Source: Nitrospirota bacterium (GTDB lineage: Bacteria > Nitrospirota > Thermodesulfovibrionia > Thermodesulfovibrionales > UBA6898). From it: DNA of 64,000 nucleotides. This document shows, one piece after another, positions 1 through 64,000 of the stretch (position 1 is the first letter of the stretch; each line of letters opens with the position of its first letter). The position numbers and the translations under genes are program-made. The stretch lies in contig JACRLO010000038.1 in NCBI GenBank assembly GCA_016235245.1, positions 1 to 64,000 on the forward strand, given 5' to 3'. The notes beneath the pieces are model-generated. The model did not search any database. It saw nothing but the letters and a program-made list of their open reading frames with translations, and was not told where the DNA came from.

Positions 1-107
1 GCCCCCTAAAGGTCTGTGGTAGACTACCACGTTGATAGGCTGGAGGTGTAAGCGTAGTAATATGTTCAGCTGACCAGTACTAATTGACCGTGTGGCTTGA
101 CCCTTAT
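1..107 (+). rRNA. 23S ribosomal RNA, 3' end (partial)
   Basis: The first ~107 bases match the conserved 3' end of bacterial 23S rRNA, including the stretch around 60-100 that reads GCTGACCAGTACTAATTGAC followed by CGTGTGGCTTGA. The gene enters from outside the window. The exact 3' end is estimated by analogy with E. coli. The following 5S gene and terminator confirm the tail of an rRNA operon. Confidence 0.93.
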
Positions 108-121
108 TTCTCTTCCCTCCT

Positions 122-169
122 GTTGTCAAAAAAACTTCTTGACAAACAACTGTTCTTTGATGTTATAAT
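122..169 (+). promoter_or_regulatory. 23S-5S spacer with small hairpin and promoter-like elements
   Basis: GTTGTCAA at 122-129 pairs with TTGACAA at 139-145 to form a 7-bp hairpin, a plausible processing stem. TTGACA (139-144) and TATAAT (164-169) are perfect sigma-70 hexamers, but the 19-nt gap is longer than the usual 16-18. It could be a weak internal promoter for 5S or chance in an AT-rich spacer. Confidence 0.3.
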
Positions 170-191
170 AGACTTTCTGGAAATTAAAGTT

Positions 192-308
<117 letters not shown>

Positions 309-316
309 TATTCATG

Positions 317-351
317 AAAGGCCCCGAATTAAATTCGGGGCCTTTTTTTTT
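317..351 (+). terminator. Rho-independent terminator of the rRNA operon
   Basis: AAAGGCCCCGAATT (317-330) is mirrored by AATTCGGGGCCTTT (332-345), a long GC-rich stem. It is followed by an uninterrupted T tract to 351. This is a textbook terminator immediately after 5S rRNA. Confidence 0.95.
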
Positions 352-519
352 GCTCTGCGACATGGCTGCATGCTTATGGTGAAATGCCAGGGGAGGTTGA
401 CCGCATCAACCGTATGATCAGGGAGACCCGAAAGTTCTTTACCGGCTTCGGACAATTTCAAAACGCATCACCGTAAATCCGAAAAACAGATTGACGGATT
501 ATGCAGGATTTATCCGTCC
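352..519. other. Intergenic region between rRNA operon and formate dehydrogenase operon
   Basis: No gene is supported here. The only structure seen is a minus-strand hairpin at 493-518 next to the fdhA stop codon, listed separately. The open frames crossing this area run through the 5S gene and the terminator and are not credible. Confidence 0.6.
493..518 (-). terminator. Probable terminator of the first formate dehydrogenase operon
   Basis: GACGGAT (493-499) and ATCCGTC (512-518) form a perfect 7-bp stem just past the fdhA stop codon at 520. On the minus strand the stem is followed by AATCTGTTTTTC. The T tract starts a few bases late, so the terminator may be moderate. Confidence 0.5.
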
Positions 520-3198
520 TTACGTTGCTGATACAGCTGCGGTAATGATCTGCACTGCACAGACCTTCAGTTCCGGTATCTTTACCTGGGGATCGAGGGC
601 ATCGTTGGTGAGTACATTGGCAGCAGCCTCCCGGTAATGCATAGGGATGAAAACTGTTCCTTCCGACACCCTTGGGGTTGTCCGCGCCTTAATGGCAATC
701 TCGCCTCTGCGTGACCGCACCTTGATAATATCTCCGTCGCTGATTCCAAGGTTCCTGCTGTCAAAGGGATTTATTTCCACATATGGTTCACCGGCATGAG
801 ACTCTATCGGCTCAACGCGCCGCGTCATGGAGCCGGAATGATACTGAAACAGATTGCGCCCTGTTGTCAGGACAAATGGATATTCTTTATCACAAACCTC
901 TGCAGGCGGCTGATATGAAACAGGCACAAAGGGAACTTTGCCCTTAGGGAATCCCTCTTTATAAAGATAGGGTGTGCCTGGGTGGTCTGTTGCAGGGCAG
1001 GGCCAGCAGAGACCGCGCTTTTCAAGTCGTGCATAGGATATGCCGGCGATTGCAGGCCATAGCTTACGGTATTCGTCAAATATTTTTTCGGATGATTTTT
1101 CCATGTCAAGGCCGAGCCGTTTCGAAATCTCTGCAATGATCCATAAATCATCCTTTGCCTCGCCAGGCGGATTGACTGCCTTGCGTATCCTCTGGACTCT
1201 CCGTTCAGTATTGGTGAAGGTGCCATTTTTTTCGAACGAACAGCCCGCCGGCAGCACTACCTCTGCAAGCTTTGCCGTATCAGTCAAAAAAATGTCCTGG
1301 ACTACCAGAAAATCGAGGCGTTCCAGCGCGTTGATCGTGTGATGCATGTTCGGGTCCGTGATGATCGGGTTTTCCCCCATGATGTACAGGGCCTTGAGGT
1401 TGCCTGCCGCAGCTTCATTCATCATCACGGTCGCCATCATGCCGACGTTGGGAGAAAGAGGAACTCCCCAGGCCTGTTCGAATTTTGTCCTGATCTCAGG
1501 ATCATCGACTTTCTGATATCCCGGATAGACATTTGGCATGCAGGCTGCATCGGAGGAGCCCTGAACATTATTCTGGCCCCGCAGCGGATTGATGCCGGTG
1601 AATTCCCTGCCGATATTGCCGGTAAGGGAAACAAGATTGGCAAGGGCTGTTACATTGTCAGTGCCACAGGTATGCTGCGTGATCCCCATGGTGTAGAAGA
1701 CCCCTGCTTTGCGCGATGCCCCATACACCCGGGCTGCCCTGATGATGTCATCCTTTGGGACGCCGGTGATCTTTTCGGCATAGTCAGGGGTAAAGGTCTC
1801 GATAGACTTTTTCCACGCAGCGAATCCTTCGGTTTTATCTTTTATAAATTCTTCGTTCTGAAGTCCTTCGCTCACGATAACATTTGCCATGCTGTTGAGG
1901 AGTGCAATATCAGAGCCCGGCCGTATCTGAAGGTGAATATCAGCGAACTTCACCATCGGGATTTTTCTCGGGTCTGCAACAATAATCTTTGCGCCGTTTC
2001 GATAGGCCTTGATCATGCGGTTTGCGATGACAGGGTGCGTTTCCTTGGTATTGGAGCCGATGATAAAGATCACCTCCATGCCTTCGATCTCCAGGATAGA
2101 GTTCGTCATTGCCCCTGAACCGAATATTTTGGCCAGACCGGCCACCGTGGGGGAGTGTCAAAGTCGGGCGCAGTGATCTACGTTATTGGTGCCGATGCCT
2201 GCCCTGATGAGTTTCTGGAATGCATAGTTCTCCTCATTGGTGCAGCGTGCAGAGGAAAGGCCTGCAATGGCATCAGCGCCGTGCTCTGCCTTTATTTCTG
2301 AGAGCCGCTTTGCAACGTGATCAAGGGCCTCGGGCCATGAGGCCTCTTCGAAGACGCCGTGCCTCTTTATCAGCGGCTGGGTCAGACGCTCCGGGCTGTT
2401 CACAAACCGGTATCCGAACCTCCCCTTGACGCAGAGCCAGCCTTCGTTCCATGTCGCCGCTTTTGCGGTAATTTTAAGGATCTCGTTATCTTTGACATGT
2501 GCCGTGATATTGCAGCCGGTGCCGCAATACGGGCAGACTGTATCCACTTCTGCCTGATGGTCTTTCCTGCCTTTATTCTTCCAGAGCCTGCCGGTGAGCG
2601 CCCCGGTAGGGCAGACGCTGACGCACTGGCCGCAGAACTCGCAGTCGAGATCCTGCTCATAGCTCGTACATATCTTGGAATTAAAACCGCGGTACCCAAA
2701 GTCGATTGCCTCAACACCCTGAATTTCATCACAGACCTTTACGCACCGGCCGCAGAGGATGCATTTTTCGAGGTCCCTTTCTATGAACGGGTTGCCGTCG
2801 CGCTTGGCATACACTCTTCTCTCTCCCTGATAGCGGTTCTCTCTGATGCCGTACTCATAGGCAAGATTCTGAAGTGTGCAGTCGCCTGCTTTTTCGCAGA
2901 TCATGCAGTCATTGGGGTGGTCAGAGAGGATAAGTTCCAGAACAGTCTTTCTCAATTCCTGCAGGTTTGGACTTGAGGTCGTAATCTCCATGCCATTGTT
3001 CACGACAGTGGTGCATGAGGTGACCGGTTTCGGCATGCCTTTTACTTCGACGATGCAGAGCCTGCAGCCGCCAAAGGGCGTAAGCTTGGGATGATGGCAG
3101 AGTGTCGGTATGGGAATGTTGAGGAGCTTTGCTGCCTGCAGTATCGTGGCAGAGTCAGCCACTTCAATCGTTTTGCCATCAATCGTGATCCTTGCCAT
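520..3198 (-). CDS. fdhA: Formate dehydrogenase alpha subunit, selenocysteine-containing (copy 1)
   Basis: Oxidises formate to CO2 (or the reverse) at a molybdenum/tungsten bis-pterin site. The reading frame runs through a TGA at 2158-2160 into a second open stretch, giving 892 residues with Sec at position 347. The context HCARL-Sec-HSPTVAGL is the FdhF/FdhA active-site motif, so this is recoding and not a broken gene. Domain order: NuoG-like [2Fe-2S] (about 1-80), His/Cys cluster HPNDCMICEKAGDC, two ferredoxin-type [4Fe-4S] motifs (CILCGRC, CEFCGQC), the CPYCGTGC cluster, then the molybdopterin catalytic and C-terminal pterin-binding domains. The start lies 4 bp after the upstream NuoF-like gene. 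It is last in a three-gene operon like fdsGBA of Rhodobacter. No fdhD or sel genes are seen in the window. Confidence 0.95.
2130..2160 (-). promoter_or_regulatory. Sec UGA codon and bacterial SECIS hairpin of fdhA copy 1
   Basis: UGA is at 2160-2158. Eighteen bases downstream TGGCC (2144-2140), loop GGTCT (2139-2135) and GGCCA (2134-2130) form a perfect 5-bp apical stem. The GGUCU loop and the spacing are those of the E. coli fdhF SECIS that binds SelB. Confidence 0.92.
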
Positions 3199-3202
3199 AT
3201 GC

Positions 3203-4984
3203 TTAATCCCTTCCTACAGACTTGAACTTGCACGCCTCGAAGCAGGCGCCGCATCTGACGCATTTTGCCGGGTCTATCCTGTGGGGCTGTTTCTTTTCTC
3301 CGGTGATCGCTCCTGCAGGGCATGCCCTGAGGCAGGCGCCGCACCCTTTGCATGCAGCTTCAATGACGCAATAGGTTATCAGGTCCTTGCAGTCCTTTGC
3401 AGGACATTTTTTATCCCGGATATGGGCTGCGAACTCATCCCTGAAATATTTCAGCGTGCTCAGCACGGGATTGGGGGCAGTCTGTCCGAGGCCGCAGAGC
3501 GCGGTGACCTTGATGCTGTTGCTCAGGGTCTCAAGCAGTTCAAGGTCGCTCTCCTTGCCTTGCCCTTTGGTTATCCGCTCCATGATCTCGAGAAGCCGCT
3601 TGGTGCCAATCCTGCATGGAACGCACTTGCCGCAGGATTCTTCCTGGGTGAACTGGATAAAGTACTTTGCCATATTCACCATGCAGTTGTCTTCGTCAAG
3701 GACTATCATTCCTCCTGAGCCGACGATTGACCCGACCCTGGCGAGCGATTCATAATCGACATTGATATCAAGCATATGAGCAGGAATGCAGCCGCCTGAG
3801 GGGCCGCCTGTCTGGACTGCCTTCAGCTTCTTGCCTCCTTCGATGCCTCCGCCGATATCCTCGATGATCTCCCGCAGCGTGATCCCCATCGGCACTTCGA
3901 TCAGTCCCGGGTTTTTGATCTTGCCGGTCAGGGCAAAGACCTTTGTCCCTCTCGAGCGTTCTGTTCCATGTGACGCGTACCACCGATAGCCCCTTCTCAT
4001 GATATAGGGAACATTGGCGAGGGTTTCGACGTTATTGATGACCGTAGGACGCTGCCACAATCCCTTGTTGACCGGGAACGGCGGCTTGGCTCTGGGCATG
4101 CCGCGCTGGCCTTCGATCGAGGCTATGAGCGCTGTCTCTTCGCCGCAGACAAATGCACCTGCACCGAGTTTGACCTGTATGTCAAAGTCAAAGGTTGTCC
4201 CAAAGATGTTCTTGCCGAGGAAGTGGCGTCGTCTTGCCCTGTCTATGGCGAGCCTCAGACGCTCGACTGCCAGGGGATATTCAGCCCGGATATAGACGTA
4301 CCCGTGATGGGCGCCGATGGCATAGGCCGCAATGATCATCCCCTCAATGACCGCATGGGGATTTCCCTCAATGACCGCGCGGTCCATAAATGCACCGGGG
4401 TCGCCCTCATCAGCATTGCAGACGATATATTTAATATCGCCGCGGGCCTTGCGTCCCAGTTCCCACTTGAGCCCGGTAGGGAATCCTGCGCCGCCGCGGC
4501 CTCTCAGTCCCGATGCCTTGATCTCCTCGATAACTTCATCCGGCAGCCACTCAGTCAGCACGTCACGGGCAGTCCCGTATCCTCCGACTGCATGATAGTC
4601 ATCAGGGTCCTCAGGATCAATCTTCCCGCAGTCAGATAGAACGATTTTGACCTGCTTGTGATGAAAGTTCTCGTAGTCTCTGCCGACCCGCCATTCGGCG
4701 ACAGGGGTTTTGCCGATAAGATGCTCCTGGACAATTCTCGGAACCATGTCGGGCTTGATGAACTGGTAGGTGGTTATTGTGCCGTCTGTCAGAACATCGA
4801 CAAGCACATCTTTGGCACAGAGCCCACGGCAGCCGACACGATGGGCCAAACAATGCTCTTTGACCACTGCCGGAAGCGCTGCGGCCTCAAGCTCAGTACG
4901 AAATGCCTGCAGGACTTCGGCACCCCCGGATGCCATACCGCCCGTACCCATGCAGACATTTATAACGGTCTTATTTTTCGTCAT
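3203..4984 (-). CDS. fdsB: NuoF-like diaphorase subunit of formate dehydrogenase (copy 1)
   Basis: Passes electrons between FdhA iron-sulfur clusters and NAD(P) through FMN. 593 residues: N-terminal thioredoxin-fold [2Fe-2S] region with VGCRGLCAKDVLVDV, then the NuoF core with the FMN motif GRGGAGFPTGLKW, the canonical CNADEGDPGAF...EGNPH segment and GAGAFVCGEETAL. The N3-type cluster ligands are CGKCVPC with a later CGLG. The C-terminus adds two [4Fe-4S] ferredoxin motifs (CKGCGACLRAC, CVRCGACFEAC), as in NADP-reducing hydrogenase and FdsB/HylB proteins. It overlaps the NuoE-like gene by 14 bp and is followed by fdhA after 4 bp. All key motifs are intact, so it probably is a working NAD(P)H site. 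Confidence 0.93.
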   Translation of the reverse strand: MTKNKTVINVCMGTGGMASGGAEVLQAFRTELEAAALPAVVKEHCLAHRVGCRGLCAKDVLVDVLTDGTITTYQFIKPDMVPRIVQEHLIGKTPVAEWRVGRDYENFHHKQVKIVLSDCGKIDPEDPDDYHAVGGYGTARDVLTEWLPDEVIEEIKASGLRGRGGAGFPTGLKWELGRKARGDIKYIVCNADEGDPGAFMDRAVIEGNPHAVIEGMIIAAYAIGAHHGYVYIRAEYPLAVERLRLAIDRARRRHFLGKNIFGTTFDFDIQVKLGAGAFVCGEETALIASIEGQRGMPRAKPPFPVNKGLWQRPTVINNVETLANVPYIMRRGYRWYASHGTERSRGTKVFALTGKIKNPGLIEVPMGITLREIIEDIGGGIEGGKKLKAVQTGGPSGGCIPAHMLDINVDYESLARVGSIVGSGGMIVLDEDNCMVNMAKYFIQFTQEESCGKCVPCRIGTKRLLEIMERITKGQGKESDLELLETLSNSIKVTALCGLGQTAPNPVLSTLKYFRDEFAAHIRDKKCPAKDCKDLITYCVIEAACKGCGACLRACPAGAITGEKKQPHRIDPAKCVRCGACFEACKFKSVGRD

Positions 4985-5444
4985 AGGAGGGGGCTTTCAG
5001 TGCACGGAGTTCCTTCAGGATCTTGTCTGTGACTGCTTTGCCGTGGACCTTTTTGTCCACAATGAGAACCGGTGCAATACTGCAGGCCCCAACGCAGTTT
5101 ACCTGCTCGAGGGTGAACTCACTGTCTTGTGTGGTGTCTTCGCCCGGTTCAAGTTTCAGCTCGAGCCTGAGGCTGTTGAGGATGCGGTCTGACCCGCGGA
5201 CATGACAGGCGGTTCCGCAACAGGCAGTTATCTTATGCCTGCCTGGCGGCCTCATGCGGAACTGGGCATAAAAGGTTACAACTCCGAAGAAGCGGCTTGG
5301 CGCAATGCCGAGGGTCTGGGAGAAGTAGTCTATTGCCTCTCTTGGTATGTACCCGAAGACTTCCTGCGTATCCTGCAGAAGAGAGACCACATTCCCCTCG
5401 TTCTGCCGGTATTGCTGCGCTATGGTTTTAAATGTTTCTATCAT
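4971..5444 (-). CDS. fdsG: NuoE-like [2Fe-2S] subunit of formate dehydrogenase (copy 1)
   Basis: 157-residue thioredoxin-fold [2Fe-2S] protein that partners the NuoF-like subunit. The ligands are visible as CCGTACH in the middle and NCVGACSIAP further on, the usual C-x4-C and C-x3-C pattern of NuoE/HoxE/FdsG. The N-terminal helical part has the family motif GYIPREAIDYFSQTLGI. It is first in the operon. The stop overlaps the start of the NuoF-like gene, implying coupled translation. The ATG at 5444 has only a weak ribosome site. A 17-bp palindrome lies 19 bp upstream. Confidence 0.92.
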   Translation of the reverse strand: MIETFKTIAQQYRQNEGNVVSLLQDTQEVFGYIPREAIDYFSQTLGIAPSRFFGVVTFYAQFRMRPPGRHKITACCGTACHVRGSDRILNSLRLELKLEPGEDTTQDSEFTLEQVNCVGACSIAPVLIVDKKVHGKAVTDKILKELRALKAPSYDEK

Positions 5445-5462
5445 AAGGTTATTTTATAAGCC

Positions 5463-5479
5463 TATGATAAGTTATCATA
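5463..5479. promoter_or_regulatory. 17-bp perfect palindrome, likely operator
   Basis: TATGATAA (5463-5470), G, TTATCATA (5472-5479) is a perfect inverted repeat just upstream of the copy-1 operon start at 5444. A TATAAA-like -10 lies between it and the gene on the minus strand. It resembles a CRP/FNR-type dyad in overall form, but the half-site spacing is not that of a standard FNR box. The regulator is unknown. Confidence 0.5.
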
Positions 5480-5576
5480 AAGTCCCGCTTTTTTTCCATA
5501 CGAATATATCAGTTGGCAGACCGTGCAGAAAAGATCAAATAAGGCGGCTGGAGTTTTCAACGGAAGAGTATTACAG

Positions 5577-5604
5577 GCAGGGCCGGGAAATGTTCCGGCC
5601 CTGC
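5577..5604. terminator. Strong hairpin after the CBS gene, possible terminator
   Basis: GCAGGGCCGG (5577-5586), loop GAAATGTT, CCGGCCCTGC (5595-5604): a perfect 10-bp GC-rich stem 22 bp past the CBS-protein stop codon. Neither side has a clear T tract. It may be an RNA 3'-end stabiliser or an atypical terminator separating the two formate dehydrogenase modules. Confidence 0.5.
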
Positions 5605-5625
5605 TCAGTATGACCAGAAGGCTTT

Positions 5626-6057
5626 TTAATATCCTGCGATATAATCCTTGAGATAGTGGATCTCGGTGGTCATTTTGTGGACCTGGGACAGAACGATATC
5701 CCTGATCGAGAGCATGCCGATCACTTTTCCTTTGTCAACAACAGGGAGATGGCGGATGTTCTTTTCGACCATGACAGCCATGACGCTGTTGAGGTCGTCG
5801 CTGAGTTCTGCGACCATGAGATTTTTTGTCATGTTTTCGCTTACCGGGATATCGTGGAACCTTCTGTCACGCTTGCCGATGTAGCAGCGGACGACATCGC
5901 GCTCCGTGAAGATCCCTGCAGTGCCGTCTTTTTCGGTAATGATGATCGCGCTGATCTTTTTGCTGTCCATAAACCGGATCGCATCCTCCACGCTGCTAGA
6001 TGCGTCCATCGAAAAGACCTCTTTCCCCTTTGTCTCGAGCAGTTCCTTGACTTTCAT
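5626..6057 (-). CDS. CBS-domain pair protein
   Basis: 143 residues made almost only of two CBS motifs: about 8-62 (IRFMDSKKISAIIITEKDGTAGIFTERDVV) and 78-130 (NIRHLPVVDKGKVIGMLSIRDIV). Such Bateman modules bind adenosine nucleotides or SAM and act as energy sensors. No catalytic or DNA-binding domain is attached. It has a good ribosome site (GGAGG). It lies 68 bp downstream of the cyclic-nucleotide-fold gene and in the same direction as both formate dehydrogenase modules, so a role in tuning formate metabolism is an inference from position only. Confidence 0.88.
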   Translation of the reverse strand: MKVKELLETKGKEVFSMDASSSVEDAIRFMDSKKISAIIITEKDGTAGIFTERDVVRCYIGKRDRRFHDIPVSENMTKNLMVAELSDDLNSVMAVMVEKNIRHLPVVDKGKVIGMLSIRDIVLSQVHKMTTEIHYLKDYIAGY

Positions 6058-6125
6058 TTTCCTATCCTCCTTGGGTTTAATACGGTCGCCCGGGACACCC
6101 CCAGGGACTGTGCAGATTTTCTGTC

Positions 6126-6581
6126 CTAATAATTCACCAGTGCCTTCAGGAATTTCTCATTCATGCGCCGTACATTGAGGGCCGAGACGATCGCAATATT
6201 TTTTATGATCTTAAGCATGATCTGAGGCTGTGTTTTTTCCAGTTCTTCATATGCCTCCTTGGGAAACAGGATAAGCTCTGCATGATCGAGAGCCCTCGCG
6301 TCCGTAGCGTGGTCTGATTTTTCAAGGGTGGCTATCTCACCGAGGAAGTTCCCGGGGCTCAGGATTACAAGCGGCTGCTTCCATCCGTCTGTTGTGGTCT
6401 TGGATATCTCTATCCTTCCGCTCCTGATCATATGTATGCCTTTGCATATGCCCTTCTCCCGGAAGACATGCTCGTCCTTGAGAAGTCTAATCATGGATAC
6501 CATAGGCCGGAGTATTTCAAGCTCCGAATTATCGAGACCTTCCAGCAATACCTGAGGCATTAACTCCTGCACTGACATCAT
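6126..6581 (-). CDS. Cyclic nucleotide-binding-fold protein (CRP sensor domain only)
   Basis: 151 residues with one cAMP-binding-type beta barrel (about 20-135): the segments GICKGIHMIRSGRIEI and LSPGNFLGEIATLEKSDHATDARALDHAELILF match the CRP/EPAC fold, including the PGNFLGEIA phosphate-binding-cassette-like loop. There is no helix-turn-helix, so it cannot be a CRP regulator by itself. The start is 1 bp after the fdhA copy-2 stop, and its ribosome site AAGGAG lies inside the fdhA 3' end, so it is co-translated with the dehydrogenase. The ligand is unknown. Confidence 0.88.
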   Translation of the reverse strand: MMSVQELMPQVLLEGLDNSELEILRPMVSMIRLLKDEHVFREKGICKGIHMIRSGRIEISKTTTDGWKQPLVILSPGNFLGEIATLEKSDHATDARALDHAELILFPKEAYEELEKTQPQIMLKIIKNIAIVSALNVRRMNEKFLKALVNY

Positions 6582-6582
6582 C

Positions 6583-9288
6583 TTATTCTCCTTCCCTGAC
6601 AGGTTCTACCCTGACCGCGGTGATCTTGAATCCGGGTGTTTTTGAAATCGAGTCGATACGGGTATCGCTCGTCAGCATGTTTACGGCAGCCTCGGCATAA
6701 TGCATGGGAATGAAGACAGTTCCCGGGCTTACCCGGTCCGTGATTCTGGCCTTTATCACAATACTCCCCTGTGAAGATGAGACTTTTGAGCGCCCGTTAT
6801 CGCCGATCGAGAGCCGTACTGCATCATCGGGATGTATTTCAATATACGCCTCTCCTGCATGGTTTTCAAGAGGCTGAACCCTGCGCGTCATGGAGCCGAA
6901 GTGATACTGAAAAAGATTTCTTCCCGTATTGAGGATGAAGGGATACTCCGGGTCAATCCGTTCTTTCTGCGTTTCAAAGGCTGCAGGGGTGAAGATTGCC
7001 CTTCCCCGGGGAAATCCGCCTTTATAGAGATACTCGGTTCCCGGATGGTTCTTGGTAGGGCAGGGCCACTGTATGCCCCGCGATTCGATCCTTGTATAGC
7101 TAATGCCCTCAAGCGCCGGCCAGAGACTGCCGAGTTCCTCAAACACGCCCTCAGGAGAACTGCAATTCATTTCATATCCCATTCTTCGGGAAAGTTCTGC
7201 AATGACCCAGGAATCGTCCCTTGCCTGCCCCGGTGCTGCGAGTGCCTTTCTTACCCGCTGCACCCTTCTTTCCGTATTGATAAAGGTGCCGTATTTTTCA
7301 GCAAAACAGGAAGAGGGGAAGACCACGTCTGCGAGCCTGCCTGTCTCTGTCAGAAAGATGTCCTGAACAATAAGCAGTTCGAGCGCCTCAAACCCTTTCT
7401 TTGTATGGCTGACATTGGCATCGCCAAGCACAGGGTTTTCACCCATCACATACGCAGCCCTGATGCTGCCTTCGATGGCCCTGTGCGGGATTTCGGAAGC
7501 GGCAATACCAGGTGCGGCTGAAAGCGGCCTTCCCCATGTTTCCTCAAACTTCTCCTGAATTTCGGAGATGCCGACCCTCTGATACCCGGGAAATACATTC
7601 GGCAGACAGCCTGCATCGCAGGCGCCCTGCACGTTGTTCTGGCCGCGCAGTGCATTAATACCCGTGAACTCCCTGCCGATATTTCCTGTCAGAAGTGCAA
7701 GGTTTGCGATCGCGTTTACATTTGCTGTCCCGTTTACATGCTGTGTAATACCCATCCCGTAATAGATTGCAGCCTTCCTTGATCCGCCATAGAGCCGTGC
7801 TGCCTCTATGATCTTTTCTCTGGGCACTCCGGTGATCTTTTCTCCGGCCTCAGGCGTGAACTCCTCTACGCTCTTCTTCCAGACGTCAAATTGACGGGTC
7901 TGGGCCTCGATGAAGTCGCTGTTGTGCAGCCCCTCTGCAAGAATAACATGGCTGATACTGTTGAGGAGCGCGATGTCAGTTCCGGGCCTCTGCCTGAGCC
8001 ATATCCCGGCAAAGCGGCACATGGCCAACTTCCGCGGGTCAGCGACAATGATCTTCGCTCCTCTTCTGTGCGCCCTGATCATGGCGTTTGCTATGACCGG
8101 GTGGGCTTCCTTGGTGTTTGACCCGATGATGAAGATCACTTCGTTGCCTTCGATTTCGCGGATCGAATTGGTCATTGCCCCAGAACCGAAGATGGTGGCC
8201 AGACTGGCCACCGTGGCGGCGTGTCAAAGCCGGGCGCAGTGGTCGACATTGTTCGTGCCGACTGCCGCGCGCATGAACTTCTGAAAAAGGTAATTCTCTT
8301 CAGTCGTGCAGCGCGCAGAAGAAAGCCCGGTAATGGCATCAGGACCATGCGCTTCTTTGATCTTTTTTAATCTATCTGCAGCATAATCCAGGGCCTCTTC
8401 CCATGACGCAGTCTGAAGCCTGCCGTCTTTTCTGATGAGCGGCTGCTTAAGTCTGTCAGGGCTTGATACAAAACTGTACCCGAACCTGCCTTTTACGCAG
8501 AGCAGCCCCTTGTTCACAACACTGTCCGGCCGTGAAGAGACCCTGATGATCTCATTGTTCTTCACGTGAAGCGTAATGCTGCAGCCGACGCCGCAGTACG
8601 AGCAGGTGGTGTCTACCTCCCGTATCTTCCAGTATCTTCCTTTGCCGATCCAGTCCCTGCCGACAAGGGCGCCGGTCGGACATGCCATAACGCACTGGCC
8701 GCAGAACTCGCAGTCGAGGTCCCGCTCAAACGGAGGGCATACCTTGGTGCCGAAGCCCTTGTATGCGAAATCGATCGCTCCTACGCCCTGGACCTCATCG
8801 CAGATCTTTACACACCGTCCGCAGAGGATGCACTTTTCCATGTCGCGCTCTATGAAACGGTTGCCGTCCTTCTTGTCATATATTCTTCGCTCCCCGCTGA
8901 AGAGGGGCTTCCTGATATTGTATGAATAGGCAAGCTCCTGCAGTTCACACTCGCCGGTCTTCTGACAGACCATGCAGTCGTAGGGGTGGTCGCTCAGGAT
9001 CAGGTCAATGGTGTCCCTCCTGAGGTCTTCAATGTAGGGAGAATTCGTGATGACTTCCATATCCTTTTCGACCAGGGTGGTGCAGGACGTTACCGGGGTC
9101 CCATTCACCTCAACGATGCAGACCCTGCATGCGCCAGACTGGCTGATCATCGGGTGGTTGCAGAGCGCCGGGATATAGATGCCGATCTCCTTTGCTGCCT
9201 CGAGAATCGTTCTGCCTTTGGTGACATCAACGACCTGGCTGTTGATCCTGAGCCTGACGGTTTTCTCTATTTTTCTGTTCATACTCAT
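6583..9288 (-). CDS. fdhA: Formate dehydrogenase alpha subunit, selenocysteine-containing (copy 2)
   Basis: A 901-residue paralogue of the first FdhA with Sec at residue 355, encoded by the TGA at 8224-8226 in the context HCARL-Sec-HAATVASL. Domain order is the same: NuoG-like [2Fe-2S], HPYDCMVCQKTGEC cluster, two ferredoxin-type [4Fe-4S] motifs (CILCGRC, CEFCGQC), CSYCGVGC cluster, molybdopterin catalytic domain and C-terminal pterin domain. It differs from copy 1 over most of its length, so the duplication is old, not a recent tandem copy. Its ATG overlaps the stop of the NuoF-like gene (ATGA). It is followed directly by the cyclic-nucleotide-fold and CBS genes, which copy 1 lacks. Confidence 0.94.
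8194..8226 (-). promoter_or_regulatory. Sec UGA codon and bacterial SECIS hairpin of fdhA copy 2
   Basis: UGA is at 8226-8224. GGTGGCC (8212-8206), loop AGTCT (8205-8201) and GGCCACC (8200-8194) give a perfect 7-bp stem with 18 bases from UGA to the loop, the same distance as in copy 1. The loop starts with A instead of G but keeps GUCU. Confidence 0.88.
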
Positions 9289-11051
9289 TGTTTTCTGATC
9301 GCCTTGAACTTGCAGGCCTTATAACAGGCCCCGCACTTTATGCAGGCAGCCGCATCGATCCGGTGCGACTTCTTCACCTCTCCGGAGACAGCCCCTGCAG
9401 GGCAGACCTTTTTGCAGAGCGTGCAGCCCTTGCATTTGTCTTCAAGAATAGAAAACGTTATCAGCGCGGTGCAGACGCCGGCAGGACATCTCTTCTCTTT
9501 AATATGCGCCAGGTACTCGTCGCGGAAATGGTTCAGCCCGGTGATGAACGGGTTCGAAGCGCTCCTGCCGAGGCCGCAGAGAGATGAGGTCTTCATCAGG
9601 CCGCTTAACCGTTCCAGTGTTGCAAGATCGTTATATTCAGCCATGCCTTCGGTGATCTTTGTGAGCAGTTCAAGCATTCTTTTTGTGCCGATCCTGCAGG
9701 GTGGACATTTGCCACAGGATTCCCTTTGCAGAAATTCCATAAAGAACTTTGTGATCGAGACGATGCAGTCGTCTTCGTTGAAGACAACCATGCCGCCCGA
9801 GCCGACGATGCTTCCGATCTTCGAGAGATTTTCGTAGTCAAGTCCAATGTCGAGCATCGCGGCAGGGATAAGGCCGCCTGAAGGGCCGCCGACCTGTACT
9901 GCCTTCAGTGCCCGCTCACCTTCCATGCCGCCGCCGATGCCATACACAATATCCCGGAACGGCATGCCCATTGGGATCTCGACCAGTCCGACATTCTTCA
10001 CCTTGCCCGACAGGGTAAAGACCTTCGTGCCGGTGCTCTCTTTTGTCCCGATGGACGAGAACCAGCGCGCACCTTTGCCGATGATAAGCGGAATGTTCGA
10101 AAAGGTCTCGGCATTATTGATAACCGTCGGTTTTCCCCAGAGCCCTTTCTGCACAGGGAAGGGCGGTCTGACCCTCGGCATGGCCCTCTTGCCCTCGATC
10201 GATTCCATCAGCGCGGTCTCCTCGCCGCAGATGAAGGCCTCTGTCCCGAAACTGAACTCAATATCAAAACTGAAATCCGTGCCGAAGATGTTCCTGCCGA
10301 TGAACCCCTTATCCTTTGCCTGGGCAATCGCACGCCTGAGCCGTTCAACAGACAGATGGTACCGCTCCCGTATATAGATGAACCCTTTTTCCGACCCGAT
10401 CGCGTAGCCGCCGATCAGGAGGCCTTCAATAATGGCGTGCGGGTTGCCTTCAGCCAGCGGCCTGTTCACCTCGCCCACATTGCAGATGATGTATTTCGTC
10501 TGATCAGGCTGGGCCTTGCAGATCTCCCATTTTGTGCCTGTCGAGAAGCCGCTTCCGCCTCTTCCCCTGAGCCCTGACTGGATGACCTTCTTTATCACTT
10601 CATCACGCCTCATCTTCGAGATCGCCTTTTGTGCGGCCCGGTAACCCTTCATGCCGAGGTAGTCATCAATGCTCTCCGGGTCTATCTCGCCGCACGGACC
10701 GAGTACAATCTTATGCTGTCTGCTCTGAAAGGATTCGTAATCTTCTTTGGTGAGCCATTCGGCAACAGGTGTCCCTTCAAGGATATGTTCGGTTACAATC
10801 CGCTCGACCATGGTCGGCTTGACAGACTGATAGGTAACCTTCTGGTTGTTCATGATGACGTCGACGAGCACGTCCTTGGAACAGAAGCCTCTGCAGCCGA
10901 CTCCCGTATAGCTGCACTTCTTATTGATCTGCGCTTCAATGCCGTTCAGTTGAATAAGCTTCTGAAAAATACTCAGAACGTCTGCGCCCCCGGATGCTTT
11001 TCCTGAAGTGCCGAGACAGACCTTTATCGCAATTGTTTGTGGTTCAGTCAT
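9285..11051 (-). CDS. fdsB: NuoF-like subunit with degenerate FMN/NADH site (copy 2)
   Basis: Same layout as copy 1: N-terminal [2Fe-2S] region (VGCRGFCSKDVLVDV), NuoF core, CGKCPPC...CGLG cluster and C-terminal double [4Fe-4S] ferredoxin (CKGCTLCKKVC, CIKCGACYKAC). The nucleotide site has changed. The canonical CNADEGDPGAFMDR segment is replaced by CNVGEVNRP with a net loss of six residues. GAGAxxCGEET has become GTEAFICGEET, and GRGGAGFPTG has become GRGGSGFSTG. All iron-sulfur ligands are kept and the gene is otherwise intact, so it is not decaying. The likely start is the ATG at 11051, which overlaps the NuoE-like stop. It may still carry electrons but probably does not use NADH in the normal way. 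Confidence 0.92.
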   Translation of the reverse strand: MTEPQTIAIKVCLGTSGKASGGADVLSIFQKLIQLNGIEAQINKKCSYTGVGCRGFCSKDVLVDVIMNNQKVTYQSVKPTMVERIVTEHILEGTPVAEWLTKEDYESFQSRQHKIVLGPCGEIDPESIDDYLGMKGYRAAQKAISKMRRDEVIKKVIQSGLRGRGGSGFSTGTKWEICKAQPDQTKYIICNVGEVNRPLAEGNPHAIIEGLLIGGYAIGSEKGFIYIRERYHLSVERLRRAIAQAKDKGFIGRNIFGTDFSFDIEFSFGTEAFICGEETALMESIEGKRAMPRVRPPFPVQKGLWGKPTVINNAETFSNIPLIIGKGARWFSSIGTKESTGTKVFTLSGKVKNVGLVEIPMGMPFRDIVYGIGGGMEGERALKAVQVGGPSGGLIPAAMLDIGLDYENLSKIGSIVGSGGMVVFNEDDCIVSITKFFMEFLQRESCGKCPPCRIGTKRMLELLTKITEGMAEYNDLATLERLSGLMKTSSLCGLGRSASNPFITGLNHFRDEYLAHIKEKRCPAGVCTALITFSILEDKCKGCTLCKKVCPAGAVSGEVKKSHRIDAAACIKCGACYKACKFKAIRKQ

Positions 11052-11535
11052 ATTCAAAGCCTGTATATTCGCCTTCCTGTTCGAAGCCTTTCACCAGTTT
11101 CACCACCTGTTCCGCATCCATGTTGCCATATACCTGATTATTCAGGATAGCAACAGGAGCAATGCTGCAGGCCCCGATACAGGTGGCATTCTGGACGGTA
11201 AAGGAGAGGTCCCCGGTGGTGTCTTCTCCTTTGCCGAGACTGAGCGCTGATCTGACTTTTTCAAGGATTTTATCCGCGCCTTTTATGTGGCAGGCAGCAC
11301 CGCAACATACGGTTATGGTGTTTTTGCCGGTCGGTTTAAGATGGAACTGGGAATAGAAGGTGGCTATGCCGAAGAATCTGCTTTCCGGGATATCGAGCTT
11401 TTTGGAAAACCAGCCGACTGCTTCCTCGGGAAGATAGCCGAATGCCGCCTCTGTCTGCTGAAGCAGCGTAATAAGGGTACCCTTCGACTTCATATGAGTG
11501 TCGAGAATGGCTTTGAGTTTATGTTCCATGATCAT
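11044..11535 (-). CDS. fdsG: NuoE-like [2Fe-2S] subunit of formate dehydrogenase (copy 2)
   Basis: About 163 residues, first gene of the second formate dehydrogenase module. [2Fe-2S] ligands appear as CCGAACH and TCIGACSIAP; the family motif GYLPEEAVGWFSKKLDI is present. The frame is open up to 11586, but a TATAAT sequence at 11592-11597 puts the likely RNA start near 11585. The ATG at 11535 (or 11529) is therefore the better start and also matches the N-terminus of copy 1. It overlaps the NuoF-like gene by a few bases. Confidence 0.9.
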   Translation of the reverse strand: MIMEHKLKAILDTHMKSKGTLITLLQQTEAAFGYLPEEAVGWFSKKLDIPESRFFGIATFYSQFHLKPTGKNTITVCCGAACHIKGADKILEKVRSALSLGKGEDTTGDLSFTVQNATCIGACSIAPVAILNNQVYGNMDAEQVVKLVKGFEQEGEYTGFEYD

Positions 11536-11591
11536 GATTAACTTGATATTTCGGCCTTCCGGCGTCAGAAGGTCCTGTAAGCGCACGAATT

Positions 11592-11597
11592 ATTATA
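11592..11597 (-). promoter_or_regulatory. -10 element before the second formate dehydrogenase module
   Basis: A perfect TATAAT on the minus strand about 57 bp before the chosen start codon. No good -35 hexamer is seen at 16-18 bp, so an activator-dependent promoter is possible. Confidence 0.35.
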
Positions 11598-11718
11598 CCT
11601 GCTGCAGTTCCCCGTCAGTTATTTAAAATTGCAATACGATTATTTGCATTGCAGGCAGAGGCCTGCGGTGCCGTTTATTCCAAAATGCTCCCGCAATATT
11701 TTATACTGGTACCCGGAC

Positions 11719-12996
11719 ATGAAAAAAATAGGCGGCGACATCAGTCTCATGCCCCTGCCGGACCTGCTGCAATGGGCAGAGACAAGCAAAAAATCAGGCA
11801 CGCTCTCTGTCACATTCCAGGGTGCGAGCAAGGCCTTCTATCTTCAGGACGGGAAAATGATCTTCATTTCGTCCCAGAAAGAAGGGGAGCGCCTTGGGGA
11901 ATTCTTTATGAAAAGCGGCCGTCTTGCGCCGGGACAGATTGAACAGGGTCTCCGGGAGAGCCAGCGTCTCGGGTGTCCGTTTACCGGGTATCTGATCGAT
12001 CAGGGGATCATTGATAAGCAAACACTGGAACAGACTCTCCAGAACCTTGCTGAAACAGCTTTTTCGGATACCCTGACCTGGGAGGGCGGTTTGTTTGAGT
12101 TTTCGGATACCATTCCACCGCTTATTCTTGACGGTCCGATTAAGCTCAATACTTCATTTGTCGTCTTTCAGTCGGTCAAAATATTTGATGAGACTCGCAG
12201 GGATAAGGTCGGAGAAGGACCGACGGTTGGCGATATCATAAAGCAGATCGCAAATAATATCGCGCAGGGAAACATTGAGCTCCCCCCCGTGCCTGATATC
12301 ATGACGAAGCTTAACGCTGCCATGACAAAGGACGATATCTCTGTCCATGACATTGTAAAAATTCTGATGGCCGACCAGATACTCACATCAAAAATCCTCC
12401 GGGTGGTAAATTCGGCCTTTTACAGCCCTTCACGCGAGATAACATCGCTTCAGCAGGCCATTATTTTTATGGGCCTTAAGTCGGTTCTGAGCATTGTGAC
12501 GGTGCATACCCTCAGCAGCATCAGCCCCGCCGCTGCAGACGAGGTGAAGGAGATCCTGCGGCATAGTCTGCTCTGCGCATTTGTTGCCAAAAAGATAGCC
12601 ATTGCCCTGCGGCTGGATCCTGAGGAGGCGTTTGTCTGCGGCCTGCTCCATGACATCGGCAAGACCGTTATCCTTAACCTGCTAACAGACAAGAAAGTGA
12701 CTGACGAGGTTAAGCGGGAGCTTCTCAGGGGATATCATCCGCATGTGGGATATATACTCGGCAGCAGATGGCATTTCTCGGAAGTGATCAAAAACACCAT
12801 CAAATATCACCATGCCCCGCAGGAAGCTCCTGCAAACAAGAAGCTGATCGAAACGGTCTATGTGGCCAATGTCATTGCCAACGGGCAGGATGTTATGGAT
12901 ACGGTGCATAACTGCAGCAACCTTGATTTTGACAAGATCAACGAGATCCTGAGCGACATTGACAATATCAAAGATTCAGTCATCGCGATCATCTGA
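11719..12996 (+). CDS. DUF4388-HDOD domain signalling protein
   Basis: About 425 residues if started at the ATG at 11719 (MKKIGGDISLM), which begins the DUF4388/PATAN domain. The frame extends upstream to 11629 but that part has no domain character. Residues about 5-150 are DUF4388 (LPDLLQWAETSKKSGTLSV, FYLQDGKMIFIS). Residues about 180-420 are HDOD (ELPPVPDIMTKLNAAM, LLHDIGKTVILNLL), a catalytically inert relative of HD phosphohydrolases common in regulators of motility and c-di-GMP signalling. The HD motif is present as HDIGK. There is no clear ribosome site. A -10-like TATACT at 11702-11707 suggests a very short leader. Confidence 0.85.
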   Translation: MKKIGGDISLMPLPDLLQWAETSKKSGTLSVTFQGASKAFYLQDGKMIFISSQKEGERLGEFFMKSGRLAPGQIEQGLRESQRLGCPFTGYLIDQGIIDKQTLEQTLQNLAETAFSDTLTWEGGLFEFSDTIPPLILDGPIKLNTSFVVFQSVKIFDETRRDKVGEGPTVGDIIKQIANNIAQGNIELPPVPDIMTKLNAAMTKDDISVHDIVKILMADQILTSKILRVVNSAFYSPSREITSLQQAIIFMGLKSVLSIVTVHTLSSISPAAADEVKEILRHSLLCAFVAKKIAIALRLDPEEAFVCGLLHDIGKTVILNLLTDKKVTDEVKRELLRGYHPHVGYILGSRWHFSEVIKNTIKYHHAPQEAPANKKLIETVYVANVIANGQDVMDTVHNCSNLDFDKINEILSDIDNIKDSVIAII

Positions 12997-13003
12997 ATGG
13001 ACG

Positions 13004-13026
13004 CCGCTATCGCCGCTCTATAGCGG
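13004..13026 (+). terminator. Weak hairpin after the HDOD gene
   Basis: CCGCTAT (13004-13010) and ATAGCGG (13020-13026) form a 7-bp stem just past the HDOD stop codon. No T tract follows, so termination is uncertain. The rest of the 12997-13193 gap shows nothing recognisable. Confidence 0.3.
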
Positions 13027-13193
13027 GAGACCCTTGTGCCTATGCGCATAGAAGCCGCAGACACCCCGATGCAGCCTCAAGCAAAAGCAGCCGGTGGAAG
13101 ATGAAATCCGGAGAATAAGTTATGGCTTGTGAATTACGGTAAAATCGCTGACCCACCGATGGAACGGTACCACCATATAAAGGAAAAACAACT

Positions 13194-13772
13194 ATGACAA
13201 GAAGTAAATCTGCAGTTTCATCAACCACCACGTCGAATCCCGGGAAGGGCGACTGCCAGTCCCACCGCAGCGGGCTGACCCCCCGGGCGTTGCTGGATTG
13301 GATGGGGCGGCTTCGCTGGTGGATGCTGCTCGGCGTTTTTGCGGTACTCGCCGAGATTGCGACCGCAGCCATAAGTGCCATCCAGATCTGGATCTGGTGG
13401 AGGGCGCCGTTGTTCGACTTGTTCCTCCTCGGCTTTGTGGACGCCGGGCTGGTCTCCCTGATCGTGGGCGGCGCGTTCGTGATCGTCCTCGATGAACTGC
13501 GCATAAATGAACGCCGCGCCCGCGAGCGGCAGGAAGAATTGGTGAACGAACTGCGCACTGCGTCCGTGACAATCAAGACTCTGCGGGGCATTATTCCGAT
13601 CTGCGCATCGTGCAAGAAAATCCGGGACGATGCCGGCTACTGGCATATGGTGGAGAAATATATCCAAGACCACTCTGATGCCCAGTTCAGCCATGGAATT
13701 TGCCCTGCCTGTGTAAAAAAAATTTATCCTGAATATTACGATAAGATTCCCAATAATGAAGAAAAAGAATAA
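13194..13772 (+). CDS. Two-TM membrane protein with cytoplasmic Cys-pair sensor tail
   Basis: 192 residues. Residues 1-40 are polar; two hydrophobic segments (about 43-68 and 73-98) form a hairpin in the membrane. Residues 100-130 look like a coiled coil (ERRARERQEELVNELR). The last 60 residues contain GIIPICASCKKIRDD...YWHMVEKYI...FSHGICPACVKKIYPE, a Cys-pair tail otherwise found at the C-terminus of many PAS/histidine-kinase and receiver proteins in deltaproteobacteria and relatives. Here it stands without any kinase or PAS domain. The two CxxC pairs could bind zinc or sense redox. AAGGA precedes the start. The first 300 bp look more GC-rich than the neighbours. Confidence 0.8.
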   Translation: MTRSKSAVSSTTTSNPGKGDCQSHRSGLTPRALLDWMGRLRWWMLLGVFAVLAEIATAAISAIQIWIWWRAPLFDLFLLGFVDAGLVSLIVGGAFVIVLDELRINERRARERQEELVNELRTASVTIKTLRGIIPICASCKKIRDDAGYWHMVEKYIQDHSDAQFSHGICPACVKKIYPEYYDKIPNNEEKE

Positions 13773-13824
13773 CATGGCAAAAGAGGGATGCGGCAAACTA
13801 TGCTGCTGTACGGCAGCGCAGCGC

Positions 13825-13992
13825 TCAGAACTTCCTGAAGAGCGGGACGTGTTCCTTTTTCTTTTTTGTTTTCTTTGCGGAAGGACAGGTTAACGACTTG
13901 CATAGGCTGCACCGGGTCTCGCTGCAGCCCTGGCAGAAATCGCAGTCAGGACAGGGGTTCTTCTTCTGCAGCAGCACGATCTTCTTCTCCAT
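13825..13992 (-). CDS. 55-residue cysteine-rich protein
   Basis: A short gene with seven cysteines between residues 14 and 36 in the pattern C-x2-C-x2-C-x2-C-x4-C-x2-C-x4-C, followed by a Lys-rich stretch and the end HVPLFRKF. It starts at the ATG at 13992 with AAGGA just upstream. It lies 46 bp after the DUF1847 gene on the same strand, so the two probably form an operon. The spacing suggests an iron-sulfur cluster or zinc site. I do not recognise a named family. Confidence 0.65.
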   Translation of the reverse strand: MEKKIVLLQKKNPCPDCDFCQGCSETRCSLCKSLTCPSAKKTKKKKEHVPLFRKF

Positions 13993-14038
13993 ATCCTTAT
14001 TATAAGCCGCGCCGGACCTGTGGTAAAGAAACCCGGAC

Positions 14039-14755
14039 CTATCTGCGTTCTGTATCCACCTGTTCGGTCAAAAGCCGCCTGTAGTAGAAGTTTTGGCCAT
14101 ACAGTACGCTGACAGGATTATGACCGGTGACGCGGTCCTTGGTGATCAGGGTAGTGACCGGTGCATCAGAGTATTTGGTGAAGAGCATGTCATGGCCGAC
14201 GCAGAGGCCGACGATGATATTCATATCTGTCCCTGCCTCGTTCAGGAGCCGTGCCTGGGCAATGGGGTTACAGGCAGGTTCGAAGGTCGATGGCCGCACT
14301 TTGTCCTCTTCCGTAATGCCGAGTTCGAGTTTGTCAATGCTCCCGCTTTTGCAGCAGACTGAAAGCGGCGTAAAGCCCTGGGCGGAAAGGATGCGGCTGA
14401 GGCGCTCAGTTTCATCGAGCAGACCGATGCAGGTGGCGATGCCTATTTTCTTGTATCCCATGAGTTTTGCGAAGGCAATGGTATCTTCGACCCGGGTCCA
14501 GCGGGCGCGTATCGCGGTGCTTCCTGGCTGATGTTCGTAGCAGAGGCCTTCGACCCGGGTAGCGATCTGGGCCATCTTTGCATCGGTGCTGTCCCCTTTG
14601 TAACGATTGAAGCTCTCCTGAATGAGGTCCATATGTTCCTGCGAGGGACAGTACCCCGGCTTCGATGGTTTTTCGTCGGGATTGGCGCTCCAACAGTTCG
14701 TCTTCCCGTTTTTCTGCCAGACAGCGCCGCAGCTGCTGCAACTGAATTTTGTCAT
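14039..14755 (-). CDS. DUF1847 family cysteine-rich metal-binding protein
   Basis: 238 residues. The N-terminus CSSCGAVWQ...TNCW and the central blocks GLCYEHQPGS, RVEDTIAFAKLMGYKKIGIATCIGLLDE, VCCKSGSIDK, ACNPIAQARLLNEAGTDMNIIVGLCVGHDMLF are those of DUF1847 proteins. They are found in anaerobes and are thought to bind a metal or cluster through the conserved cysteines; the reaction is unknown. The ribosome site is GGAG 9 nt before the ATG. It is followed on the same strand by the 55-residue Cys-rich gene. Confidence 0.88.
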   Translation of the reverse strand: MTKFSCSSCGAVWQKNGKTNCWSANPDEKPSKPGYCPSQEHMDLIQESFNRYKGDSTDAKMAQIATRVEGLCYEHQPGSTAIRARWTRVEDTIAFAKLMGYKKIGIATCIGLLDETERLSRILSAQGFTPLSVCCKSGSIDKLELGITEEDKVRPSTFEPACNPIAQARLLNEAGTDMNIIVGLCVGHDMLFTKYSDAPVTTLITKDRVTGHNPVSVLYGQNFYYRRLLTEQVDTERR

Positions 14756-14810
14756 CCTGAGTATCTCCTTTTTTTGTCTGCCATTTCTGAACAGTGCTTA
14801 TGCCAAGGGC

Positions 14811-16595
14811 CTACGTTTTTGCGGACCGCTGCTTAATGACTTCAACCCCTTCGTTTGCTCTTTTATGGGCAGGGTAAATCCGCAGCGCTTTATCGAAGAG
14901 TCCCTTTGCACGAACAGGACAGTTAAGTGCGAGGTATATATGGCCTGTCTCCGCAAGGATGTCGGGGATATTCGGGGAGATCTCAAGCGCCCTGTTCAGC
15001 GACTGCAGCGCTTCTTTTTGTCTGCCGGTTTTTGCAAAACATAATCCGTAATAATAATGGTATTCAGAGGGGGCACTGTCGAAATAAATAGCAGTTGCAA
15101 AGAGGTGAGCAGCCTCCTGAAATTTTCCCTTCCTGAATTCTGACTTCCCCTCGTCGAAGTTGCCGCGGGCAATATCCGACTTTGCAGTCTCTCCGGTTCC
15201 GGTATCTGCAGCCGGCCTGAAGCGTTCTCCCTGCGGTGTCTCCTCTGCCGCAGATACGGGTGTCCTTTCAGGGGGCGTTACAACATCGGGGACTCTTATC
15301 GGGATGGCCGAATCATACTTCCTTCTCTTTTCATTATCCTTCAGCGTCAGGTATGCCCTGGTGACACTGTTAAAAATAGTAAGCAGTTTCCCTTTGACGT
15401 CCTCGGGCAGGCTGAAATGCCGGTCAGGATGATATTCCCTGGCAGCCCTGTAATAGGCCTTCTTTATCTCTTCTGCCGAAGCGCTTGTATCTATGCCGAG
15501 AATTTCATAATGATTCAACTGCCGGAATTTCAAATCCGTTTCATCGATCTTGTCGATAAGGCCTCCGAAGCTGTCGTCGACAGGGCTGCAGACTTCATCG
15601 GGCGCTACGTCCTGGGGAGGGTCTTCCGTGTCTTTTATCTCGAGAATCCTTGCCTCGACAAGGGCATAGAGGCTCTTCATGGCCTGTATTTTATCCATCG
15701 AAGAGAGCTTGATAATATCCTTTACTGTTGTCCTGCCGTTGACAAAGGAAAGAAGCATTCTGTCGCTGCTCTCCAGCCGAATCTCCTGGAAAAGATTGAG
15801 TGGCGTAGGCGAAAAATCGACCGTTCTGTCAAGAAGATACCTGGCCACCAGCTCCTCATCAGCCGTTTTTTTCAGCTCCCGGTATATTATGTCCGCAGCA
15901 GATATCCTCAGGGTCACGGCCATTCCGGACGGAAGCGGTCCTTCCCGGAATTCAATATCAGCCTGCTTTAATGCAAAGAGGCTTTCGATGATATTGTTTG
16001 CCTGAATCGCGAGCACGGTGGTCAGGTCGGCAGGCTTCAGGAAGCCGGAATCAACGAGAATGAATACATAGCGCTCGTTCGTCTTTTTCCTGCGTTCGTC
16101 TGCCTGGTCATACTGCGTTTGTGTAATGTTACCCTCTTTGAGAAGGATATCACCTAATCGGTGCTCATCGAGATTAGAAGTAGCAAATATCATATTGCCA
16201 TTTTTTATATGGATCTCTCTGATTGCCCTGCCATGCCGGATCTGAAGGACGCCGGTCTTCAGCGTCCTCTGGAGACCGATGAGAATGTCCGAGAGTCTGT
16301 AAAGCGAGAGATTGCCGTTAAGCGGTCCCAGTCTGTCGATGCCTGCCCTGACTGTCTGTGCATGCTGAGATGCCCATATCACCTCCCCCTGCTGTCTGAT
16401 GCCGAGTTCAGGGATATCGAGGTCTAGTATGTCCCCGCGGTTCAGAAGAGGGGAGTTTTCGATGATTACGCCGACACTGTTGAGCGAGTAGTCTACCGTC
16501 CTTGCAGCATAGGAGATCCCTCCATGTCTGAGCGTGAAAGCAGCGCCTGAAGAGTATCTTCTGAAAACTCTTATATCTATGTCTGTATTTTTCAT
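14811..16595 (-). CDS. PilZ - DUF4388 - J-domain - TPR fusion protein
   Basis: 594 residues from the ATG at 16595. The frame opens at 16640, but a TTGACT box at 16647-16652 makes that upstream start unlikely. Order: PilZ-like c-di-GMP domain at about 8-100 (RVFRRYSSG and DYSLNSVG, the second motif spaced more widely than the usual DxSxxG); DUF4388 at about 105-250 (SDILIGLQRTLKTGVLQI, IHIKNGNMIFATS); a J domain at about 375-440 with intact HPD (REYHPDRH); a low-complexity linker; and three TPR repeats at about 490-590. J domains stimulate Hsp70 ATPase. The fusion suggests a c-di-GMP-responsive co-chaperone or scaffold. It sits 55 bp upstream of the DUF1847 gene. Confidence 0.85.
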   Translation of the reverse strand: MKNTDIDIRVFRRYSSGAAFTLRHGGISYAARTVDYSLNSVGVIIENSPLLNRGDILDLDIPELGIRQQGEVIWASQHAQTVRAGIDRLGPLNGNLSLYRLSDILIGLQRTLKTGVLQIRHGRAIREIHIKNGNMIFATSNLDEHRLGDILLKEGNITQTQYDQADERRKKTNERYVFILVDSGFLKPADLTTVLAIQANNIIESLFALKQADIEFREGPLPSGMAVTLRISAADIIYRELKKTADEELVARYLLDRTVDFSPTPLNLFQEIRLESSDRMLLSFVNGRTTVKDIIKLSSMDKIQAMKSLYALVEARILEIKDTEDPPQDVAPDEVCSPVDDSFGGLIDKIDETDLKFRQLNHYEILGIDTSASAEEIKKAYYRAAREYHPDRHFSLPEDVKGKLLTIFNSVTRAYLTLKDNEKRRKYDSAIPIRVPDVVTPPERTPVSAAEETPQGERFRPAADTGTGETAKSDIARGNFDEGKSEFRKGKFQEAAHLFATAIYFDSAPSEYHYYYGLCFAKTGRQKEALQSLNRALEISPNIPDILAETGHIYLALNCPVRAKGLFDKALRIYPAHKRANEGVEVIKQRSAKT

Positions 16596-16749
16596 TACCC
16601 GGTCTGCGCTAAACGTATTTGTCTTAAATATGTTACACAATTATCAAGTCAACGTAACAGGTTTTTGCGCTATGACGTCCCAATCCGGCTTCGGCCTTTC
16701 CCGCCATGTTACAATTATCCATGCATAATAAACGAAGTGATTCCTGATC
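16596..16749. other. Divergent intergenic region
   Basis: Lies between the PilZ fusion gene (minus) and mnmD (plus). A minus-strand TTGACT at 16647-16652 with a poor TATTTA-like -10 about 16 bp downstream is the only promoter candidate. No other structure seen. Confidence 0.4.
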
Positions 16750-17481
16750 ATGCAGATCCCTCCTTATCTGCTGAATGAACATTATGACGACCGCTACTTT
16801 GATGTGGTCAATGCCATCGAAGAAGCGAAGCATATTTTTTTTCTTGGCTGCGGCCTCATGGATATCTTTTCTGGCATGGGACCGGGGAGGAAAGAGTTCG
16901 TCATCGGTGAAACAGGGTTCGGCGCCGGCCGCCTGGTTATTGCGCTTCTGGATTTTCTGGACAGATGCACTATCACCGATCTTTCAATAACCTATAATTC
17001 CGTCGAACTGCATCCGATCAGTTCTGAGAGGATGGTGTCAATTCTCAGCGGGTTCAGGCCACAGACAGGCCCGCTTATTGACCAGTTCGTTGAGGCCTAT
17101 GACCATATCGATATTTCCAGACCGGGGTGGCACCAGATTCAGCTCCCCCGGCCGTTTGGCCGCCTGACCCTGAATCTCTGGATCGGGGAGGCCCTCGAAA
17201 TGGTCCATGCACTCACCGCGCCCTGTGACGCATGGTTTTTGGATGGTCACGGTCCGAAGAAAAACCCGTCTATCTGGCGGCCCGAGCTTCTTCTGGCTAT
17301 TGGAGAAAAGACATTGGCTGGCGGGACCTGTGCAACCTATACGGTTGCCGGAGCGGTGAGAAGGGGCCTCGGCGAGGCAGGCTTTTCGATCGAACAGCGC
17401 CCCGGATTTGGCGGCAAAAAATCAGTGCTCAAGGGGATAAAGCTGATCACTCAAAATCCGCGTAGATTTCACCAAAGTTGA
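16750..17481 (+). CDS. mnmD: MnmD-type tRNA (mnm5s2U34) methyltransferase
   Basis: 243 residues of the DUF752/MnmC N-terminal family, which uses S-adenosylmethionine to methylate 5-aminomethyl-2-thiouridine at the tRNA wobble position. Diagnostic motifs: the SAM loop GETGFGAG and AWFLDGHGPKKNPSIW, matching WFLDGFAPAKNPDMW of MnmC. The FAD oxidase half of bifunctional MnmC is absent, as in MnmD of Bacillus and Aquifex. Its last 35 bp overlap the end of the HD-domain gene on the other strand, so the two transcripts are convergent and antisense at the tail. Confidence 0.87.
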   Translation: MQIPPYLLNEHYDDRYFDVVNAIEEAKHIFFLGCGLMDIFSGMGPGRKEFVIGETGFGAGRLVIALLDFLDRCTITDLSITYNSVELHPISSERMVSILSGFRPQTGPLIDQFVEAYDHIDISRPGWHQIQLPRPFGRLTLNLWIGEALEMVHALTAPCDAWFLDGHGPKKNPSIWRPELLLAIGEKTLAGGTCATYTVAGAVRRGLGEAGFSIEQRPGFGGKKSVLKGIKLITQNPRRFHQS

Positions 17482-18634
17482 TGCCTGCGATGGTTGCTTT
17501 TTCGAACTTGCTGCGGATCGAGAGTTTTGCCTCCACAAGCCCCTGGCTGGGACTGCCGTTATGGATGGCTACTGAGGCCTCGATGAATGCGGCCAAAGAG
17601 TCTGCAGCCTTTACCAGCTCTCCGTCACGGGGATTGAACTGGTTGTCATTATAGCAATTATTGATATCGTCACTGGAGACCTTAAGCGTTTCACCATTTA
17701 CGGTTACGATACTGTTAAATTCATCTTCCGTAAAGTTTCTGATGTCTGTATGCCACGCCTTTGGAATAAGGCTGTACACCTCCTGCTCCATCTGCTCTTT
17801 CTCATACTCCTTGATCAGATCGGAAAGTCCCTCAATCGACCGCTTTACCGGAGAGATAATGTCCCTGGTAAGCACTTCGGGCAGGTCATGAAACAGGCCG
17901 GTGAAATAATTGTTTACACATCGTTTTGAGCAGGCCCTATTCTCGAGCGAGAAGAAATACGAGAGGATAGCGACAAAGAGCGAGTGGCCCATGACCGAGG
18001 TTTTTGGCACACGGTGAAGGTTTGCCCAGCGTATCTGAAACCGCAGCTGTCCGCACATATCGAGAAAGTGCCTGTACCGCTCACTGCGGAAAAGCTGTCC
18101 CATGCCTTTGAGGTCGCCGTATTCGTTCTGTTTATCCTGGAGACGCTTTTTGATCGCCTCCATCTCAAAGCTCTGCGGATGGATCTTCTCAATGATGTCA
18201 AACTCCCACTTTGTCGCATAGTAATGCGCGGCATTCAGGATTCTTCGATTAATATTTTCGGCCTTGTCAGAGAAGTAATCCTGGAAGAGTAAGCAGAAAT
18301 CTTTGCCGAGCGGGGAAAGCACCGGCTCAAGCTCCTGATATACCCACTCGTTCAGTTTACGGTATTTGAGCTTGTCTTCCTTGATCCGGTAGAAGATCGG
18401 AGGTTTCAGATCGGTAAGAACTATGCGCTGCAGGAGTTCGAATATCCCGCCTTCGATAATTTCGATCCAGCTGAAGTCAGGGTTGTTTTCTTCAAATTTC
18501 CCCAAGAAATAGGCTATAACCATTTTGTGTGCCTGCTTGTCGAGCTCAACGAATTCAACCGGCCGTACGCGGTCATTCCAGCGCTGAATGTAAGCGGCAT
18601 CAAACAGTTTCAAAAGAAGTGATTTTCTGATCAT
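17447..18634 (-). CDS. HD-domain hydrolase (YfbR-like)
   Basis: 395 residues. The metal-binding HD signature is visible as SVMGHSLFVAI, GLFHDLPEVLTRDIISPVKRS and KAADSLAAFIEA, resembling 5'-nucleotidase YfbR and related phosphohydrolases. It is much longer than YfbR (about 200 aa), with an extra ~190-residue N-terminal helical region (WEFDIIEKI, QLFRSERYRHFLDMCGQL). Substrate unknown; nucleotide monophosphates are a family-level guess. The ribosome site before 18634 is weak. Confidence 0.82.
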   Translation of the reverse strand: MIRKSLLLKLFDAAYIQRWNDRVRPVEFVELDKQAHKMVIAYFLGKFEENNPDFSWIEIIEGGIFELLQRIVLTDLKPPIFYRIKEDKLKYRKLNEWVYQELEPVLSPLGKDFCLLFQDYFSDKAENINRRILNAAHYYATKWEFDIIEKIHPQSFEMEAIKKRLQDKQNEYGDLKGMGQLFRSERYRHFLDMCGQLRFQIRWANLHRVPKTSVMGHSLFVAILSYFFSLENRACSKRCVNNYFTGLFHDLPEVLTRDIISPVKRSIEGLSDLIKEYEKEQMEQEVYSLIPKAWHTDIRNFTEDEFNSIVTVNGETLKVSSDDINNCYNDNQFNPRDGELVKAADSLAAFIEASVAIHNGSPSQGLVEAKLSIRSKFEKATIAGINFGEIYADFE

Positions 18635-18711
18635 GGAAAGAGCCCCCGTTGTTCTGATTGCTATTATACCTTATCAAAAAGGCTTTGGTGCCTGAAAAAG
18701 AGGGGAAAACG

Positions 18712-18751
18712 AGCAATAAAAAGGGCCCGATAAAGGGCCCTTTTTATTGCT
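18712..18751 (-). terminator. Strong bidirectional terminator
   Basis: A perfect 17-bp inverted repeat: AGCAATAAAAAGGGCCC (18712-18728), loop GATAAA, and its complement 18735-18751. The stem carries its own A/T flanks, so it can work on both strands. It follows the small lipoprotein gene by 16 bp and separates it from the HD-hydrolase gene. Confidence 0.92.
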
Positions 18752-18767
18752 CTGATTTTGGGTTGTC

Positions 18768-18968
18768 TTACTTCTTAGGAGCCTCAGCAGGAGCTGCAGG
18801 AGCAGCCGGTGCTGCAGCAGGAGCTGCAGGAGCCTCAGCAGGCTTCGGAGCTTCAGCCTTCGGAGCCTCGGGCTTCGGAGCCTCAGGCTTCTTCTGCTCA
18901 CAGCCGATTGTGAGAGCAAGAGCAAGAACCATGAGAACTGAAAGTGCAAGTGCGAAGATCTTCTTCAT
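18768..18968 (-). CDS. Small Pro/Ala/Glu/Lys-rich lipoprotein
   Basis: 66 residues from the ATG at 18968, which has an excellent AGGAGGTG ribosome site. A signal peptide MKKIFALALSVLMVLALAL precedes TIGC, a usable lipobox. The remaining 43 residues are low complexity: alternating PEAPK/PAEA and PAAPA repeats, with no globular domain. It could be a flexible periplasmic tether or envelope spacer. It is a monocistronic unit with a consensus promoter and a strong terminator, which points to high expression. Confidence 0.8.
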   Translation of the reverse strand: MKKIFALALSVLMVLALALTIGCEQKKPEAPKPEAPKAEAPKPAEAPAAPAAAPAAPAAPAEAPKK

Positions 18969-19042
18969 AATGTAAAACACCTCCTTTCGTTAAAGAATGT
19001 TGTTCAAAATACCATAATTAAGGATATTTTTTACTAACGAAA

Positions 19043-19071
19043 ATTTTATACGTTATCTGGATTTCTGTCAA
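19043..19071 (-). promoter_or_regulatory. Consensus sigma-70 promoter of the lipoprotein gene
   Basis: On the minus strand TTGACA (19071-19066), a 17-bp spacer and TAAAAT (19048-19043). Predicted RNA start near 19036, giving a 5' leader of about 68 nt before the ATG at 18968. Confidence 0.8.
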
Positions 19072-19078
19072 TATAAAA

Positions 19079-19108
19079 TTGACATTTACATATGGAAGGA
19101 TTTATAAA
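19079..19108 (+). promoter_or_regulatory. Sigma-70 promoter of thiD
   Basis: TTGACA (19079-19084) with TATAAA (19103-19108) at 18 bp. Its -35 box forms an inverted repeat with the -35 box of the divergent lipoprotein promoter (19066-19084). No TPP riboswitch sequence is seen in the 19110-19177 leader. Confidence 0.65.
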
Positions 19109-19177
19109 CCATCTTGGATATCAGGATCCGGCAACCCTTCCTTGAGAATAACCCTATGACGGTATATAATCCAATTT

Positions 19178-19939
19178 ATGAAAAAAGCCCTTACTATCGC
19201 CGGGTTTGACCCTTCGGGAGGCGCCGGCCTGCAGGCTGATCTGAAGGTTTTTCAGGTACTCGGGGTCTATGGTCTGTCTGCTGTGGCTGCTCTAACCGCC
19301 CAGAATACCCGGGGGGTGGATGGTGTGGAGCCGGTCAGCAGACAGTTCCTGAAAAAACAGCTCGAGCTGCTCCTGTCTGACCTTGTTCCTGATGCTGCGA
19401 AGATGGGTATGCTTTTGACGGAAGATAATGTGAGGGTTGTGGCACGCATTATCCGCAAATATTCTTTGAGAAATCTGGTGCTCGATCCGGTCATAATCTC
19501 ATCTTCCGGCAAGAAACTTGCGCAGAGAAACGTGCCGGAGTTGCTGAGGGATGAGATATTGCCTCTATGTCAGGTAATTACGCCGAATCTCCATGAGGCC
19601 TCTGTGCTGATCGGACTGAAGATCAGATCACAGGAGGAGATGAAGGAGGCCGCAGTCATCCTGAAAGACAGAGGTCCTGACATGGTCGTCATCACGGGAG
19701 GCCATCTGGAGAATCTTGCGGTCGACGTCATATATGATGGTTCATTTCACTATCTCACGGCAGAAAAGAGGCCGGGAGAATTTCATGGAACAGGCTGCAC
19801 CTTCTCCGCAGCGATAACGGCTTATTTGGCACAGGGAAGCTCCAGGCTTGATGCGGTAAAAAAGGCCAAACGGTTTATGGGAAAGGCATTTCAGAAGACG
19901 ATCGGAACAGGCAGAGGCATGAAACTCTTTGTGCTCTGA
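19178..19939 (+). CDS. thiD: Hydroxymethylpyrimidine (phosphate) kinase ThiD
   Basis: 253 residues, normal length. Phosphorylates HMP and HMP-P with ATP to make the pyrimidine half of thiamine. Ribokinase-fold signatures are clear: N-terminal TIAGFDPSGGAGLQADLKVF, the VLDPVIISSSG block, TPNLHEASVLIG, and the C-terminal GTGCTFSAAITAYLAQG containing the catalytic Asp-equivalent/anion-hole region. Other thi genes are not in the window. It lies 18 bp upstream of the alpha-2-macroglobulin gene in the same direction. Confidence 0.95.
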   Translation: MKKALTIAGFDPSGGAGLQADLKVFQVLGVYGLSAVAALTAQNTRGVDGVEPVSRQFLKKQLELLLSDLVPDAAKMGMLLTEDNVRVVARIIRKYSLRNLVLDPVIISSSGKKLAQRNVPELLRDEILPLCQVITPNLHEASVLIGLKIRSQEEMKEAAVILKDRGPDMVVITGGHLENLAVDVIYDGSFHYLTAEKRPGEFHGTGCTFSAAITAYLAQGSSRLDAVKKAKRFMGKAFQKTIGTGRGMKLFVL

Positions 19940-19957
19940 TCTACATTCGGAGGAACT

Positions 19958-22900
19958 ATGACGATGAAATTTCACCGGACTTTTTTTCTGTCTCTTCTGT
20001 TCTTATCGGCCTTATTGTGCATTTCGCATGCCGAAGACAGTAAACAGGCTGAACCGCCTCCACCTGTCGCAGCATTGAGAGAAACGGTCGAGCTATTTTC
20101 CCCGCAGGGAGAGGTGAAAAATATCAGACAGGTCTCTGTGCGCTTCTCTGAACAGATGGTGCCGTTTGGGGACCCGCTTAATAGGGAGCCCTTTGATATC
20201 CAGTGCACGGAAAAAGGGAAGGGCCGCTGGGCTGATGCAAGGAATTGGGTCTATGATTTTGAGAGAGATCTGCCTGCAGGTGTTGTCTGTGAATTTTCTC
20301 TCAAGTCTGATCTCAGGTCTCTCTCAGGCAAGACAGCCGCAGGCCGGCAGAAATATTCCTTCTCTACCGGAGGGCCGGCGATCCGTGAGGCTGTTCCCGG
20401 TGAAGGAAGTGAAAATATCAGCGAAGACCAGATCTTCATTGTAATGCTCGATGCCGAGGCCGTCGAAGAATCCATCGCCGCAAACGTCTTCTGTTCCATC
20501 GAAGGCATACAGGAAAAGGTCGGCGTACGGTTAATCCGGGGAGAAGAAAAAGAGAATATAGCAAAAGAACATTACCGGCTCAGGAAAGTGCCGCATGCTA
20601 TGGTCCAGTGCATACAGAACTTCCCCAACCATGCGGTGGTAAAACTGATCTGGGGCAGGGGGGTTATGTCCCTTAGCGGGGTGAAGACAAGCGCTGAACA
20701 GGTGTTGACTTTCAGGACGCGTGATCCCTTTAAGGCTACTTTCAGGTGCAAAAGAGAAAATGCAAAAGCAAACTGCATACCCATACTGCCGTTGCAGCTT
20801 AACTTCTCCGCTCCAGTTTCCTGGGAAAGCGCAAAGAAGATCGTGCTGAAGGGGAAGGGTAAAACGTACAAGCCAGACAAAGCATCTTCGTATGGATATG
20901 GAGATGAAGATGCGGAAGAGGGGGGTGAGGGCCCGGCGCCGGAGCCGGTTGATGAGAATACCGTGTATGGTGTTGCCTTCAGGGGGCCATTTCCGGAGAA
21001 CAGCTCTTTTTCTCTTGAACTGCCAAAGGATCTGAAGGACGATGCAGGCAGAAGGCTGGAGAATAAAGACCGTTTTCCTCTTGCCGTGAAGACCGATGCC
21101 TTTCCGCCTCTTGCAAAGTTCTCTGCCCGCTTCGGTATCATCGAACTCAATGGAGATGCAACCCTGCCTGTTACCCTGAGAAACCTCGAAAAAGAGGTTA
21201 TGACGCGTATGGCGGCTGTTGACAAGCAGACCGAAAGCCCGGCCGAAGGCGATAAGAAGGGCGATACGGTCAAGGGCGTAAAAGGAAGGCTTCAGAAGCT
21301 CGCTGCGCTGAGGGAAGAAAAGATCATTGCGTGGCTTCGGAAAGTAGCGGCAGGCCGCAGGGAAGTGTCGATCCTGAAGTCAGAGCCTGGTGTCAGGGAA
21401 TTTTCCCTGCCCAAGCCTGAGGGCGCAAAGGCATATGAAGTTGTCGGTATCCCTCTTAAGGACCCCGGTTTCTATGTCGTCGAGATGGAGAGCCGGATTC
21501 TCGGAGCGTCGCTGCTTGGACATCAGGCTCCTCTGTATGTCCCCACGATAGCGCTTGTAACGAATCTGTCTGCACATTTCAAATGGGGCAGGGAATCGTC
21601 CCTGGTATGGGTCACAACACTTGACAAGGCCATGCCGGTCAAGGGTGCGGATATTTCGATACGGGACTGCACCGGCAAAGAGCTCTGGAAGGGCAAGACT
21701 GACCCTAACGGGATTGCCGCAGTGAAGATGCAGCTGCCGTCGGAAAGCGAACTGCCGCGGTGCAACGGCAATATCAACCATAGTGAAGCCGCCTCAGCAA
21801 TGCAGGGTATCGACAGCGGCCTCTTTGTATTTGCGAAGAACAAAGCTGATATGACCTTTGTTCACTCAAACTGGGATGAGGGTATTGAACACTGGCGGTT
21901 CAGCCTCCCTGCAGAGGATTATCGCGGTCCGGTAAAGGCTCATACGATATTTGACCGAAGTCTGCTCAGGGCAGGCGAGACGGTTCATATGAAGCATCTC
22001 ATCCGCAAGCATGTCATGACCGGTTTTTCCCAGGTCGACGAACTGCCCAAGGCCCTGTTGATCCAGCACGACGGCAGCTCACAGCGGTATGAATTCCCGC
22101 TGAAGTGGGACACCCAGGGCATTGCCGAGACCGAATGGGAAATCCCGAAGGATGCGAAGCTCGGTGTGTATGAGGTCTATTTCCTGAAAAAGCTTTCTGA
22201 AAAGAAGAGCGAGAGGACAGCGGTCGGCGCGTATGAGGCGGGCGATGAGTCCTATTATGTTCCTGACGGTTGGGTCTCGGGTTCTTTCAGGGTTGAGGAA
22301 TTCAGAGTGCCGCTGATGAGGGCGATCATACAACCGCCCAAGGAACCGCTCATCAGGGCAAAGCAGGCTGAACTCGACCTGTTCGTTTTCTATCTTTCTG
22401 GCGGAGGCGCCGGGGCCATGTCTGTCAAACTGCGCAGCCAGGTGCAGCGCAAATCCCTGAGCTTCCCTGACTATGAGGATTTTATCTTTGCCAACGGAGA
22501 GGTAAGGGAAGAGGTCCTGAGGAGAGGGCGTTACGAGGGTGCGGAAGAAGAAGCGCAGCGCAGCAGACCGAAGATTCAGACCAAAGAGCTTGTCCTTGAG
22601 AAGACCGGTAGTCTGAGGACAACGCTATCGGATCTGCCTGCCGTAACACAGCCCCACGACGTGCAGACAGAGCTTGAGTTCAGGGATCCCAACGGCGAGG
22701 TCCAGACCGTTTCGCAGAGGATACCACTCTGGCCGTCAGGGCTGAATATCGGGATCAAGCCCGATTCATGGGCAGCCTCAAAGGAGGCCTTCAAGTTCCA
22801 CGTTGCCGTCCTAGACCTTGCAGGCAAGCCTCTGGCTGACCGCGTTGTGCAGGTCGATCTCTTTCAGAAGAAGTTCTTCTCCCACAGAAAGAGGCTGGTT

Positions 22901-25780
22901 GGAGGGTTCTATTCCTATGAGCATGTTTCAGAAACGAAAAAACTCAGACAGATTTGCGAGGGCAGGACAGATGCAAAGGGGCTTCTGATCTGCGAAGTGC
23001 AGTCGCCGGTGACCGGCAATGTCATCCTTCAGGCAAAGACCGCGGACGATGCGGGCAATGTTTCGGCTGCAAATAGAGAGGTCTGGATCGCGGGAAAGGG
23101 GCAATGGTGGTTCGATGTTTCTGACAACGACAGGATCGACCTGCTGCCCGAAAAGAAGCGGTATGAGCCGGGTGACACGGCAAAGTTCCAGGTGCGCATG
23201 CCGTTCAGGGAGGCGACCGCATTGGTTACGGTCGAGCGTGAAGGGGTTATCGATACGTATGTGAAGAAGCTTTCCGGCGCTTCCCCCGTGATCGAGGTGC
23301 CAATCAGGGACAACTATGCGCCGAATGTATTTGTTTCTGCACTCATCGTCAGGGGCAGGGTCTCCGGGCTGCAGCCCACTGCCATGGTAGATCTCGGCAA
23401 GCCTGCCTTTAAACTCGGCATAGCAGAGATTAACGTTGGCTGGAAGGCCCATGAGCTGAACGTTGCGGTTGTACCCGAGCGGGAGGTATATAAGGTAAGG
23501 GAAAAGGCGAGGGTTCGGATCAGGGTGAAGCGGGCAGACGGGAAGGCCATGCCGAAGAACAGTGAGGTCGCAATTGCAGCTGTTGATGAAGGGCTCCTTG
23601 AACTGATGCCGAACCAGAGCTGGAAGCTGCTCGACGCCATGATGGGCAGGCGCGGGTATGAGATACGCACAGCCACTGCTCAGATGCAGGTTGTGGGCAA
23701 GCGGCATTACGGCCTCAAGGCCCTGCCTCAGGGCGGCGGCGGAGGACGGCAGTCAACGCGGGAACTCTTTGAAACGCTGCTGCTCTGGAAGGGAAGGGTG
23801 AAGCTCAATGATAAGGGCGAGGCCTCAGTGGAGATACCGCTTAATGACTCGCTTAGCGGCTTCAGGATCGTTGCTGTTGCAAACAGCGGTAACGGACTTT
23901 TTGGGACCGGCCAGGCAGCCATTCGAACTACACAGGAAATCATGCTCCTCTCTGGTATCCCGCAGGTTGTCAGAGAAGGGGACCTCTTTAAGGCAGGGTT
24001 TACGGTCAGGAATGCCTCTGAGCGGAAGATGGAAATTGAGGTCAGCGGCATAATAAAGGGTCCTGAAGACAAGGCCCTGGAACCCATAACCGAGGGTCTC
24101 GCTGCAGGTGAGGCAAAGGATCTGGCCTGGGAGATCAAGGTCCCCATGGGTATTTCAGGTCTGAGCTATGCAGTATCGGCAAAAGAGAAGGGCGGGACTG
24201 CTGAAGACCGCATTAAGGTCAAACAAAAGGTTGCCGAGGCAGTTCCTGTCAGGATATTTCAGTCAACGCTTGCACAAATCGATACATCTCTTGATATGGA
24301 TGTGCAGCGTCCAAAGGATGCAGTGGCCGGCAAGGGCGGGGTCACGGTTTCGCTCAAGCCTACCCTATCGAACGGCCTCGGCGGTGTTGCCTGGTACATG
24401 AAGCAATACCCATACACCTGCATGGAGCAGAAGACGTCAAAGGCTATTGCGCTCAGGGATGAGGAGCTCTGGAAAAAAGTCCTGGCCGAACTTCCGGCCC
24501 ATCTTGATGGCGACGGCCTTGTGAAATATTTCCCAATCATGAGCCGCGGAAGCGACAGTCTTACCGCATACATGCTTGCCATATCCGATGAGGCAGGCTG
24601 GCCCATTCCGCAGGATGTGAGAGAAAGGATGGAGGAGGGGCTCAAGGGTTTTGTCGAAGGCCGCGTGATCAGATACTCGTCGCTGCCGACTGCTGACCTG
24701 TCAATACGCAAGCTTTCAGCGATCGAGGCCCTCTCAAGAGGAGGAAAAGCGGAACCGAAGATGCTCGGTTCGATCATGCTTGAACCTAACCTCTGGCCGA
24801 CTTCGGCGGTGCTTGACTGGACGAACCTGCTTTTCAGGGTAAAGGATATTCCGGACCGTGAAAAGAGGCTGAAGGAGGCTGAGCAGATCATCAGGTCACG
24901 GCTGAATTTCCAGGGAACTGTCATGGGTTTTTCAACCGAGAACACGGACAACCTCTGGTGGCTTATGCTCTCTGCAGATGTCAATGCGGTGAAGAGCGTG
25001 CTTACGTTCCTTAACAGGGAGTCCTGGAAAGAGGATATGCCTAGGATGGTACGCGGCGCGTTGGGAAGACAGCACAGGGGATACTGGGGTCTGACAACTG
25101 CAAATGCCTGGGGTGTGCTTGCGATGGAGAAGTTCTCGAAGAAGTTCGAGGCAGTGGCGCCCACAGGTTCAACGTCAGCCATACTCGATCAGATTACGAA
25201 AAGGATCGACTGGACAGGTAATGACTCCGGTCAGAGCCTAAGGTTCAACTGGCCAAAGGATAAAGAGCTGTTGAGCGTGCGTCACGAGGGCAGGGGCAAG
25301 CCATGGGTCATGCTCCAGAGCCTTGCTGCCATCCCCCTTAAGGAGCCGGTGTCGAGCGGTTATAAGATCAAAAAATCGCTTCTGCCAATCGAGCAGAAGA
25401 ATAAAGGAAAATGGTCAAAGGGCGATGTGATAAGGGTGCGGCTCGAGATTGAGGCCCAGGCAGACATGACCTGGGTCGTGGTTCAGGACCCGATCCCCTC
25501 AGGATCGAACATCCTCGGCACAGGGCTTGGAAGGGATTCGCAGATCATGACATCGGGAGAGAAGCGTGAGGGCTGGGTATGGCCTGCGTTTGAAGAGCGT
25601 TCGTTCGAGGCATTCAGGGCGTATTACGAGTTTGTGCCGAAAGGGTCATGGACTGTGGAATACACCGTGCGCTTGAACAACAGCGGTACATTCTCGCAGC
25701 CTGTAACACGCGCTGAAGCGCTGTATGCACCTGAGATGTTCGGCGAACTGCCGAATAAGAAGATCGAGGTGGGAGAGTAA
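19958..25780 (+). CDS. Bacterial alpha-2-macroglobulin with thioester
   Basis: 1940 residues (first ATG; a second ATG six bases on is equally possible after GGAGG). An N-terminal signal peptide ends near SHAEDS, and there is no lipobox, so it is predicted to be periplasmic and soluble, unlike lipoprotein YfhM of E. coli. The protein has the MG-domain array of bacterial A2Ms, a central A2M domain (about 1240-1330) and the thioester motif YPYTCMEQ, with Cys 1488 and Gln 1491 to form the bond. A2Ms trap proteases by covalent capture. It is followed by pbpC, the classical pairing that links A2M to envelope repair. The 1260s carry a Gly-rich loop (GGGGGR). Confidence 0.93.
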   Translation: MTMKFHRTFFLSLLFLSALLCISHAEDSKQAEPPPPVAALRETVELFSPQGEVKNIRQVSVRFSEQMVPFGDPLNREPFDIQCTEKGKGRWADARNWVYDFERDLPAGVVCEFSLKSDLRSLSGKTAAGRQKYSFSTGGPAIREAVPGEGSENISEDQIFIVMLDAEAVEESIAANVFCSIEGIQEKVGVRLIRGEEKENIAKEHYRLRKVPHAMVQCIQNFPNHAVVKLIWGRGVMSLSGVKTSAEQVLTFRTRDPFKATFRCKRENAKANCIPILPLQLNFSAPVSWESAKKIVLKGKGKTYKPDKASSYGYGDEDAEEGGEGPAPEPVDENTVYGVAFRGPFPENSSFSLELPKDLKDDAGRRLENKDRFPLAVKTDAFPPLAKFSARFGIIELNGDATLPVTLRNLEKEVMTRMAAVDKQTESPAEGDKKGDTVKGVKGRLQKLAALREEKIIAWLRKVAAGRREVSILKSEPGVREFSLPKPEGAKAYEVVGIPLKDPGFYVVEMESRILGASLLGHQAPLYVPTIALVTNLSAHFKWGRESSLVWVTTLDKAMPVKGADISIRDCTGKELWKGKTDPNGIAAVKMQLPSESELPRCNGNINHSEAASAMQGIDSGLFVFAKNKADMTFVHSNWDEGIEHWRFSLPAEDYRGPVKAHTIFDRSLLRAGETVHMKHLIRKHVMTGFSQVDELPKALLIQHDGSSQRYEFPLKWDTQGIAETEWEIPKDAKLGVYEVYFLKKLSEKKSERTAVGAYEAGDESYYVPDGWVSGSFRVEEFRVPLMRAIIQPPKEPLIRAKQAELDLFVFYLSGGGAGAMSVKLRSQVQRKSLSFPDYEDFIFANGEVREEVLRRGRYEGAEEEAQRSRPKIQTKELVLEKTGSLRTTLSDLPAVTQPHDVQTELEFRDPNGEVQTVSQRIPLWPSGLNIGIKPDSWAASKEAFKFHVAVLDLAGKPLADRVVQVDLFQKKFFSHRKRLVGGFYSYEHVSETKKLRQICEGRTDAKGLLICEVQSPVTGNVILQAKTADDAGNVSAANREVWIAGKGQWWFDVSDNDRIDLLPEKKRYEPGDTAKFQVRMPFREATALVTVEREGVIDTYVKKLSGASPVIEVPIRDNYAPNVFVSALIVRGRVSGLQPTAMVDLGKPAFKLGIAEINVGWKAHELNVAVVPEREVYKVREKARVRIRVKRADGKAMPKNSEVAIAAVDEGLLELMPNQSWKLLDAMMGRRGYEIRTATAQMQVVGKRHYGLKALPQGGGGGRQSTRELFETLLLWKGRVKLNDKGEASVEIPLNDSLSGFRIVAVANSGNGLFGTGQAAIRTTQEIMLLSGIPQVVREGDLFKAGFTVRNASERKMEIEVSGIIKGPEDKALEPITEGLAAGEAKDLAWEIKVPMGISGLSYAVSAKEKGGTAEDRIKVKQKVAEAVPVRIFQSTLAQIDTSLDMDVQRPKDAVAGKGGVTVSLKPTLSNGLGGVAWYMKQYPYTCMEQKTSKAIALRDEELWKKVLAELPAHLDGDGLVKYFPIMSRGSDSLTAYMLAISDEAGWPIPQDVRERMEEGLKGFVEGRVIRYSSLPTADLSIRKLSAIEALSRGGKAEPKMLGSIMLEPNLWPTSAVLDWTNLLFRVKDIPDREKRLKEAEQIIRSRLNFQGTVMGFSTENTDNLWWLMLSADVNAVKSVLTFLNRESWKEDMPRMVRGALGRQHRGYWGLTTANAWGVLAMEKFSKKFEAVAPTGSTSAILDQITKRIDWTGNDSGQSLRFNWPKDKELLSVRHEGRGKPWVMLQSLAAIPLKEPVSSGYKIKKSLLPIEQKNKGKWSKGDVIRVRLEIEAQADMTWVVVQDPIPSGSNILGTGLGRDSQIMTSGEKREGWVWPAFEERSFEAFRAYYEFVPKGSWTVEYTVRLNNSGTFSQPVTRAEALYAPEMFGELPNKKIEVGE

Positions 25781-25817
25781 GGATAAGATAGTTGTATTCG
25801 TCGGAGGGGGGGAACGG

Positions 25818-25973
25818 ATGAAAAGCCCTGCAATGCGACATTATTTTACTATGAGAGCGATGAACGATAATTTTGTCAGAAAAGAAGTGCTGACACACAC
25901 TGTTTTTTGTTATGTGAAGACTGCTTCGGTGTCGCAGGTAGTGCATTTTCGCCGTCTCTACCCCTCCTTATGA
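25818..25973 (+). CDS. Possible 51-residue leader ORF coupled to pbpC
   Basis: Begins at the ATG at 25818 after a long GGAGGGGGGG purine run, and its TGA (25971-25973) overlaps the pbpC ATG (25970) as ATGA. The peptide has no recognisable domain and looks neither clearly coding nor clearly random. pbpC itself has no ribosome site in front of its ATG, so the ORF may deliver ribosomes by termination-reinitiation. Its peptide may have no function. Confidence 0.4.
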   Translation: MKSPAMRHYFTMRAMNDNFVRKEVLTHTVFCYVKTASVSQVVHFRRLYPSL

Positions 25974-28060
25974 GGAAGATTGCTGTCATAATGATTCTTC
26001 TTGTCACAGGGGGCTACGCCTACGCCCTGCCGTCGTTTGAGGATGTAAAGAAGTCTTACAAGAAATCTGATGCAGTGCTGCTGGACAGGCACGGCGTTGT
26101 GATCCATGAGCTCAGGGTCGATGCAAAGGGCAGGAGGTTGCAGTGGACAGCCCTGAAAGAGATCTCTCCTTCGTTGATCAGGGCAGTGCTCCATACCGAA
26201 GACAAGCGCTTCTACGAGCATAGTGGCGTTGACTGGAAGGCTGCAGGCGCAGCAGCAATAAAGAACGTTTTCTCAACCGAGAAGCGCGGCGCAAGTACGA
26301 TCACCATGCAGGTCGCTGCAATGCTCGACAAAGAGCTCAGGCCAAAGACAAAGAAGCGGAGCATGGCCCAGAAATGGGACCAGATGCAGGCTGCACGAGA
26401 GCTTGAAGCTGCATGGAAAAAGGACGAGATCCTCGATGCCTATCTTAATCTCGTCACCTTCAGGGGAGAACTCCAGGGCATTGCCTCTGCCTCAAGAGGG
26501 CTCTTTGAAAAAGATGCCAGCGGCCTTGATGAGCAGGAATCAGTGATCCTTGCTTCATTGATCAGGAGCCCGAATGCACCCCCGGATGTTGTTGCCAAAC
26601 GTGCCTGCATTCTCTCTGAGTCCATGGATCAGAAAACGCAATGTGCTGATCTGAAGGCCTTTGCATCGAGGAGCCTTGCCGGCCCCTATGGCGTGAAGCA
26701 GAGGACCGGCCTTGCCCCGCAGGTTGCGCAGAAACTTTTGAAGACCGGCATGACTTCGGCCGCAACGACCCTTGATGCTGGTCTTCAGCGTTTTGCCTCG
26801 GACACGCTCAAGTATCATCTTGCTGCCGTAAAAAAGCAGAATGTGCATGACGGTGCCGTGCTTGTCGTCGATAACAAAACCGGAGATATACTCGCCTATG
26901 TTGCCAACAGCGGCGACCTTTCGAGCGCACGTCATGTGGACGGCATTGTCGCACGCAGACAGGCAGGTTCAACGCTCAAGCCTTTCTTGTATGGGCTTGC
27001 CTTTGACCGCCGCCTGCTGAACCCCTCGTCAGTGCTTGTTGACAGCCCGCTTGATGTCCCTACTGCCTTTGGCGTGTACAGACCTGAAAACTACGATAAT
27101 GACTTTAAAGGGCCTGTTCAGGCACGTGATGCCCTTGCTTCGTCACTGAACGTGCCTGCGGTAAAGACGCTTACGCTGGTCGGGGTCGGGGCCTTTGTCT
27201 CCAAACTGGGGGAAGTTGGATTCGGCCGGCTCGAGTCTGAAGAGCATTACGGATTTTCGATCGCGCTCGGCACTGCCGATGTCACCCTGCATGAACTGGT
27301 GAATGCATACAGAACGCTTGCCAACCGCGGCGTATGGTCAGAACTGAAAATAACACCGGTTATGACCACGGTTAAGAAGCGGAGGGTCTATTCTGAAGAG
27401 GCTGCCTTTATTGTCTCTGATATTCTGTCTGACAGGGGGGCGCGCAGCATCACCTTTGGCCTTGAAAATCCACTTGCCACGAAATTCTGGACTGCGGTAA
27501 AGACCGGCACGTCCAAGGACATGCGTGACAATTGGTGTATCGGTTATTCTGAGAGATATACCGTTGGTGTGTGGGTCGGCAACTTTAATGGAGAACCGAT
27601 GTGGAATGTCTCCGGCGTGACCGGCGCAGCACCTGTCTGGCGTGAGGTGATGGGGTACCTGCATGCAAAGGTCCCGAGCAGGCCCATGAAACTGCCGAAA
27701 GATATGGTCCTGCAGGCAAAAGATGGGATGATGCCTGATCTGCTGAAAAGGGAACTCGCTGTCAAAGACCCTGAACCATCTGCTCATGCAGGGACGTCTT
27801 CGTCCATGCAGAGGATCACCTATCCAGCCCAGGGCATGATCATTGCCCTTGACCCTGATATACCGGGAGACCGGCAGCGGGTCTTTTTTGAAGCAGATGC
27901 AGCCAGCCATCTTCTGCGCTGGAGACTGAACAGCACTGAGATCGGCAGGGCATCGGAAAGTATATCGTGGAAACCTCTGCCAGGAACATATACAATATCA
28001 CTGATCGACGCGAATGATGCGGTGATCGATTCTGTCAAATTTTATGTAAAAGGCAACTAA
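25970..28060 (+). CDS. pbpC: Penicillin-binding protein 1C (transglycosylase/transpeptidase)
   Basis: 696 residues from the ATG at 25970, where a hydrophobic signal/anchor begins (MRKIAVIMILLV). Family GT51 motif EDKRFYEHSGVDW and the later STITMQVAAML are present. Transpeptidase motifs: AGSTLKPF (SxxK), SSLNVP (SxN) and VKTGTSKDMRDNW (KTG). The C-terminus has the PBP1C-specific domain (about 590-696, ITYPAQGMIIALDPDIP). It synthesises and crosslinks peptidoglycan in the periplasm. It follows the A2M gene as in E. coli yfhM-pbpC. Start choice rests on the signal peptide and the ATGA overlap. Confidence 0.94.
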   Translation: MRKIAVIMILLVTGGYAYALPSFEDVKKSYKKSDAVLLDRHGVVIHELRVDAKGRRLQWTALKEISPSLIRAVLHTEDKRFYEHSGVDWKAAGAAAIKNVFSTEKRGASTITMQVAAMLDKELRPKTKKRSMAQKWDQMQAARELEAAWKKDEILDAYLNLVTFRGELQGIASASRGLFEKDASGLDEQESVILASLIRSPNAPPDVVAKRACILSESMDQKTQCADLKAFASRSLAGPYGVKQRTGLAPQVAQKLLKTGMTSAATTLDAGLQRFASDTLKYHLAAVKKQNVHDGAVLVVDNKTGDILAYVANSGDLSSARHVDGIVARRQAGSTLKPFLYGLAFDRRLLNPSSVLVDSPLDVPTAFGVYRPENYDNDFKGPVQARDALASSLNVPAVKTLTLVGVGAFVSKLGEVGFGRLESEEHYGFSIALGTADVTLHELVNAYRTLANRGVWSELKITPVMTTVKKRRVYSEEAAFIVSDILSDRGARSITFGLENPLATKFWTAVKTGTSKDMRDNWCIGYSERYTVGVWVGNFNGEPMWNVSGVTGAAPVWREVMGYLHAKVPSRPMKLPKDMVLQAKDGMMPDLLKRELAVKDPEPSAHAGTSSSMQRITYPAQGMIIALDPDIPGDRQRVFFEADAASHLLRWRLNSTEIGRASESISWKPLPGTYTISLIDANDAVIDSVKFYVKGN

Positions 28061-28063
28061 GGC

Positions 28064-29425
28064 ATGTCCAGGACCAAAACCTTCTATCAGTGCCAATCCT
28101 GCGGGTATGGCAGCCCCAAGTGGCTCGGCAAATGCCCTGACTGCAGTGCATGGAACAGCTTCGTGGAAGAACGGGAAGCCCCGTCCGGCCGTAAGGGTTC
28201 TCTGCAGCCTTCGATGAAGACCGAGCCGGTTTTGTTGCAGGAAATAGAGGGCATATCCGAGAAGAGGACCTCTACCGGCATACTGGAGTTCGACAGGGTA
28301 TTGGGCGGCGGCGTTGTAGCAGGCTCCGTGATCCTCGTGGGCGGCGACCCCGGCATCGGCAAATCAACGCTCCTGCTTCAGGCATTTTCCGGTCTTTCCA
28401 GAAAGACCGGAAAGCTCCTCTACGTCTCGGGCGAGGAATCACCGCAGCAGATTAAGATGCGCGCCGAGAGGCTCTCGGTGGATGCGGAGAATATCATATT
28501 GCTGCCCGAGACATCGCTTGAAGGTATTCTGGATGCGGCAAAGAAGATAAAACCTGATGCCATGGTGGTGGATTCCATCCAGACCGTCTTTACGCAGGAA
28601 CTCATGTCTGCGCCCGGTTCGGTAGGGCAGGTGAGGGAATGCGCTGCAAAGCTTATGCTCCATGCAAAACGATCCCATCTGCCGGTCTTCCTTGTCGGTC
28701 ATGTCACGAAAGAAGGCACGATTGCAGGACCGCGTGTGCTTGAGCATATTGTGGACACGGTGCTTTATTTCGAAGGTGACCGCGGCCACTCCTATCGCGT
28801 TTTGCGCACCATGAAGAACCGTTTCGGCTCGACCAATGAGATCGGCATATTCGAGATGTCTGATGCAGGCCTCAGGGAAGTGGCTAACCCTTCAGAGCTC
28901 TTCCTTTCGGAGAGGCCTCAAAACGTGTCGGGCTCGACCGTCGTCGCCTGCCTTGAAGGCACACGGCCGCTTATGGTCGAGATACAGGCGCTTGTTTCCC
29001 AGACAAATTTCGGCATGCCGAGGAGGACATCGATCGGCGTTGATTTTAACAGGGTGAACCTCCTGGTCGCAGTCCTTGAGAAGCGGGCCGGCCTGCATCT
29101 GGGCGGCATGGACATCTTTATCAATATTGTCGGCGGACTGAAGATCATAGAACCGGCAGTCGATCTTGGCATTATCGCAACCATAGCGTCATCTGGCAGA
29201 GAAAAACCGGTCGAGCCCGGAACCTGCGTATTTGGCGAGGTCGGGCTTTCAGGGGAGATCCGGGCGGTTGCCCAGGCAGAAGTACGGCTGAAAGAGGCGG
29301 CAAAGATCGGCTTTGAGCGGGCTGTCATACCTGCAGGAAATGCGGATAAGATAAAAGCAAAACAGGATATCGAGATCATAGGAGTAAGAAACTGTGATGA
29401 ATTTCTTAAAGCTGTTCTTCGTTAG
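28064..29425 (+). CDS. radA: DNA repair protein RadA (Sms)
   Basis: 453 residues, full length. Branch-migration helicase for recombination intermediates. N-terminal zinc finger CQSCG...CPDC (about 10-28), RecA-like ATPase with Walker A GGDPGIGKSTLLLQ, the RadA-specific MKNRFGSTNEIGIFEM (KNRFG), and a C-terminal Lon-protease-like domain (GGLKIIEPAVDLGIIATIASS). It starts 3 bp after pbpC, suggesting an operon, though the functional link is loose. Confidence 0.96.
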   Translation: MSRTKTFYQCQSCGYGSPKWLGKCPDCSAWNSFVEEREAPSGRKGSLQPSMKTEPVLLQEIEGISEKRTSTGILEFDRVLGGGVVAGSVILVGGDPGIGKSTLLLQAFSGLSRKTGKLLYVSGEESPQQIKMRAERLSVDAENIILLPETSLEGILDAAKKIKPDAMVVDSIQTVFTQELMSAPGSVGQVRECAAKLMLHAKRSHLPVFLVGHVTKEGTIAGPRVLEHIVDTVLYFEGDRGHSYRVLRTMKNRFGSTNEIGIFEMSDAGLREVANPSELFLSERPQNVSGSTVVACLEGTRPLMVEIQALVSQTNFGMPRRTSIGVDFNRVNLLVAVLEKRAGLHLGGMDIFINIVGGLKIIEPAVDLGIIATIASSGREKPVEPGTCVFGEVGLSGEIRAVAQAEVRLKEAAKIGFERAVIPAGNADKIKAKQDIEIIGVRNCDEFLKAVLR

Positions 29426-30020
29426 CGTCCTCATAATGGTATCAGCATGTGCGCCCAAAAAGGCTGAAATGCCTGTCGTTGAACAGCGGAGCATTGCGGT
29501 TGTCCTTGCAGAGCGCAGATTAATTGAACGGATTCATGCAGCCATGTCAGTGGTCTTCGAAAAGACCGACTCTGAGACGCATGGCGATGCAGTGATCGAC
29601 ATTGCGCAGGACGGCGACCTGCATATGAAGGTCTACACGCTCGGCATACTTGTCATGGACCTCACCGCTAAGAATGGTCTGGTAAGGAGCACGCCAAAGC
29701 TCGACAAAAATAAGACCGCTATCCTTACCCAGGGGTTGAGGGACAGCCTCTTCTGGTGGGATAGCAAAGACTTTGCGATTCAGGAGGAGAATGATCATCT
29801 CATCCTGCAGAATGCAGCCAGAGAGGTCGTTCTTGACCGAAAGACCTTGCTTCCCCAAAAGCAGAGGATTTTTTTTGATGACGGCAAACAGTTGACGGTT
29901 TTCTATAGCAATCCTGCGCAGACAAAGGGTGTCTGGTACCAATCGAAGATGAGGATAGAACTGTCCCGTTATGCGGTTACGCTGAGCGTCCGGGAGATCT
30001 CTTTTGACGGGAGGAGTTAG
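29397..30020 (+). CDS. Predicted outer-membrane lipoprotein, LolB/LolA-like possibility
   Basis: About 207 residues; the ATG at 29397 (or GTG at 29394) lies inside the radA 3' end, with GGAG at 29381. Signal peptide MNFLKLFFVSVLIM and lipobox VSAC are clear. The mature part is beta-rich, with repeated amphipathic strands (GDAVIDIAQDGDLHMKVYTLG, MRIELSRYAVTLSVREISF) that resemble the half-barrel of LolA/LolB-type carriers. That fold assignment is an impression, not a motif match. Its last bases overlap the end of the ATPase gene on the other strand. Confidence 0.72.
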   Translation: MNFLKLFFVSVLIMVSACAPKKAEMPVVEQRSIAVVLAERRLIERIHAAMSVVFEKTDSETHGDAVIDIAQDGDLHMKVYTLGILVMDLTAKNGLVRSTPKLDKNKTAILTQGLRDSLFWWDSKDFAIQEENDHLILQNAAREVVLDRKTLLPQKQRIFFDDGKQLTVFYSNPAQTKGVWYQSKMRIELSRYAVTLSVREISFDGRS

Positions 30021-30832
30021 CTCTCGAGGCCGAGGTCGATTGCTACGGTTTTTATGATCGAATCGTCTACGGCCGTATTTTTAAACAGAAACCCTTCCAG
30101 AAGCGCATTATCGCAGATCGTGTTAATCAGTCTGGGAGTACCGTTAGAATACTTGTAGATCATGGAGATGGCCCTGTCAGTGAAGATCTCACGGTCAGCT
30201 CCTGCCACTTTCATCCTGTGCTGGATATAATCCTTCGTGTCAGACTCTGAATAGGCGTTCAGCCTTATCCTGATGGCTACCCTCTGTTTGAGGGGTTCAT
30301 CGAGGGAGAGAACCTGGTCCAGGTCAGGCAGGCCGAAGAAAACAAAGTTCACCATCTTGCCTTCAGCGGTCTCCATATTCAGGAGGCCCCTGAACTCTTC
30401 CATGATCTCGGTGGAGTTGAGCATCTGCACTTCATCCATAAGCACGACTGCCCTTTTGCCCTGCTCGTTGATTTCGTGCAGCCTGCGGTATATTGCGCTC
30501 AATAGTTCGATTTTGCTGTCAGGCACATTTTTGACGCCAAGCTGAATGGCGAACTTCTTGAACAGCCACTCCGAACTGACTGACGAGTGAATAATTACGA
30601 GAAGCGCAGCCTCATAGTGTTCCTCATCCAGTTCCTCAAGGATTTTGCGTGCCAGGGTGGTCTTGCCTGCGCCGATGTTGCCGATGACGACAGCGAGACC
30701 TTTTCTCGTGTCAATGGCGTATTTCAGCTTAATCAGAGCCTCTGCCTGCTGAGGGCTGTTATAGTAGAACCTGCTGTCTACCACATTTGAAAACGGATGC
30801 TCCGAGAGCTTAAAATATTCAAGATAGTCCAT
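30017..30832 (-). CDS. ExeA/GspA-like AAA ATPase
   Basis: 271 residues. N-terminal YLEYFKLSEHPFSNVVDSRFYY is the hallmark of ExeA-type ATPases linked to type II secretion and polysaccharide export. Walker A GNIGAGKTTLARK (about 47-59) and Walker B AVVLMDEVQML follow; sensor-like segments GLPDLDQVLSLDEPLKQRV and GTPRLINTICDNALL match the family. It lacks the C-terminal peptidoglycan-binding or TM domain of full ExeA. It sits 3 bp after the large TPR gene on the same strand, so they are likely to work together. The 3' end overlaps the lipoprotein gene by 4 bp. Confidence 0.88.
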   Translation of the reverse strand: MDYLEYFKLSEHPFSNVVDSRFYYNSPQQAEALIKLKYAIDTRKGLAVVIGNIGAGKTTLARKILEELDEEHYEAALLVIIHSSVSSEWLFKKFAIQLGVKNVPDSKIELLSAIYRRLHEINEQGKRAVVLMDEVQMLNSTEIMEEFRGLLNMETAEGKMVNFVFFGLPDLDQVLSLDEPLKQRVAIRIRLNAYSESDTKDYIQHRMKVAGADREIFTDRAISMIYKYSNGTPRLINTICDNALLEGFLFKNTAVDDSIIKTVAIDLGLES

Positions 30833-30835
30833 GTA

Positions 30836-33745
30836 TTAGAGGTAAGATACCCTGTCCTTTCTTCCTTTCGGTTTTTCCATCGTCTGTTCTTTTTCTTTTT
30901 CAACAAGCTCCGGGTCTTGCGCCCTCAGCTGACTCATTTTATCAGAAACATTACGGAATTTTGCACTCCATCCGTAGACTCCCGTGTACAGGCTAAAGGC
31001 CTCCTTCAGATTCCGGTTCTTTTCGTAAGCCTCAGCAAGCTCATAGGTGAGCGCCCAGTAGGAATCATCCCGCTCCTGCATCTGCTGTATTGCCTTGTTT
31101 AATACATCGATCGCAAGGGAATACAGACCTTTCTCCATATAACAGACGCCCAGCATGGTAGATGACTGGATGAACCGCGCGGGGTCACTCCGCGATGTCT
31201 GGAATTCCTTGATCGCATCGTCAACAAGCCCCATCTCCTTGTAAGCGATGCCGAGGTTGTAATGGGTTTCGGAATCCTCGTCGCCAAGCTCCTTCTCAAG
31301 GCCTTTTTTAAACTCCTGAAATATATCGAGCACGTCATTATCAAGTGCAGGCTCGGGCATTTCCTGGGCATCCATGAGGTCATCGTCGGAAAGACTGAAC
31401 GATTCGAATTCGGTCTCCCCGGAAGGTTCGGCAGCCCTTGGCGCGGACTCCTGTGCCGGTATTTCCGTAACCTGTGAAGTCTCCTTAAAGATTGCGTCAT
31501 CTGAAGATGCTGCCGCAGGCTCCCCCATAAAAGGCTTTTCAGCAACGACTTCATCAAGAGGCTGAGTTGCCTTTTCGGCCCTCTCAAAGTCATCGAACAT
31601 TTCATGCCTGTCCGGTAACCCCTTTTCCCCGGCCAACCCGCCTGAGTGCGCGGGCGGCTCGTCTGTGGCCGGAAGCTCAAATGCCTCCTGCCGTTCGATT
31701 CTGTCAGCCAGCTCTTCTGAATCCTCAGCTGCTCCATATATCCCTGCCTGTTCGAACTCGGACGGCGCTTCAACGGTTTCAGGGATCTCAAAGGCATCAT
31801 GCATATCCATGCTGTCCGATAGTTCTCCGTCTTCGAGGTCAGGGGAGGTTTGGCCCAGGGCCTGCAAACGCTCATTGACATCGCGGTTTTCCGGGAAGAG
31901 CTTCTGGAGTTTTTCGAGAATTTTGACTGCCTCGGTTGTGAGTCCCTGACGGGAGTAGAAATCAGCCTCGGCTATCTCTTCCTCGAAGTCCTCGATATCG
32001 AGTTTCTTTGAGGAGATGGTTTCAGCGTAGGTCGGCTGAGAGGCGGCGAATGAAGTCTGCTCGATAAGCTGGGCAAAGCCGCGGTCGGCAAGACGCGGGT
32101 CTTCCGGACTGATTGCAACAGCATCCTTCAGTATCTGCTCGGCATTTTCCGTGTCGTCATTGCGTCGGTAGAGTTCACTCAGGATAAGGCACTGGGTAAC
32201 GGCGGCTTCTATGTCGTGCGTATCAACGTAAATCGACTTCAGCCGCAGATGCAGGTCGATATTTTCCGGGAACCGCAGCTTCAGGCCCTCAAGCAGCCGC
32301 TGGGCTTCACTCATAAGTCCATACCGGGAGAAAATATCGGCCTCGGTTATCACCTCGTCGAATGTCTTTTCCGCTCTGACGGTAATACTCTGGGGTTCTT
32401 CCTCTTGCGCGCTTTCAGCGGTCTTGAAATCTTCGGTGATCGTCTCTGCCGGAGTCGTAAAAAGAGACGGTTCAATCTCTTCCGTCACCGCGCGATGGCC
32501 GGGCTCTGCGAATATACTGCTGTCGGAAATCGGCAACGATTCCCGTTCGATATCCGGTTCCTGTACGGTCGGCTCCGGTATAATCGGTTCCGGTTCAGGA
32601 GGAGCAAGTCTTTTCCTTACCTCCGCATGTGACGGATTTATCTGCTCTGCCTCGGTATAATATGCCCTGGCACTGTCTTCGTTCCCCTTGTCTGAGAACA
32701 GGTCGCCCAGGGTGATTAATTCCATTACGGCACGGTCATCTTCATTCAATTGCCTGTATAGGGAAACAAGCCTCTTGCCCGTTTCAACCGGGTCAACGCT
32801 CTTGAAGGTATTGAGAAAACTGATGGCGTCATCAAACTTCTGGTCAAGGATAACCTGATCAAGGATCGGCAGGTATTGTGCCCAGGCCAACTCCAGTTCT
32901 CTGGTTTTTAGAAGATACAGCTCGCCTAACATCATGCGTGCCTTGATATTCTGTGGTTCTTTTTCCTCTATTCGTTGAAGACATTTTATGGCGAAGTTTG
33001 TGCTTTCAGAGATAACCGCAAGATCCGCGCAACGGAAGAGGATCTCCGGATCCTCGGGGAAAAGCACCACGGCATCTTTCATATGCTCAAAAGCCTGCCG
33101 GAGTTCACCGCCTTTCTCAAAGATAACGCTGAGACCCAGCGTGGCGTCCTTGTTCAGAGGCTGAATGTCGAGGGTCTTTTGAAAAAATTCCCTCGCCTTC
33201 TGCATATCCCCTTTTTCTTCATGGATTCGTGCGATATGTACAAATTCGCGCGCTGCATCTGATTTAAGGCCTTCTTTGAGATAGATATCGGCGACTTTTA
33301 CCCTGAGCGGAATGTTTGCAGGTGAAAGGGACAGGACCTTTGCATAGACATCGAGGATCTTTTCTTTTTTGCCTTCTTTTGCGAGGAGGTCCGCAACGAC
33401 AAGGTAATATTTAATGGCCTCTGCGACCATACCCTTTTCTTCACAAATCTCGCCAAAGGCGATAAGCGCATCGGTATCAGCAGGGTTGATGTTCAGGACT
33501 TTTTTGTAGAGTGCCTGCGCCTTTTGGGCAAATCCTTCCTGCCTGAAAAACATGGCGGACTTTTGGTAATACTCGATTGCAGATTTCTGTACGCCCTTTC
33601 TCAGATAGATGTCACCGATCATATTGTAGATGTTGCCGTCAGGGCTGTCTTTGACAAGTCTCTCCAATTCGGCAATGGCTTTGTCAACCGCACCTTTGGC
33701 TAAATACTTCTGGACTTCCTTCAATATGGCAGTTTTATCTAACAT
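30836..33745 (-). CDS. Large TPR repeat scaffold protein
   Basis: 969 residues with no signal peptide. Residues 1-380 are back-to-back TPRs (AIAELERLVKDSPDGNIYNMIGDIYLRKG, AQALYKKVLNINPADTDALIAFGEI and more). There are long acidic, Pro/Glu-rich linkers at about 385-440 and 640-820, a middle TPR block at about 455-640, and a C-terminal TPR block at about 840-930. It looks like a cytoplasmic docking platform. It precedes the ExeA-like ATPase by 3 bp. A sigma-70 promoter lies directly upstream, and the predicted leader is only about 9 nt with no ribosome site. Confidence 0.88.
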   Translation of the reverse strand: MLDKTAILKEVQKYLAKGAVDKAIAELERLVKDSPDGNIYNMIGDIYLRKGVQKSAIEYYQKSAMFFRQEGFAQKAQALYKKVLNINPADTDALIAFGEICEEKGMVAEAIKYYLVVADLLAKEGKKEKILDVYAKVLSLSPANIPLRVKVADIYLKEGLKSDAAREFVHIARIHEEKGDMQKAREFFQKTLDIQPLNKDATLGLSVIFEKGGELRQAFEHMKDAVVLFPEDPEILFRCADLAVISESTNFAIKCLQRIEEKEPQNIKARMMLGELYLLKTRELELAWAQYLPILDQVILDQKFDDAISFLNTFKSVDPVETGKRLVSLYRQLNEDDRAVMELITLGDLFSDKGNEDSARAYYTEAEQINPSHAEVRKRLAPPEPEPIIPEPTVQEPDIERESLPISDSSIFAEPGHRAVTEEIEPSLFTTPAETITEDFKTAESAQEEEPQSITVRAEKTFDEVITEADIFSRYGLMSEAQRLLEGLKLRFPENIDLHLRLKSIYVDTHDIEAAVTQCLILSELYRRNDDTENAEQILKDAVAISPEDPRLADRGFAQLIEQTSFAASQPTYAETISSKKLDIEDFEEEIAEADFYSRQGLTTEAVKILEKLQKLFPENRDVNERLQALGQTSPDLEDGELSDSMDMHDAFEIPETVEAPSEFEQAGIYGAAEDSEELADRIERQEAFELPATDEPPAHSGGLAGEKGLPDRHEMFDDFERAEKATQPLDEVVAEKPFMGEPAAASSDDAIFKETSQVTEIPAQESAPRAAEPSGETEFESFSLSDDDLMDAQEMPEPALDNDVLDIFQEFKKGLEKELGDEDSETHYNLGIAYKEMGLVDDAIKEFQTSRSDPARFIQSSTMLGVCYMEKGLYSLAIDVLNKAIQQMQERDDSYWALTYELAEAYEKNRNLKEAFSLYTGVYGWSAKFRNVSDKMSQLRAQDPELVEKEKEQTMEKPKGRKDRVSYL

Positions 33746-33760
33746 GTAGGTAACTCTAAT

Positions 33761-33788
33761 ATTATCGCACGGAAATTAAAAGTGTCAA
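33761..33788 (-). promoter_or_regulatory. Sigma-70 promoter of the TPR-ATPase operon
   Basis: Minus strand TTGACA (33788-33783), 16-bp spacer, GATAAT (33766-33761). RNA start expected near 33754, about 9 nt before the ATG at 33745. Confidence 0.7.
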
Positions 33789-33808
33789 TGAAAACAACAA
33801 GTTATTTG

Positions 33809-34366
33809 TTATTCCCGGGCGTTGTTCAGGGCTGTGGAGAGCTTTGTCGATATGGCCTCGAAATCGTTCATCATTGTTGTGCGTTTTTCCGTTATATTCC
33901 GAAGCATTTCTATGAATGTTTTGTACCAGGCAGCCGAAGCCTGTCTCGAAATCCGATCCAGCAGAGGCGAACAGAAGAACCATGTGCAGCGGTACGGTCT
34001 TTCGGAGCGTTTCCTGCCGCAGCCCCTGCTGCCAAGAAACCTGCAGGCATCGGTGTCAGCGACGGCTGGATCTTTTTCGGGGATTTTCTTTCCAAGTGCT
34101 GTCATGAAGATGACATCACTGCGGTCAAAGCGGGAATGCCTGTCGATGCAACAGACCGACGTGCAGTCAGGGCATACTGCCGAGGTATGTTCTTCAATGA
34201 GCGGGCTGATTGCCTCGATGAGGACTTCTGCCTGCCGGGCAGCGCAGATGACCCCGGCAAGATCATCTCCATGGGCAGAGAAAAGGCTGCGCATGACGCT
34301 TTCTTCATCAATAGCGAAATGATGGTTCGTGTTTCGTTGCCCCACGGCGACAGGCTCGATCTGCAT
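33809..34366 (-). CDS. Cysteine-cluster protein (putative metal/Fe-S-binding)
   Basis: 185 residues. Two Cys blocks are apparent: AVCPDCTSVCCIDRHSRF (about 64-81) and ACRFLGSRGCGRKRSERPYRCTWFFC (about 107-132), followed by a helical C-terminus. The form (CPxC...CC, later CxFLGxxGC...RPxxC) recalls YkgJ-type cysteine clusters but is not a close match. It is divergent from the selenoprotein-YkgJ operon at 34429. A TATAAT on the minus strand at 34372-34377 is close to the start, so the true start could be further in. Confidence 0.68.
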   Translation of the reverse strand: MQIEPVAVGQRNTNHHFAIDEESVMRSLFSAHGDDLAGVICAARQAEVLIEAISPLIEEHTSAVCPDCTSVCCIDRHSRFDRSDVIFMTALGKKIPEKDPAVADTDACRFLGSRGCGRKRSERPYRCTWFFCSPLLDRISRQASAAWYKTFIEMLRNITEKRTTMMNDFEAISTKLSTALNNARE

Positions 34367-34428
34367 GTTTCATTATACGTAAAGGCGCAAGGTTTCAAAA
34401 AGCCCCCGCTATTGGATAAAATAAGTGG

Positions 34429-34611
34429 ATGAAAGATACGAACCTCAAATGCAGAACCTGCAACGGCCGCATCATTATCCAATTTGGCTGAAGGGCGATT
34501 ACCCTGCGCTGCATGGACTGCGGCAAACGATACGGCATAGCGGACTACGTGGATGAACTTGACGAGAAAACCTGGGACATGATTTCATCACGGTCCTGCA
34601 ACAGGGCATGA
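34429..34611 (+). CDS. Candidate small selenoprotein with two CxxC motifs
   Basis: 60 residues if the TGA at 34489-34491 is read as selenocysteine (residue 21). Before it: MKDTNLKCRTCNGRIIIQFG with CxxC at 8-11. After it: Sec-RAITLRCMDCGKRYG with CxxC at 28-31, then a helical tail DYVDELDEKTWDMISS and a final Cys at 57. The frame stays open past the TGA to a stop that overlaps the next gene's ATG (ATGA), which argues against decay. A hairpin with a G-containing loop lies 22 nt after the TGA. The genome clearly uses Sec (two fdhA genes). I recall a RefSeq family called 'dual CXXC motif small (seleno)protein', which this resembles. Alternative: a zinc-ribbon pseudogene with a nonsense change. 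Confidence 0.62.
34508..34524 (+). promoter_or_regulatory. Candidate SECIS hairpin of the small selenoprotein
   Basis: GCTGCA (34508-34513), loop TGGAC, TGCGGC (34519-34524): six base pairs including one G-U. The loop begins 22 nt after the UGA, inside the usual 16-37 window, and has G at position 2. It is weaker than the two fdhA SECIS elements. Confidence 0.45.
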
Positions 34612-35246
34612 GCATCTTCTCTCCTCTGCTTAAGGCTGACAAGGGCATCATCGACAGGGCTGAAGGCAAGATGAGGGATCTGTATGGCCGCATGGGCAAG
34701 GCCTATGACCGGTCTGCTTTATGTTATGATTTTTCCTGCAGCGGCTTTGACGAAAATTGCTGTGAGGAGCGTTTTTATCATCATACCCTCTCGGAGTTTC
34801 TTTACCTGCGGCAAGGGATACAGACTCTGGAGGGCGGCAAGAGAAAAGAGATATTTGACAGGGCTAAAGAGGTGGCTGAACTCTGCCGGATGCATGACAG
34901 GGAGGGGCAGGCCAGACGTATAATGTGCCCGCTCAATAGTGACAACCTCTGCAGTCTCTATGAATACCGGCTTATGATCTGCAGGCTTCATGGCGTGCCG
35001 TATAAAATGCGCAGGCCTGATGGCACGGAGGCGCAGGGCATCGGCTGCCACAGAATAGACTGGGACATGTCCTCTGAAAAGAGTACAGAATGCATGTTTG
35101 ATAGGACAGACCTTTACCGCGAACTGTCAGGGATCGAGATAGAGCTGAGGCAGAAACTCGGTTTTAGCCAGCGCATCAAGATGACCATCGCAGAGATGAT
35201 AACCGAGATAGAAAAACTGTTAATAAAATCAGAGGGGGGTATATGA
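34608..35246 (+). CDS. YkgJ-family cysteine cluster protein
   Basis: 212 residues. The zinc/iron cysteine cluster of the YkgJ (CxxCxxxxC-type) family is spread over ALCYDFSCSGFDENCCEERFYHHTLSEF (about 37-64), MCPLNSDNLCSLYEYRLMICRLHGVP (about 105-130), GIGCHRI and STECMF. Function in the family is unknown; metal or cluster binding is likely. The start overlaps the stop of the small selenoprotein and its own stop overlaps the next gene, so all three should be translated as a coupled set. Confidence 0.85.
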   Translation: MSIFSPLLKADKGIIDRAEGKMRDLYGRMGKAYDRSALCYDFSCSGFDENCCEERFYHHTLSEFLYLRQGIQTLEGGKRKEIFDRAKEVAELCRMHDREGQARRIMCPLNSDNLCSLYEYRLMICRLHGVPYKMRRPDGTEAQGIGCHRIDWDMSSEKSTECMFDRTDLYRELSGIEIELRQKLGFSQRIKMTIAEMITEIEKLLIKSEGGI

Positions 35247-35950
35247 GCATCAGAGAAAATATCCATCAGGTCATGGACCTTATTAAACCGGCGCATATCC
35301 TTGTCAGTGTCTTTGACAAGGCCGAGCTTGAAGAGCTGATAAAGGGCATCCTTGCCGTGAATCCTGAGGCCAGGTTTTACTCGACCGGCGGCACCGGCAA
35401 GAAGATAGCTGATATCCTCGGTGCAGACTCATCAAAGAACTATATCCCGGTCGAAGAGTATACCGGTGCGCCCGAGATGGAGGGTGGGCTGGTCAAGACG
35501 CTCCATCCCAAGATCCATGCGGGCCTGCTTGCAGAGCGGGGCAATCCGGCGCATGAAGAATACCTGTATAAGACACTTGCAGCAGGCAGCACGTATGCCG
35601 GAGTATATTTTGATATCTTTGTCGGCAACCTCTATCCTTTTACCTCTGTTATAGAAAAAGAGGGCACGACTTCTGAGACGGCCCGGGTGAATATCGATAT
35701 CGGCGGCCCTGCCATGACTATGGCCTCGGCAAAGAACTGGCACAGCATAGCTGCGCTTACGTCTCCGTCTCAATATGCTGATTTTCTCTCCTTGCTGAAG
35801 AACAACGGCGGCAGGATCAGTCTTGAGCAGAGGTTCAATCTTGCAACAGAGGCGATGAAGTCCATCGGCGCATACCGTTCAGCAATCGGCTCTTATTTTG
35901 GCAGGCTTGATTTTAGTAAAGACGTAAAGCCCTTTCTGGATGTGAACTGA
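35243..35950 (+). CDS. Stand-alone IMP cyclohydrolase-like (PurH N-terminal) domain protein
   Basis: 235 residues that match only the N-terminal MGS-like IMP cyclohydrolase domain of PurH: HILVSVFDKAELEELIKGI, FYSTGGTGKKIADIL, YTGAPEMEGGLVKTLHPKIHAGLL, and NLYPF...NIDIGGPAMTMASAKNW. The AICAR transformylase half (about 300 residues) is missing and no remnant is visible before larC. It might close FAICAR to IMP with a separate formyltransferase (as in archaeal/bacterial split systems) or have a new role. The ATGA overlap with the YkgJ-like gene is unusual for a purine gene. Confidence 0.85.
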   Translation: MSIRENIHQVMDLIKPAHILVSVFDKAELEELIKGILAVNPEARFYSTGGTGKKIADILGADSSKNYIPVEEYTGAPEMEGGLVKTLHPKIHAGLLAERGNPAHEEYLYKTLAAGSTYAGVYFDIFVGNLYPFTSVIEKEGTTSETARVNIDIGGPAMTMASAKNWHSIAALTSPSQYADFLSLLKNNGGRISLEQRFNLATEAMKSIGAYRSAIGSYFGRLDFSKDVKPFLDVN

Positions 35951-35971
35951 TTTTGTCATGAGGCCTTGAAA

Positions 35972-37147
35972 TTGAAGATCGCATATTTTGACTGCTTTTC
36001 CGGGATCAGCGGGGACATGTGCCTTGGCGCCCTTGTTGATGCCGGCGTTCCGCTCAAGGAGATCGAACGAGGGCTGAAGAAGCTTAAGCTGAAGGGCTAT
36101 GCCCTAAGCGAAAAGAAGGTTCTGAGAACAGGGATTGCGGCGACTAAGGTGGATGTTACGCTGAAGAAAGCGGTCAGCGGTCGGCAGTCAGCAGTCAGAA
36201 AGTGGAAGGACATTCAAACTATCATCAAAGAATCTGACCTGCCCGAAAGAATAAAGAAGCAGGGACTTGCTGTATTTAAGAATCTTTTTGAGGCAGAGGC
36301 GAAGGTGCATGGAAGCACGATCGAAAAGACTCATCTGCATGAGCTTGGCTGCGTTGACTGTCTGGTGGATATCTTCGGTACGCTTATCGGTCTTTCGTAT
36401 CTCGGCATAGAAAAGGTCTACGCATCTCCTGTCAACCTCGGAAGCGGCTCAACAAAAACCTCCCACGGAATCATGCCGGTGCCTGCACCTGCAACCGCAG
36501 AATTATTGAAAGGGGTCCCCTGTTATTCTTCTGGACCTGCATTTGAGATGACAACGCCGACAGGTGCTGTGTTCCTGAGGACACTCGCATCCGGATTTGG
36601 CAGCATGCCTTTATTTTCTCTCGAGAAGATTGGCATCGGCGCAGGGAACAAGGACCCGGAAGAACGGTCGAATATCGTCCGGATCATGGTCGGTCAGGTC
36701 GATGAGACTGCCCGTCATGAAGCCATCACGGTTATCGAGACGAATATCGATGACATGAATCCCCAGGTCTATGAATATGTGATGGAGCGCCTCTTTGGGG
36801 CAGGAGCGCTTGATGCCTTCATCGCACAGGTGATCATGAAAAAATCTCGGCCGGGAGTTCTGCTGACTGTGCTCTGCAGCGCCGAAAAGAAAGACGGGAT
36901 CATCAATATCATCCTGCAGGAGACCACCACAATTGGTATCCGTTTTTACGAAGCAGGACGGGTTGTCATGGCAAGACAGTTGAAGGGGGTAAGGACGCAA
37001 TACGGAACAGTGCGGGTGAAAGAATCAACATACGGCGAACATCTCCGGATCACTCCTGAATATGAGGACTGCAGAAAAGCGGCTGAAGACTATAGTGTCC
37101 CTCTTCTCGATGTAATGGAAGAGGTGCGCAGGAAAGTACAGAAATAA
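35972..37147 (+). CDS. larC: Nickel insertion protein LarC
   Basis: About 391 residues. LarC inserts nickel into the pyridinium-dithiocarboxylate cofactor of lactate racemase-type enzymes. N-terminal KIAYFDCFSGISGDMCLGALVDAGV and later LHELGCVDCLVDIFGTLIGL, HGIMPVPAPATAELL, IETNIDDMNPQVYEYVMERLFGAGALDAFI are family blocks. It starts at a TTG (35972, after TGAGG; TTG at 35966 is the alternative). The His-rich segment that usually precedes the conserved helix is replaced by VSGRQSAVRKWKD, encoded by a short GTCAGC/GCAGTC repeat. It is a single gene, not split as in Lactobacillus. larA/B/E are not in the window. Confidence 0.92.
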   Translation: MKIAYFDCFSGISGDMCLGALVDAGVPLKEIERGLKKLKLKGYALSEKKVLRTGIAATKVDVTLKKAVSGRQSAVRKWKDIQTIIKESDLPERIKKQGLAVFKNLFEAEAKVHGSTIEKTHLHELGCVDCLVDIFGTLIGLSYLGIEKVYASPVNLGSGSTKTSHGIMPVPAPATAELLKGVPCYSSGPAFEMTTPTGAVFLRTLASGFGSMPLFSLEKIGIGAGNKDPEERSNIVRIMVGQVDETARHEAITVIETNIDDMNPQVYEYVMERLFGAGALDAFIAQVIMKKSRPGVLLTVLCSAEKKDGIINIILQETTTIGIRFYEAGRVVMARQLKGVRTQYGTVRVKESTYGEHLRITPEYEDCRKAAEDYSVPLLDVMEEVRRKVQK

Positions 37148-37193
37148 ATGGCACGTAAGGGCGACATGAACCTGCTGCCGGAAGCCGACTGAA

Positions 37194-37385
37194 CTAAACG
37201 AAGATATCGATGCCGCCGCGGGCTGCGGCCTGCTGTGAGAGCGCTTCGATCTGCTTTGCATTATCGAGAAGCATCTGGGCCATCTTCTGCTGGGCCTCCA
37301 TCTGCATCTTGACCGCACTCATCGACAGCTGCTCATAGAGTTGAGCCTGTTTCATCGCAATGGCTGATGCTGCCATCTCTACCAT
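37194..37385 (-). CDS. YjfB-family putative motility-associated protein
   Basis: 63 residues from the ATG at 37385. Sequence: Met/Ala/Gln-rich helices (MVEMAASAIAMKQAQLYEQL, KMQMEAQQKMAQMLLDNAKQ), ending GGIDIFV. This is the pattern of YjfB-family proteins, which often accompany flagellar genes; their role is unknown. It is divergent from fleQ, so it may belong to the flagellar regulon. TGAGG lies 11 nt upstream of the ATG. Confidence 0.75.
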   Translation of the reverse strand: MVEMAASAIAMKQAQLYEQLSMSAVKMQMEAQQKMAQMLLDNAKQIEALSQQAAARGGIDIFV

Positions 37386-37432
37386 ACTTATAGTATACCT
37401 CAAACATAACGGAATGAGGACATTTTTGTTGA

Positions 37433-37446
37433 GTCAAAGTATTGAC
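37433..37446. promoter_or_regulatory. FleQ-box-like palindrome over the fleQ promoter
   Basis: GTCA-AAGTAT-TGAC. It overlaps the -35 hexamer (37442-37447) of the fleQ promoter, an ideal place for autorepression. It matches the GTCA-N6-TGAC frame of the other two sites and agrees with the FleQ consensus half-sites; the central TAAA is only partly kept. Confidence 0.6.
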
Positions 37447-37470
37447 ACGTGAAACATTTTCGCGTATCAT
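37442..37470 (+). promoter_or_regulatory. Sigma-70 promoter of fleQ
   Basis: TTGACA (37442-37447), 17-bp spacer, TATCAT (37465-37470). The expected RNA start falls on or next to the A of the ATG at 37477, so the fleQ mRNA is probably leaderless; no ribosome site is seen. Confidence 0.72.
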
Positions 37471-37476
37471 CACCTC

Positions 37477-38925
37477 ATGCATCGCATTTTAGTGATCGAT
37501 GATGACTCTATCGTAAGGGATGTTCTCGAAAGCTTTTTTACGGGAAAAGGCTTTAGTGTTACTCTTGCAGAGAATGGCGAAAGAGGTGTTGAACTCCTCG
37601 ATCATGATAAATTTGATATTTTGTTTGTTGACCTTGTCATGCCTGGCCTTGGTGGGCTCGATGTTCTGCAGAATGCCTCGGAACGCAAAATAAGCACTCC
37701 TTCTATTGTTATGACAGCCTTTGCAGAGGTCAAGACTGCGGTTGAGGCTATGAGACTTGGCGCCTTCGACTATATTACGAAGCCCTTTATTCTCGAGGAA
37801 CTGCTCATTACGGTGAACAGGGCGCTTAAACTTTCGAAGCTGAAGCAGGAAAACCTGATGCTCAAGAAGCAGCTCAAGCAGAAATACAACTTCCATGGAC
37901 TGATTGGCGCTTCTCCCCGGATGCAGAAGGTCTATGACATGATCGAGAAAGTTGCCGACACGGAAAGCACCGTACTCATTACCGGAGAAAGCGGCACCGG
38001 CAAGGAAGTTGTCGCCAAGACGATCCATTTTAACAGCTCCCGCGCGCAGAATTCTTTTATACCCCTGAACTGCTCTGCTATTCCGAAGGACCTGCTTGAA
38101 TCTGAGCTTTTTGGTCATGAGAAGGGCGCGTTTACCGGTGCCGTAAATACAAGGATCGGCAGGTTTGAGCTTGCAAACGGGGGCACTATTTTTCTTGATG
38201 AGATCGGAGAGCTCCATCCGTCACTTCAGGTGAAACTGCTCAGGGTGCTGCAGGAAAGGGAATTTGAGCGGGTGGGTGGCACAAAGACGGTGAAGGTGGA
38301 TGTAAGAATTCTTGCGGCAACGAACAAAGACCTTGAGAAGGCTACCCAGGATGGCACATTCAGGGAAGACCTTTTCTACCGGCTGAACGTTATCCCCCTT
38401 CATCTGCCGCCGCTCAGAAAGAGGAAAGAGGACATTCCCCTTCTGATCGATCATTTTATGCAGATATACTGCAAAAAGAAAAAGAAGGAGCTGATCAAGA
38501 TTTCTCAGCCGATCATGGATTGTTTTCTGTCATACCGCTGGCACGGTAATGTGCGGGAACTTGAGAACCTGATCGAGCGCGTTGTTATACTCAATGACAC
38601 GGGATCGGTTACGCTGGACGATCTGCCGGAGCGATTTCATTGTGGCAGATGCGAACCGCTCCAGACAGAAGCGTTTCCCGCATCTGCAGAGTCCCGGGCT
38701 TCTCTGTCGATAACCGCAGGCGGTATGGTCCTTCCTGCCGAGGGAATAGATCTTAACAGCGTTCTCAATACCATGGAAAACGGTCTTATCCTTCAGGCGC
38801 TTGAACGTTCCGCAGGCGTCAAGAAGAAGGCTGCCGAACTGCTCGGACTGAATCGGACAACCCTTCTTGAAAAGCTCAAAAAAAAGGGGATCGAACTCCC
38901 TTCTCAGGAAAAGATCAGTTCCTGA
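37477..38925 (+). CDS. fleQ: FleQ/FlrA-type sigma-54 activator, flagellar master regulator
   Basis: 482 residues. Receiver domain with DDD at 8-10, phosphoacceptor D52 (FVDLVMPG), T and K in place; then AAA+ domain with Walker A GESGTGKE and the sigma-54 contact loop GAFTGA; then a C-terminal Fis-type helix-turn-helix ([24 protein letters not shown]) close to that of FleQ/FlrA (LGLRRTTLVEKMRKYG). Pseudomonas FleQ has a degenerate receiver; here it is intact, so phosphorylation may add to c-di-GMP control. Placement upstream of the TPR-flrB-flrC operon and the presence of FleQ-box palindromes support the name. FleN, its antagonist, is encoded at the end of the window. Confidence 0.88.
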
Positions 38926-38938
38926 ACGCATCTGTCTT

Positions 38939-38952
38939 GTCAGTAAATTGAC
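38939..38952. promoter_or_regulatory. FleQ box upstream of the TPR-flrB-flrC operon
   Basis: GTCAGTAAATTGAC, an exact fit to the published Pseudomonas consensus GTCaNTAAAtTGAC. Its centre is about 50 bp upstream of the -24 element of the sigma-54 promoter at 38995, a normal enhancer position. Confidence 0.75.
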
Positions 38953-38994
38953 AGATTCCCTCGATTAGAATTCAATAAATTCAAAGAGTTATGA

Positions 38995-39010
38995 TGGCAT
39001 GCTTGTTGCA
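38995..39010 (+). promoter_or_regulatory. Sigma-54 promoter of the TPR-flrB-flrC operon
   Basis: TGGCATG-CTTG-TTGCA, with GG at 38996-38997 and GC at 39008-39009. Only one base differs from TGGCACG-N4-TTGCA. The predicted RNA start is 39021, two bases before the ATG at 39023, so the transcript would be nearly leaderless. Confidence 0.85.
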
Positions 39011-39022
39011 AAAATAACTGCT

Positions 39023-40828
39023 ATGAACGTATTGCGTCTTTTTCTTGTTCTTGCCGCAACACTGCTGCCTCTGTCGGCATATGCCCTTGATCCTGCCGAA
39101 GAGCAGATAAGCTCTGTGCCACTGAAAAAGGCACTTGAGAGTCTGAAGGACAATAAGCCAGCAGAGGCTCTCAAGGCACTTTCTGAATTCAGGCATGACA
39201 GCACTACCGTAGCCCAATATCATTTTGTGTCGGGCCGTCTCAAGCTTGCAGAGAAGAAGCCCCTTGAGGCGGTTGAACACTTTGGCAAGGCGTATCAGTA
39301 TGCCTCCAAAGGTGAGTTGAAAGAGGCTGCGCTTATTGAGAGGGCAGAGACGTATGTCAAAATGCGCTATTTCTATGAGGCACGCTCAAGCTTCAATCTC
39401 TTTATAAAGAATTATCCCGCTTCCATAATCCTTGGCAGGGCTTACCATGGTCTAGCAAAAAGCCTGGCAGAGACCGGCTCGCTTAAGGAGGCCCTTGCGT
39501 ATTATGAAAAGTCGGGTACTGCCCCGGATGTGCTGCTTGCAAAGGCAAACACCCTTCATCGCCTTGGCATGACGGCAGAGGCGGCAAAAGTGTATGCTTC
39601 AGTCCTCGAATCGGGCGACTCTCTTGTCAGGGAGTCGGAGGAGTCCCTCTTCTATCTCGGAGAGAATTTCCGTCTGTCCGGCAAAACGGCTGACGCACAA
39701 AAATATCTCGCTCTGGTAAAAGATCCTCTCTATAAGCCCAGGGCAGATCTCAGCCTCGGTATTGTGGCGCTCCAGCAGGGCAAAAGCGATGCCGCGGTGA
39801 CCGCCTTTTCTGCCGTTGCCACTACTCAGGACAGAGAGTCTGCGCGGCAAGCCCTGCTAATGATGGCCGACATGGAGTTCAAAGCAGGAAAGACGGTTGA
39901 AGCAAAGGCGAAGCTCGAGGAGATACGGACAAAATATCCCTATGGTAAAACATATGAAGAGGCTATGTTAAAGCTGGCCCGTCTGTTAAGGCAGGAGGGC
40001 AGTTTTGAAAAAGCTGTTCATGTCCTTAATGAGCTGGTCTTTAAATCGTCGGTAAAAAAAGAGGCGCTTGAGGAATTTGAAAAACTCCTCAGCGAGGTGA
40101 GGGTAAAGGATAAGGACCTCTTTCCGAAGCTCTGGAAAACAGCCGGGCCAATGCTCCTTGACGCTTCGCGGGAAAAATTCCTGCTCGATGTTGCGGGGGA
40201 CCTCAAAGATTCAGGCAAGCCCTTTCTTGATCTGATGCAGTATCTTGCGAAATATGGCACTGAAGCGGGAAAAACGAAGAGTACGGCAGCCCTTGTTGAG
40301 TTTTATACTGAAAAGAAGGACCGCGGCCGGGCCGACGAATACCTGAAAAAACTGAAGTCCATGAAGAATACCGCCGAAGAGCTGAACAGACTTGAGGGAA
40401 GACTTGCCTTTCTGGGCAGGGATTATAAGACCGCATCCGAAAAGCTGGTTCAACTGAAAAAACTGCAGGCTGCTGATATCGCGATGCTCGGCGAGATCGC
40501 AGCGGCAACGCGCGATTATCCAAGGGCGATTGCGCGGTATGAAAAGGCTGTCAGGGAATCAGGCGGAGATGCACGGGACTATGCGCGGCTCGGCGATATC
40601 ATGTATGAGCTTAACAGGCATAATGACGCCCTGGTGTATTACCGCCTTGCGGTTGGCAAAGAACCAAACCATGACTGGGCACTCTATCGGATAGGTTCTC
40701 TTACGGAAGGGCCCGAGGCGGAAGAGGCACTCAAGAAACTGAGCGGTCAGGACCCGATGCTTGCGCGGCTGGCAGAGGCGAGGCTTATGGAGCTTGATTT
40801 GACCAAGAAGGGGGTCAGCAGTTACTGA
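39023..40828 (+). CDS. Secreted/periplasmic TPR protein
   Basis: 601 residues from the ATG at 39023, where a signal peptide begins (MNVLRLFLVLAATLLPLSAYA). The open frame from 38999 would start inside the sigma-54 promoter and can be discarded. The mature protein is a run of TPR/helix-turn-helix repeats (YHFVSGRLKLAEKKPLEAVEHFGKAY, LAKSLAETGSLKEALAYYEKS, ARLGDIMYELNRHNDALVYYRLA). First gene of an operon with the FlrB-type kinase (stop/start share one base). It could be an assembly or motor-associated factor or a periplasmic partner of the kinase pathway; not recognised as a named flagellar protein. Confidence 0.86.
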   Translation: MNVLRLFLVLAATLLPLSAYALDPAEEQISSVPLKKALESLKDNKPAEALKALSEFRHDSTTVAQYHFVSGRLKLAEKKPLEAVEHFGKAYQYASKGELKEAALIERAETYVKMRYFYEARSSFNLFIKNYPASIILGRAYHGLAKSLAETGSLKEALAYYEKSGTAPDVLLAKANTLHRLGMTAEAAKVYASVLESGDSLVRESEESLFYLGENFRLSGKTADAQKYLALVKDPLYKPRADLSLGIVALQQGKSDAAVTAFSAVATTQDRESARQALLMMADMEFKAGKTVEAKAKLEEIRTKYPYGKTYEEAMLKLARLLRQEGSFEKAVHVLNELVFKSSVKKEALEEFEKLLSEVRVKDKDLFPKLWKTAGPMLLDASREKFLLDVAGDLKDSGKPFLDLMQYLAKYGTEAGKTKSTAALVEFYTEKKDRGRADEYLKKLKSMKNTAEELNRLEGRLAFLGRDYKTASEKLVQLKKLQAADIAMLGEIAAATRDYPRAIARYEKAVRESGGDARDYARLGDIMYELNRHNDALVYYRLAVGKEPNHDWALYRIGSLTEGPEAEEALKKLSGQDPMLARLAEARLMELDLTKKGVSSY

Positions 40829-42021
40829 TGAGCGACATCGGCAAGCTCAAAGAAGCCTTTCTTAATTTTACCGAGGCATCTAAAAGCCTGGAGGCCTATT
40901 ATGGGAGACTCCAGGAGCAGGTGAAATATCTGACGCTTGAAGTAGAGGAAAAGAACAGGCAGCTTAAGGATGCGCTCAGCAGCACGGAGGAAGCAAAGGA
41001 CTATCTGAAGGGTATCCTTGAAAACCTCAAAGACGCAATCATTGTCCTTGACACGGACAAAAATGTCAGCATGATGAACAGGGCCTCAGAAGATCTCCTT
41101 ATGCTGAATGCTGAAGCTGTTATCGGCAGACCGTTTGAAGGTCTGCCTTTTTCACTGGAGCGTGACGGCGACGAGGGTGTCCTGACAATCGGTTCAAGAA
41201 AACATAGCATGATCGTTTCTCATTCGGAGGTCCTTGACAGGCAGGGACTTTTACGTGGGCATGTGATTCTCTTCAAGGATATTACAAGGATTAAGGAGCT
41301 TGAGGCCCAGAACGAACGGAATTACCGGTTGATAGCCATGGGCGAGATGGCGGCAAAGATCGTGCATGAGATCCGCAGTCCGCTCTGCAGTATCGAACTC
41401 TATGCGAGCATGCTCGCAAAAGACCTCGAAGGAACAGAGCATCTGAACATGGCAAAGGGCATATCTACCGGCATCAGCAGCCTTAACAATATCCTGACGA
41501 ATATGCTGTTTTTCGCAAAGCCCCAGAAGCCGATCCTGAGGCCGGTCGATATCTGCAGACTTCTCGAAGAGACGGTCTTTATGCTCCTGCCGATGATCGA
41601 GTCGAGGGGGCTCACGTTTCACCGGGAGATCGAGCAGGGTGTCAATGTCTGCGGCGATTCTGATCTGCTCAAACAGGTCTTTCTCAATATCCTGCTGAAT
41701 GCAATACAGTCGACGCCGGAAGGCATGGCGATAACAGCGAGCTGCAGGAACGAGGGGCCGTCTGCGCTTGTCGAGATCAGGGACGAAGGGCCGGGCATCG
41801 AACCGGAAAATATCGAGAAGATCTTCGATCCTTTTTTCAGTACAAAGGAAAAAGGCACAGGGCTTGGTCTTGCCATATCAGCGAAGATCGTGCAGGCCCA
41901 TGGAGGCACCATTAAAGTGATCAGCAGCCCCGGCCATGGCGCCGCGTTCCGCCTCTGGTTTCCCGAGAATGCGGATACATCGCAGGGTGATACCCTGATG
42001 AAAGAGGGAATATTTTCGTGA
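40828..42021 (+). CDS. flrB: FlrB/FleS-type sensor histidine kinase
   Basis: 397 residues, no TM segment, so cytoplasmic as in FlrB/FleS. N-terminal coiled coil (about 5-55), PAS domain (about 65-160, ILENLKDAIIVLDTDKNV), HisKA H-box MGEMAAKIVHEIRSPLCSIELY with the phosphorylated His, and HATPase with N box NILLNAIQST, G1 DEGPGIEPENIEKIF, F box DPFFSTKEKGTGLGL. Expected to phosphorylate FlrC, whose gene overlaps it by 4 bp. Likely FleQ- and sigma-54-controlled through the upstream promoter at 38995. Confidence 0.9.
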   Translation: MSDIGKLKEAFLNFTEASKSLEAYYGRLQEQVKYLTLEVEEKNRQLKDALSSTEEAKDYLKGILENLKDAIIVLDTDKNVSMMNRASEDLLMLNAEAVIGRPFEGLPFSLERDGDEGVLTIGSRKHSMIVSHSEVLDRQGLLRGHVILFKDITRIKELEAQNERNYRLIAMGEMAAKIVHEIRSPLCSIELYASMLAKDLEGTEHLNMAKGISTGISSLNNILTNMLFFAKPQKPILRPVDICRLLEETVFMLLPMIESRGLTFHREIEQGVNVCGDSDLLKQVFLNILLNAIQSTPEGMAITASCRNEGPSALVEIRDEGPGIEPENIEKIFDPFFSTKEKGTGLGLAISAKIVQAHGGTIKVISSPGHGAAFRLWFPENADTSQGDTLMKEGIFS

Positions 42022-43310
42022 AACCGATCCTTGTTGTTGATGACGATCCCCAGATGCGTGCAGCACTTCATGAGGCGATCCAGAGATTGGGCCACCGGGC
42101 GGTGCTTGCAGAAAACGGACAAGAGGCACTGACAAAGCTCGGCAGCAGTTCTTTTGCCCTGGTGATTACGGACATGAAGATGCCGAAGATGGACGGACTG
42201 GCATTTCTGAAGGAGGCGAGGCTCCGGGGTGCGAACCTTCCGGTACTCGTCATTACCGGCCACGGGACCATTGAAAATGCGGTCGAGACCATGAGAGAAG
42301 GCGCAACAGATTACCTGCTCAAGCCCTTCTCTTTTGATACCCTCAGCCGAAAGATTGACGCTATCATGCAACGCATGTCCGGCAGCAGAGAGATCGTCTC
42401 TGCCTGTCCGAAGATGAAAAAACTCCTTCAGATAGCGGATGCGGTAGCTCCAAGCGATACCACGGTGCTTATCTGCGGCGAGAGCGGGACCGGCAAAGAG
42501 CTGCTGGCGCGCCATATATACAGCACGAGCCTCAGAAAGGACAAGCCGTTTGTTGCCGTAAACTGCGCCGCCATTCCCGATAACCTTATGGAGTCTGAGC
42601 TCTTCGGATTTGAGAAGGGGTCTTTTACCGGAGCAACAGAAAAGAAGATTGGGAAGTTCGAGCTTGCCAATGGCGGCACACTTCTTCTGGACGAGATCGG
42701 TGAAATGTCCATAACCCTTCAGGCAAAACTCCTGAGAGTGCTGCAGGAAAAAGAGGTTGACCGTATCGGCGGAAGGCAGCCGGTCCCCATTGATGTGCGC
42801 ATCATCGCAACAACGAACAGGGATCTGTACAAAGAGGCCATGGAAGGGAAATTCCGAGAAGACCTCTATTACCGTCTCAGCGTTTTTCCGATCGATGTCC
42901 CGCCGCTTCGGCAGCGTCAGGAGGACATTCCGATCCTGGCAGAGCATTTTCTGAAGAAATTCTCGGCACTGCAGGACCGGCAGATCAGGGGGATAACAAA
43001 GGATGCGATGGACCAGCTCCTGAGCCGTCCGTGGCGGGGGAATATCAGGGAACTCGAAAACACCCTGCATAGGGCGGTATTGCTCTGCCGGGACGAAATG
43101 ATAGGGCTGGAGCATTTCATGTTCTACGGTGATCCGCCTGCTCAGACCACACCGGTTCAGGGCAATATACACGATATGGAGAAGGAACTGATCCTGAAGA
43201 CCCTGAAGGAGACGGGCGGCAATAAGACGCAGGCTGCCAGGGCGCTGGGCGTGAGCGTCAGGACGATCAGAAACAAGCTCAACGAATACGGGAAAAATTT
43301 GCCTACCTGA
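42018..43310 (+). CDS. flrC: FlrC/FleR-type sigma-54 response regulator
   Basis: 430 residues: receiver domain with DDD at 8-10 and D52 (VITDMKMPKMDG), AAA+ domain with Walker A GESGTGKE, and Fis-type helix-turn-helix NKTQAARALGVSVRTIRNKLNEYG, like FlrC. The sigma-54 contact loop reads GSFTGA instead of GAFTGA; the neighbouring FleQ has GAFTGA. It probably activates the middle/late flagellar genes, starting with the flgB promoter 100 bp downstream. It overlaps flrB by 4 bp. Confidence 0.9.
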   Translation: MKPILVVDDDPQMRAALHEAIQRLGHRAVLAENGQEALTKLGSSSFALVITDMKMPKMDGLAFLKEARLRGANLPVLVITGHGTIENAVETMREGATDYLLKPFSFDTLSRKIDAIMQRMSGSREIVSACPKMKKLLQIADAVAPSDTTVLICGESGTGKELLARHIYSTSLRKDKPFVAVNCAAIPDNLMESELFGFEKGSFTGATEKKIGKFELANGGTLLLDEIGEMSITLQAKLLRVLQEKEVDRIGGRQPVPIDVRIIATTNRDLYKEAMEGKFREDLYYRLSVFPIDVPPLRQRQEDIPILAEHFLKKFSALQDRQIRGITKDAMDQLLSRPWRGNIRELENTLHRAVLLCRDEMIGLEHFMFYGDPPAQTTPVQGNIHDMEKELILKTLKETGGNKTQAARALGVSVRTIRNKLNEYGKNLPT

Positions 43311-43410
43311 AAAGACCGTAATGGGTGATGTGTGACAAGTGATCTGTAAAAAAAGCTTTCATTACAAACTCATAACTCATCACCGCTTACTCATCACAAC
43401 TTTTCAGGGC
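43311..43410. repeat. Degenerate TGATGTGTGA/ACTCATCAC repeats
   Basis: Between flrC and the flgB promoter. TGATGTGTGACAAGTGATC at about 43325-43343 is followed by CTCATAACTCATCACCGC at about 43370-43387 and then TTACTCATCAC, which are near-complementary repeats of a CATCAC/GTGATG unit and could fold into a loose hairpin. Probably a junk repeat family member; no regulatory reading is certain. Confidence 0.4.
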
Positions 43411-43426
43411 TGGCACAATAATTGTA
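43411..43426 (+). promoter_or_regulatory. Sigma-54 promoter of the flgB operon
   Basis: TGGCACA-ATAA-TTGTA: GG at 43412-43413 with correct spacing to GT at 43424-43425, one base off the ideal GC. RNA start predicted at 43437. No FleQ box lies near, consistent with FlrC control. TGACA-type repeats at 43452, 43463 and 43472 lie in the leader. Confidence 0.75.
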
Positions 43427-43488
43427 TCTCTATAATTAAATTGCGCTTTACTGACAGTTTTATGACACTGGTGACAGGAGGTTGAGGG

Positions 43489-43863
43489 ATGGACAGCGGC
43501 TTTAGCATACTTGAGAAATTGATCCAGGCTACGCAGGTCAGGCACAAGGTCCTTTCCTCCAACATTGCCAATGTGGATACCCCGAAATACCGGGCAAAGG
43601 ATGTTGACTTTAAAAGCTTTCTTGAGAGCGAGAACGCGGGAATGAAGACAACCAATCCGGGGCATATTTCGACCAGCCCTGTCAGCACAGGGCAGCCGGC
43701 GGACCTTAAGGCCGGCGGGAACCTGTCCTGGGGAGATGACAACAATGTCGAGCTTGATATGGAAGTGGCGAAGATGACGGAAAATGGGCTGCTCTATGAG
43801 GCCGCGGCAAGGCTTCTTTCAAAGAAAATGCTTATGATCAAGAGCGCAGCAAACAGGAGGTAA
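43489..43863 (+). CDS. flgB: Flagellar basal body rod protein FlgB
   Basis: 124 residues, first gene of the basal-body operon, with AGGAGG at 43476-43481. The rod-protein signature SNIANVDTPKYRAKDVDF is at about 23-42. FlgB forms the proximal rod with FlgC and FliE in the periplasm and is exported by the flagellar type III apparatus. Two bp before flgC. Confidence 0.95.
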   Translation: MDSGFSILEKLIQATQVRHKVLSSNIANVDTPKYRAKDVDFKSFLESENAGMKTTNPGHISTSPVSTGQPADLKAGGNLSWGDDNNVELDMEVAKMTENGLLYEAAARLLSKKMLMIKSAANRR

Positions 43864-43865
43864 AT

Positions 43866-44279
43866 GTGGATTCATTAGGTATTTTCAAGGTGAGCGCATC
43901 CGGGCTTCAGGCACAGAGGACGAGGATGAATCTTATTGCCTCCAATATGGCCAATGCCCATACAACCCGCACAGAAAACGGCGGACCATACCGGCGCAAG
44001 GAAGCCATATTTTCATCGGAGCCTGTTGAAGCCGCTGCCGGCGAGGGGCTCGAGGGCGTGAAGGTCTCTGATGTGGTCGAGGACCAGACCCCTCCGCAGA
44101 TGACCTATGACCCGGGACATCCTGATGCTGACAAGGACGGGTATGTCGCATATCCGAATGTGAGTGTTATCGAGGAGATGGCGAATATGATGATGGCATC
44201 CCGCGCGTATGAGGCGAATGTCGCTGCGTTTAATATCTCAAAGACCATGATTATGAAGTCCTTTGAGATTGGGAGGTAA
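43866..44279 (+). CDS. flgC: Flagellar basal body rod protein FlgC
   Basis: 137 residues with a GTG start directly after flgB. Shows the rod N-terminal motif LIASNMANAHTTRTENGGPYRRKEAIF and the C-terminal helix SRAYEANVAAFNISKTMIMKSFEIG typical of FlgC. Rod component. Clear homolog; normal length. Confidence 0.95.
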   Translation: MDSLGIFKVSASGLQAQRTRMNLIASNMANAHTTRTENGGPYRRKEAIFSSEPVEAAAGEGLEGVKVSDVVEDQTPPQMTYDPGHPDADKDGYVAYPNVSVIEEMANMMMASRAYEANVAAFNISKTMIMKSFEIGR

Positions 44280-44285
44280 TGACTG

Positions 44286-44576
44286 ATGAGTGATATGAAA
44301 ATAGCCGGAGCCGGCATAGGTCAGAACTCCCTCCCGATCAAGGCAGGACAGAAGACACAGGAGGGCGGCTTTGATTCAGTCCTCAAGGATGCCATGGGCA
44401 AGGTCATGGAGATGCAGGGCGAGGCGGAAAAGGGGATCAAGGAACTCGCCTCGGGCGGTGATGTGACGCAGGCGATTATTGCGATGGAAAAAGCAGACAT
44501 GTCTTTTCAGGTGATGGTCGAGGTGCGCAACAAACTGCTGACTGCCTATGAAGAGATCATGAGAATGCAGATCTGA
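44286..44576 (+). CDS. fliE: Flagellar hook-basal body protein FliE
   Basis: 96 residues. FliE joins the MS ring to the rod. The conserved C-terminal segment DVTQAIIAMEKADMSFQVMVEVRNKLLTAYEEIMRMQ is present. It follows flgC by 6 bp and fliF starts just after its stop. Confidence 0.93.
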   Translation: MSDMKIAGAGIGQNSLPIKAGQKTQEGGFDSVLKDAMGKVMEMQGEAEKGIKELASGGDVTQAIIAMEKADMSFQVMVEVRNKLLTAYEEIMRMQI

Positions 44577-44577
44577 T

Positions 44578-46110
44578 ATGGCCAACATCGTAGAAACCAT
44601 AAAGAGCCTCCCCCCCAAGAACCTGATAATCATGCTTATTGCGATCGGCATGGCAGTAGCCGGCGTCGTGTTTTTCATGTCATGGATACAGCAGGCTGAC
44701 TATCAGGTACTGTTTGCCAACCTCGCTGAAAGTGATGCCGGCGGTATCGTGCAGAAGCTGAAGGAACTTAAGGTGCCCTATAAGCTTGAGGCAGGAAGCA
44801 TCATGGTGCCTGCCGATAAGGTCTATGACCTGAGGCTCCAGCTTGCAGCGCAGGGCCTGCCGCATGGCGGTGGTGTCGGGTTTGAGCTTTTTGACAAGGC
44901 GGATTTTGGTTCAACGGACTTTGTGCAGAAGCTTAACTATCGCCGGGCGCTTCAGGGTGAGTTGTCCCGCACGATTATGTCTCTTGCAGAGGTGGAACAG
45001 TGCAGAATACATCTGGCGATACCCGAAAAATCACTTTTTGTGCAGGAGGGGAACAACCCGAGCGCCTCAGTGCTGGTGAAGCTCAGGGCAGGCAGGAACC
45101 TTACCCAGGGCCAGATCCAGGGCATTGTCCACCTTGTCTCAAGCAGCATCGAGGGTCTAAATCCTAAGGATGTTACGGTTGTTGACAGCCGCGGCGATAT
45201 GCTGACACGGCCGTCGGGCAATGATGTTGCCGGTCTCAGCAGCAGCCAGCTCGAATATCAGCACAACGTTGAGAAGGACCTTGAATCACGGGTAATTTCC
45301 ATTTTGGAGCCGGTTGTCGGCAGAAACAAGATCAGGGCAAAGGTTGCTGCTGCCATTGATTTTACCAAGGTCGAAAAGACTGAGGAAAAGTATGATCCGG
45401 ACGGACAGGTTATACGAAGCGAGCAGAAGAATATTGAAAAAACAACCGCTGCCGGATCGGGCGGCGTCCCTGGCGTAGCATCGAATCTGCCCGGCAGATC
45501 GGCAGCACAGACCGGCGGAACACAGGCCGGCTCGCAGAAGCAGAACGAGACGACCAACTACGAAATAAGCAAGGTGACGAGCCATACGGTGAATGCCTCA
45601 GGAGACCTGAAAAAAGTGAGTATTGCGGTTATCGTTGACGGGACTTATGCAGAGCAGGAGGGGTCCAAGGAGAAGAAGTATGCTCCCCGCACCGAAGAGG
45701 ACCTCAAAAAGTATGAGGATATTGTAAAGAAATCGATCGGTTTTACCGCTTCAAGAGGGGATGAGGTCAGGATTGCGAACATGCCGTTTGAAACGATCCC
45801 GCAGGAGGATCTGGGACAGGTCTCGAAATCGTATATGCCGATGGTTATGACTGCTGCACGGTATATTGTGCCGATCCTGGCCCTGCTGCTCTTTTTCCTC
45901 TTTGTGGTGAAGCCGCTTATGGGTACGGTCACGACGGTGACAACAACGCGCGGCACTGCTGAACTCCCTCTGCCAAGGACCGTTGCAGAGATCGAAAAGT
46001 CTATGTCGCCGGCTGCGCTGCCGCCGATGCAGAATGACGTAATTGACTGGGCAAAAAAGAAGCCTGATCAGGCCGCGAGCCTCATCAAGACATGGATTGA
46101 GGAGCGGTAA
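44578..46110 (+). CDS. fliF: Flagellar MS-ring protein FliF
   Basis: 510 residues with two TM segments (about 14-36 and 424-446) flanking a large periplasmic domain: YRRALQGELSRTIMSLAEVEQCRIHLAIPEKSLF, the YscJ/FliF ring-building motif, and a Gly/Ser/Gln-rich linker at about 290-320. The C-terminal cytoplasmic tail that binds FliG is present (MQNDVIDWAKKKPDQAASLIKTWIEE). Next gene fliG starts immediately. Confidence 0.96.
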   Translation: MANIVETIKSLPPKNLIIMLIAIGMAVAGVVFFMSWIQQADYQVLFANLAESDAGGIVQKLKELKVPYKLEAGSIMVPADKVYDLRLQLAAQGLPHGGGVGFELFDKADFGSTDFVQKLNYRRALQGELSRTIMSLAEVEQCRIHLAIPEKSLFVQEGNNPSASVLVKLRAGRNLTQGQIQGIVHLVSSSIEGLNPKDVTVVDSRGDMLTRPSGNDVAGLSSSQLEYQHNVEKDLESRVISILEPVVGRNKIRAKVAAAIDFTKVEKTEEKYDPDGQVIRSEQKNIEKTTAAGSGGVPGVASNLPGRSAAQTGGTQAGSQKQNETTNYEISKVTSHTVNASGDLKKVSIAVIVDGTYAEQEGSKEKKYAPRTEEDLKKYEDIVKKSIGFTASRGDEVRIANMPFETIPQEDLGQVSKSYMPMVMTAARYIVPILALLLFFLFVVKPLMGTVTTVTTTRGTAELPLPRTVAEIEKSMSPAALPPMQNDVIDWAKKKPDQAASLIKTWIEER

Positions 46111-47091
46111 ATGGCCTTCAGCGGACATGAAAAGGCGGCCATCTTCCTTAGTTCCATAGGCGAGGAGGCTGCTGCCGAGATTTTGAAGAACCTCGACATT
46201 AAGGATGTGGGGAAGCTCAGTACGTACATGAGCCGCCTTAAGACGCTCAGCAAGGCCGATGTCGAACATGTCTTCAGCGAGGTGACGGAAAAGATCTCCA
46301 AGGGCGATCTCAGGGTCGGCGGCGATGACTATGTGAAGAAGATCCTCTCAAAAGGGCTGGGCGAGGAAAGCGCCAACAAGATCATAGAGATGGCTTCAAA
46401 ACAGAGTACGATTGACTCTCTCCGGTGGATCGATTCAAAAACGCTTTCCAATTTCCTGATGACAGAGCATCCCCAGACGATCGCGCTGATCCTCTGTCTT
46501 TTGGAGCCCACACAGGCCTCCGAAGTGCTCGGCGGTCTGCCGGATGCACTCAAGGCAGATGTGGCCATGCGTATTGCAACAACGGAGCGCATACCGGGTG
46601 ATGCCATCGAAGAGCTGGAAGAAGTTCTGAAGGGCCACCTTGACATAAGCAAGAGTTCAGGGAGAAAGCTCGGCGGCATCAAGGCCGTTGCAGAGATCCT
46701 GAACCAGTGCGACCGGTCTACCGAGAGCATGATCCTTGACAAGATCGAGGGCTCAAATGCCACGGTCGCTGATTCGATCAGACAGCTCATGTTCGTCTTT
46801 GACGACCTTCTGAGCGTTGACGACAAGGGTATTCAGATGGTGCTGAAGGAGATCAGCACCGAAGACCTTTCACTTGCCCTGAAGACGGCGGCAGAGGCGC
46901 TCAGGGAGAAAATCTTCAGAAATATGTCGCAGAGAGCGGCCACGATCCTTAAGGAGGATATGGAAGTGAAGGGGCCGGTGAAGGTTTCGGATGTCGAAAA
47001 AGCCCAGCAGAATATCGTAAAGGTCGCCAGAAAGCTGGAGGAAGAGGGCAAGCTGATGCTCGGTGGAAGAGGGGGTGAAGAGCTTGTCTAA
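46111..47091 (+). CDS. fliG: Flagellar motor switch protein FliG
   Basis: 326 residues. Cytoplasmic rotor protein that takes torque from MotAB. Middle-domain EHPQTIALILCLLEPTQASEVLGGLP (EHPQ motif), C-terminal FVFDDLLSVDDKGIQMVLKEISTEDLSLALK with the charged helix that meets the stator. Normal length. Its end overlaps the fliH start. Confidence 0.97.
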   Translation: MAFSGHEKAAIFLSSIGEEAAAEILKNLDIKDVGKLSTYMSRLKTLSKADVEHVFSEVTEKISKGDLRVGGDDYVKKILSKGLGEESANKIIEMASKQSTIDSLRWIDSKTLSNFLMTEHPQTIALILCLLEPTQASEVLGGLPDALKADVAMRIATTERIPGDAIEELEEVLKGHLDISKSSGRKLGGIKAVAEILNQCDRSTESMILDKIEGSNATVADSIRQLMFVFDDLLSVDDKGIQMVLKEISTEDLSLALKTAAEALREKIFRNMSQRAATILKEDMEVKGPVKVSDVEKAQQNIVKVARKLEEEGKLMLGGRGGEELV

Positions 47092-47698
47092 CGCGAGGAT
47101 CTTTAAAGGCAGGGACTCTGTCCTGTTTGGTATGCCCTCTCTTGAAAGAAAAACCCTGAGGACCGAGAAGGGCATGACCTCTTCAAGGCAGTCTATCGAT
47201 GAGATGGAACGCGATGCCTATGAAAAAGGTTTTGCGGCAGGAGAGAAGGCAGGGCTCGAGATGGGCTCACAGAAGGCCGAAGTGCTCCTCTCCAGAATCG
47301 AGCGCATGGTCAGGGAGATTGAACAATACCGGAGCAGGATTATCGAAGAGATTGAGCCGCAACTGGTGGAGCTCTCTTCAGAGATGGCAATAAAAGTCAT
47401 ACGCGAAGAACTCAGCATCAAGCCTGAGATCATGGTTACGATTGTCAAGGAAGCGATGCGAAAACTCGAAAGGACGGGACCGATTACCATAAAGATGAAC
47501 CCCGCTGTGCATGAGCTCTTTAAGCGGCTTAAGCCCCAGCTCCTTGAGGTCCATCCTGATATTATTTTTGACCTTGACCCCTCTGTGGTAGCAGATGGAC
47601 AGGTCGTGATCGGCGCCAGCGAAGAGATTGTGACGGATATAGACTCACAGCTCGGCAACATTATGGAAGATATGGGTGGGGGCAGTGGCCGCCATTGA
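47063..47698 (+). CDS. fliH: Flagellar assembly protein FliH
   Basis: Up to 211 residues; the start is uncertain (GTG 47063, GTG 47075 or TTG 47084, all overlapping fliG). It regulates the FliI ATPase and brings it to the export gate. It has the long charged coiled-coil middle (EIEQYRSRIIEEIEPQLVELSSEMAIKVIREEL) and C-terminal LEVHPDIIFDLDPSVVADGQVVIGASEEIVTDID typical of FliH/YscL. Overlaps fliI by 23 bp. Confidence 0.9.
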   Translation: MEEGVKSLSNARIFKGRDSVLFGMPSLERKTLRTEKGMTSSRQSIDEMERDAYEKGFAAGEKAGLEMGSQKAEVLLSRIERMVREIEQYRSRIIEEIEPQLVELSSEMAIKVIREELSIKPEIMVTIVKEAMRKLERTGPITIKMNPAVHELFKRLKPQLLEVHPDIIFDLDPSVVADGQVVIGASEEIVTDIDSQLGNIMEDMGGGSGRH

Positions 47699-49007
47699 CC
47701 TTTCTTTATACCGAAAGTCGCTTGCTGATGCAGAACCGCTGAGGGTGTACGGCAGGATAGACGAGATTACCGGCATTATCATAAAGGCCAGCGGTCTCCG
47801 GGTCAGCATCGGCGAGGCATGCAAGATATACCTTGACCAGGGACCGGTGATTGATGCGGAAGTGGTAGGGTTCAGAGACGGCAAGGTGCTGCTCATGGCG
47901 ATCGGAGAACTTGCCGGCATCAAGCCCGGCAGCAGAGTGCTGTCTGTGGGGAAAAAGGTTTCGGTAAAAGTAGGTCCGGGACTTATCGGCAGGATTATTG
48001 ATGACACGGGAAATCCGATTGACGGCAAGGGCCCGATTATCGGTGAAGACTATCCGCTTTTTGCAAACTCACCCAATCCTCTTACCAGACAGAGAATTAC
48101 GAAGCCGATGGATCTGGGCATCAGGGCAATCAACGGACTGCTCACCTGCGGCAGAGGACAGAGGATGGGCATCATGGCAGGCAGCGGCGTCGGCAAAAGC
48201 GTACTCCTCGGCATGATAGCGAAATATACGGAAGCTGAGATGAATGTCATCGCCCTGATCGGTGAGCGCGGCAGGGAAGTGCGTGAATTCATAGAACGCG
48301 ACCTCGGCGAGGGGCTAAAAAAGTCGGTCGTGGTCATCTCCACGGCAGAACAGCCCCCGCTTGCAAAGGTGCGCGGGGCCTTTACCGCAACGGCCATAGC
48401 CGAATATTACCGCGAAAAAGGGCAGAACGTTCTTCTCCTTATGGATTCTCTCACGCGGGTTGCCATGGCCCAGAGAGAAATAGGGCTTGCCATCGGCGAG
48501 CCTCCTGCATCAAAGGGATATACGCCCTCAGTCTTTACTATGCTCCCGAAGCTCCTTGAACGTGTCGGCACGGCTGAAGGCAGGGGAAGCATTACCGGTT
48601 TATATACGGTGCTCGTTGAGGGAGACGACCTGCAGGAGCCGATTGCTGATGCCACGAGGGCGATCCTCGACGGCCATATTGTGCTTTCCCGGGAGCTCGC
48701 CATGGAGGGGCACTACCCTTCGATCGATATCCTGAAATCGATCAGCAGGGTAATGCCCGATATCGTCGAGAGGGGGCACCGGGAGTTCGCCGCACGGTTT
48801 ATTGAGACGCTGGCCACGTATAAAAAGATGGAGGACATGATTAATCTGGGCGCGTACAAGGACGGTTCCAACCCCAAAGTTGATTATGCCATCAAAATGA
48901 TCGACCGGCTCAGGGGGTATCTCAGGCAGGGCATGGATGACCGGCGCGACATGGGCGACAGTCTGCAGGGGCTTTATATGCTCTTTGAGGAGATGAAGCA
49001 TGAGTAA
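47676..49007 (+). CDS. fliI: Flagellar export ATPase FliI
   Basis: 443 residues starting at GTG inside the fliH end. F1-beta-like ATPase that unloads export substrates. Walker A GSGVGKSVLLG, Walker B LLLMDSLTRVAMAQREIGLAIGEPPASKGY (FliI/YscN signature), and LPKLLERVGTAEGRGSITGLYTVLVEGDD. Normal length. The next gene fliJ overlaps it by 8 bp. Confidence 0.97.
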   Translation: MGAVAAIDLSLYRKSLADAEPLRVYGRIDEITGIIIKASGLRVSIGEACKIYLDQGPVIDAEVVGFRDGKVLLMAIGELAGIKPGSRVLSVGKKVSVKVGPGLIGRIIDDTGNPIDGKGPIIGEDYPLFANSPNPLTRQRITKPMDLGIRAINGLLTCGRGQRMGIMAGSGVGKSVLLGMIAKYTEAEMNVIALIGERGREVREFIERDLGEGLKKSVVVISTAEQPPLAKVRGAFTATAIAEYYREKGQNVLLLMDSLTRVAMAQREIGLAIGEPPASKGYTPSVFTMLPKLLERVGTAEGRGSITGLYTVLVEGDDLQEPIADATRAILDGHIVLSRELAMEGHYPSIDILKSISRVMPDIVERGHREFAARFIETLATYKKMEDMINLGAYKDGSNPKVDYAIKMIDRLRGYLRQGMDDRRDMGDSLQGLYMLFEEMKHE

Positions 49008-49443
49008 GATCAGGACTGTATCACGGGTACTCGAGATCAAGGACCGGAAGAAAGAAGAGATCGAAAGTGAGGTCAAACAGCTCCGCAGCCAGATAAAGCA
49101 GCTTGAAGCGCAGCTTGACAGTCTGGAGAATAAATTCTCTGAAACCTCTCTTGAATTTGAAGCTAAGCAGAAAGGCAGCGGCATGGATGTCCATCGGCTT
49201 GAACTTTTCTATAATTATTTCATGAAACTCAACGAGGATATGAATACGCAAAAAAAAGAGATCATCCGCCGGCTCACTGAGCTGAGCGGGCGTCAGGAAG
49301 CGCTGATAGAGGCATATAAGGAAAAGAAGCTTTTCGAGATACTGAAGGACCGCATTGTGAAGGAAGAGCTGGCCAACAGCGACAGGCTCGAGCAGAAGGA
49401 GCAGGATTTCCTGCACCTCGCAAAGAGGCAGAGGGAAAAATGA
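49000..49443 (+). CDS. fliJ: Flagellar export chaperone FliJ
   Basis: 147 residues, almost entirely two long coiled coils (KDRKKEEIESEVKQLRSQIKQLEAQLDSLE and IIRRLTELSGRQEALIEAYKEKKLFEILKDRIVKEE), as in FliJ/YscO, the stalk of the export ATPase. Assigned from the coiled coils plus position directly after fliI. ATGA overlap with the next gene. Confidence 0.88.
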   Translation: MSKIRTVSRVLEIKDRKKEEIESEVKQLRSQIKQLEAQLDSLENKFSETSLEFEAKQKGSGMDVHRLELFYNYFMKLNEDMNTQKKEIIRRLTELSGRQEALIEAYKEKKLFEILKDRIVKEELANSDRLEQKEQDFLHLAKRQREK

Positions 49444-50045
49444 CGGGGAGCAGAAGGCAGAAGGCGGAAGTCAGAAGTCAGTCAGGAGTACTGCAGGCGA
49501 AGACCAAAAAGAAACAGGCGAGGGGTTGGAGCACGGCAGGTCTCGTGGTTTTTTTTGTTTTTGTAGGGTTTTTGCTGATCGCGCAAAGCTCATTGCTTAT
49601 TGCGGCAAATGAACCTGCCAGGCCGGAGGGGAAGAAGGCTGAGGCTAAGGCGGAAGTGAAGACCGAAGAGAAGCGGAAAGGCGAGATAGCCGAAAAAGAA
49701 GAGTCCCTCAGGAAAGAGGAAGAACGTCTCAAGCTCCTGAAAAAGGAACTTGATGAAAAGATCGATAAATATACGAAACTCCTTGCACGGATGGAAGAGG
49801 TGCTCAAGTCCATGGACACTGCCAGGGGCGAGAGATATGAGCATCTTATCAAAGCGTATGAGGCCATGCCCAACGAGGAGGCTGCTGCACGTCTGTCTGC
49901 GCTTGAAGAAATGACGGCCATGAATATTCTGATGCGGATGAAGAGCAAAAAGGCCGGAGCGGTAATGGCAGCTATGGATGCAAAGAAAGCGGCTTCTCTG
50001 ACAGAGGGCATGATGGGTATGGCGAAAAAATTTCCTACCAAGTGA
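49440..50045 (+). CDS. MotE-like flagellar protein with MgtE_N domain
   Basis: 201 residues. A TM segment (about 30-57) is followed by a charged coiled coil (AEKEESLRKEEERLKLLKKELDEKI) and a C-terminal MgtE-N/FliG-like helical domain (YEHLIKAYEAMPNEEAAARLSALEEMTAMNILMRM...). This is the layout of MotE, a periplasmic chaperone of MotC in rhizobia, and of similar genes after fliJ in many bacteria. The first 15 residues (SRRQKAEVRSQ) come from a short AGAAGGC/GTCAGAA repeat, so the native start may be later. ATGA overlap with fliJ. Confidence 0.78.
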   Translation: MTGSRRQKAEVRSQSGVLQAKTKKKQARGWSTAGLVVFFVFVGFLLIAQSSLLIAANEPARPEGKKAEAKAEVKTEEKRKGEIAEKEESLRKEEERLKLLKKELDEKIDKYTKLLARMEEVLKSMDTARGERYEHLIKAYEAMPNEEAAARLSALEEMTAMNILMRMKSKKAGAVMAAMDAKKAASLTEGMMGMAKKFPTK

Positions 50046-50146
50046 AATCTTTTCTCGGCAGCACTGTTATTTTGCATGCATCACCCTCCTGTTAATCCTT
50101 TAAAATCATAGAGATAGAAAATTCATTCGCCCTCCCTGCAGCTGGC

Positions 50147-51301
50147 ATGCAGCTTGCCATAGATACTGTTATGAATATCTTTCCGTCAATTGAACAGGCT
50201 GTCACGGAAGCGCCAAAACCTCAGGCCTCGGATACTCAGGCCAACTTGCCTGAAAAAAACGGTGTTTTTGATCTCATGCTCGCTCAACTGATGCAGGGGA
50301 TTATGTCACTCCCTGGCGAGGACGCCCTCTCTGCCGGTACTCAGCCAGAGCAGCCCGAAGATGGTATGGCCGGCCCAGCTGCGTCAAAGGATGCAGGGAA
50401 GGAGATGGCATCAATGCCGACCCTGACCGCACTCCAAAGGGTTCAGTCAGCGTTTGCCGCAGCGATAGCTGATCTGCCCGAGGTCGTCAAGACGGCAAAA
50501 GAGACTCCAGGCAGCGAATCACGAGGAGATGCAGGGACAGTTCCCCAGCCGGTGCCCTCTTCATCTGCTTCAGCTCAGACCGCTTCTGCTGCTGAAGACC
50601 AGAGGCCGGAACTGACGGTCAAGCCGGACAGTATGAAGAGTGTCCCTAAAAGTGACGTGTCTGCACAACTGCCGGCTGATGCAGTGCAGAAGGCCCCTGC
50701 AGCTGAAGCTCAGCAGCCTGCGATCATTCGGGAAACCATTCTTGCAGAAGTCGGCAGCAGTAAAGATAGTGCTGACCTGCCCGGGGCGCAGAAGCGCCAG
50801 GAGAAAAACTCGTTGCCTGAGACCTTGCCTGTAAACAGTGCTGAGCCCCAGGGGGTGAGCCGTTTTCATGCAGCACCTGCAGGCAGTCCGGCCGAGGCAC
50901 ATCATCTTTCAGAGAACATGCATGTGGAGGGAAATCGTTTTGTTATCACCCGTATGGACGGCACATCAATCGAGATATCGCTCCAGCCAGAAGGCTTGGG
51001 TAAACTCGATATCGGTCTTGTGCTCGACAAAGGCGTTGTGAATGCCCAGATCCAGGCGTCGAGTGCTGCGGGCAAAGACCTGGTCGAGAAACATATGTCC
51101 GAAATTGTTAATGCCCTCGCACAGGAAGGCATTGCTATCGGTGGTTTTTCCGTCTCACTGAGGGATGGCAGAAGTGATTTTTCCTGGAGTCAGGGCCAAA
51201 ATCAGGGGCATCAGATTCAGGGAGAGACTGTGATGACAAAAGAATATATCAACCAACCCCGACCGCTCATCGGTCAGGGCAAGGTAAGCATCTTCATCTA
51301 A
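50147..51301 (+). CDS. fliK: Flagellar hook-length control protein FliK
   Basis: 384 residues. N-terminal two thirds are Pro/Ala/Ser/Gln-rich low complexity, as expected of the molecular ruler. Residues about 265-345 form the FliK C-terminal domain: FVITRMDGTSIEISLQPEGLGKLDIGLVLDKG and VEKHMSEIVNALAQEGIAIGGFSVS (the LxPxxLGxl type motif). The domain switches export from hook to filament substrates. The ATG at 50147 has no good ribosome site; ATG at 50171 is possible. Confidence 0.9.
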   Translation: MQLAIDTVMNIFPSIEQAVTEAPKPQASDTQANLPEKNGVFDLMLAQLMQGIMSLPGEDALSAGTQPEQPEDGMAGPAASKDAGKEMASMPTLTALQRVQSAFAAAIADLPEVVKTAKETPGSESRGDAGTVPQPVPSSSASAQTASAAEDQRPELTVKPDSMKSVPKSDVSAQLPADAVQKAPAAEAQQPAIIRETILAEVGSSKDSADLPGAQKRQEKNSLPETLPVNSAEPQGVSRFHAAPAGSPAEAHHLSENMHVEGNRFVITRMDGTSIEISLQPEGLGKLDIGLVLDKGVVNAQIQASSAAGKDLVEKHMSEIVNALAQEGIAIGGFSVSLRDGRSDFSWSQGQNQGHQIQGETVMTKEYINQPRPLIGQGKVSIFI

Positions 51302-51314
51302 TAAGGAGAGGACC

Positions 51315-51692
51315 ATGGATATCGCATCAGCAGCAACAGGCAAGACATTAGGCAAAGAGGAGTTCTTAAAGCTCTTTACCAACCAGCTGAAATATCAGGA
51401 CCCGCTCAAGCCAATGGAAAGTACTGAGTTCACTGCCCAACTGGCCCAGTTCAGCTCACTGGAGCAGCTCTTCAATATCAATAAAGGGATTGAACAGATG
51501 CTCTCCTTTCAGGGTTCATTGAACAACGGCATGACAGCCGGGTTCATAGGCAAGACCGTAGTTGCCCAGGATGGTGTGAGCGGCAAGGTCATCGGTGTGG
51601 AGTTCGACCAGAACGTCGCAAGCCTAGTCCTTGAAGGGGGCCAGAAATATCCGCTCGGCCAGATAACGCAAATATACGAAACAAAAATCTAA
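51315..51692 (+). CDS. flgD: Flagellar hook assembly protein FlgD, short form
   Basis: 125 residues. Contains the conserved FlgD N-terminal region LGKEEFLKLFTNQLKYQDPLKPMESTEFTAQLAQFSSLEQLFNI (hook-cap domain). E. coli FlgD is about 231 residues; the C-terminal Tudor/FnIII-like part is mostly missing here, with only ~50 residues of beta strands after the core. Short FlgDs are known in other phyla. AGGAGAGG ribosome site. Followed by flgE after 12 bp. Confidence 0.92.
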   Translation: MDIASAATGKTLGKEEFLKLFTNQLKYQDPLKPMESTEFTAQLAQFSSLEQLFNINKGIEQMLSFQGSLNNGMTAGFIGKTVVAQDGVSGKVIGVEFDQNVASLVLEGGQKYPLGQITQIYETKI

Positions 51693-51704
51693 GGAGGACT
51701 TATC

Positions 51705-53003
51705 ATGTTAACATCGCTTTTCACCGGAGTCAGCGGCTTAAATGCAAACGGAACTTCACTCTCTGTAATTTCCGACAATATCGCCAATATGAATACAATC
51801 GGCTTTAAGTCAAGCCGGGTCTCATTTGGTGACGTGCTGAGTCAGACCCTTGGAGGGGTATCGGGCTCATCGCAGATAGGCCGAGGCGTCATGGTCGGGA
51901 GCATTGACCCCATTATGACCCAGGGCTCATTCGAGACCACGTCCAACGGGCTGGATCTGGCTATCGACGGCAACGGGTTTTTTATCGTTAATAATAACGG
52001 CACGACTGCCTATACACGCGCAGGACAGTTCTCCCTGGATAAAAACGGCAATGTAATCAACCCTGACGGTATGATGCTTCAGGGCTATATGGCCGACGCC
52101 TCAGGAAATATCACAGGCACTCTCGGCAACCTGACCTTCGGTTCTGTTCAGAGTTCTCCTCAGATTACGGCGAACGTGACTCTTGCGTTGAACCTCGATA
52201 CGACCGAAACAGCGCCTACAGCAGCTTTTACGCTTGATTCAAACGGCGACGGTATCAATAACGACCCTGCCAATTTTAATAAATCTACCACGGTCACAGT
52301 CTATGACTCGCAGGGCGGCGCCCATGACGTGACCGCATATTTCGTCAAGACAGCGGACAATGCATGGGATGTCCATTATGTGAATATTGATCCGGCTGAC
52401 CCTACGCTTTTGGTCGATGCCGGGACACAGTCGCTTTCCTTTGATACCAATGGCGCACTGATCGACGACAACAGCGCCACGGCGATAAACTTCGATTTCG
52501 GGGCTGCCGTGACAACGCCGCAGGCGGTAGTATTTAACTTCGGAACAGGCACTGGAGAGACTCCGGCCGGCACCGGACTGGATGGGACAACCCAGTTTGC
52601 ATCGGATTTTGCCGTGACAAAACTGAGCCAGGACGGCTACGCTTCGGGGTCTTTGCGTAACGTTGTTATCGACGATTCCGGGGTCATGACCGGTATCTTC
52701 ACCAACGGCCAGTCCCGGGCGATAGGGCAGATAGCCCTGGCGACGTTTGTCTCTCCTGAGGGCCTGGTCAAAATGGGCAGAAATCTCTATGGCGAGTCTT
52801 TTGATTCAGGACAGCCCATCGTAGGAGCGGCCTCTACCGGAGGCATGGGAAGAGTGCTTTCAAATTCGCTTGAATTGAGCAATGTGGATCTGGCGGCAGA
52901 GTTCGTCAATATGATCACCTCCCAGCGCTCGTTTCAGGCCAATTCGAGGGTCATAACGACTTCTGATGAACTTCTCCAGGAGCTGGTGAATCTGAAGAGG
53001 TAA
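51705..53003 (+). CDS. flgE: Flagellar hook protein FlgE
   Basis: 432 residues, near the E. coli length. N-terminal SLFTGVSGLNANGTSLSVISDNIANMNTIGFKSSRVSF and C-terminal NSLELSNVDLAAEFVNMITSQRSFQANSRVITTSDELLQELVNLKR are the D0/D1 rod-hook helices. The middle (about 150-330) is a variable beta domain. AAGGAGG ribosome site. Last gene of the flgB operon; a terminator follows. Confidence 0.95.
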   Translation: MLTSLFTGVSGLNANGTSLSVISDNIANMNTIGFKSSRVSFGDVLSQTLGGVSGSSQIGRGVMVGSIDPIMTQGSFETTSNGLDLAIDGNGFFIVNNNGTTAYTRAGQFSLDKNGNVINPDGMMLQGYMADASGNITGTLGNLTFGSVQSSPQITANVTLALNLDTTETAPTAAFTLDSNGDGINNDPANFNKSTTVTVYDSQGGAHDVTAYFVKTADNAWDVHYVNIDPADPTLLVDAGTQSLSFDTNGALIDDNSATAINFDFGAAVTTPQAVVFNFGTGTGETPAGTGLDGTTQFASDFAVTKLSQDGYASGSLRNVVIDDSGVMTGIFTNGQSRAIGQIALATFVSPEGLVKMGRNLYGESFDSGQPIVGAASTGGMGRVLSNSLELSNVDLAAEFVNMITSQRSFQANSRVITTSDELLQELVNLKR

Positions 53004-53042
53004 GAATAATCCCAGCAACCGATCAGAATCTTGAGTTGTCCG

Positions 53043-53079
53043 GATAAGGCAGGAGCAATGCGCTTCTGCCTTATCGTTT
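53043..53079 (+). terminator. Terminator of the flgB-flgE operon
   Basis: GATAAGGCAG (53043-53052) pairs with CTGCCTTATC (53066-53075); an inner AGC/GCT and a G-U extend it to about 14 bp around loop AATGC. GTTTTC follows. Strong stem, short T tract. Confidence 0.75.
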
Positions 53080-53264
53080 TCATATCGGGTATTGTCCGCT
53101 TGCTCCCTTCTGCCTTTGGCCTTGTTCCCCTCGGCCTTATTTTCTGGGTGCTTGGCGTTGCAATCGCTGTAGGGCCTGCCGCAAAGCTCGCTGCACCAGA
53201 TGGCATTAAGTTTTCTGCTGAACCCCAATCGTTTTTCGCTCCAGGAAGCTGGCTTCCTTTGGTT

Positions 53265-53285
53265 CCCCTCCTTGGTAAGGAGGGG
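53265..53285. repeat. Palindromic repeat unit (REP-like)
   Basis: CCCCTCCTT (53265-53273), GGT, AAGGAGGGG (53277-53285): a 9-bp perfect stem with a 3-nt loop. Units of this kind are scattered in many intergenic spaces of environmental bacteria. Only one copy is seen in the window. Confidence 0.5.
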
Positions 53286-53415
53286 ATCTTGAATCTGTCC
53301 GCACTTCACTGAATGGTTGCCTGCTCAGCAGTGGTAAGATTTACTAATCCTGAAAAGCCTGTGATACAATGCAGACAGCGTATGAACCTGGCTCATGATA
53401 AAAGAAGGGATTGTA

Positions 53416-54870
53416 ATGTCTGAGGGGATCACCGTCAGAGTACTCGGTGACTATGGCCCTTTCTCCCGCATGGGCAAGAGCATCGGATATCTGGTCACCC
53501 TCGGCAACTCGCAGTATCTGCTTGACTGCGGCACTCCTCTTTTTCAACAGATAGGCGGCCACGGACTTAAAAATATCAAGGGGCTGATCATTACCCATAG
53601 CCATGATGACCATAAACGGTGGTTTTCCGACCTCGCGCTTTTTAATTTATACGCCCCTGATTTTGGCTCGAAGCTCTTTCTCCTGACTACGGAACAGATA
53701 AACGAGGAGCTGAAGCGGGCCTCAGGACCTGCTCTTGAGCGAAGTCTCTCCCCTGATTCAAAGAAGGTTATCGACATGCCCTATGAGACCTACATCGATC
53801 ATCGAGTTCTCGGTCCGAAGCCGAAATACCGCATTGTCGGAACAGAAAGCGGGTCAGGCCAGACTGCGCTCAGCATTGTCGGCCCGGACAGCAGGCCGGT
53901 CGGCCCTGAACGCGCCAAGGTCATTATCAGCCGGGCTACCGGCCTTGCCCGAATGCTTTTCAGGGACCCCGAGTATGATGAATGGGTGGAGCCGGAATCG
54001 TTTTACTCTTTTTCCTCTGCTATCTTTTATGAGTCCGATAAAAATATTTTTACCGCTCCTGAGGGCTGCACGATCGAGGCCTTTAACGCCCCGGTCTGGC
54101 ATGGCCTTCCGAACATCGGCCTGAGGTTCAGCAACGGGAATGAATCACTCGTATTCAGTTCCGACACAGTGCATGACGTTACCATATGGAAAGCGCTTGC
54201 TGAAGAAAAGAGGCTCCAGACACATGGTCTGCCAAAGGAAACGTTCGAAGCTGCATCTGTCCTTTCCGGTGACATCAATGATTTTATTGAGCGCACCTGG
54301 AGCAGAGAGCGCTATGAAGAAGCGATCAATACCTTTGCCGCCGGAATAGTGATCCATGACATTGCAGCCAGAGGGAGCGTTGTTCATACGGATTACGTGC
54401 GTCTTTCCGATACGGTTTTGAAGAAGGACAAGGTGATCCTTACCCACAGCCCCGACAGAATGACATCTGAATGGGTTTTAAGCAGGACCGATAAATTTTT
54501 CAGGGTGATCGGCGATGAGTTTTTCGAGGTTGTCGGTGATACCCTTTATCCGCTGAATGCCGATATTTATCATAAGGAATCGGGTCACTACTACGTCGGA
54601 TACAAAAATCCGAAAGGTGCCTTTGCGGTCTGTGAGCAGGAGGGATTGCTTACGCTGTCCGGGGATGAGAGCCAGGGCAGAGTGCTGTTTCACGTTGACC
54701 TGTACGAAGATATTGGCGGAAGATATTTCCCGAAACTGGACCGTGACGAGGATATCTATTTCGAGCGCAAAGACGGACAGGTCGAGCGCATCACATTTTC
54801 GGGCAACGGAAGCATCGGAGAAGTCGTCAGCTGCCAGCGGGACAGGCTGTCAAAAAAATCCCTCAGGTGA
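53416..54870 (+). CDS. Metallo-beta-lactamase-fold hydrolase with extra C-terminal domain
   Basis: 484 residues from the ATG at 53416 (53395 is the first ATG in frame but 53416 has the better AGAAGGG site). The N-terminal half has the zinc motif THSHDDHKRWFSDLAL (HxHxDH) and later ALSIVGPDSRP, SDTVHDVTI and ILTHSPDRM, similar to RNase Z/lactonase-like proteins. Residues about 360-480 form a beta-rich domain (HYYVGYKNPKGAFAVCEQEGLL, DIYFERKDGQVERITFSGNGS) I do not recognise. It sits between flagellar operons but has no flagellar signature; the substrate is unknown. Confidence 0.82.
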   Translation: MSEGITVRVLGDYGPFSRMGKSIGYLVTLGNSQYLLDCGTPLFQQIGGHGLKNIKGLIITHSHDDHKRWFSDLALFNLYAPDFGSKLFLLTTEQINEELKRASGPALERSLSPDSKKVIDMPYETYIDHRVLGPKPKYRIVGTESGSGQTALSIVGPDSRPVGPERAKVIISRATGLARMLFRDPEYDEWVEPESFYSFSSAIFYESDKNIFTAPEGCTIEAFNAPVWHGLPNIGLRFSNGNESLVFSSDTVHDVTIWKALAEEKRLQTHGLPKETFEAASVLSGDINDFIERTWSRERYEEAINTFAAGIVIHDIAARGSVVHTDYVRLSDTVLKKDKVILTHSPDRMTSEWVLSRTDKFFRVIGDEFFEVVGDTLYPLNADIYHKESGHYYVGYKNPKGAFAVCEQEGLLTLSGDESQGRVLFHVDLYEDIGGRYFPKLDRDEDIYFERKDGQVERITFSGNGSIGEVVSCQRDRLSKKSLR

Positions 54871-54929
54871 AGAGCAAAAAAGACTGACAGCTCCGGCGGT
54901 GTCTGCGGGACATCAGCGTTGAAATGACC

Positions 54930-55310
54930 CTATGAACAGTCCAGTTCTCTTCTTAGCAGGCTTACCAATTCTTTGAGGTTAAAGGGTTTTCGTATAACGT
55001 GGTCTATGCCGTTTTTTTTCATTTCAGCGAGTTCGTCGTCTGAAGAATAACTGCCGGTTGCCATCATTACTTTCTGTGCGGGATTGATCTCCCGCATCTC
55101 CCTGCAGACCTCTAGGCCATCCATGCCCGGCATTGACATATCGACCATGACAAGATCGAATCGGCAGTCAGGCTGTCTGAAATAATCGAGACCTTTAAGT
55201 CCGTTTTCAGCAGTAATGACCTGAAAACCTGATTCAGAAAGCACTTCGGCAAGCAGTTCCCGCACGATTTCTTCATCGTCAATCACCAGAATCTTTTTTT
55301 CGGTATCCAT
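54930..55310 (-). CDS. CheY-like single-domain response regulator
   Basis: 126 residues from the ATG at 55310 (GGGGAG 7 nt upstream). A full receiver domain: DD at 11-12, phosphoacceptor D57 (VMVDMSMPGMDGLEV), the TG position in MMATGSYSSD and K in IRKPF. No output domain, like CheY. It is the only gene on this strand inside the flagellar block, and its upstream region is shared with fliL, including a FleQ box. A role in motor switching is plausible but other partners are equally possible. Confidence 0.9.
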   Translation of the reverse strand: MDTEKKILVIDDEEIVRELLAEVLSESGFQVITAENGLKGLDYFRQPDCRFDLVMVDMSMPGMDGLEVCREMREINPAQKVMMATGSYSSDDELAEMKKNGIDHVIRKPFNLKELVSLLRRELDCS

Positions 55311-55428
55311 GCCGCATCTCCCCAATAAAGTGATAGACGTCGCAACAGGCTCATCGCACCGTACTATTTTAGCATAGTTGCCTCAGCGACAGGCTGCTGT
55401 CAAAAAACAATATGATACGGCTTAATTG

Positions 55429-55442
55429 GTCAATTAGTTGAC
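55429..55442. promoter_or_regulatory. FleQ-box-like palindrome between cheY-like and fliL
   Basis: GTCA-ATTAGT-TGAC. Its centre is about 60 bp before the -24 element of the fliL promoter candidate, one helical turn further than at the TPR-flrB-flrC promoter. It lies in the shared divergent region and could also act on the CheY-like gene. Confidence 0.6.
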
Positions 55443-55494
55443 ACGATCTGTTTTCAGCTTAAGAAAATATGCTTATATTTCAATAAGATAATCT

Positions 55495-55510
55495 TGGCAT
55501 AGTCCTTGAT
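55495..55510 (+). promoter_or_regulatory. Possible sigma-54 promoter of the fliL operon
   Basis: TGGCATA-GTCC-TTGAT keeps the -24 GG (55496-55497) and spacing, but the -12 GC is GA. Predicted RNA start near 55521, 65 nt before fliL. Weaker than the other two. Confidence 0.45.
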
Positions 55511-55585
55511 TAAGGATGTGCGGTACCAAAAGCCGCAGTTAGTGCCGCTGGCATAGGTGCTGTCAGGAAAAGGAGGTCTATATTC

Positions 55586-56086
55586 ATGGCAGAAGAGAAG
55601 CATGACGAAGAGGGAGCCGACGCCCACGCCAAACCCGAGGCAAAAGGCGGCAAGAAAAAGCTCATGATCATTGTCCTGGCGGCAATACTGGTTTTGGGCG
55701 GAGCCGGAGGTTTTGTTGGATACCGTATGCTGTCTCACAAGGGTGAAAAGGCCGCTGAAGAAGGCGGCCACAAAAAAGATGCGCAGGCAAAGACCGCTCT
55801 TATTGCCGTTGATCCCTTTGTCGTGAACCTTACCGAGCATGGCAGGTACCTGAAGGTTACTCTTCAGCTCGAACTGTCAGATGCAACACAACAGCCCGCT
55901 GTCACGGAAAAAATGCCGAATATCAGGGACTCGATCATAACCCTTCTGAGCAGCAAGTCTGCCGAGGCCATATCAGGCCCCGAGGGCAAGCTCCAGCTTA
56001 AGGACGAGCTGCTGCTCAGGACGAATCAGGCGGTGGGCAAGGACCTTTTCAAAAATCTGTATTTCACTGAATTCGTAATGCAATGA
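55586..56086 (+). CDS. fliL: Flagellar basal body-associated protein FliL
   Basis: 166 residues. N-terminal Lys/Glu/His-rich cytoplasmic stretch, one TM (about 29-49, LMIIVLAAILVLGGAGGFVGY), then the periplasmic FliL domain (LIAVDPFVVNLTEHGRYLKVTLQLEL, NIRDSIITLLSSKSAEAISGPEGKLQLKDEL). It strengthens stator function. AAAAGGAGG ribosome site. First gene of the second flagellar operon; overlaps fliM by 4 bp. Confidence 0.94.
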   Translation: MAEEKHDEEGADAHAKPEAKGGKKKLMIIVLAAILVLGGAGGFVGYRMLSHKGEKAAEEGGHKKDAQAKTALIAVDPFVVNLTEHGRYLKVTLQLELSDATQQPAVTEKMPNIRDSIITLLSSKSAEAISGPEGKLQLKDELLLRTNQAVGKDLFKNLYFTEFVMQ

Positions 56087-57054
56087 ACAAGGTACTGTCA
56101 CAGGACGAAGTCGATGCCCTGCTGCGGGGAGTCTCAACAGGGGACATCGAGACCGAAACCAGAAAGGATTCTGAAGGCGGCATAAAGTCCTTTGACCTGG
56201 CGAGCCAGGAGAGGATTATCCGCGGCAGGATGCCGGGGCTTGAGATGGCGAACGAGCGGTTTGTCCGCTTCTTCAGAAACTCCATATCCTCGGCGATCAT
56301 GAAGTTCGTCGATATCAATATCCAGGGCATCGAGATGATGAAGTTCAGCGAGTTCATGAAGACCATACCCATGCCCTCAAGCATCAACATGTTCAAGATG
56401 GAGCCGCTCAAGGGATACGCGCTTTTTGTGCTTGAGGCCCCCCTGGTCTTTGCCTTTATCGAGTATTTCTTCGGCTCCAGTTCAGCCCGGTATGTGAAGT
56501 CGGAGGGTCGGTATTTTACGCTTATCGAGCAGAGGATTATCAGAAAGGTTGTCAATATGGCGCTTGCAGATCTCGCTGAGGCCTGGAAGGTGATTCTCCC
56601 GATAGTGCCCGAATATACCGGCTCGGAGATGAACCCCCAGTTTGTGACCATCGTAACGCCGACCGAGGTCGTGGTGAAGATAGAGGTGCATATCGAGGTT
56701 GAGGAGTTTACCGGAAAATGTTTCTTCTGCATTCCCTATTCGATGATCGAGCCGATCAAGGAGAAACTCTCTTCCGGCCTTACCGGCGAGAAGCTGGAGG
56801 CTGATCAGCGGTGGGTAGATCGTCTCACCGAAATCCTTCTGTCTTCGCCCGTGCATCTCACGGCAGAAATCGGCAGGGTTGAGCTTTCGGTCAGGGACCT
56901 TATGGAGTTGGAGGTCGGCAACGTTATCGGCCTTGGTAAAGCTGTCAGCGACGAACTCGTCTTAAAGGTCGAGGATATACCGAAATATATGGGGACGCCT
57001 GGGGTAAGCAGAGGTGCGCAAGCCATCAAGATAACCCGGACCATAGAGAAATGA
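56083..57054 (+). CDS. fliM: Flagellar motor switch protein FliM
   Basis: 323 residues. N-terminal LSQDEVDALLRGV (EIDALL-type CheY-binding motif), CheC-like middle domain (FDLASQERIIRGRMPGLEMANERFVRFF, PLKGYALFVLEAPLVFAFIEYFFG) and C-terminal FliN-like domain (VELSVRDLMELEVGNVIGLGKAVSDELVLKVEDIPKY). C-ring component. ATG start overlaps the fliL stop. Confidence 0.96.
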   Translation: MNKVLSQDEVDALLRGVSTGDIETETRKDSEGGIKSFDLASQERIIRGRMPGLEMANERFVRFFRNSISSAIMKFVDINIQGIEMMKFSEFMKTIPMPSSINMFKMEPLKGYALFVLEAPLVFAFIEYFFGSSSARYVKSEGRYFTLIEQRIIRKVVNMALADLAEAWKVILPIVPEYTGSEMNPQFVTIVTPTEVVVKIEVHIEVEEFTGKCFFCIPYSMIEPIKEKLSSGLTGEKLEADQRWVDRLTEILLSSPVHLTAEIGRVELSVRDLMELEVGNVIGLGKAVSDELVLKVEDIPKYMGTPGVSRGAQAIKITRTIEK

Positions 57055-57072
57055 ACGGAAAGGAGAAGATAC

Positions 57073-57405
57073 ATGGCTGACAAACAGACAGAAGCCCAGA
57101 CCGCCCAATTCAGTGAAGTGAGCAGCGATAGCAGGGCCGCAGGAGGAAAGGATATCGATTTCCTGCTTGATATACCGCTTGATGTTACGGTGGAGCTCGG
57201 AAGGACAAGGATGCTGATCAAGGACCTGCTGCAGCTTGGACAGGGCTCCGTTGTGGAGCTCGAAAAGCTGGCCGGAGAACCGATGGAGATCCTCGTCAAC
57301 AACAAGCTGATCGCGCGGGGCGAGGTCGTTGTGGTGAACGAAAAGTTCGGAGTCAGACTGACCGATATCATCAGTCCTGTCGAAAGGATCAGGCAGCTGA
57401 AATGA
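57073..57405 (+). CDS. fliN: Flagellar motor switch protein FliN
   Basis: 110 residues. C-terminal SpoA domain DIPLDVTVELGRTRMLIKDLLQLGQGSVVELEKLAGEPMEILVNNKLIARGEVVVVNEKFGVRLTDI is typical. Basal part of the C ring. 18 bp after fliM with AAAGGAG. Overlaps fliO by 4 bp. Confidence 0.97.
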   Translation: MADKQTEAQTAQFSEVSSDSRAAGGKDIDFLLDIPLDVTVELGRTRMLIKDLLQLGQGSVVELEKLAGEPMEILVNNKLIARGEVVVVNEKFGVRLTDIISPVERIRQLK

Positions 57406-57713
57406 CGGAACTGGCGATGCAGATGGCGCTTGCCCTCGGTCTGGTGATCTGCCTGATCTATGCGCTCTCCTTTGTGTATAAGAAGAAGCAGAAGGCTGCG
57501 AATCTGCTTAACCTTGTGGCCTACCAGTCGTTTGGACAGAAGATGGGCATTGCAGCAGTCAGGGTGGGTAATGAGATCCTTGTTCTGGGCGTTACGCCTA
57601 CGGACATGAAGCTCCTGAAGAAGATCCAGGACCGGCCCGGCGCAAGCCAGGAAGTGGCAAGCATTGCCGATAAGGTGAAGAAGCTCCGGAGGATCAAGCA
57701 GGAGATATCATGA
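57402..57713 (+). CDS. fliO: Flagellar biosynthetic protein FliO
   Basis: 103 residues with one N-terminal TM (about 6-26, MALALGLVICLIYALSFVYK) and a short basic cytoplasmic domain. FliO proteins are poorly conserved; assigned by its topology and its place between fliN and fliP, with 4-bp overlaps on both sides. The YQSFGQKMGIAAVRVGNEILVLGVT strand region fits FliO. Confidence 0.88.
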   Translation: MTELAMQMALALGLVICLIYALSFVYKKKQKAANLLNLVAYQSFGQKMGIAAVRVGNEILVLGVTPTDMKLLKKIQDRPGASQEVASIADKVKKLRRIKQEIS

Positions 57714-58354
57714 ACAACGCGGTAGATATAAACAACCCGGTGATGTCCGTTTTTCTTATTATCAGCTTCCTGTCGCTTCTGCCGGCAGTGCTGGTGATGT
57801 TTACGTCATTTACCCGGATCGTCGTTGTTCTGGGGTTCCTGCGGCAGGCGATCGGCGGCCAGCAGATTCCGCCCAATCCGGTCATCATCGGTCTTTCGCT
57901 GTTTCTTACGCTTTTTATCATGGGTCCGACGGTCGATGTTATCACCAAGGACTCGGTCAACCCCTATCTGGACAAGCAGATAAATATGGGCGAGGCACTG
58001 AAGCGTGCCGAAAACCCGGTCAAGGCCTTCATGCTGAAGCAGACACGGGAGAAGGACATTGCCCTTTTTCTGAAGCTCTCCAAGGAATCGGTTCCTGCAA
58101 AACCTGCCGATCTGCCGCTGAAAGTCGTTGTCCCTGCCTTTGCGATCAGCGAGCTGAAGACCGCCTTTGAGATCGGGTTCCTGATCTTTATCCCGTTTTT
58201 GATCATCGATATGGTGGTCGCAAGCATACTCCTGTCCATGGGTATGATGATGCTGCCGCCGGTGATGATATCCCTGCCGTTTAAGCTCCTGCTTTTTGTG
58301 CTGGTGGATGGCTGGAACCTGATCATCGGCTCCATCGTAAGGAGTTTCCATTGA
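57710..58354 (+). CDS. fliP: Flagellar export gate protein FliP
   Basis: 214 residues; core of the export gate. Conserved MFTSFTRIVVVLGFLRQAIGGQQIPPNPVIIGLSLFLTLFIMGPT, LPLKVVVPAFAISELKTAFEIGFLIFIPFLIIDMVVASILLSMGMMMLPP, and four TM segments. No cleavable N-terminal extension of E. coli type. ATGA overlap with fliO and 4 bp with fliQ. Confidence 0.96.
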   Translation: MNNAVDINNPVMSVFLIISFLSLLPAVLVMFTSFTRIVVVLGFLRQAIGGQQIPPNPVIIGLSLFLTLFIMGPTVDVITKDSVNPYLDKQINMGEALKRAENPVKAFMLKQTREKDIALFLKLSKESVPAKPADLPLKVVVPAFAISELKTAFEIGFLIFIPFLIIDMVVASILLSMGMMMLPPVMISLPFKLLLFVLVDGWNLIIGSIVRSFH

Positions 58355-58620
58355 CCATTGAACTGGTAAAAGAGATCTCCGGTGAGGTATTCAAGACCAT
58401 ACTGCTTGCGTCAGGCCCTGCCCTGATCACCAGCCTTGTCGTCGGTCTGATCATCAGTTTTTTTCAGGCAATAACCCAGATTCAGGAATTTACCCTCACC
58501 TTCGTACCGAAGATCGTTGCGGTCTTTCTCTGCATATTCCTGATGCTGCCCTGGATGTCACAGGTGCTGATCACCTTCACCCGGAATCTTATCGAGAACA
58601 TCCCGGTGTATGTGCGATGA
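58351..58620 (+). CDS. fliQ: Flagellar export gate protein FliQ
   Basis: 89 residues with two TM segments: ILLASGPALITSLVVGLIISFFQAITQIQEFTLTFVPKIVAVFLCIFLMLPWM, the FliQ/SpaQ family core. Part of the helical gate with FliP and FliR. 4-bp overlaps on both sides. Confidence 0.95.
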   Translation: MTIELVKEISGEVFKTILLASGPALITSLVVGLIISFFQAITQIQEFTLTFVPKIVAVFLCIFLMLPWMSQVLITFTRNLIENIPVYVR

Positions 58621-59387
58621 ACCAGCTCCAGGAATTAGGAGCCTTTTCGCCGGTCATGCATACGTTTCTTCTGGTGCTCCTGAGGGCGAGCATCTTCATG
58701 AGCATGATGCCGGTCTTCGGCAGCAAGAACTTTCCGCTGCAGTTCAAGATCGGTCTGACCGTGGCCTTTGCCGCGCTGCTTTCACCCATCGTCCATGTCG
58801 AGGTGACGAATATTTCCCTGCCTGTCCTGGTGATGCGCGAGGCAGCGCTCGGTATTATCCTTGGCGGTACGGCCCGCGCGATCTTTTTTGCCGTTGATAT
58901 GGGCGGCCAGATGATCAGCAACGCCATGGGGCTTTCGATCGCAACGGTCTTTAATCCCGAGATGGGCCAGTCTACGGAAGTTGCGAGGATCTACGGCATT
59001 ATCGCCATGCTGATCGTTCTTGCCATAGACGGCCACCATGAGCTGATATCGGTCTTTGTCCAGAGCTATGACTGGCTGCCGGTCGGTCAGGTGAATGTGC
59101 AGAATCTTATCCTCAAGGTGGTGGGCGCAGGGTCGAAGATATTCATCATAGCCCTGAAGATCAGCGCTCCGGTCCTGGTGGGCATGCTTATCGTGAATAT
59201 CCTGATGGGGTTTCTCTACAAGGCCGCTCCCCAGGTCAATATCTTTTTTGTCAGTTTCCCGGTATTCCTGGCCCTCGGCTTTCTGATCATGGCCATGAGT
59301 GTGCCGGTCTTTACGCACTTCTTTACCGGCCAGTTTCATGACGTCAATGACGAACTCTTCAGGATCCTGGCAATAGCGCGGAAATGA
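58617..59387 (+). CDS. fliR: Flagellar export gate protein FliR
   Basis: 256 residues, several TM segments. Shows VLLRASIFMSMMPVFGSKNFPLQFKIGLTVAFAALLSP, MGGQMISNAMGLSIATVFNPEMGQSTEVARIYG and LKISAPVLVGMLIVNILMGFLYKAAPQVNIFFVSFPV. Caps the FliPQR complex. Overlaps fliQ by 4 bp; flhB starts 16 bp downstream. Confidence 0.96.
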   Translation: MNQLQELGAFSPVMHTFLLVLLRASIFMSMMPVFGSKNFPLQFKIGLTVAFAALLSPIVHVEVTNISLPVLVMREAALGIILGGTARAIFFAVDMGGQMISNAMGLSIATVFNPEMGQSTEVARIYGIIAMLIVLAIDGHHELISVFVQSYDWLPVGQVNVQNLILKVVGAGSKIFIIALKISAPVLVGMLIVNILMGFLYKAAPQVNIFFVSFPVFLALGFLIMAMSVPVFTHFFTGQFHDVNDELFRILAIARK

Positions 59388-59403
59388 GAAGAGGCCGGGG
59401 ATA

Positions 59404-60438
59404 ATGGCAGATTTTGAAGAACGCACAGAACAGGCGACGCCGCGACGGCGTCAGAAGGCACGGGAAGAGGGCAAGGTCGCACGAAGCCGCGACCTCAATG
59501 CGATTGCCGCTATCGGCGGCATACTGCTGGTTTTTGTCCTGGGAGGAAGACATTTCATGGATTCGATGGGCAGCATGACCGGGAGGCTCCTGTCACTTCA
59601 GTACGGATACGAGCCGGTCACGGTCCTGCGCGCCGCCTCAGTAGAAACCATGTTCATCCTTGCGCCGTTTCTCGGCACCGCCTTTGTATTTGCCATCATT
59701 GCAAATGTTTCCCAGGGGGGCATTGCCTTAAAACCGCTGAAATTTGACTTTGAGATGATCAACCCCCTGGCCGGTTTTAAACGGCTCTTTTCGATGAACG
59801 GGCTGATGGAGTTCCTCAAGAGTCTGGTGAAGTTCGCGATGGGCTCGTATCTTCTTTACTGGGTGGTCAAGAAAGATCTGCCGCAGCTGCCCGGGCTCAT
59901 GGAGATGGGATTCCGGCCGCTTTCCCTTGCATCGGCACAGCTGATCCTGAAGGCTGTGGCCTTCGGTTTTTTCTGGTTCTTTATCCTTTCGGTCCTTGAT
60001 TATTTTCTCCAGAGATGGCAGTTCGACCGGTCCATCAGGATGTCCCGGGAAGAGATGAAAGAAGAGTTCAAGGAGTCTGAGGGAAACCCGCAGATCAAGT
60101 CACGGATCAGGAGCATACAGCGCGAGATGGCACGGAAGCGCATGATGCAGGAAGTGCCGAAGGCAACGGTTGTTATCACGAACCCGACCCATTTTTCGGT
60201 GGCCCTGAAATATGAGGACGGCAAGATGTCGGCGCCGAAGATTGTGGCAAAGGGAGCAAATGAGGTTGCACTCAGGATCCGGGAGATAGCGCGCAGACAT
60301 GGCGTGCCGATCGTTGAGGACAAGCCTCTTGCTCGGGTGCTCTTCAAGCTCGACCTCGAGGCCACGGTGCCTCAGGAACTGTATAAGGCTGTGGCGAAGA
60401 TCCTTGCCTATATCTACGGCATGAAAGGCAAGTCATGA
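59404..60438 (+). CDS. flhB: Flagellar export switch protein FlhB
   Basis: 344 residues: four TM segments and a C-terminal cytoplasmic domain with the self-cleavage motif NPTH (VVITNPTHFSVALKY), plus KGANEVALRIREIARRHGVPIVEDKPLARVLF. N-terminal ERTEQATPRRRQKAREEGKVARSRDLN is typical. Switches export specificity after cleavage, working with FliK. flhA starts inside its stop. Confidence 0.97.
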   Translation: MADFEERTEQATPRRRQKAREEGKVARSRDLNAIAAIGGILLVFVLGGRHFMDSMGSMTGRLLSLQYGYEPVTVLRAASVETMFILAPFLGTAFVFAIIANVSQGGIALKPLKFDFEMINPLAGFKRLFSMNGLMEFLKSLVKFAMGSYLLYWVVKKDLPQLPGLMEMGFRPLSLASAQLILKAVAFGFFWFFILSVLDYFLQRWQFDRSIRMSREEMKEEFKESEGNPQIKSRIRSIQREMARKRMMQEVPKATVVITNPTHFSVALKYEDGKMSAPKIVAKGANEVALRIREIARRHGVPIVEDKPLARVLFKLDLEATVPQELYKAVAKILAYIYGMKGKS

Positions 60439-62480
60439 ACAGATTTCTGACCATGGTGCAGAAGAGAAGCGATGTCGTGATTGCGGTTGCGGTGGTGGCG
60501 ATCCTCGGGGTCATGCTTCTGCCGCTGCACCCGCTGGTCCTTGACCTGCTGCTGTCCATTTCCGTGGCGGTCTCTATCGTGATCCTCGTGACCTCGATCT
60601 ATATCCAGAAGCCGCTCGATTTTTCGGTATTCCCTTCGCTGCTTCTGATTGTGACGCTCTTCAGGCTCTCCCTCAACATTGCATCAACGAGGCTTATCCT
60701 GCTTCGGGGCGGGGAAGGTGTCTCCGCTGCCGGTCATGTCATACAGGCCTTCGGCAATTTCGTGGTTGGCGGAAACTATGCGGTAGGCTTCATCATCTTT
60801 ATCATCCTTGTTGTCATTAACTTTGTCGTTATCACAAAGGGTGCGGGCAGAATTGCGGAGGTGGCGGCGAGATTTACCCTTGACGCCATGCCGGGCAAGC
60901 AGATGGCTATCGACGCCGATTTAAACAGCGGTCTTATCGACGATATAGAGGCCCGCAGAAGAAGGCTTTTCATTGCGCAGGAGGCTGACTTCTACGGCGC
61001 CATGGACGGTGCGTCCAAGTTCGTCCGCGGTGATGCGATCGCGGCCCTTGTCATAACCGGCGTTAATATTGTCGGCGGCCTTCTGATCGGTGTGATCCAG
61101 CACAAGATGGCAATAGCAGATGCTGCAAGCACCTACACGATCCTGACTATCGGTGAGGGTCTTGTTGCCCAGATCCCGGCGCTGCTCGTCTCGACCGCTG
61201 CCGGCATGATCGTCTCGCGCGCCGGCACGGATACCGATCTCGGCAAGGACATCACCAAACAGCTGCTGGTCAATCCCAAGGCGCTTATGACTGCCTCGGG
61301 CATTCTCTTTATATTTGGTCTGGTACCTGGGCTGCCTCATATCCCGTTCCTCCTTATTGCGGCGTCCTTTGGCGGACTGGCCTATGTGATCTACAAGTCG
61401 CCGATGGAAGAACAGGCAGAGGCAAAGGCCAAGGGTGAGGAGCGGCCGCAGGAAGAACCGAAGATAGAAGGCTTCATCGAGCTTGATCCGCTTACCCTCG
61501 AAATCGGGTACGGGCTCATACCGCTGGTTGAGGAAGGCCGCGGCGAACTGCTCGCAAAGGTGAAGGCAATGAGAAAGCAGCTTGCCGCAGATATCGGGTT
61601 TGTCGTGCCGCCGATCCATATCAAGGATAATCTTCAGCTTCGGCCGAGCGAATACAGTGTGCTGATCCGTGGAGTGGAGGTCGTGCGGGGCGAGGTCATG
61701 ATGGGCTACTATCTCGCCGTCTCAACAGAGGGCGCCGAGCGCATCGAAGGCATTCCGACCAGGGAGCCTGCATTTAATCTGACGGCCTACTGGATCGAGG
61801 CAAAGGATATGGAGCGTGCCCAATCCGCAGGGTACATGGTGGTTGACCCGGCGACGGTGATTGCAACACATCTTACGGAGCTTATCAGAAAGCACTGCTG
61901 GGAGCTGCTTTCCCGGACGGAAGTGCAGAACCTCCTTGACAATGTGGCAAGGGTCTATCCGAAGATGGTTGACGAGCTTATCCCTGTGCATATGTCTGTG
62001 GGCGGTCTTCAGAGGGTCCTTCAGGCGCTGCTGAAGGAGCGCGTGCCGGTCAATGACCTGGTTACGATTCTTGAGACGCTCCTTGACTATGCCCCCCAGA
62101 CCAAGGACGTAGAGATCCTGACCGAGTATGTGCGTCAGTCCCTTGCCCGGTACATCACCCGACAGTATCAGGCGCAGGACGGCAGTGTCCCGGTCTTTAC
62201 CCTTGACCCGCGATTCGAGAGAGTCCTAGTACAGTCCCTCGAAAGCGGCGGGGCGCTCGAACCCGATACCGTGACCAGACTTGTCAGGGGTGTGGAAGGG
62301 GCCATGAGCAGGGACAAGGTCCGCGGCATGCAGCCGGTTATCGTCTGTTCCGTGCATGTGAGGCGGTTCCTGAAGAAGATCATGGAGAAGTTCGTGCCCT
62401 CGGTGGTTGTTCTTTCAAATAATGAGATTTCCTCTTCAGCGAGACTCTATACAATGGGAATGGTGAGATATGAAGATTAA
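60435..62480 (+). CDS. flhA: Flagellar export gate protein FlhA
   Basis: 681 residues, normal. Eight TM region to about 320, with the FHIPEP-type loop ([39 protein letters not shown]) and a cytoplasmic C-terminal domain (about 340-681). Forms the nonameric proton-driven gate. 4-bp overlap with flhB and 11-bp overlap with flhF. Confidence 0.97.
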   Translation: [681 protein letters not shown]

Positions 62481-63600
62481 GAAATTCAAGGCAAAGACAT
62501 TCAGTGAAGCCCTTGCCCTCGTAAAAAGGGAGATGGGCGTAGATGCGGTCATCCTTTCTTCTGAAGAGCAGAAAGGGCTTATCCCCGGGGTTGAAGTGAC
62601 GGCAGGAGCAGACTACGAGCTTGAGGAACTAAAGGCAGGCGGCGCAGCCTATGCCCAATATGCCCGGGCATCACTGAGCCCTGCTCCTGAGAAGCGAAGG
62701 GGTGCAGCCATAGAACCCGCATCGGGGAGGGACGTTTCGTCCCGCCATCTGCTGCCTGATACCGACGGTATTACCGACATCAGAAAAGAACTCGGAAGCC
62801 TGAAAAATCTTCTTCAGGACATGAAGAAGAGCGGCTTTGAGGTGGAACTTCCTGAACCGAAAAAGAAGATCTTCCGCTATCTCAGAAAACGGGCAATCAG
62901 GGAAGAGCTCGCGCTCCGGCTCACGAGTCAGAGCCCTGCTGCCATGAGTGACCTTGTTAATGCCATCGCAAAAGAGATCAGGACCTATCAGGACGTGCAG
63001 AGCAGAAAAGTGGTTATGCTCATCGGCCCTACCGGCGTCGGCAAGACGACCACGCTTGCAAAGCTTGCGGCCCGCGCCATCAAAAACAACCGGAAGGTGG
63101 CGATGATAAACCTTGATACCTACAGGATCGGCGCGATCGAGCAGATACGGATCTACTCAAAGATCATGGGGATTCCCCTTGAGGTCGCTTCAAATGCAGG
63201 CGAGCTGAAAAAGGGCCTGGAGAAGTTTGCGGAAAAAGATATGATCTTCATCGATACAACCGGGAGAAATCCGAGAGACCGTAAGCATATTGAAGAACTC
63301 AGGCTTATCTACAGTCTCGGGATTCCGATCGAGACGCATCTGCTCATGAGCGCAAGCAGCGACGACGATTTTCTTGTGCAGGCCTATCGCCAGTATAAAA
63401 AACTGCCTATCGACTGTATCGCCTTTACCAAGACGGATGAGGCGGTAAAATACGGCTCTATGTATAATCTTGCAAGCCTGTACCAAAAGCCGGTAGCCTA
63501 TATAACGACAGGTCAGAGTGTGCCTGCTGATATTGAGTTCCCCAACAGCGAGCGGTTGGCAACCATGATTCTCCAAAGCGAGGTCGCAAGTGACGGATAA
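62470..63600 (+). CDS. flhF: Flagellar SRP-type GTPase FlhF
   Basis: 376 residues. Sets where the flagellum forms, usually at the pole. N-terminal KIKKFKAKTFSEALALVKREMGVDAVILSSEE, then NG GTPase domain: P loop GPTGVGKTTTLAKLAA, DTYRIGAIEQIRIYSKIMGIPLEV, DTTGRNPRDRKHIEEL, TKTDEAVKYG. Middle linker (about 55-115) is variable as usual. Overlaps flhA by 11 bp. Confidence 0.96.
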   Translation: MKIKKFKAKTFSEALALVKREMGVDAVILSSEEQKGLIPGVEVTAGADYELEELKAGGAAYAQYARASLSPAPEKRRGAAIEPASGRDVSSRHLLPDTDGITDIRKELGSLKNLLQDMKKSGFEVELPEPKKKIFRYLRKRAIREELALRLTSQSPAAMSDLVNAIAKEIRTYQDVQSRKVVMLIGPTGVGKTTTLAKLAARAIKNNRKVAMINLDTYRIGAIEQIRIYSKIMGIPLEVASNAGELKKGLEKFAEKDMIFIDTTGRNPRDRKHIEELRLIYSLGIPIETHLLMSASSDDDFLVQAYRQYKKLPIDCIAFTKTDEAVKYGSMYNLASLYQKPVAYITTGQSVPADIEFPNSERLATMILQSEVASDG

Positions 63601-64000
63601 AATGAAGCAGAAGCAGATAAAGACCATTACGGTCACAAGCGGCAAGGGCGGTGTCGGCAAATCAAATGTGGTAGCAAACCTGGCGATAGCCCTTTCCCGC
63701 GCCGGCAAGAAGGTGATGATTATCGATGCCGACCTTGGCCTGAGCAATATTGATGTTATCTTTGATCTGGCCCCGAAATATACGATACAGCATATCCTCA
63801 GCGGAGAAAAAAGGCTTGCCGAGGTGCTCGCGGAGGGGCCGCACGGCATCAAGATCCTCGCGGCAAGTTCCGGTGTGCAGGAACTGACCGGGCTTGACGA
63901 GTTTCAGCGGCTGAGGCTGATTGAAGAGTTCGAGGCCTATGACGCGGATATCGATGTCCTGCTTATCGACACCGGCGCAGGCATTTCCGAGAATGTTGCG
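63590..64000 (+). CDS. fleN: Flagellar number regulator FleN/FlhG, MinD-like ATPase (partial)
   Basis: First ~137 residues; the gene runs off the window. Start: GTG at 63590 (GAGG six bases upstream, overlapping flhF) or the ATG at 63602. Deviant Walker A SGKGGVGKSNVVANLA, IIDADLGLSNIDVIFDL and LLIDTGAGIS are those of MinD/FlhG. FleN binds FleQ and limits flagellar gene expression, and works with FlhF to fix flagellum number. Both partners are encoded in this window. Confidence 0.94.
   Translation, partial: MTDKMKQKQIKTITVTSGKGGVGKSNVVANLAIALSRAGKKVMIIDADLGLSNIDVIFDLAPKYTIQHILSGEKRLAEVLAEGPHGIKILAASSGVQELTGLDEFQRLRLIEEFEAYDADIDVLLIDTGAGISENVA

Follow-up and report, generated by a model that had tools for sequence, protein, structure and literature searches.

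In transcription factors, kinases and channels, a fused cyclic nucleotide-binding (CNB) domain is a familiar type of switch. The 64,000-nucleotide stretch of Nitrospirota DNA analysed here (the window; contig C38 of a 3.25-Mb genome that is 96% complete) carries a gene for a CNB domain and nothing else, placed at the end of a formate dehydrogenase (FDH) operon and followed by a gene for a pair of CBS domains, which raises the question of what a CNB protein free of any effector would do beside this enzyme. According to the original prediction, the two proteins may be subunits that tune the dehydrogenase by nucleotide level instead of acting at DNA. In the literature searched, outside which most subscription journals lie, no paper was found that places a CNB gene in FDH or nuo operons.

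The genes in question all lie on the minus strand, in the order nuoE1, nuoF1, fdhA1, CNB, CBS, nuoE2, nuoF2, fdhA2, and form two tandem FDH operons. Copy 1 comprises nuoE (11044..11586; PF01257), a HydB-like nuoF (9285..11057), fdhA (6583..9288), which encodes a NuoG-like N-terminus and a formate dehydrogenase with an in-frame UGA (8224-8226) read as Sec, and, as its last gene judging by orthologue synteny, the CNB-only gene (6126..6581; 151 aa). The CBS-pair gene (5626..6057; 143 aa) precedes copy 2, which spans 5444 to 520 downstream of copy 1 and consists of nuoE (4971..5444; PF01257), nuoF (3203..4984) and fdhA (520..3198; in-frame UGA at 2158-2160), with no CNB gene after fdhA in the remaining 519 bases of the window. 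With UGA taken as Sec, the FdhA proteins score 839.5 bits (copy 1) and 885.4 bits (copy 2) against the equivalog TIGR01591 (cut-off 666.25), and in both copies nuoE, nuoF and fdhA are consecutive. Sec decoding rests on the position of the UGA and on the equivalog score, because the best SelB match in the same genome (contig C24, 38801-39679; first 265 positions) reaches 181.8 bits, below the family cut-off of 242.25. The best matches of NuoF are HydB-like chains, and those of FdhA are NAD-linked FdhA. NuoF copy 1 reads CNVGEVNRPLAEGNPH in place of the NADEGDPGAFMDR loop, which is canonical in copy 2; the CNVGEVNRPLAEGNPH type recurs in 11 other retrieved loci, and the altered loop may reflect a different nucleotide specificity. 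The formate-THF ligase gene (fhs) of this genome lies on another contig, and a gene for a DUF4388-HDOD signalling protein (11629-12996) is divergent from the FDH operon.

The CNB gene is tightly joined to fdhA copy 1. Its start at 6581 lies one base past the fdhA stop (6583-6585), and its ribosome site, AAGGAG (about 6588-6593, minus strand), falls within the final fdhA codons, just as originally described. That neither protein has an effector domain is likewise borne out, since the only Pfam domains found are one PF00027 match, covering residues 32-114 of the 151-residue CNB protein (E 3.3e-16), and two PF00571 matches in the CBS protein (E 1.4e-21). The AlphaFold2 model, built with 71 orthologues as input, has a pLDDT of 94.7 and predicts a CRP-type beta-roll followed by a 31-residue C-helix (119-149). 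It thus has the N-terminal CNB fold of CRP/FNR proteins and lacks their C-terminal winged-helix HTH: Pfam gives no HTH match, no orthologue in the alignment has one, and full-length orthologues stop after the C-helix. Fifteen columns are invariant across the 71 orthologues, including Thr63, Asp65, Trp67, Gln69, Gly81, Glu82, His91 and the final Tyr151, which means strong purifying selection.

Glu82 (codon 6336..6338, minus strand), the ribose-contact Glu of the phosphate-binding cassette, and Trp67 (codon 6381..6383, minus strand), in the beta4-beta5 hairpin motif TxDGWxQ, are each kept in 73/73 orthologues. The ribose-binding Gly-Glu of cAMP- and cGMP-binding CNBs is present as Gly81 and Glu82. 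The cyclic-phosphate Arg is absent: position 91 (codon 6309..6311, minus strand), which is Arg in cAMP-binding CNBs and corresponds to that residue in the alignment with 4ev0 and 5kbf, is His in all 73 orthologues from the same order. Among 44 further sequences, 35 have His and nine Arg, the nine being the complex I relatives described below; the CNB paralogues of the source genome, as aligned, have Arg in four of five cases. A pocket that retains the ribose Glu and has an invariant His suggests that any ligand is probably a different ribose-bearing or a redox-linked small molecule rather than cAMP or cGMP.

The association with fdhA extends across a large group of Nitrospirota. In 150 genomes, 72 besides the source genome have an orthologue of at least 97 bits (the next match scores 61 bits), and all 72 loci (L034-L105) were retrieved for gene order. 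The gene immediately 5′ of CNB, on the same strand, is fdhA in 70 of them, and in the other two only 114 and 131 bases of contig precede the gene. A further phylum sample of 295 genomes gave additional loci, of which 40 were retrieved; 16 of these (L159-L174), with 17 CNBs, share the fdhA-CNB order. The resulting FDH-type set, with the window, counts 90 CNBs; in three, little or no sequence precedes the gene, and in the remaining 87/87 CNB directly follows fdhA (82 strict FdhA matches and five with FdhA in pieces, truncated at a contig end or frameshifted). The intergenic gap, taken over 86 of these loci, has a median of 44.5 bases, with 32 gaps of at most 20 bases and five overlaps; between the window and a relative of the same genus, the CNB proteins are 83% identical. 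Chance is excluded as the cause of this adjacency, and from gene order a functional tie between CNB and formate dehydrogenase is very well supported.

On the other side of CNB, fhs (NF010032, 1099 bits in one locus, L045) lies directly downstream in 76 of the 80 testable cases. Of the 14 CNBs without it, ten lie on sequence that ends within 0.95 kb and four truly lack it at that place, namely those of the window, L034, L035 and the first copy in L163. In the last of these loci (genome G196), the unit nuoE-nuoF-fdhA-CNB occurs twice in tandem, with fhs behind the second; the two FdhAs come from different clades, each has its own CNB, and the first resembles that of the window. Nine fdhA-fhs operons without CNB between the two genes were also retrieved (L148-L156), so the CNB gene is dispensable to the enzyme.

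The CBS gene proved to belong elsewhere. It has its own ribosome site (AAGGAGG, 6066-6072), starts 68 bases past the CNB stop and encodes two CBS motifs and nothing else, that is, a stand-alone Bateman module. A survey of 61 genomes gave 17 loci with at least 59% identity over at least 141 residues (an extra match in genome G001, 60% over 122 residues, was left out), and in 13 of the 17 the gene lies directly 5′ of an FDH on the same strand, before nuoE2-nuoF2 in nine and before an FdhF-type gene in four. It does not precede an FDH in G012, where 1.06 kb remains to the contig end, in G042 or in G052, and in G001 it shares a contig with an fdhA without adjoining it. CNB and CBS occupy separate loci in ten of the genomes compared, among others: CNB accompanies copy 1-type fdhA-(fhs) operons, and CBS accompanies copy 2-type or FdhF-type operons. 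Because CNB sits at a different FDH locus in so many genomes, their proximity in the window is a chance meeting of two operons, and we rejected both a functional CNB-CBS pair and a split CNB-CBS protein. Nor do the genes form a CNB-CBS-nucleotidyltransferase chain, as they are two separate ORFs with no nucleotidyltransferase; a chain of that kind occurs, by reading of the sequence, on contig C21 of the same genome. The survey of other fdhA operons that the original prediction had proposed as its own refutation therefore ties each gene to FDH (87/87 and 13/17) and dissolves the pair.

Between the CBS stop and nuoE copy 2 lie a 10-bp GC-rich hairpin without a T-tract (5577..5603, minus strand) and a palindrome, TATGATAAcTTATCATA (5463-5479), that overlaps a promoter-like match, which suggests that transcription of the CBS gene may be separate from that of FDH copy 2. 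Palindrome- or hairpin-like features in the same interval are visible in some relatives. The CBS pair would be a second, independent regulator, ahead of FDH copy 2.

For the CNB protein, we favour, at a probability of roughly 0.55, a role dedicated to the Wood-Ljungdahl FDH: it would regulate the enzyme at the protein level, form one of its subunits or take part in its assembly, and would sense something other than cAMP. In this scheme, the NuoE-NuoF-FdhA formate dehydrogenase would supply formate to the formate-THF ligase in Nitrospirota. From there on we infer the steps: the CNB protein would most likely dimerize through its long C-helix, contact either FdhA or the electron-input part that resembles NuoG/NuoF, and control the enzyme there, allosterically or as a regulatory subunit, a role in assembly being less likely, with both the ligand and the direction of control belonging to the same conditional part of the scheme. 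Action on protein rather than on DNA, as in the original prediction, suits the CNB protein better, since none of the aligned orthologues has an HTH and a relative is found inside a complex I operon; tuning by cAMP fares worse, as set out below.

Sequence coupling agrees with gene order in tying CNB to the enzyme. In 70 complete sets, the partial correlation of CNB distances with those of FdhA given NuoF is 0.46 and with those of NuoF given FdhA 0.37, each reached by 0/500 permutations. The CNB-less members of a tree of 119 FdhA sequences fall within groups that carry CNB (10 Fitch changes compared with a shuffled mean of 22), which makes repeated loss of CNB likely, several deep nodes of this tree being weakly supported. 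Position 745 of FdhA, in the loop WPCP-T-x-x-HPGT, is Thr in 79/79 proteins with CNB downstream and 8/8 of the f15 loci described below, compared with 7/21 CNB-less ones; five of seven CNB-less lineages deviate, where the maximum over 300 random draws of seven lineages with CNB was four, and a CNB-less f15-like locus, L158, also has Thr. As a single column picked post hoc, this is a hint of a link to CNB and no proof. A scan for docking sites by conservation loss returned Thr745 and a weak Arg761 in FdhA and one column of 24 in NuoE; a NuoF site was rejected as noise, since most of NuoF is missing from one lineage (L151). Synteny alone is no proof of contact between CNB and FDH.

CNB relatives in other gene orders bear on how dedicated this role would be. 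In another family, f15, the order is nuoE-nuoF-CNB-fdhA in 8/8 loci, with nuoE off the contig in one of them and no fhs detected in those retrieved. In the family f26, a CNB-only gene separates nuoG from nuoH of complex I in 9/9 loci; the neighbours NuoG, NuoD and NuoH were identified, and NuoG passes the NuoG cut-off but not that of FdhA. These complex I CNBs keep the canonical cassette Arg, and the two loci with genes listed show no fhs beside them. His-type CNBs also occur away from FDH genes: in f35, followed by a MoaA-like gene in 3/3 loci (one a confirmed MoaA); in f36, at one locus; and in f3, at three loci, as two tandem CNBs of ~175 aa each with a 23-24-residue insertion ahead of the hairpin, while the f3 fdhA-fhs operons L154 and L155 carry no CNB. 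Against a dedicated FDH role we therefore count the CNB-less fdhA-fhs operons, the nested CNB-less lineages and the His-type CNBs off FDH, as well as the Arg of the complex I relatives, whose pocket may differ, and the fact that the closest folds are CRP-type. A broader role is possible, though considerably less probable, in which stand-alone CNBs would serve as a general regulatory subunit of NuoEFG-type heads, Arg-type in complex I and His-type with a non-cyclic ligand in FDH.

FDH operons elsewhere carry assembly and maturation factors, and the CNB protein could be a private, chaperone-like factor of this kind for the Sec/molybdopterin FdhA rather than a regulator of the completed enzyme. 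The invariant hairpin Trp and C-terminal Tyr resemble a protein-contact surface, and the moaA-like neighbour in f35 would fit. We nevertheless regard this role as doubtful, given that the NuoG of the operon served by the complex I relative is only a distant homologue of FdhA, that the invariance of the pocket residues Gly81 and Glu82 suggests ligand sensing, and that some fdhA-fhs operons manage without the gene.

Somewhat more doubtful still is the view of the CNB protein as a soluble sensor working through another partner, such as a transcription factor, a kinase or Fhs, with co-expression as its only link to fdhA. Its frequent position between fdhA and fhs makes Fhs an equally possible partner, and f3, f35 and f36 show that it can reside off fdh genes; on the other hand, the f15 order nuoF-CNB-fdhA places the gene amid those of the enzyme itself, with no fhs detected in the retrieved loci, the genus of the window and the first copy of L163 keep it with fdhA although fhs is not directly downstream, and the listed complex I loci have no adjacent fhs.

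Were the CNB protein instead to bind cAMP, as its CRP/PKA-like predicted fold might suggest, it would report global cAMP to the enzyme. A class III cyclase is found in 57/73 genomes with CNB; it is found as well in 57/77 without, so that cyclase presence is unlinked to CNB presence and we rejected a dependence on class III adenylate cyclase. Tuning by cAMP is unlikely because the Arg-to-His change is universal (73/73) and 16/73 CNB-bearing genomes have no match to a class III cyclase, the one class examined; as a full account of the protein, we hold cAMP reporting to be very improbable. In the trypanosome PKA regulatory subunit, a nucleoside rather than cAMP is bound where the cassette Arg is lost and a second residue altered (PMC10959531); this also speaks against cAMP, and, since the second residue differs, it is a precedent by analogy and not evidence for the ligand here.

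That the protein is a decayed, functionless CRP-type regulator, a notion prompted by its likeness to the N-terminal half of CRP without the HTH and by an HTH-like in-frame read-through beyond the CNB stop in the window, is in practice refuted by conservation: the read-through was rejected as a source of an HTH because it is not conserved in orthologues, the same Tyr ends 70 of the 72 orthologue ORFs examined (contig ends cut the other two), and the 15 invariant columns speak for purifying selection.

If the favoured reading holds, a free CNB protein tied to the first CO2-fixation enzyme would give formate/CO2 conversion a new point of control, and many proteins of these operons annotated as 'cyclic nucleotide-binding' would sense no cyclic nucleotides. 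If the protein serves NuoEFG-type heads in general, carbon fixation would be coupled to nucleotide or redox state without transcription.

Among known systems, the CRP/FNR regulators GlxR (4cyd) and Mycobacterium tuberculosis CRP (4a2u) match the whole CNB model in beta-roll, phosphate cassette and long C-helix (Z 19.0-19.4; Foldseek E about 1e-10), whereas the Nitrospirota protein differs in having no HTH, a cassette His for Arg and a location in an enzyme operon. Similar structural scores are obtained with two stand-alone CNBs of unknown role in the PDB, 3gyd (Mfla_1926; Z 19.4) and 3mdp (Gmet_1532; Z 18.7), whose entries show no effector domain and which are 13-14% identical to the Nitrospirota CNB. 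The trypanosome PKA regulatory subunit, in which polar residues replace the cassette Arg and the ligand is a purine nucleoside (PMC10959531), is a eukaryotic kinase subunit with a second Glu (E311), where the present CNB family has Ser or Ala. The HydB-like NuoF and NAD-linked type FdhA of the window place the enzyme close to the NAD-linked and bifurcating complexes of the NuoEF/HydBC type (7q4v, 8oh5, 6tg9), among whose listed chains no CNB-annotated one was seen. The CBS pair, in turn, aligns over nearly its whole chain, and at similar length, with the stand-alone CBS pairs 3fhm (ATU1752), 4fry and 2rc3 (E 6e-22 to 8e-19), from which it is set apart by its link to FDH genes.

Follow-up and report, generated by a model that had tools for sequence, protein, structure and literature searches.

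Domain organization of the 594-residue protein

Why would a bacterium place a PilZ domain and a J domain on a single polypeptide? This question is raised by an open reading frame on the minus strand of the 64,000-nucleotide window, which is the whole stretch of Nitrospirota DNA that was analyzed. The frame at 14811-16595 is open and encodes 594 amino acids counted from the ATG at 16595, and an in-frame TTG is also present 15 codons upstream of this ATG. The features of the gene are as follows.

14811..16595, minus strand: whole gene, encoding PilZ, DUF4388/PATAN (with an MshEN-like insert), winged-helix-like, J and TPR domains in 594 residues
16326..16577, minus strand: predicted PilZ domain, residues 7-90
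16557..16571, minus strand: RxxxR c-di-GMP motif, R9-R13
16476..16493, minus strand: DxSxxG motif, D35-Y-S37-L-N-S40
15900..16325, minus strand: DUF4388 (PATAN-like) domain, residues 91-232
15972..16160, minus strand: MshEN/GSPII-like four-helix insertion in DUF4388, residues 146-208
15621..15863, minus strand: winged-helix-like domain, residues about 245-325
15306..15524, minus strand: J domain, residues 358-430
15423..15431, minus strand: HPD motif, residues 389-391
15192..15293, minus strand: linker between the J domain and TPR array, residues 435-468
14814..15191, minus strand: TPR array of seven helices, residues 469-594

The initial annotation listed PilZ, DUF4388, J and TPR domains in this order with an intact HPD motif, and Pfam and structure matches bear this out. 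The four-domain parts list named its domains correctly but missed two parts, the MshEN-like insert and the winged-helix-like domain. An architecture that arose by chance is excluded because a full-length relative with 50% identity and dozens of relatives with 30-45% identity keep the domain order. AlphaFold2 modeled the whole protein with a mean pLDDT of 88.5 and the N-terminal 332 residues alone with a pLDDT of 90.4 and a pTM of 0.86; the N-terminal half was folded separately because a Foldseek search with the full model gave TPR matches alone among those listed. The protein is proposed to act as a specialized J-domain partner of DnaK and is apparently soluble, a reading with about an even chance of being right.

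The predicted PilZ domain and its c-di-GMP motifs

The first domain of the protein is, on the basis of its predicted structure, a PilZ domain. Residues 9-80 matched the Pfam family PF07238 in hmmscan with an E-value of 2.7e-4 and a score of 21.7 bits, short of the cut-off of 22.5, and the same domain scored 24.8 bits, above the cut-off, in a whole-genome search with the PilZ model. Given this second score and the PilZ matches in 42 of 46 aligned relatives (best E-value, 3e-12), the profile evidence favors the PilZ assignment that had been made from the sequence. When the N-terminal half was folded alone, PilZ structures accounted for nearly all of the top ~25 matches in a PDB search. The model adopts the β-barrel fold of PF07238 receptors and resembles c-di-GMP-bound structures: residues 9-98 match VCA0042 (2rde) with a Z score of 11.1 and an rmsd of 1.9 over 80 residues, and BcsA (4p00), PA0012 (8u0i) and YcgR (5y6f) gave Z scores of 11.0, 10.7 and 9.4, respectively. 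The rmsd from VCA0042 and BcsA ranges from 1.5 to 1.9 over about 80 residues.

Does the domain keep the residues that contact c-di-GMP in PilZ receptors? The RxxxR motif is invariant in all 46 aligned relatives. In the second motif of the same alignment, D35 is found in 43 relatives, S37 in all 46 and glycine at position 40 in 44. The 594-residue protein retains D35 and S37 of the [DN]xSxxG signature and carries serine at position 40, a replacement confined, within this alignment, to this protein and one ortholog (L009). The D-x-S motif had been described as unusually spaced; the family alignment corrects this to the normal RxxxR...DxSxxG spacing with a Gly40-to-Ser replacement. In the larger set of named loci, RxxxR and [DN]xS are present in all 48 PilZ-bearing members with a readable first motif, and the final glycine is present in 46 of them. 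The mean conservation of the PilZ domain is 0.45, and values of about 0.85 or above are reached only at R9, F11, R13, Y14, D35, S37, position 40, W74 and G85, which are mostly c-di-GMP motif residues.

The replacement of Gly40, together with the degenerate MshEN-like site described below, speaks against c-di-GMP sensing by the 594-residue protein itself. It is conceivable, albeit rather improbable, that its PilZ barrel does not respond to c-di-GMP and instead provides a protein-protein interface, making the protein a J-domain adaptor whose targeting is fixed and leaving c-di-GMP control only to the paralogs. The presence of the same serine in L009 and the hmmscan score slightly under the Pfam cut-off are consistent with such an adaptor, as are two precedents: PlpA is a PilZ protein that does not bind the ligand with its motif intact (PMC8316039), and the PilZ-DnaK protein CsdK1 lacks half of its motif yet is redundant with CsdK2 (PMC10313047). 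However, R9, R13, D35 and S37 are all retained at about 50% identity to the ortholog, and a loss of ligand binding should erode these positions.

An MshEN-like insertion in the DUF4388 domain

The PilZ domain is followed by a DUF4388 domain, which we take, in line with InterPro, to be the same as the PATAN domain. PF14332 was matched over residues 94-231 (E = 6e-15; 55.7 bits against a cut-off of 25) and in all 46 relatives, and the predicted model contains a helical insertion at residues 146-208. In Synechocystis, the PilB motor is a binding partner of PATAN domains (PMC7690835, PMC10519157). PATAN-REC regulators of this cyanobacterium, among them PixE and PixG, resemble the 594-residue protein in their PATAN-type domain, which has likewise been described with a helical insertion. 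Unlike the 594-residue protein, they contain a receiver domain and lack PilZ, J and TPR domains, and the contact with PilB is theirs (PMC7690835, PMC10519157).

What does the insertion resemble? It matched NCBIfam NF053729 with an E-value of 9e-9 and 35 bits, slightly below the cut-off of 38, and this family was matched in 41 of the 46 relatives. A profile of the insertion retrieved PilF (7e-17), MshE (1e-7) and PilB (1e-5) from the PDB, and Foldseek superimposed the predicted insertion on MshE (5htl) with an rmsd of 1.0 over 53 columns at 40% identity. The insertion thus shares the four-helix fold and a recognizable motif with the N-terminal MshEN and GSPII domains of MshE, PilB and PilF (PMC5013675). 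It differs from them in that it is embedded in DUF4388 rather than placed ahead of an ATPase and in having a degenerate guanine pocket beside a largely retained one. A second example is found three genes away in the window, where a DUF4388-HDOD protein (11719-12996, plus strand) has a DUF4388 domain with a degenerate MshEN-like insertion (NF053729, E = 4e-5). The helical insertion of DUF4388/PATAN domains such as these two appears to be homologous to MshEN/GSPII domains.

The homology raises the question of whether the insertion, instead of or beside the PilZ domain, senses c-di-GMP. The pockets were compared using the residues that contact c-di-GMP in MshE (PMC5013675). Guanine pocket 2 (R/K, G, L, V/L, Q and L) is retained in most members, which, along with the homology to the N-terminal domains of MshE, PilF and PilB, is what a sensory or dual-sensing insertion would predict. 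However, nearly all members have a degenerate guanine pocket 1, with L25 replaced by Y, Q32 by M or L, and L39 by Q. The 594-residue protein keeps five of the six pocket-2 residues and has lost the pocket-2 glycine as well; its first motif lacks the equivalents of L25, L29 and Q32, and its second lacks RLG. The two tandem 24-residue motifs (RLGxx..G....LxxxLxxQ) that define MshEN/GSPII domains are thus not found in this insertion, although the fold is homologous. Given also that one c-di-GMP molecule is bound by both MshEN halves (PMC5013675), we consider a sensory role of the insertion unlikely. The three paralogs of this genome hinted at a complementary loss of PilZ and MshEN motifs, an idea that was discarded when a wider alignment was found to keep PilZ and pocket 2 together.

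Winged-helix-like domain, J domain and TPR array

The winged-helix-like domain was recognized from the secondary structure of the AlphaFold2 model, structural matches with Z scores of about 8 and weak Pfam matches to HTH_9 and TFIIE_alpha. Its fold would suit a transcription-type or scaffold-type regulator, in which this domain binds nucleic acid or protein and the J domain only hands the regulator to DnaK for turnover. Such a role is very unlikely: the domain displays no demonstrated nucleic-acid-binding feature, and its matches include GATOR and KICSTOR subunits (Z about 8). Winged helices often serve in protein-protein roles. Furthermore, the conservation of the HPD motif and the TPR array is better explained by client handling.

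The DnaJ family PF00226 covers residues 361-428 with an E-value of 1.4e-18. The HPD motif is invariant in the alignment of 46 relatives, two wider alignments show it in all 85 and in 90 of 91 readable members, respectively, and the protein has a J domain with HPD of the Hsp40 class C type. The J domain is connected to the TPR array by a linker that is predicted to be disordered (pLDDT under 50) and is not conserved (0.06). TPR_2 and TPR_16 were matched at about residues 480-542 with E-values down to 7e-14, and the array has a structural match with a Z score of about 20.

Distribution and history of the family

The protein belongs to a real, conserved and uncharacterized family. Its own genome encodes three copies, the 594-residue protein and two relatives of similar layout, of which one (contig C39) lacks PilZ and the other (contig C4) has PilZ and lacks the insertion. 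A class-wide search at a threshold of E<=1e-20 found the family in 130 of 230 genomes, a single genome having as many as 8 matches, and 153 of the 396 genomes in a phylum-wide search gave matches. In the matches listed from outside the class, the proteins start at the DUF4388 part and are devoid of PilZ. Members with PilZ were encountered in Thermodesulfovibrionia alone, and the PilZ-less relative spans Nitrospirota. All named loci are from Nitrospirota, including Thermodesulfovibrionales, Manganitrophus and Nitrospiria metagenome-assembled genomes. In a scan of genome contigs with one J-domain pattern, in which the best 80 were kept, every named group was Nitrospirota, and a wider distribution is possible; a plasmid search for relatives outside the phylum gave a DUF4388 protein of Thermomicrobium alone.

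A tree built from the shared part has a branch with 100/100 support that separates the main PilZ-less family from a clade that holds all PilZ-bearing members, which have expanded into paralogs. The simplest reading of these sequences is that PilZ was fused once onto an older DUF4388-J-TPR protein and that the product was then duplicated. Cases of apparent PilZ loss within the PilZ-bearing clade were dismissed, as at least 7 of 8 are artefacts of trimming reading frames to the first methionine, with the PilZ residues of these loci covered by tblastn.

Gene neighborhood and co-occurrence

The neighbors of 79 named loci were clustered and those of the nearest orthologs were inspected, and no conserved partner was found beside the PilZ-bearing genes. 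In the same clustering, the sole recurrent neighbors of the PilZ-less form were housekeeping genes. In many Nitrospirota genomes the PilZ-less relative (for example, L184, 9544-11013, minus strand) lies near polyprenyl synthetase, AMMECR1-like and Nramp-like genes. This arrangement suggests that the PilZ-less DUF4388-J-TPR locus is old and vertically inherited. A cheD gene (L177, 6988-7608, plus strand) adjoins the closest ortholog of the 594-residue protein and is absent beside the other members inspected. In the window, a DUF1847 gene (14039-14755, minus strand) is located 55 bp downstream of the gene for the 594-residue protein on the same strand, and it does not accompany the nearest orthologs among the neighbors inspected.

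GGDEF genes lie near 8 of the 79 loci, near-duplicates included, which is approximately twice a rough background estimate and is not clearly above background. GGDEF is present in 230 of 230 genomes of the class and PilB in 228 of 230, whether the family is present or not. Co-occurrence with PilB or GGDEF was therefore set aside as a functional clue, since both are essentially universal in the class, and that with PilB speaks neither for nor against a pilus target. The genome of the 594-residue protein does provide the partners that a c-di-GMP-responsive co-chaperone would need, namely one canonical DnaK and at least 15 GGDEF domains, along with about 18 other PilZ matches.

A candidate c-di-GMP-responsive co-chaperone

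How might these domains work together? With moderate confidence, and on comparative grounds, we propose that the 594-residue protein recruits DnaK under the control of c-di-GMP to a target bound by its DUF4388 and TPR modules, with ligand binding, allostery, DnaK stimulation and the target all being inferred. The N-terminal PilZ barrel would bind c-di-GMP, and binding would change how the adjoining unit of DUF4388/PATAN, MshEN-like and winged-helix parts, or its partner, is packed or exposed. This unit and the C-terminal TPR array would hold one or more target proteins, and the J domain, flexibly linked to the TPR array, would cause DnaK to hydrolyze ATP on the bound client. The chosen target would consequently be remodeled or stabilized in concert with c-di-GMP.

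A c-di-GMP-responsive co-chaperone is suggested chiefly by the PilZ ligand site and the HPD motif, which are among the most strictly maintained features of the family. The initial annotation had proposed a c-di-GMP-dependent J-domain protein that acts perhaps on motility or envelope complexes. The first part gains comparative support from the near-invariant PilZ ligand residues and HPD motif, which are the best-conserved positions of their respective domains, but the link to motility or the envelope finds none, given that there are no conserved gene neighbors and that co-occurrence with type IV pili does not discriminate. An ATPase of type IV pili or of the type II secretion kind, or a different PATAN partner, may be the target. 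Pilus and secretion ATPases are a reasonable first guess because PATAN contacts PilB in cyanobacteria and the insertion resembles the N-terminal domain of PilB, and by this analogy type IV pilus ATPases are a plausible target of the family.

Bacterial c-di-GMP acts on enzymes, transcription factors, riboswitches and motors. If our proposal is true, direct control of Hsp70 recruitment via a J protein would add proteostasis to these outputs and supply a bacterial case in which a small signaling molecule gates a J protein, and the cell may use c-di-GMP to set where or when Hsp70 goes. More tentatively, the whole family could be an expanded one of second-messenger-gated Hsp70 co-chaperones, in which c-di-GMP, sensed by PilZ and perhaps also by a half-site MshEN, selects the target of DnaK and the paralogs within one cell serve different targets and thresholds. 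The family is large, has PilZ-less members that serve as an internal control and includes paralogs whose motifs have changed to different degrees, which makes the gating idea directly testable.

Comparison with known PilZ-chaperone fusions

The initial annotation knew of no described example of such a protein, which is too strong a statement: proteins that combine PilZ with DnaK or DnaJ are on record for Myxococcus xanthus (PMC8316039), and there has been work on two PilZ-DnaK proteins (PMC10313047). These two, CsdK1 and CsdK2, are chaperones that stabilize the PilZ protein CdbS; one of them has a full c-di-GMP motif, and CsdK1 lacks half of it (PMC10313047). The PilZ motif of CsdK2 is dispensable for client contact, and the role of c-di-GMP in CsdK1 and CsdK2 function is open (PMC10313047). 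As in CsdK1 and CsdK2, PilZ in the 594-residue protein is fused N-terminally to a component of the Hsp70 machine. In contrast to both, in which PilZ resides on Hsp70 itself, the 594-residue protein carries PilZ on a J-domain co-chaperone along with DUF4388, MshEN-like and TPR parts.

According to a survey of the PilZ proteins of M. xanthus, DnaK or DnaJ domains occur in four of them, and the assays employed revealed no change in motility, EPS or development upon their deletion (PMC8316039). The PilZ-DnaJ proteins of this organism share with the 594-residue protein the combination of PilZ and J domains on one polypeptide and have been characterized by deletion screens alone. No paper on a PilZ-DUF4388-J-TPR protein was found in the literature searched. 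PilZ-chaperone fusions are thus already known, and the PilZ-DUF4388-J-TPR family is an uncharacterized variant.

Other features of the window

Two successive clusters on the minus strand (520-5444 and 6583-11535) are alike in gene order and protein starts, with NuoE/NuoF/NuoG-like proteins plus an oxidoreductase-like subunit, and apparently represent a duplicated cluster for an NAD-linked dehydrogenase, whose large subunit seems in both copies to be divided between two adjacent open reading frames. At 30017-33745 on the minus strand, an AAA_22 (ExeA-like) ATPase gene adjoins that of a 969-residue TPR protein. A flagellar cluster on the plus strand (43926-64000) extends past the window edge and, as read from sequence starts, includes fliF, fliG, fliI, hook genes, flhB, flhA, flhF and a flhG-like gene.
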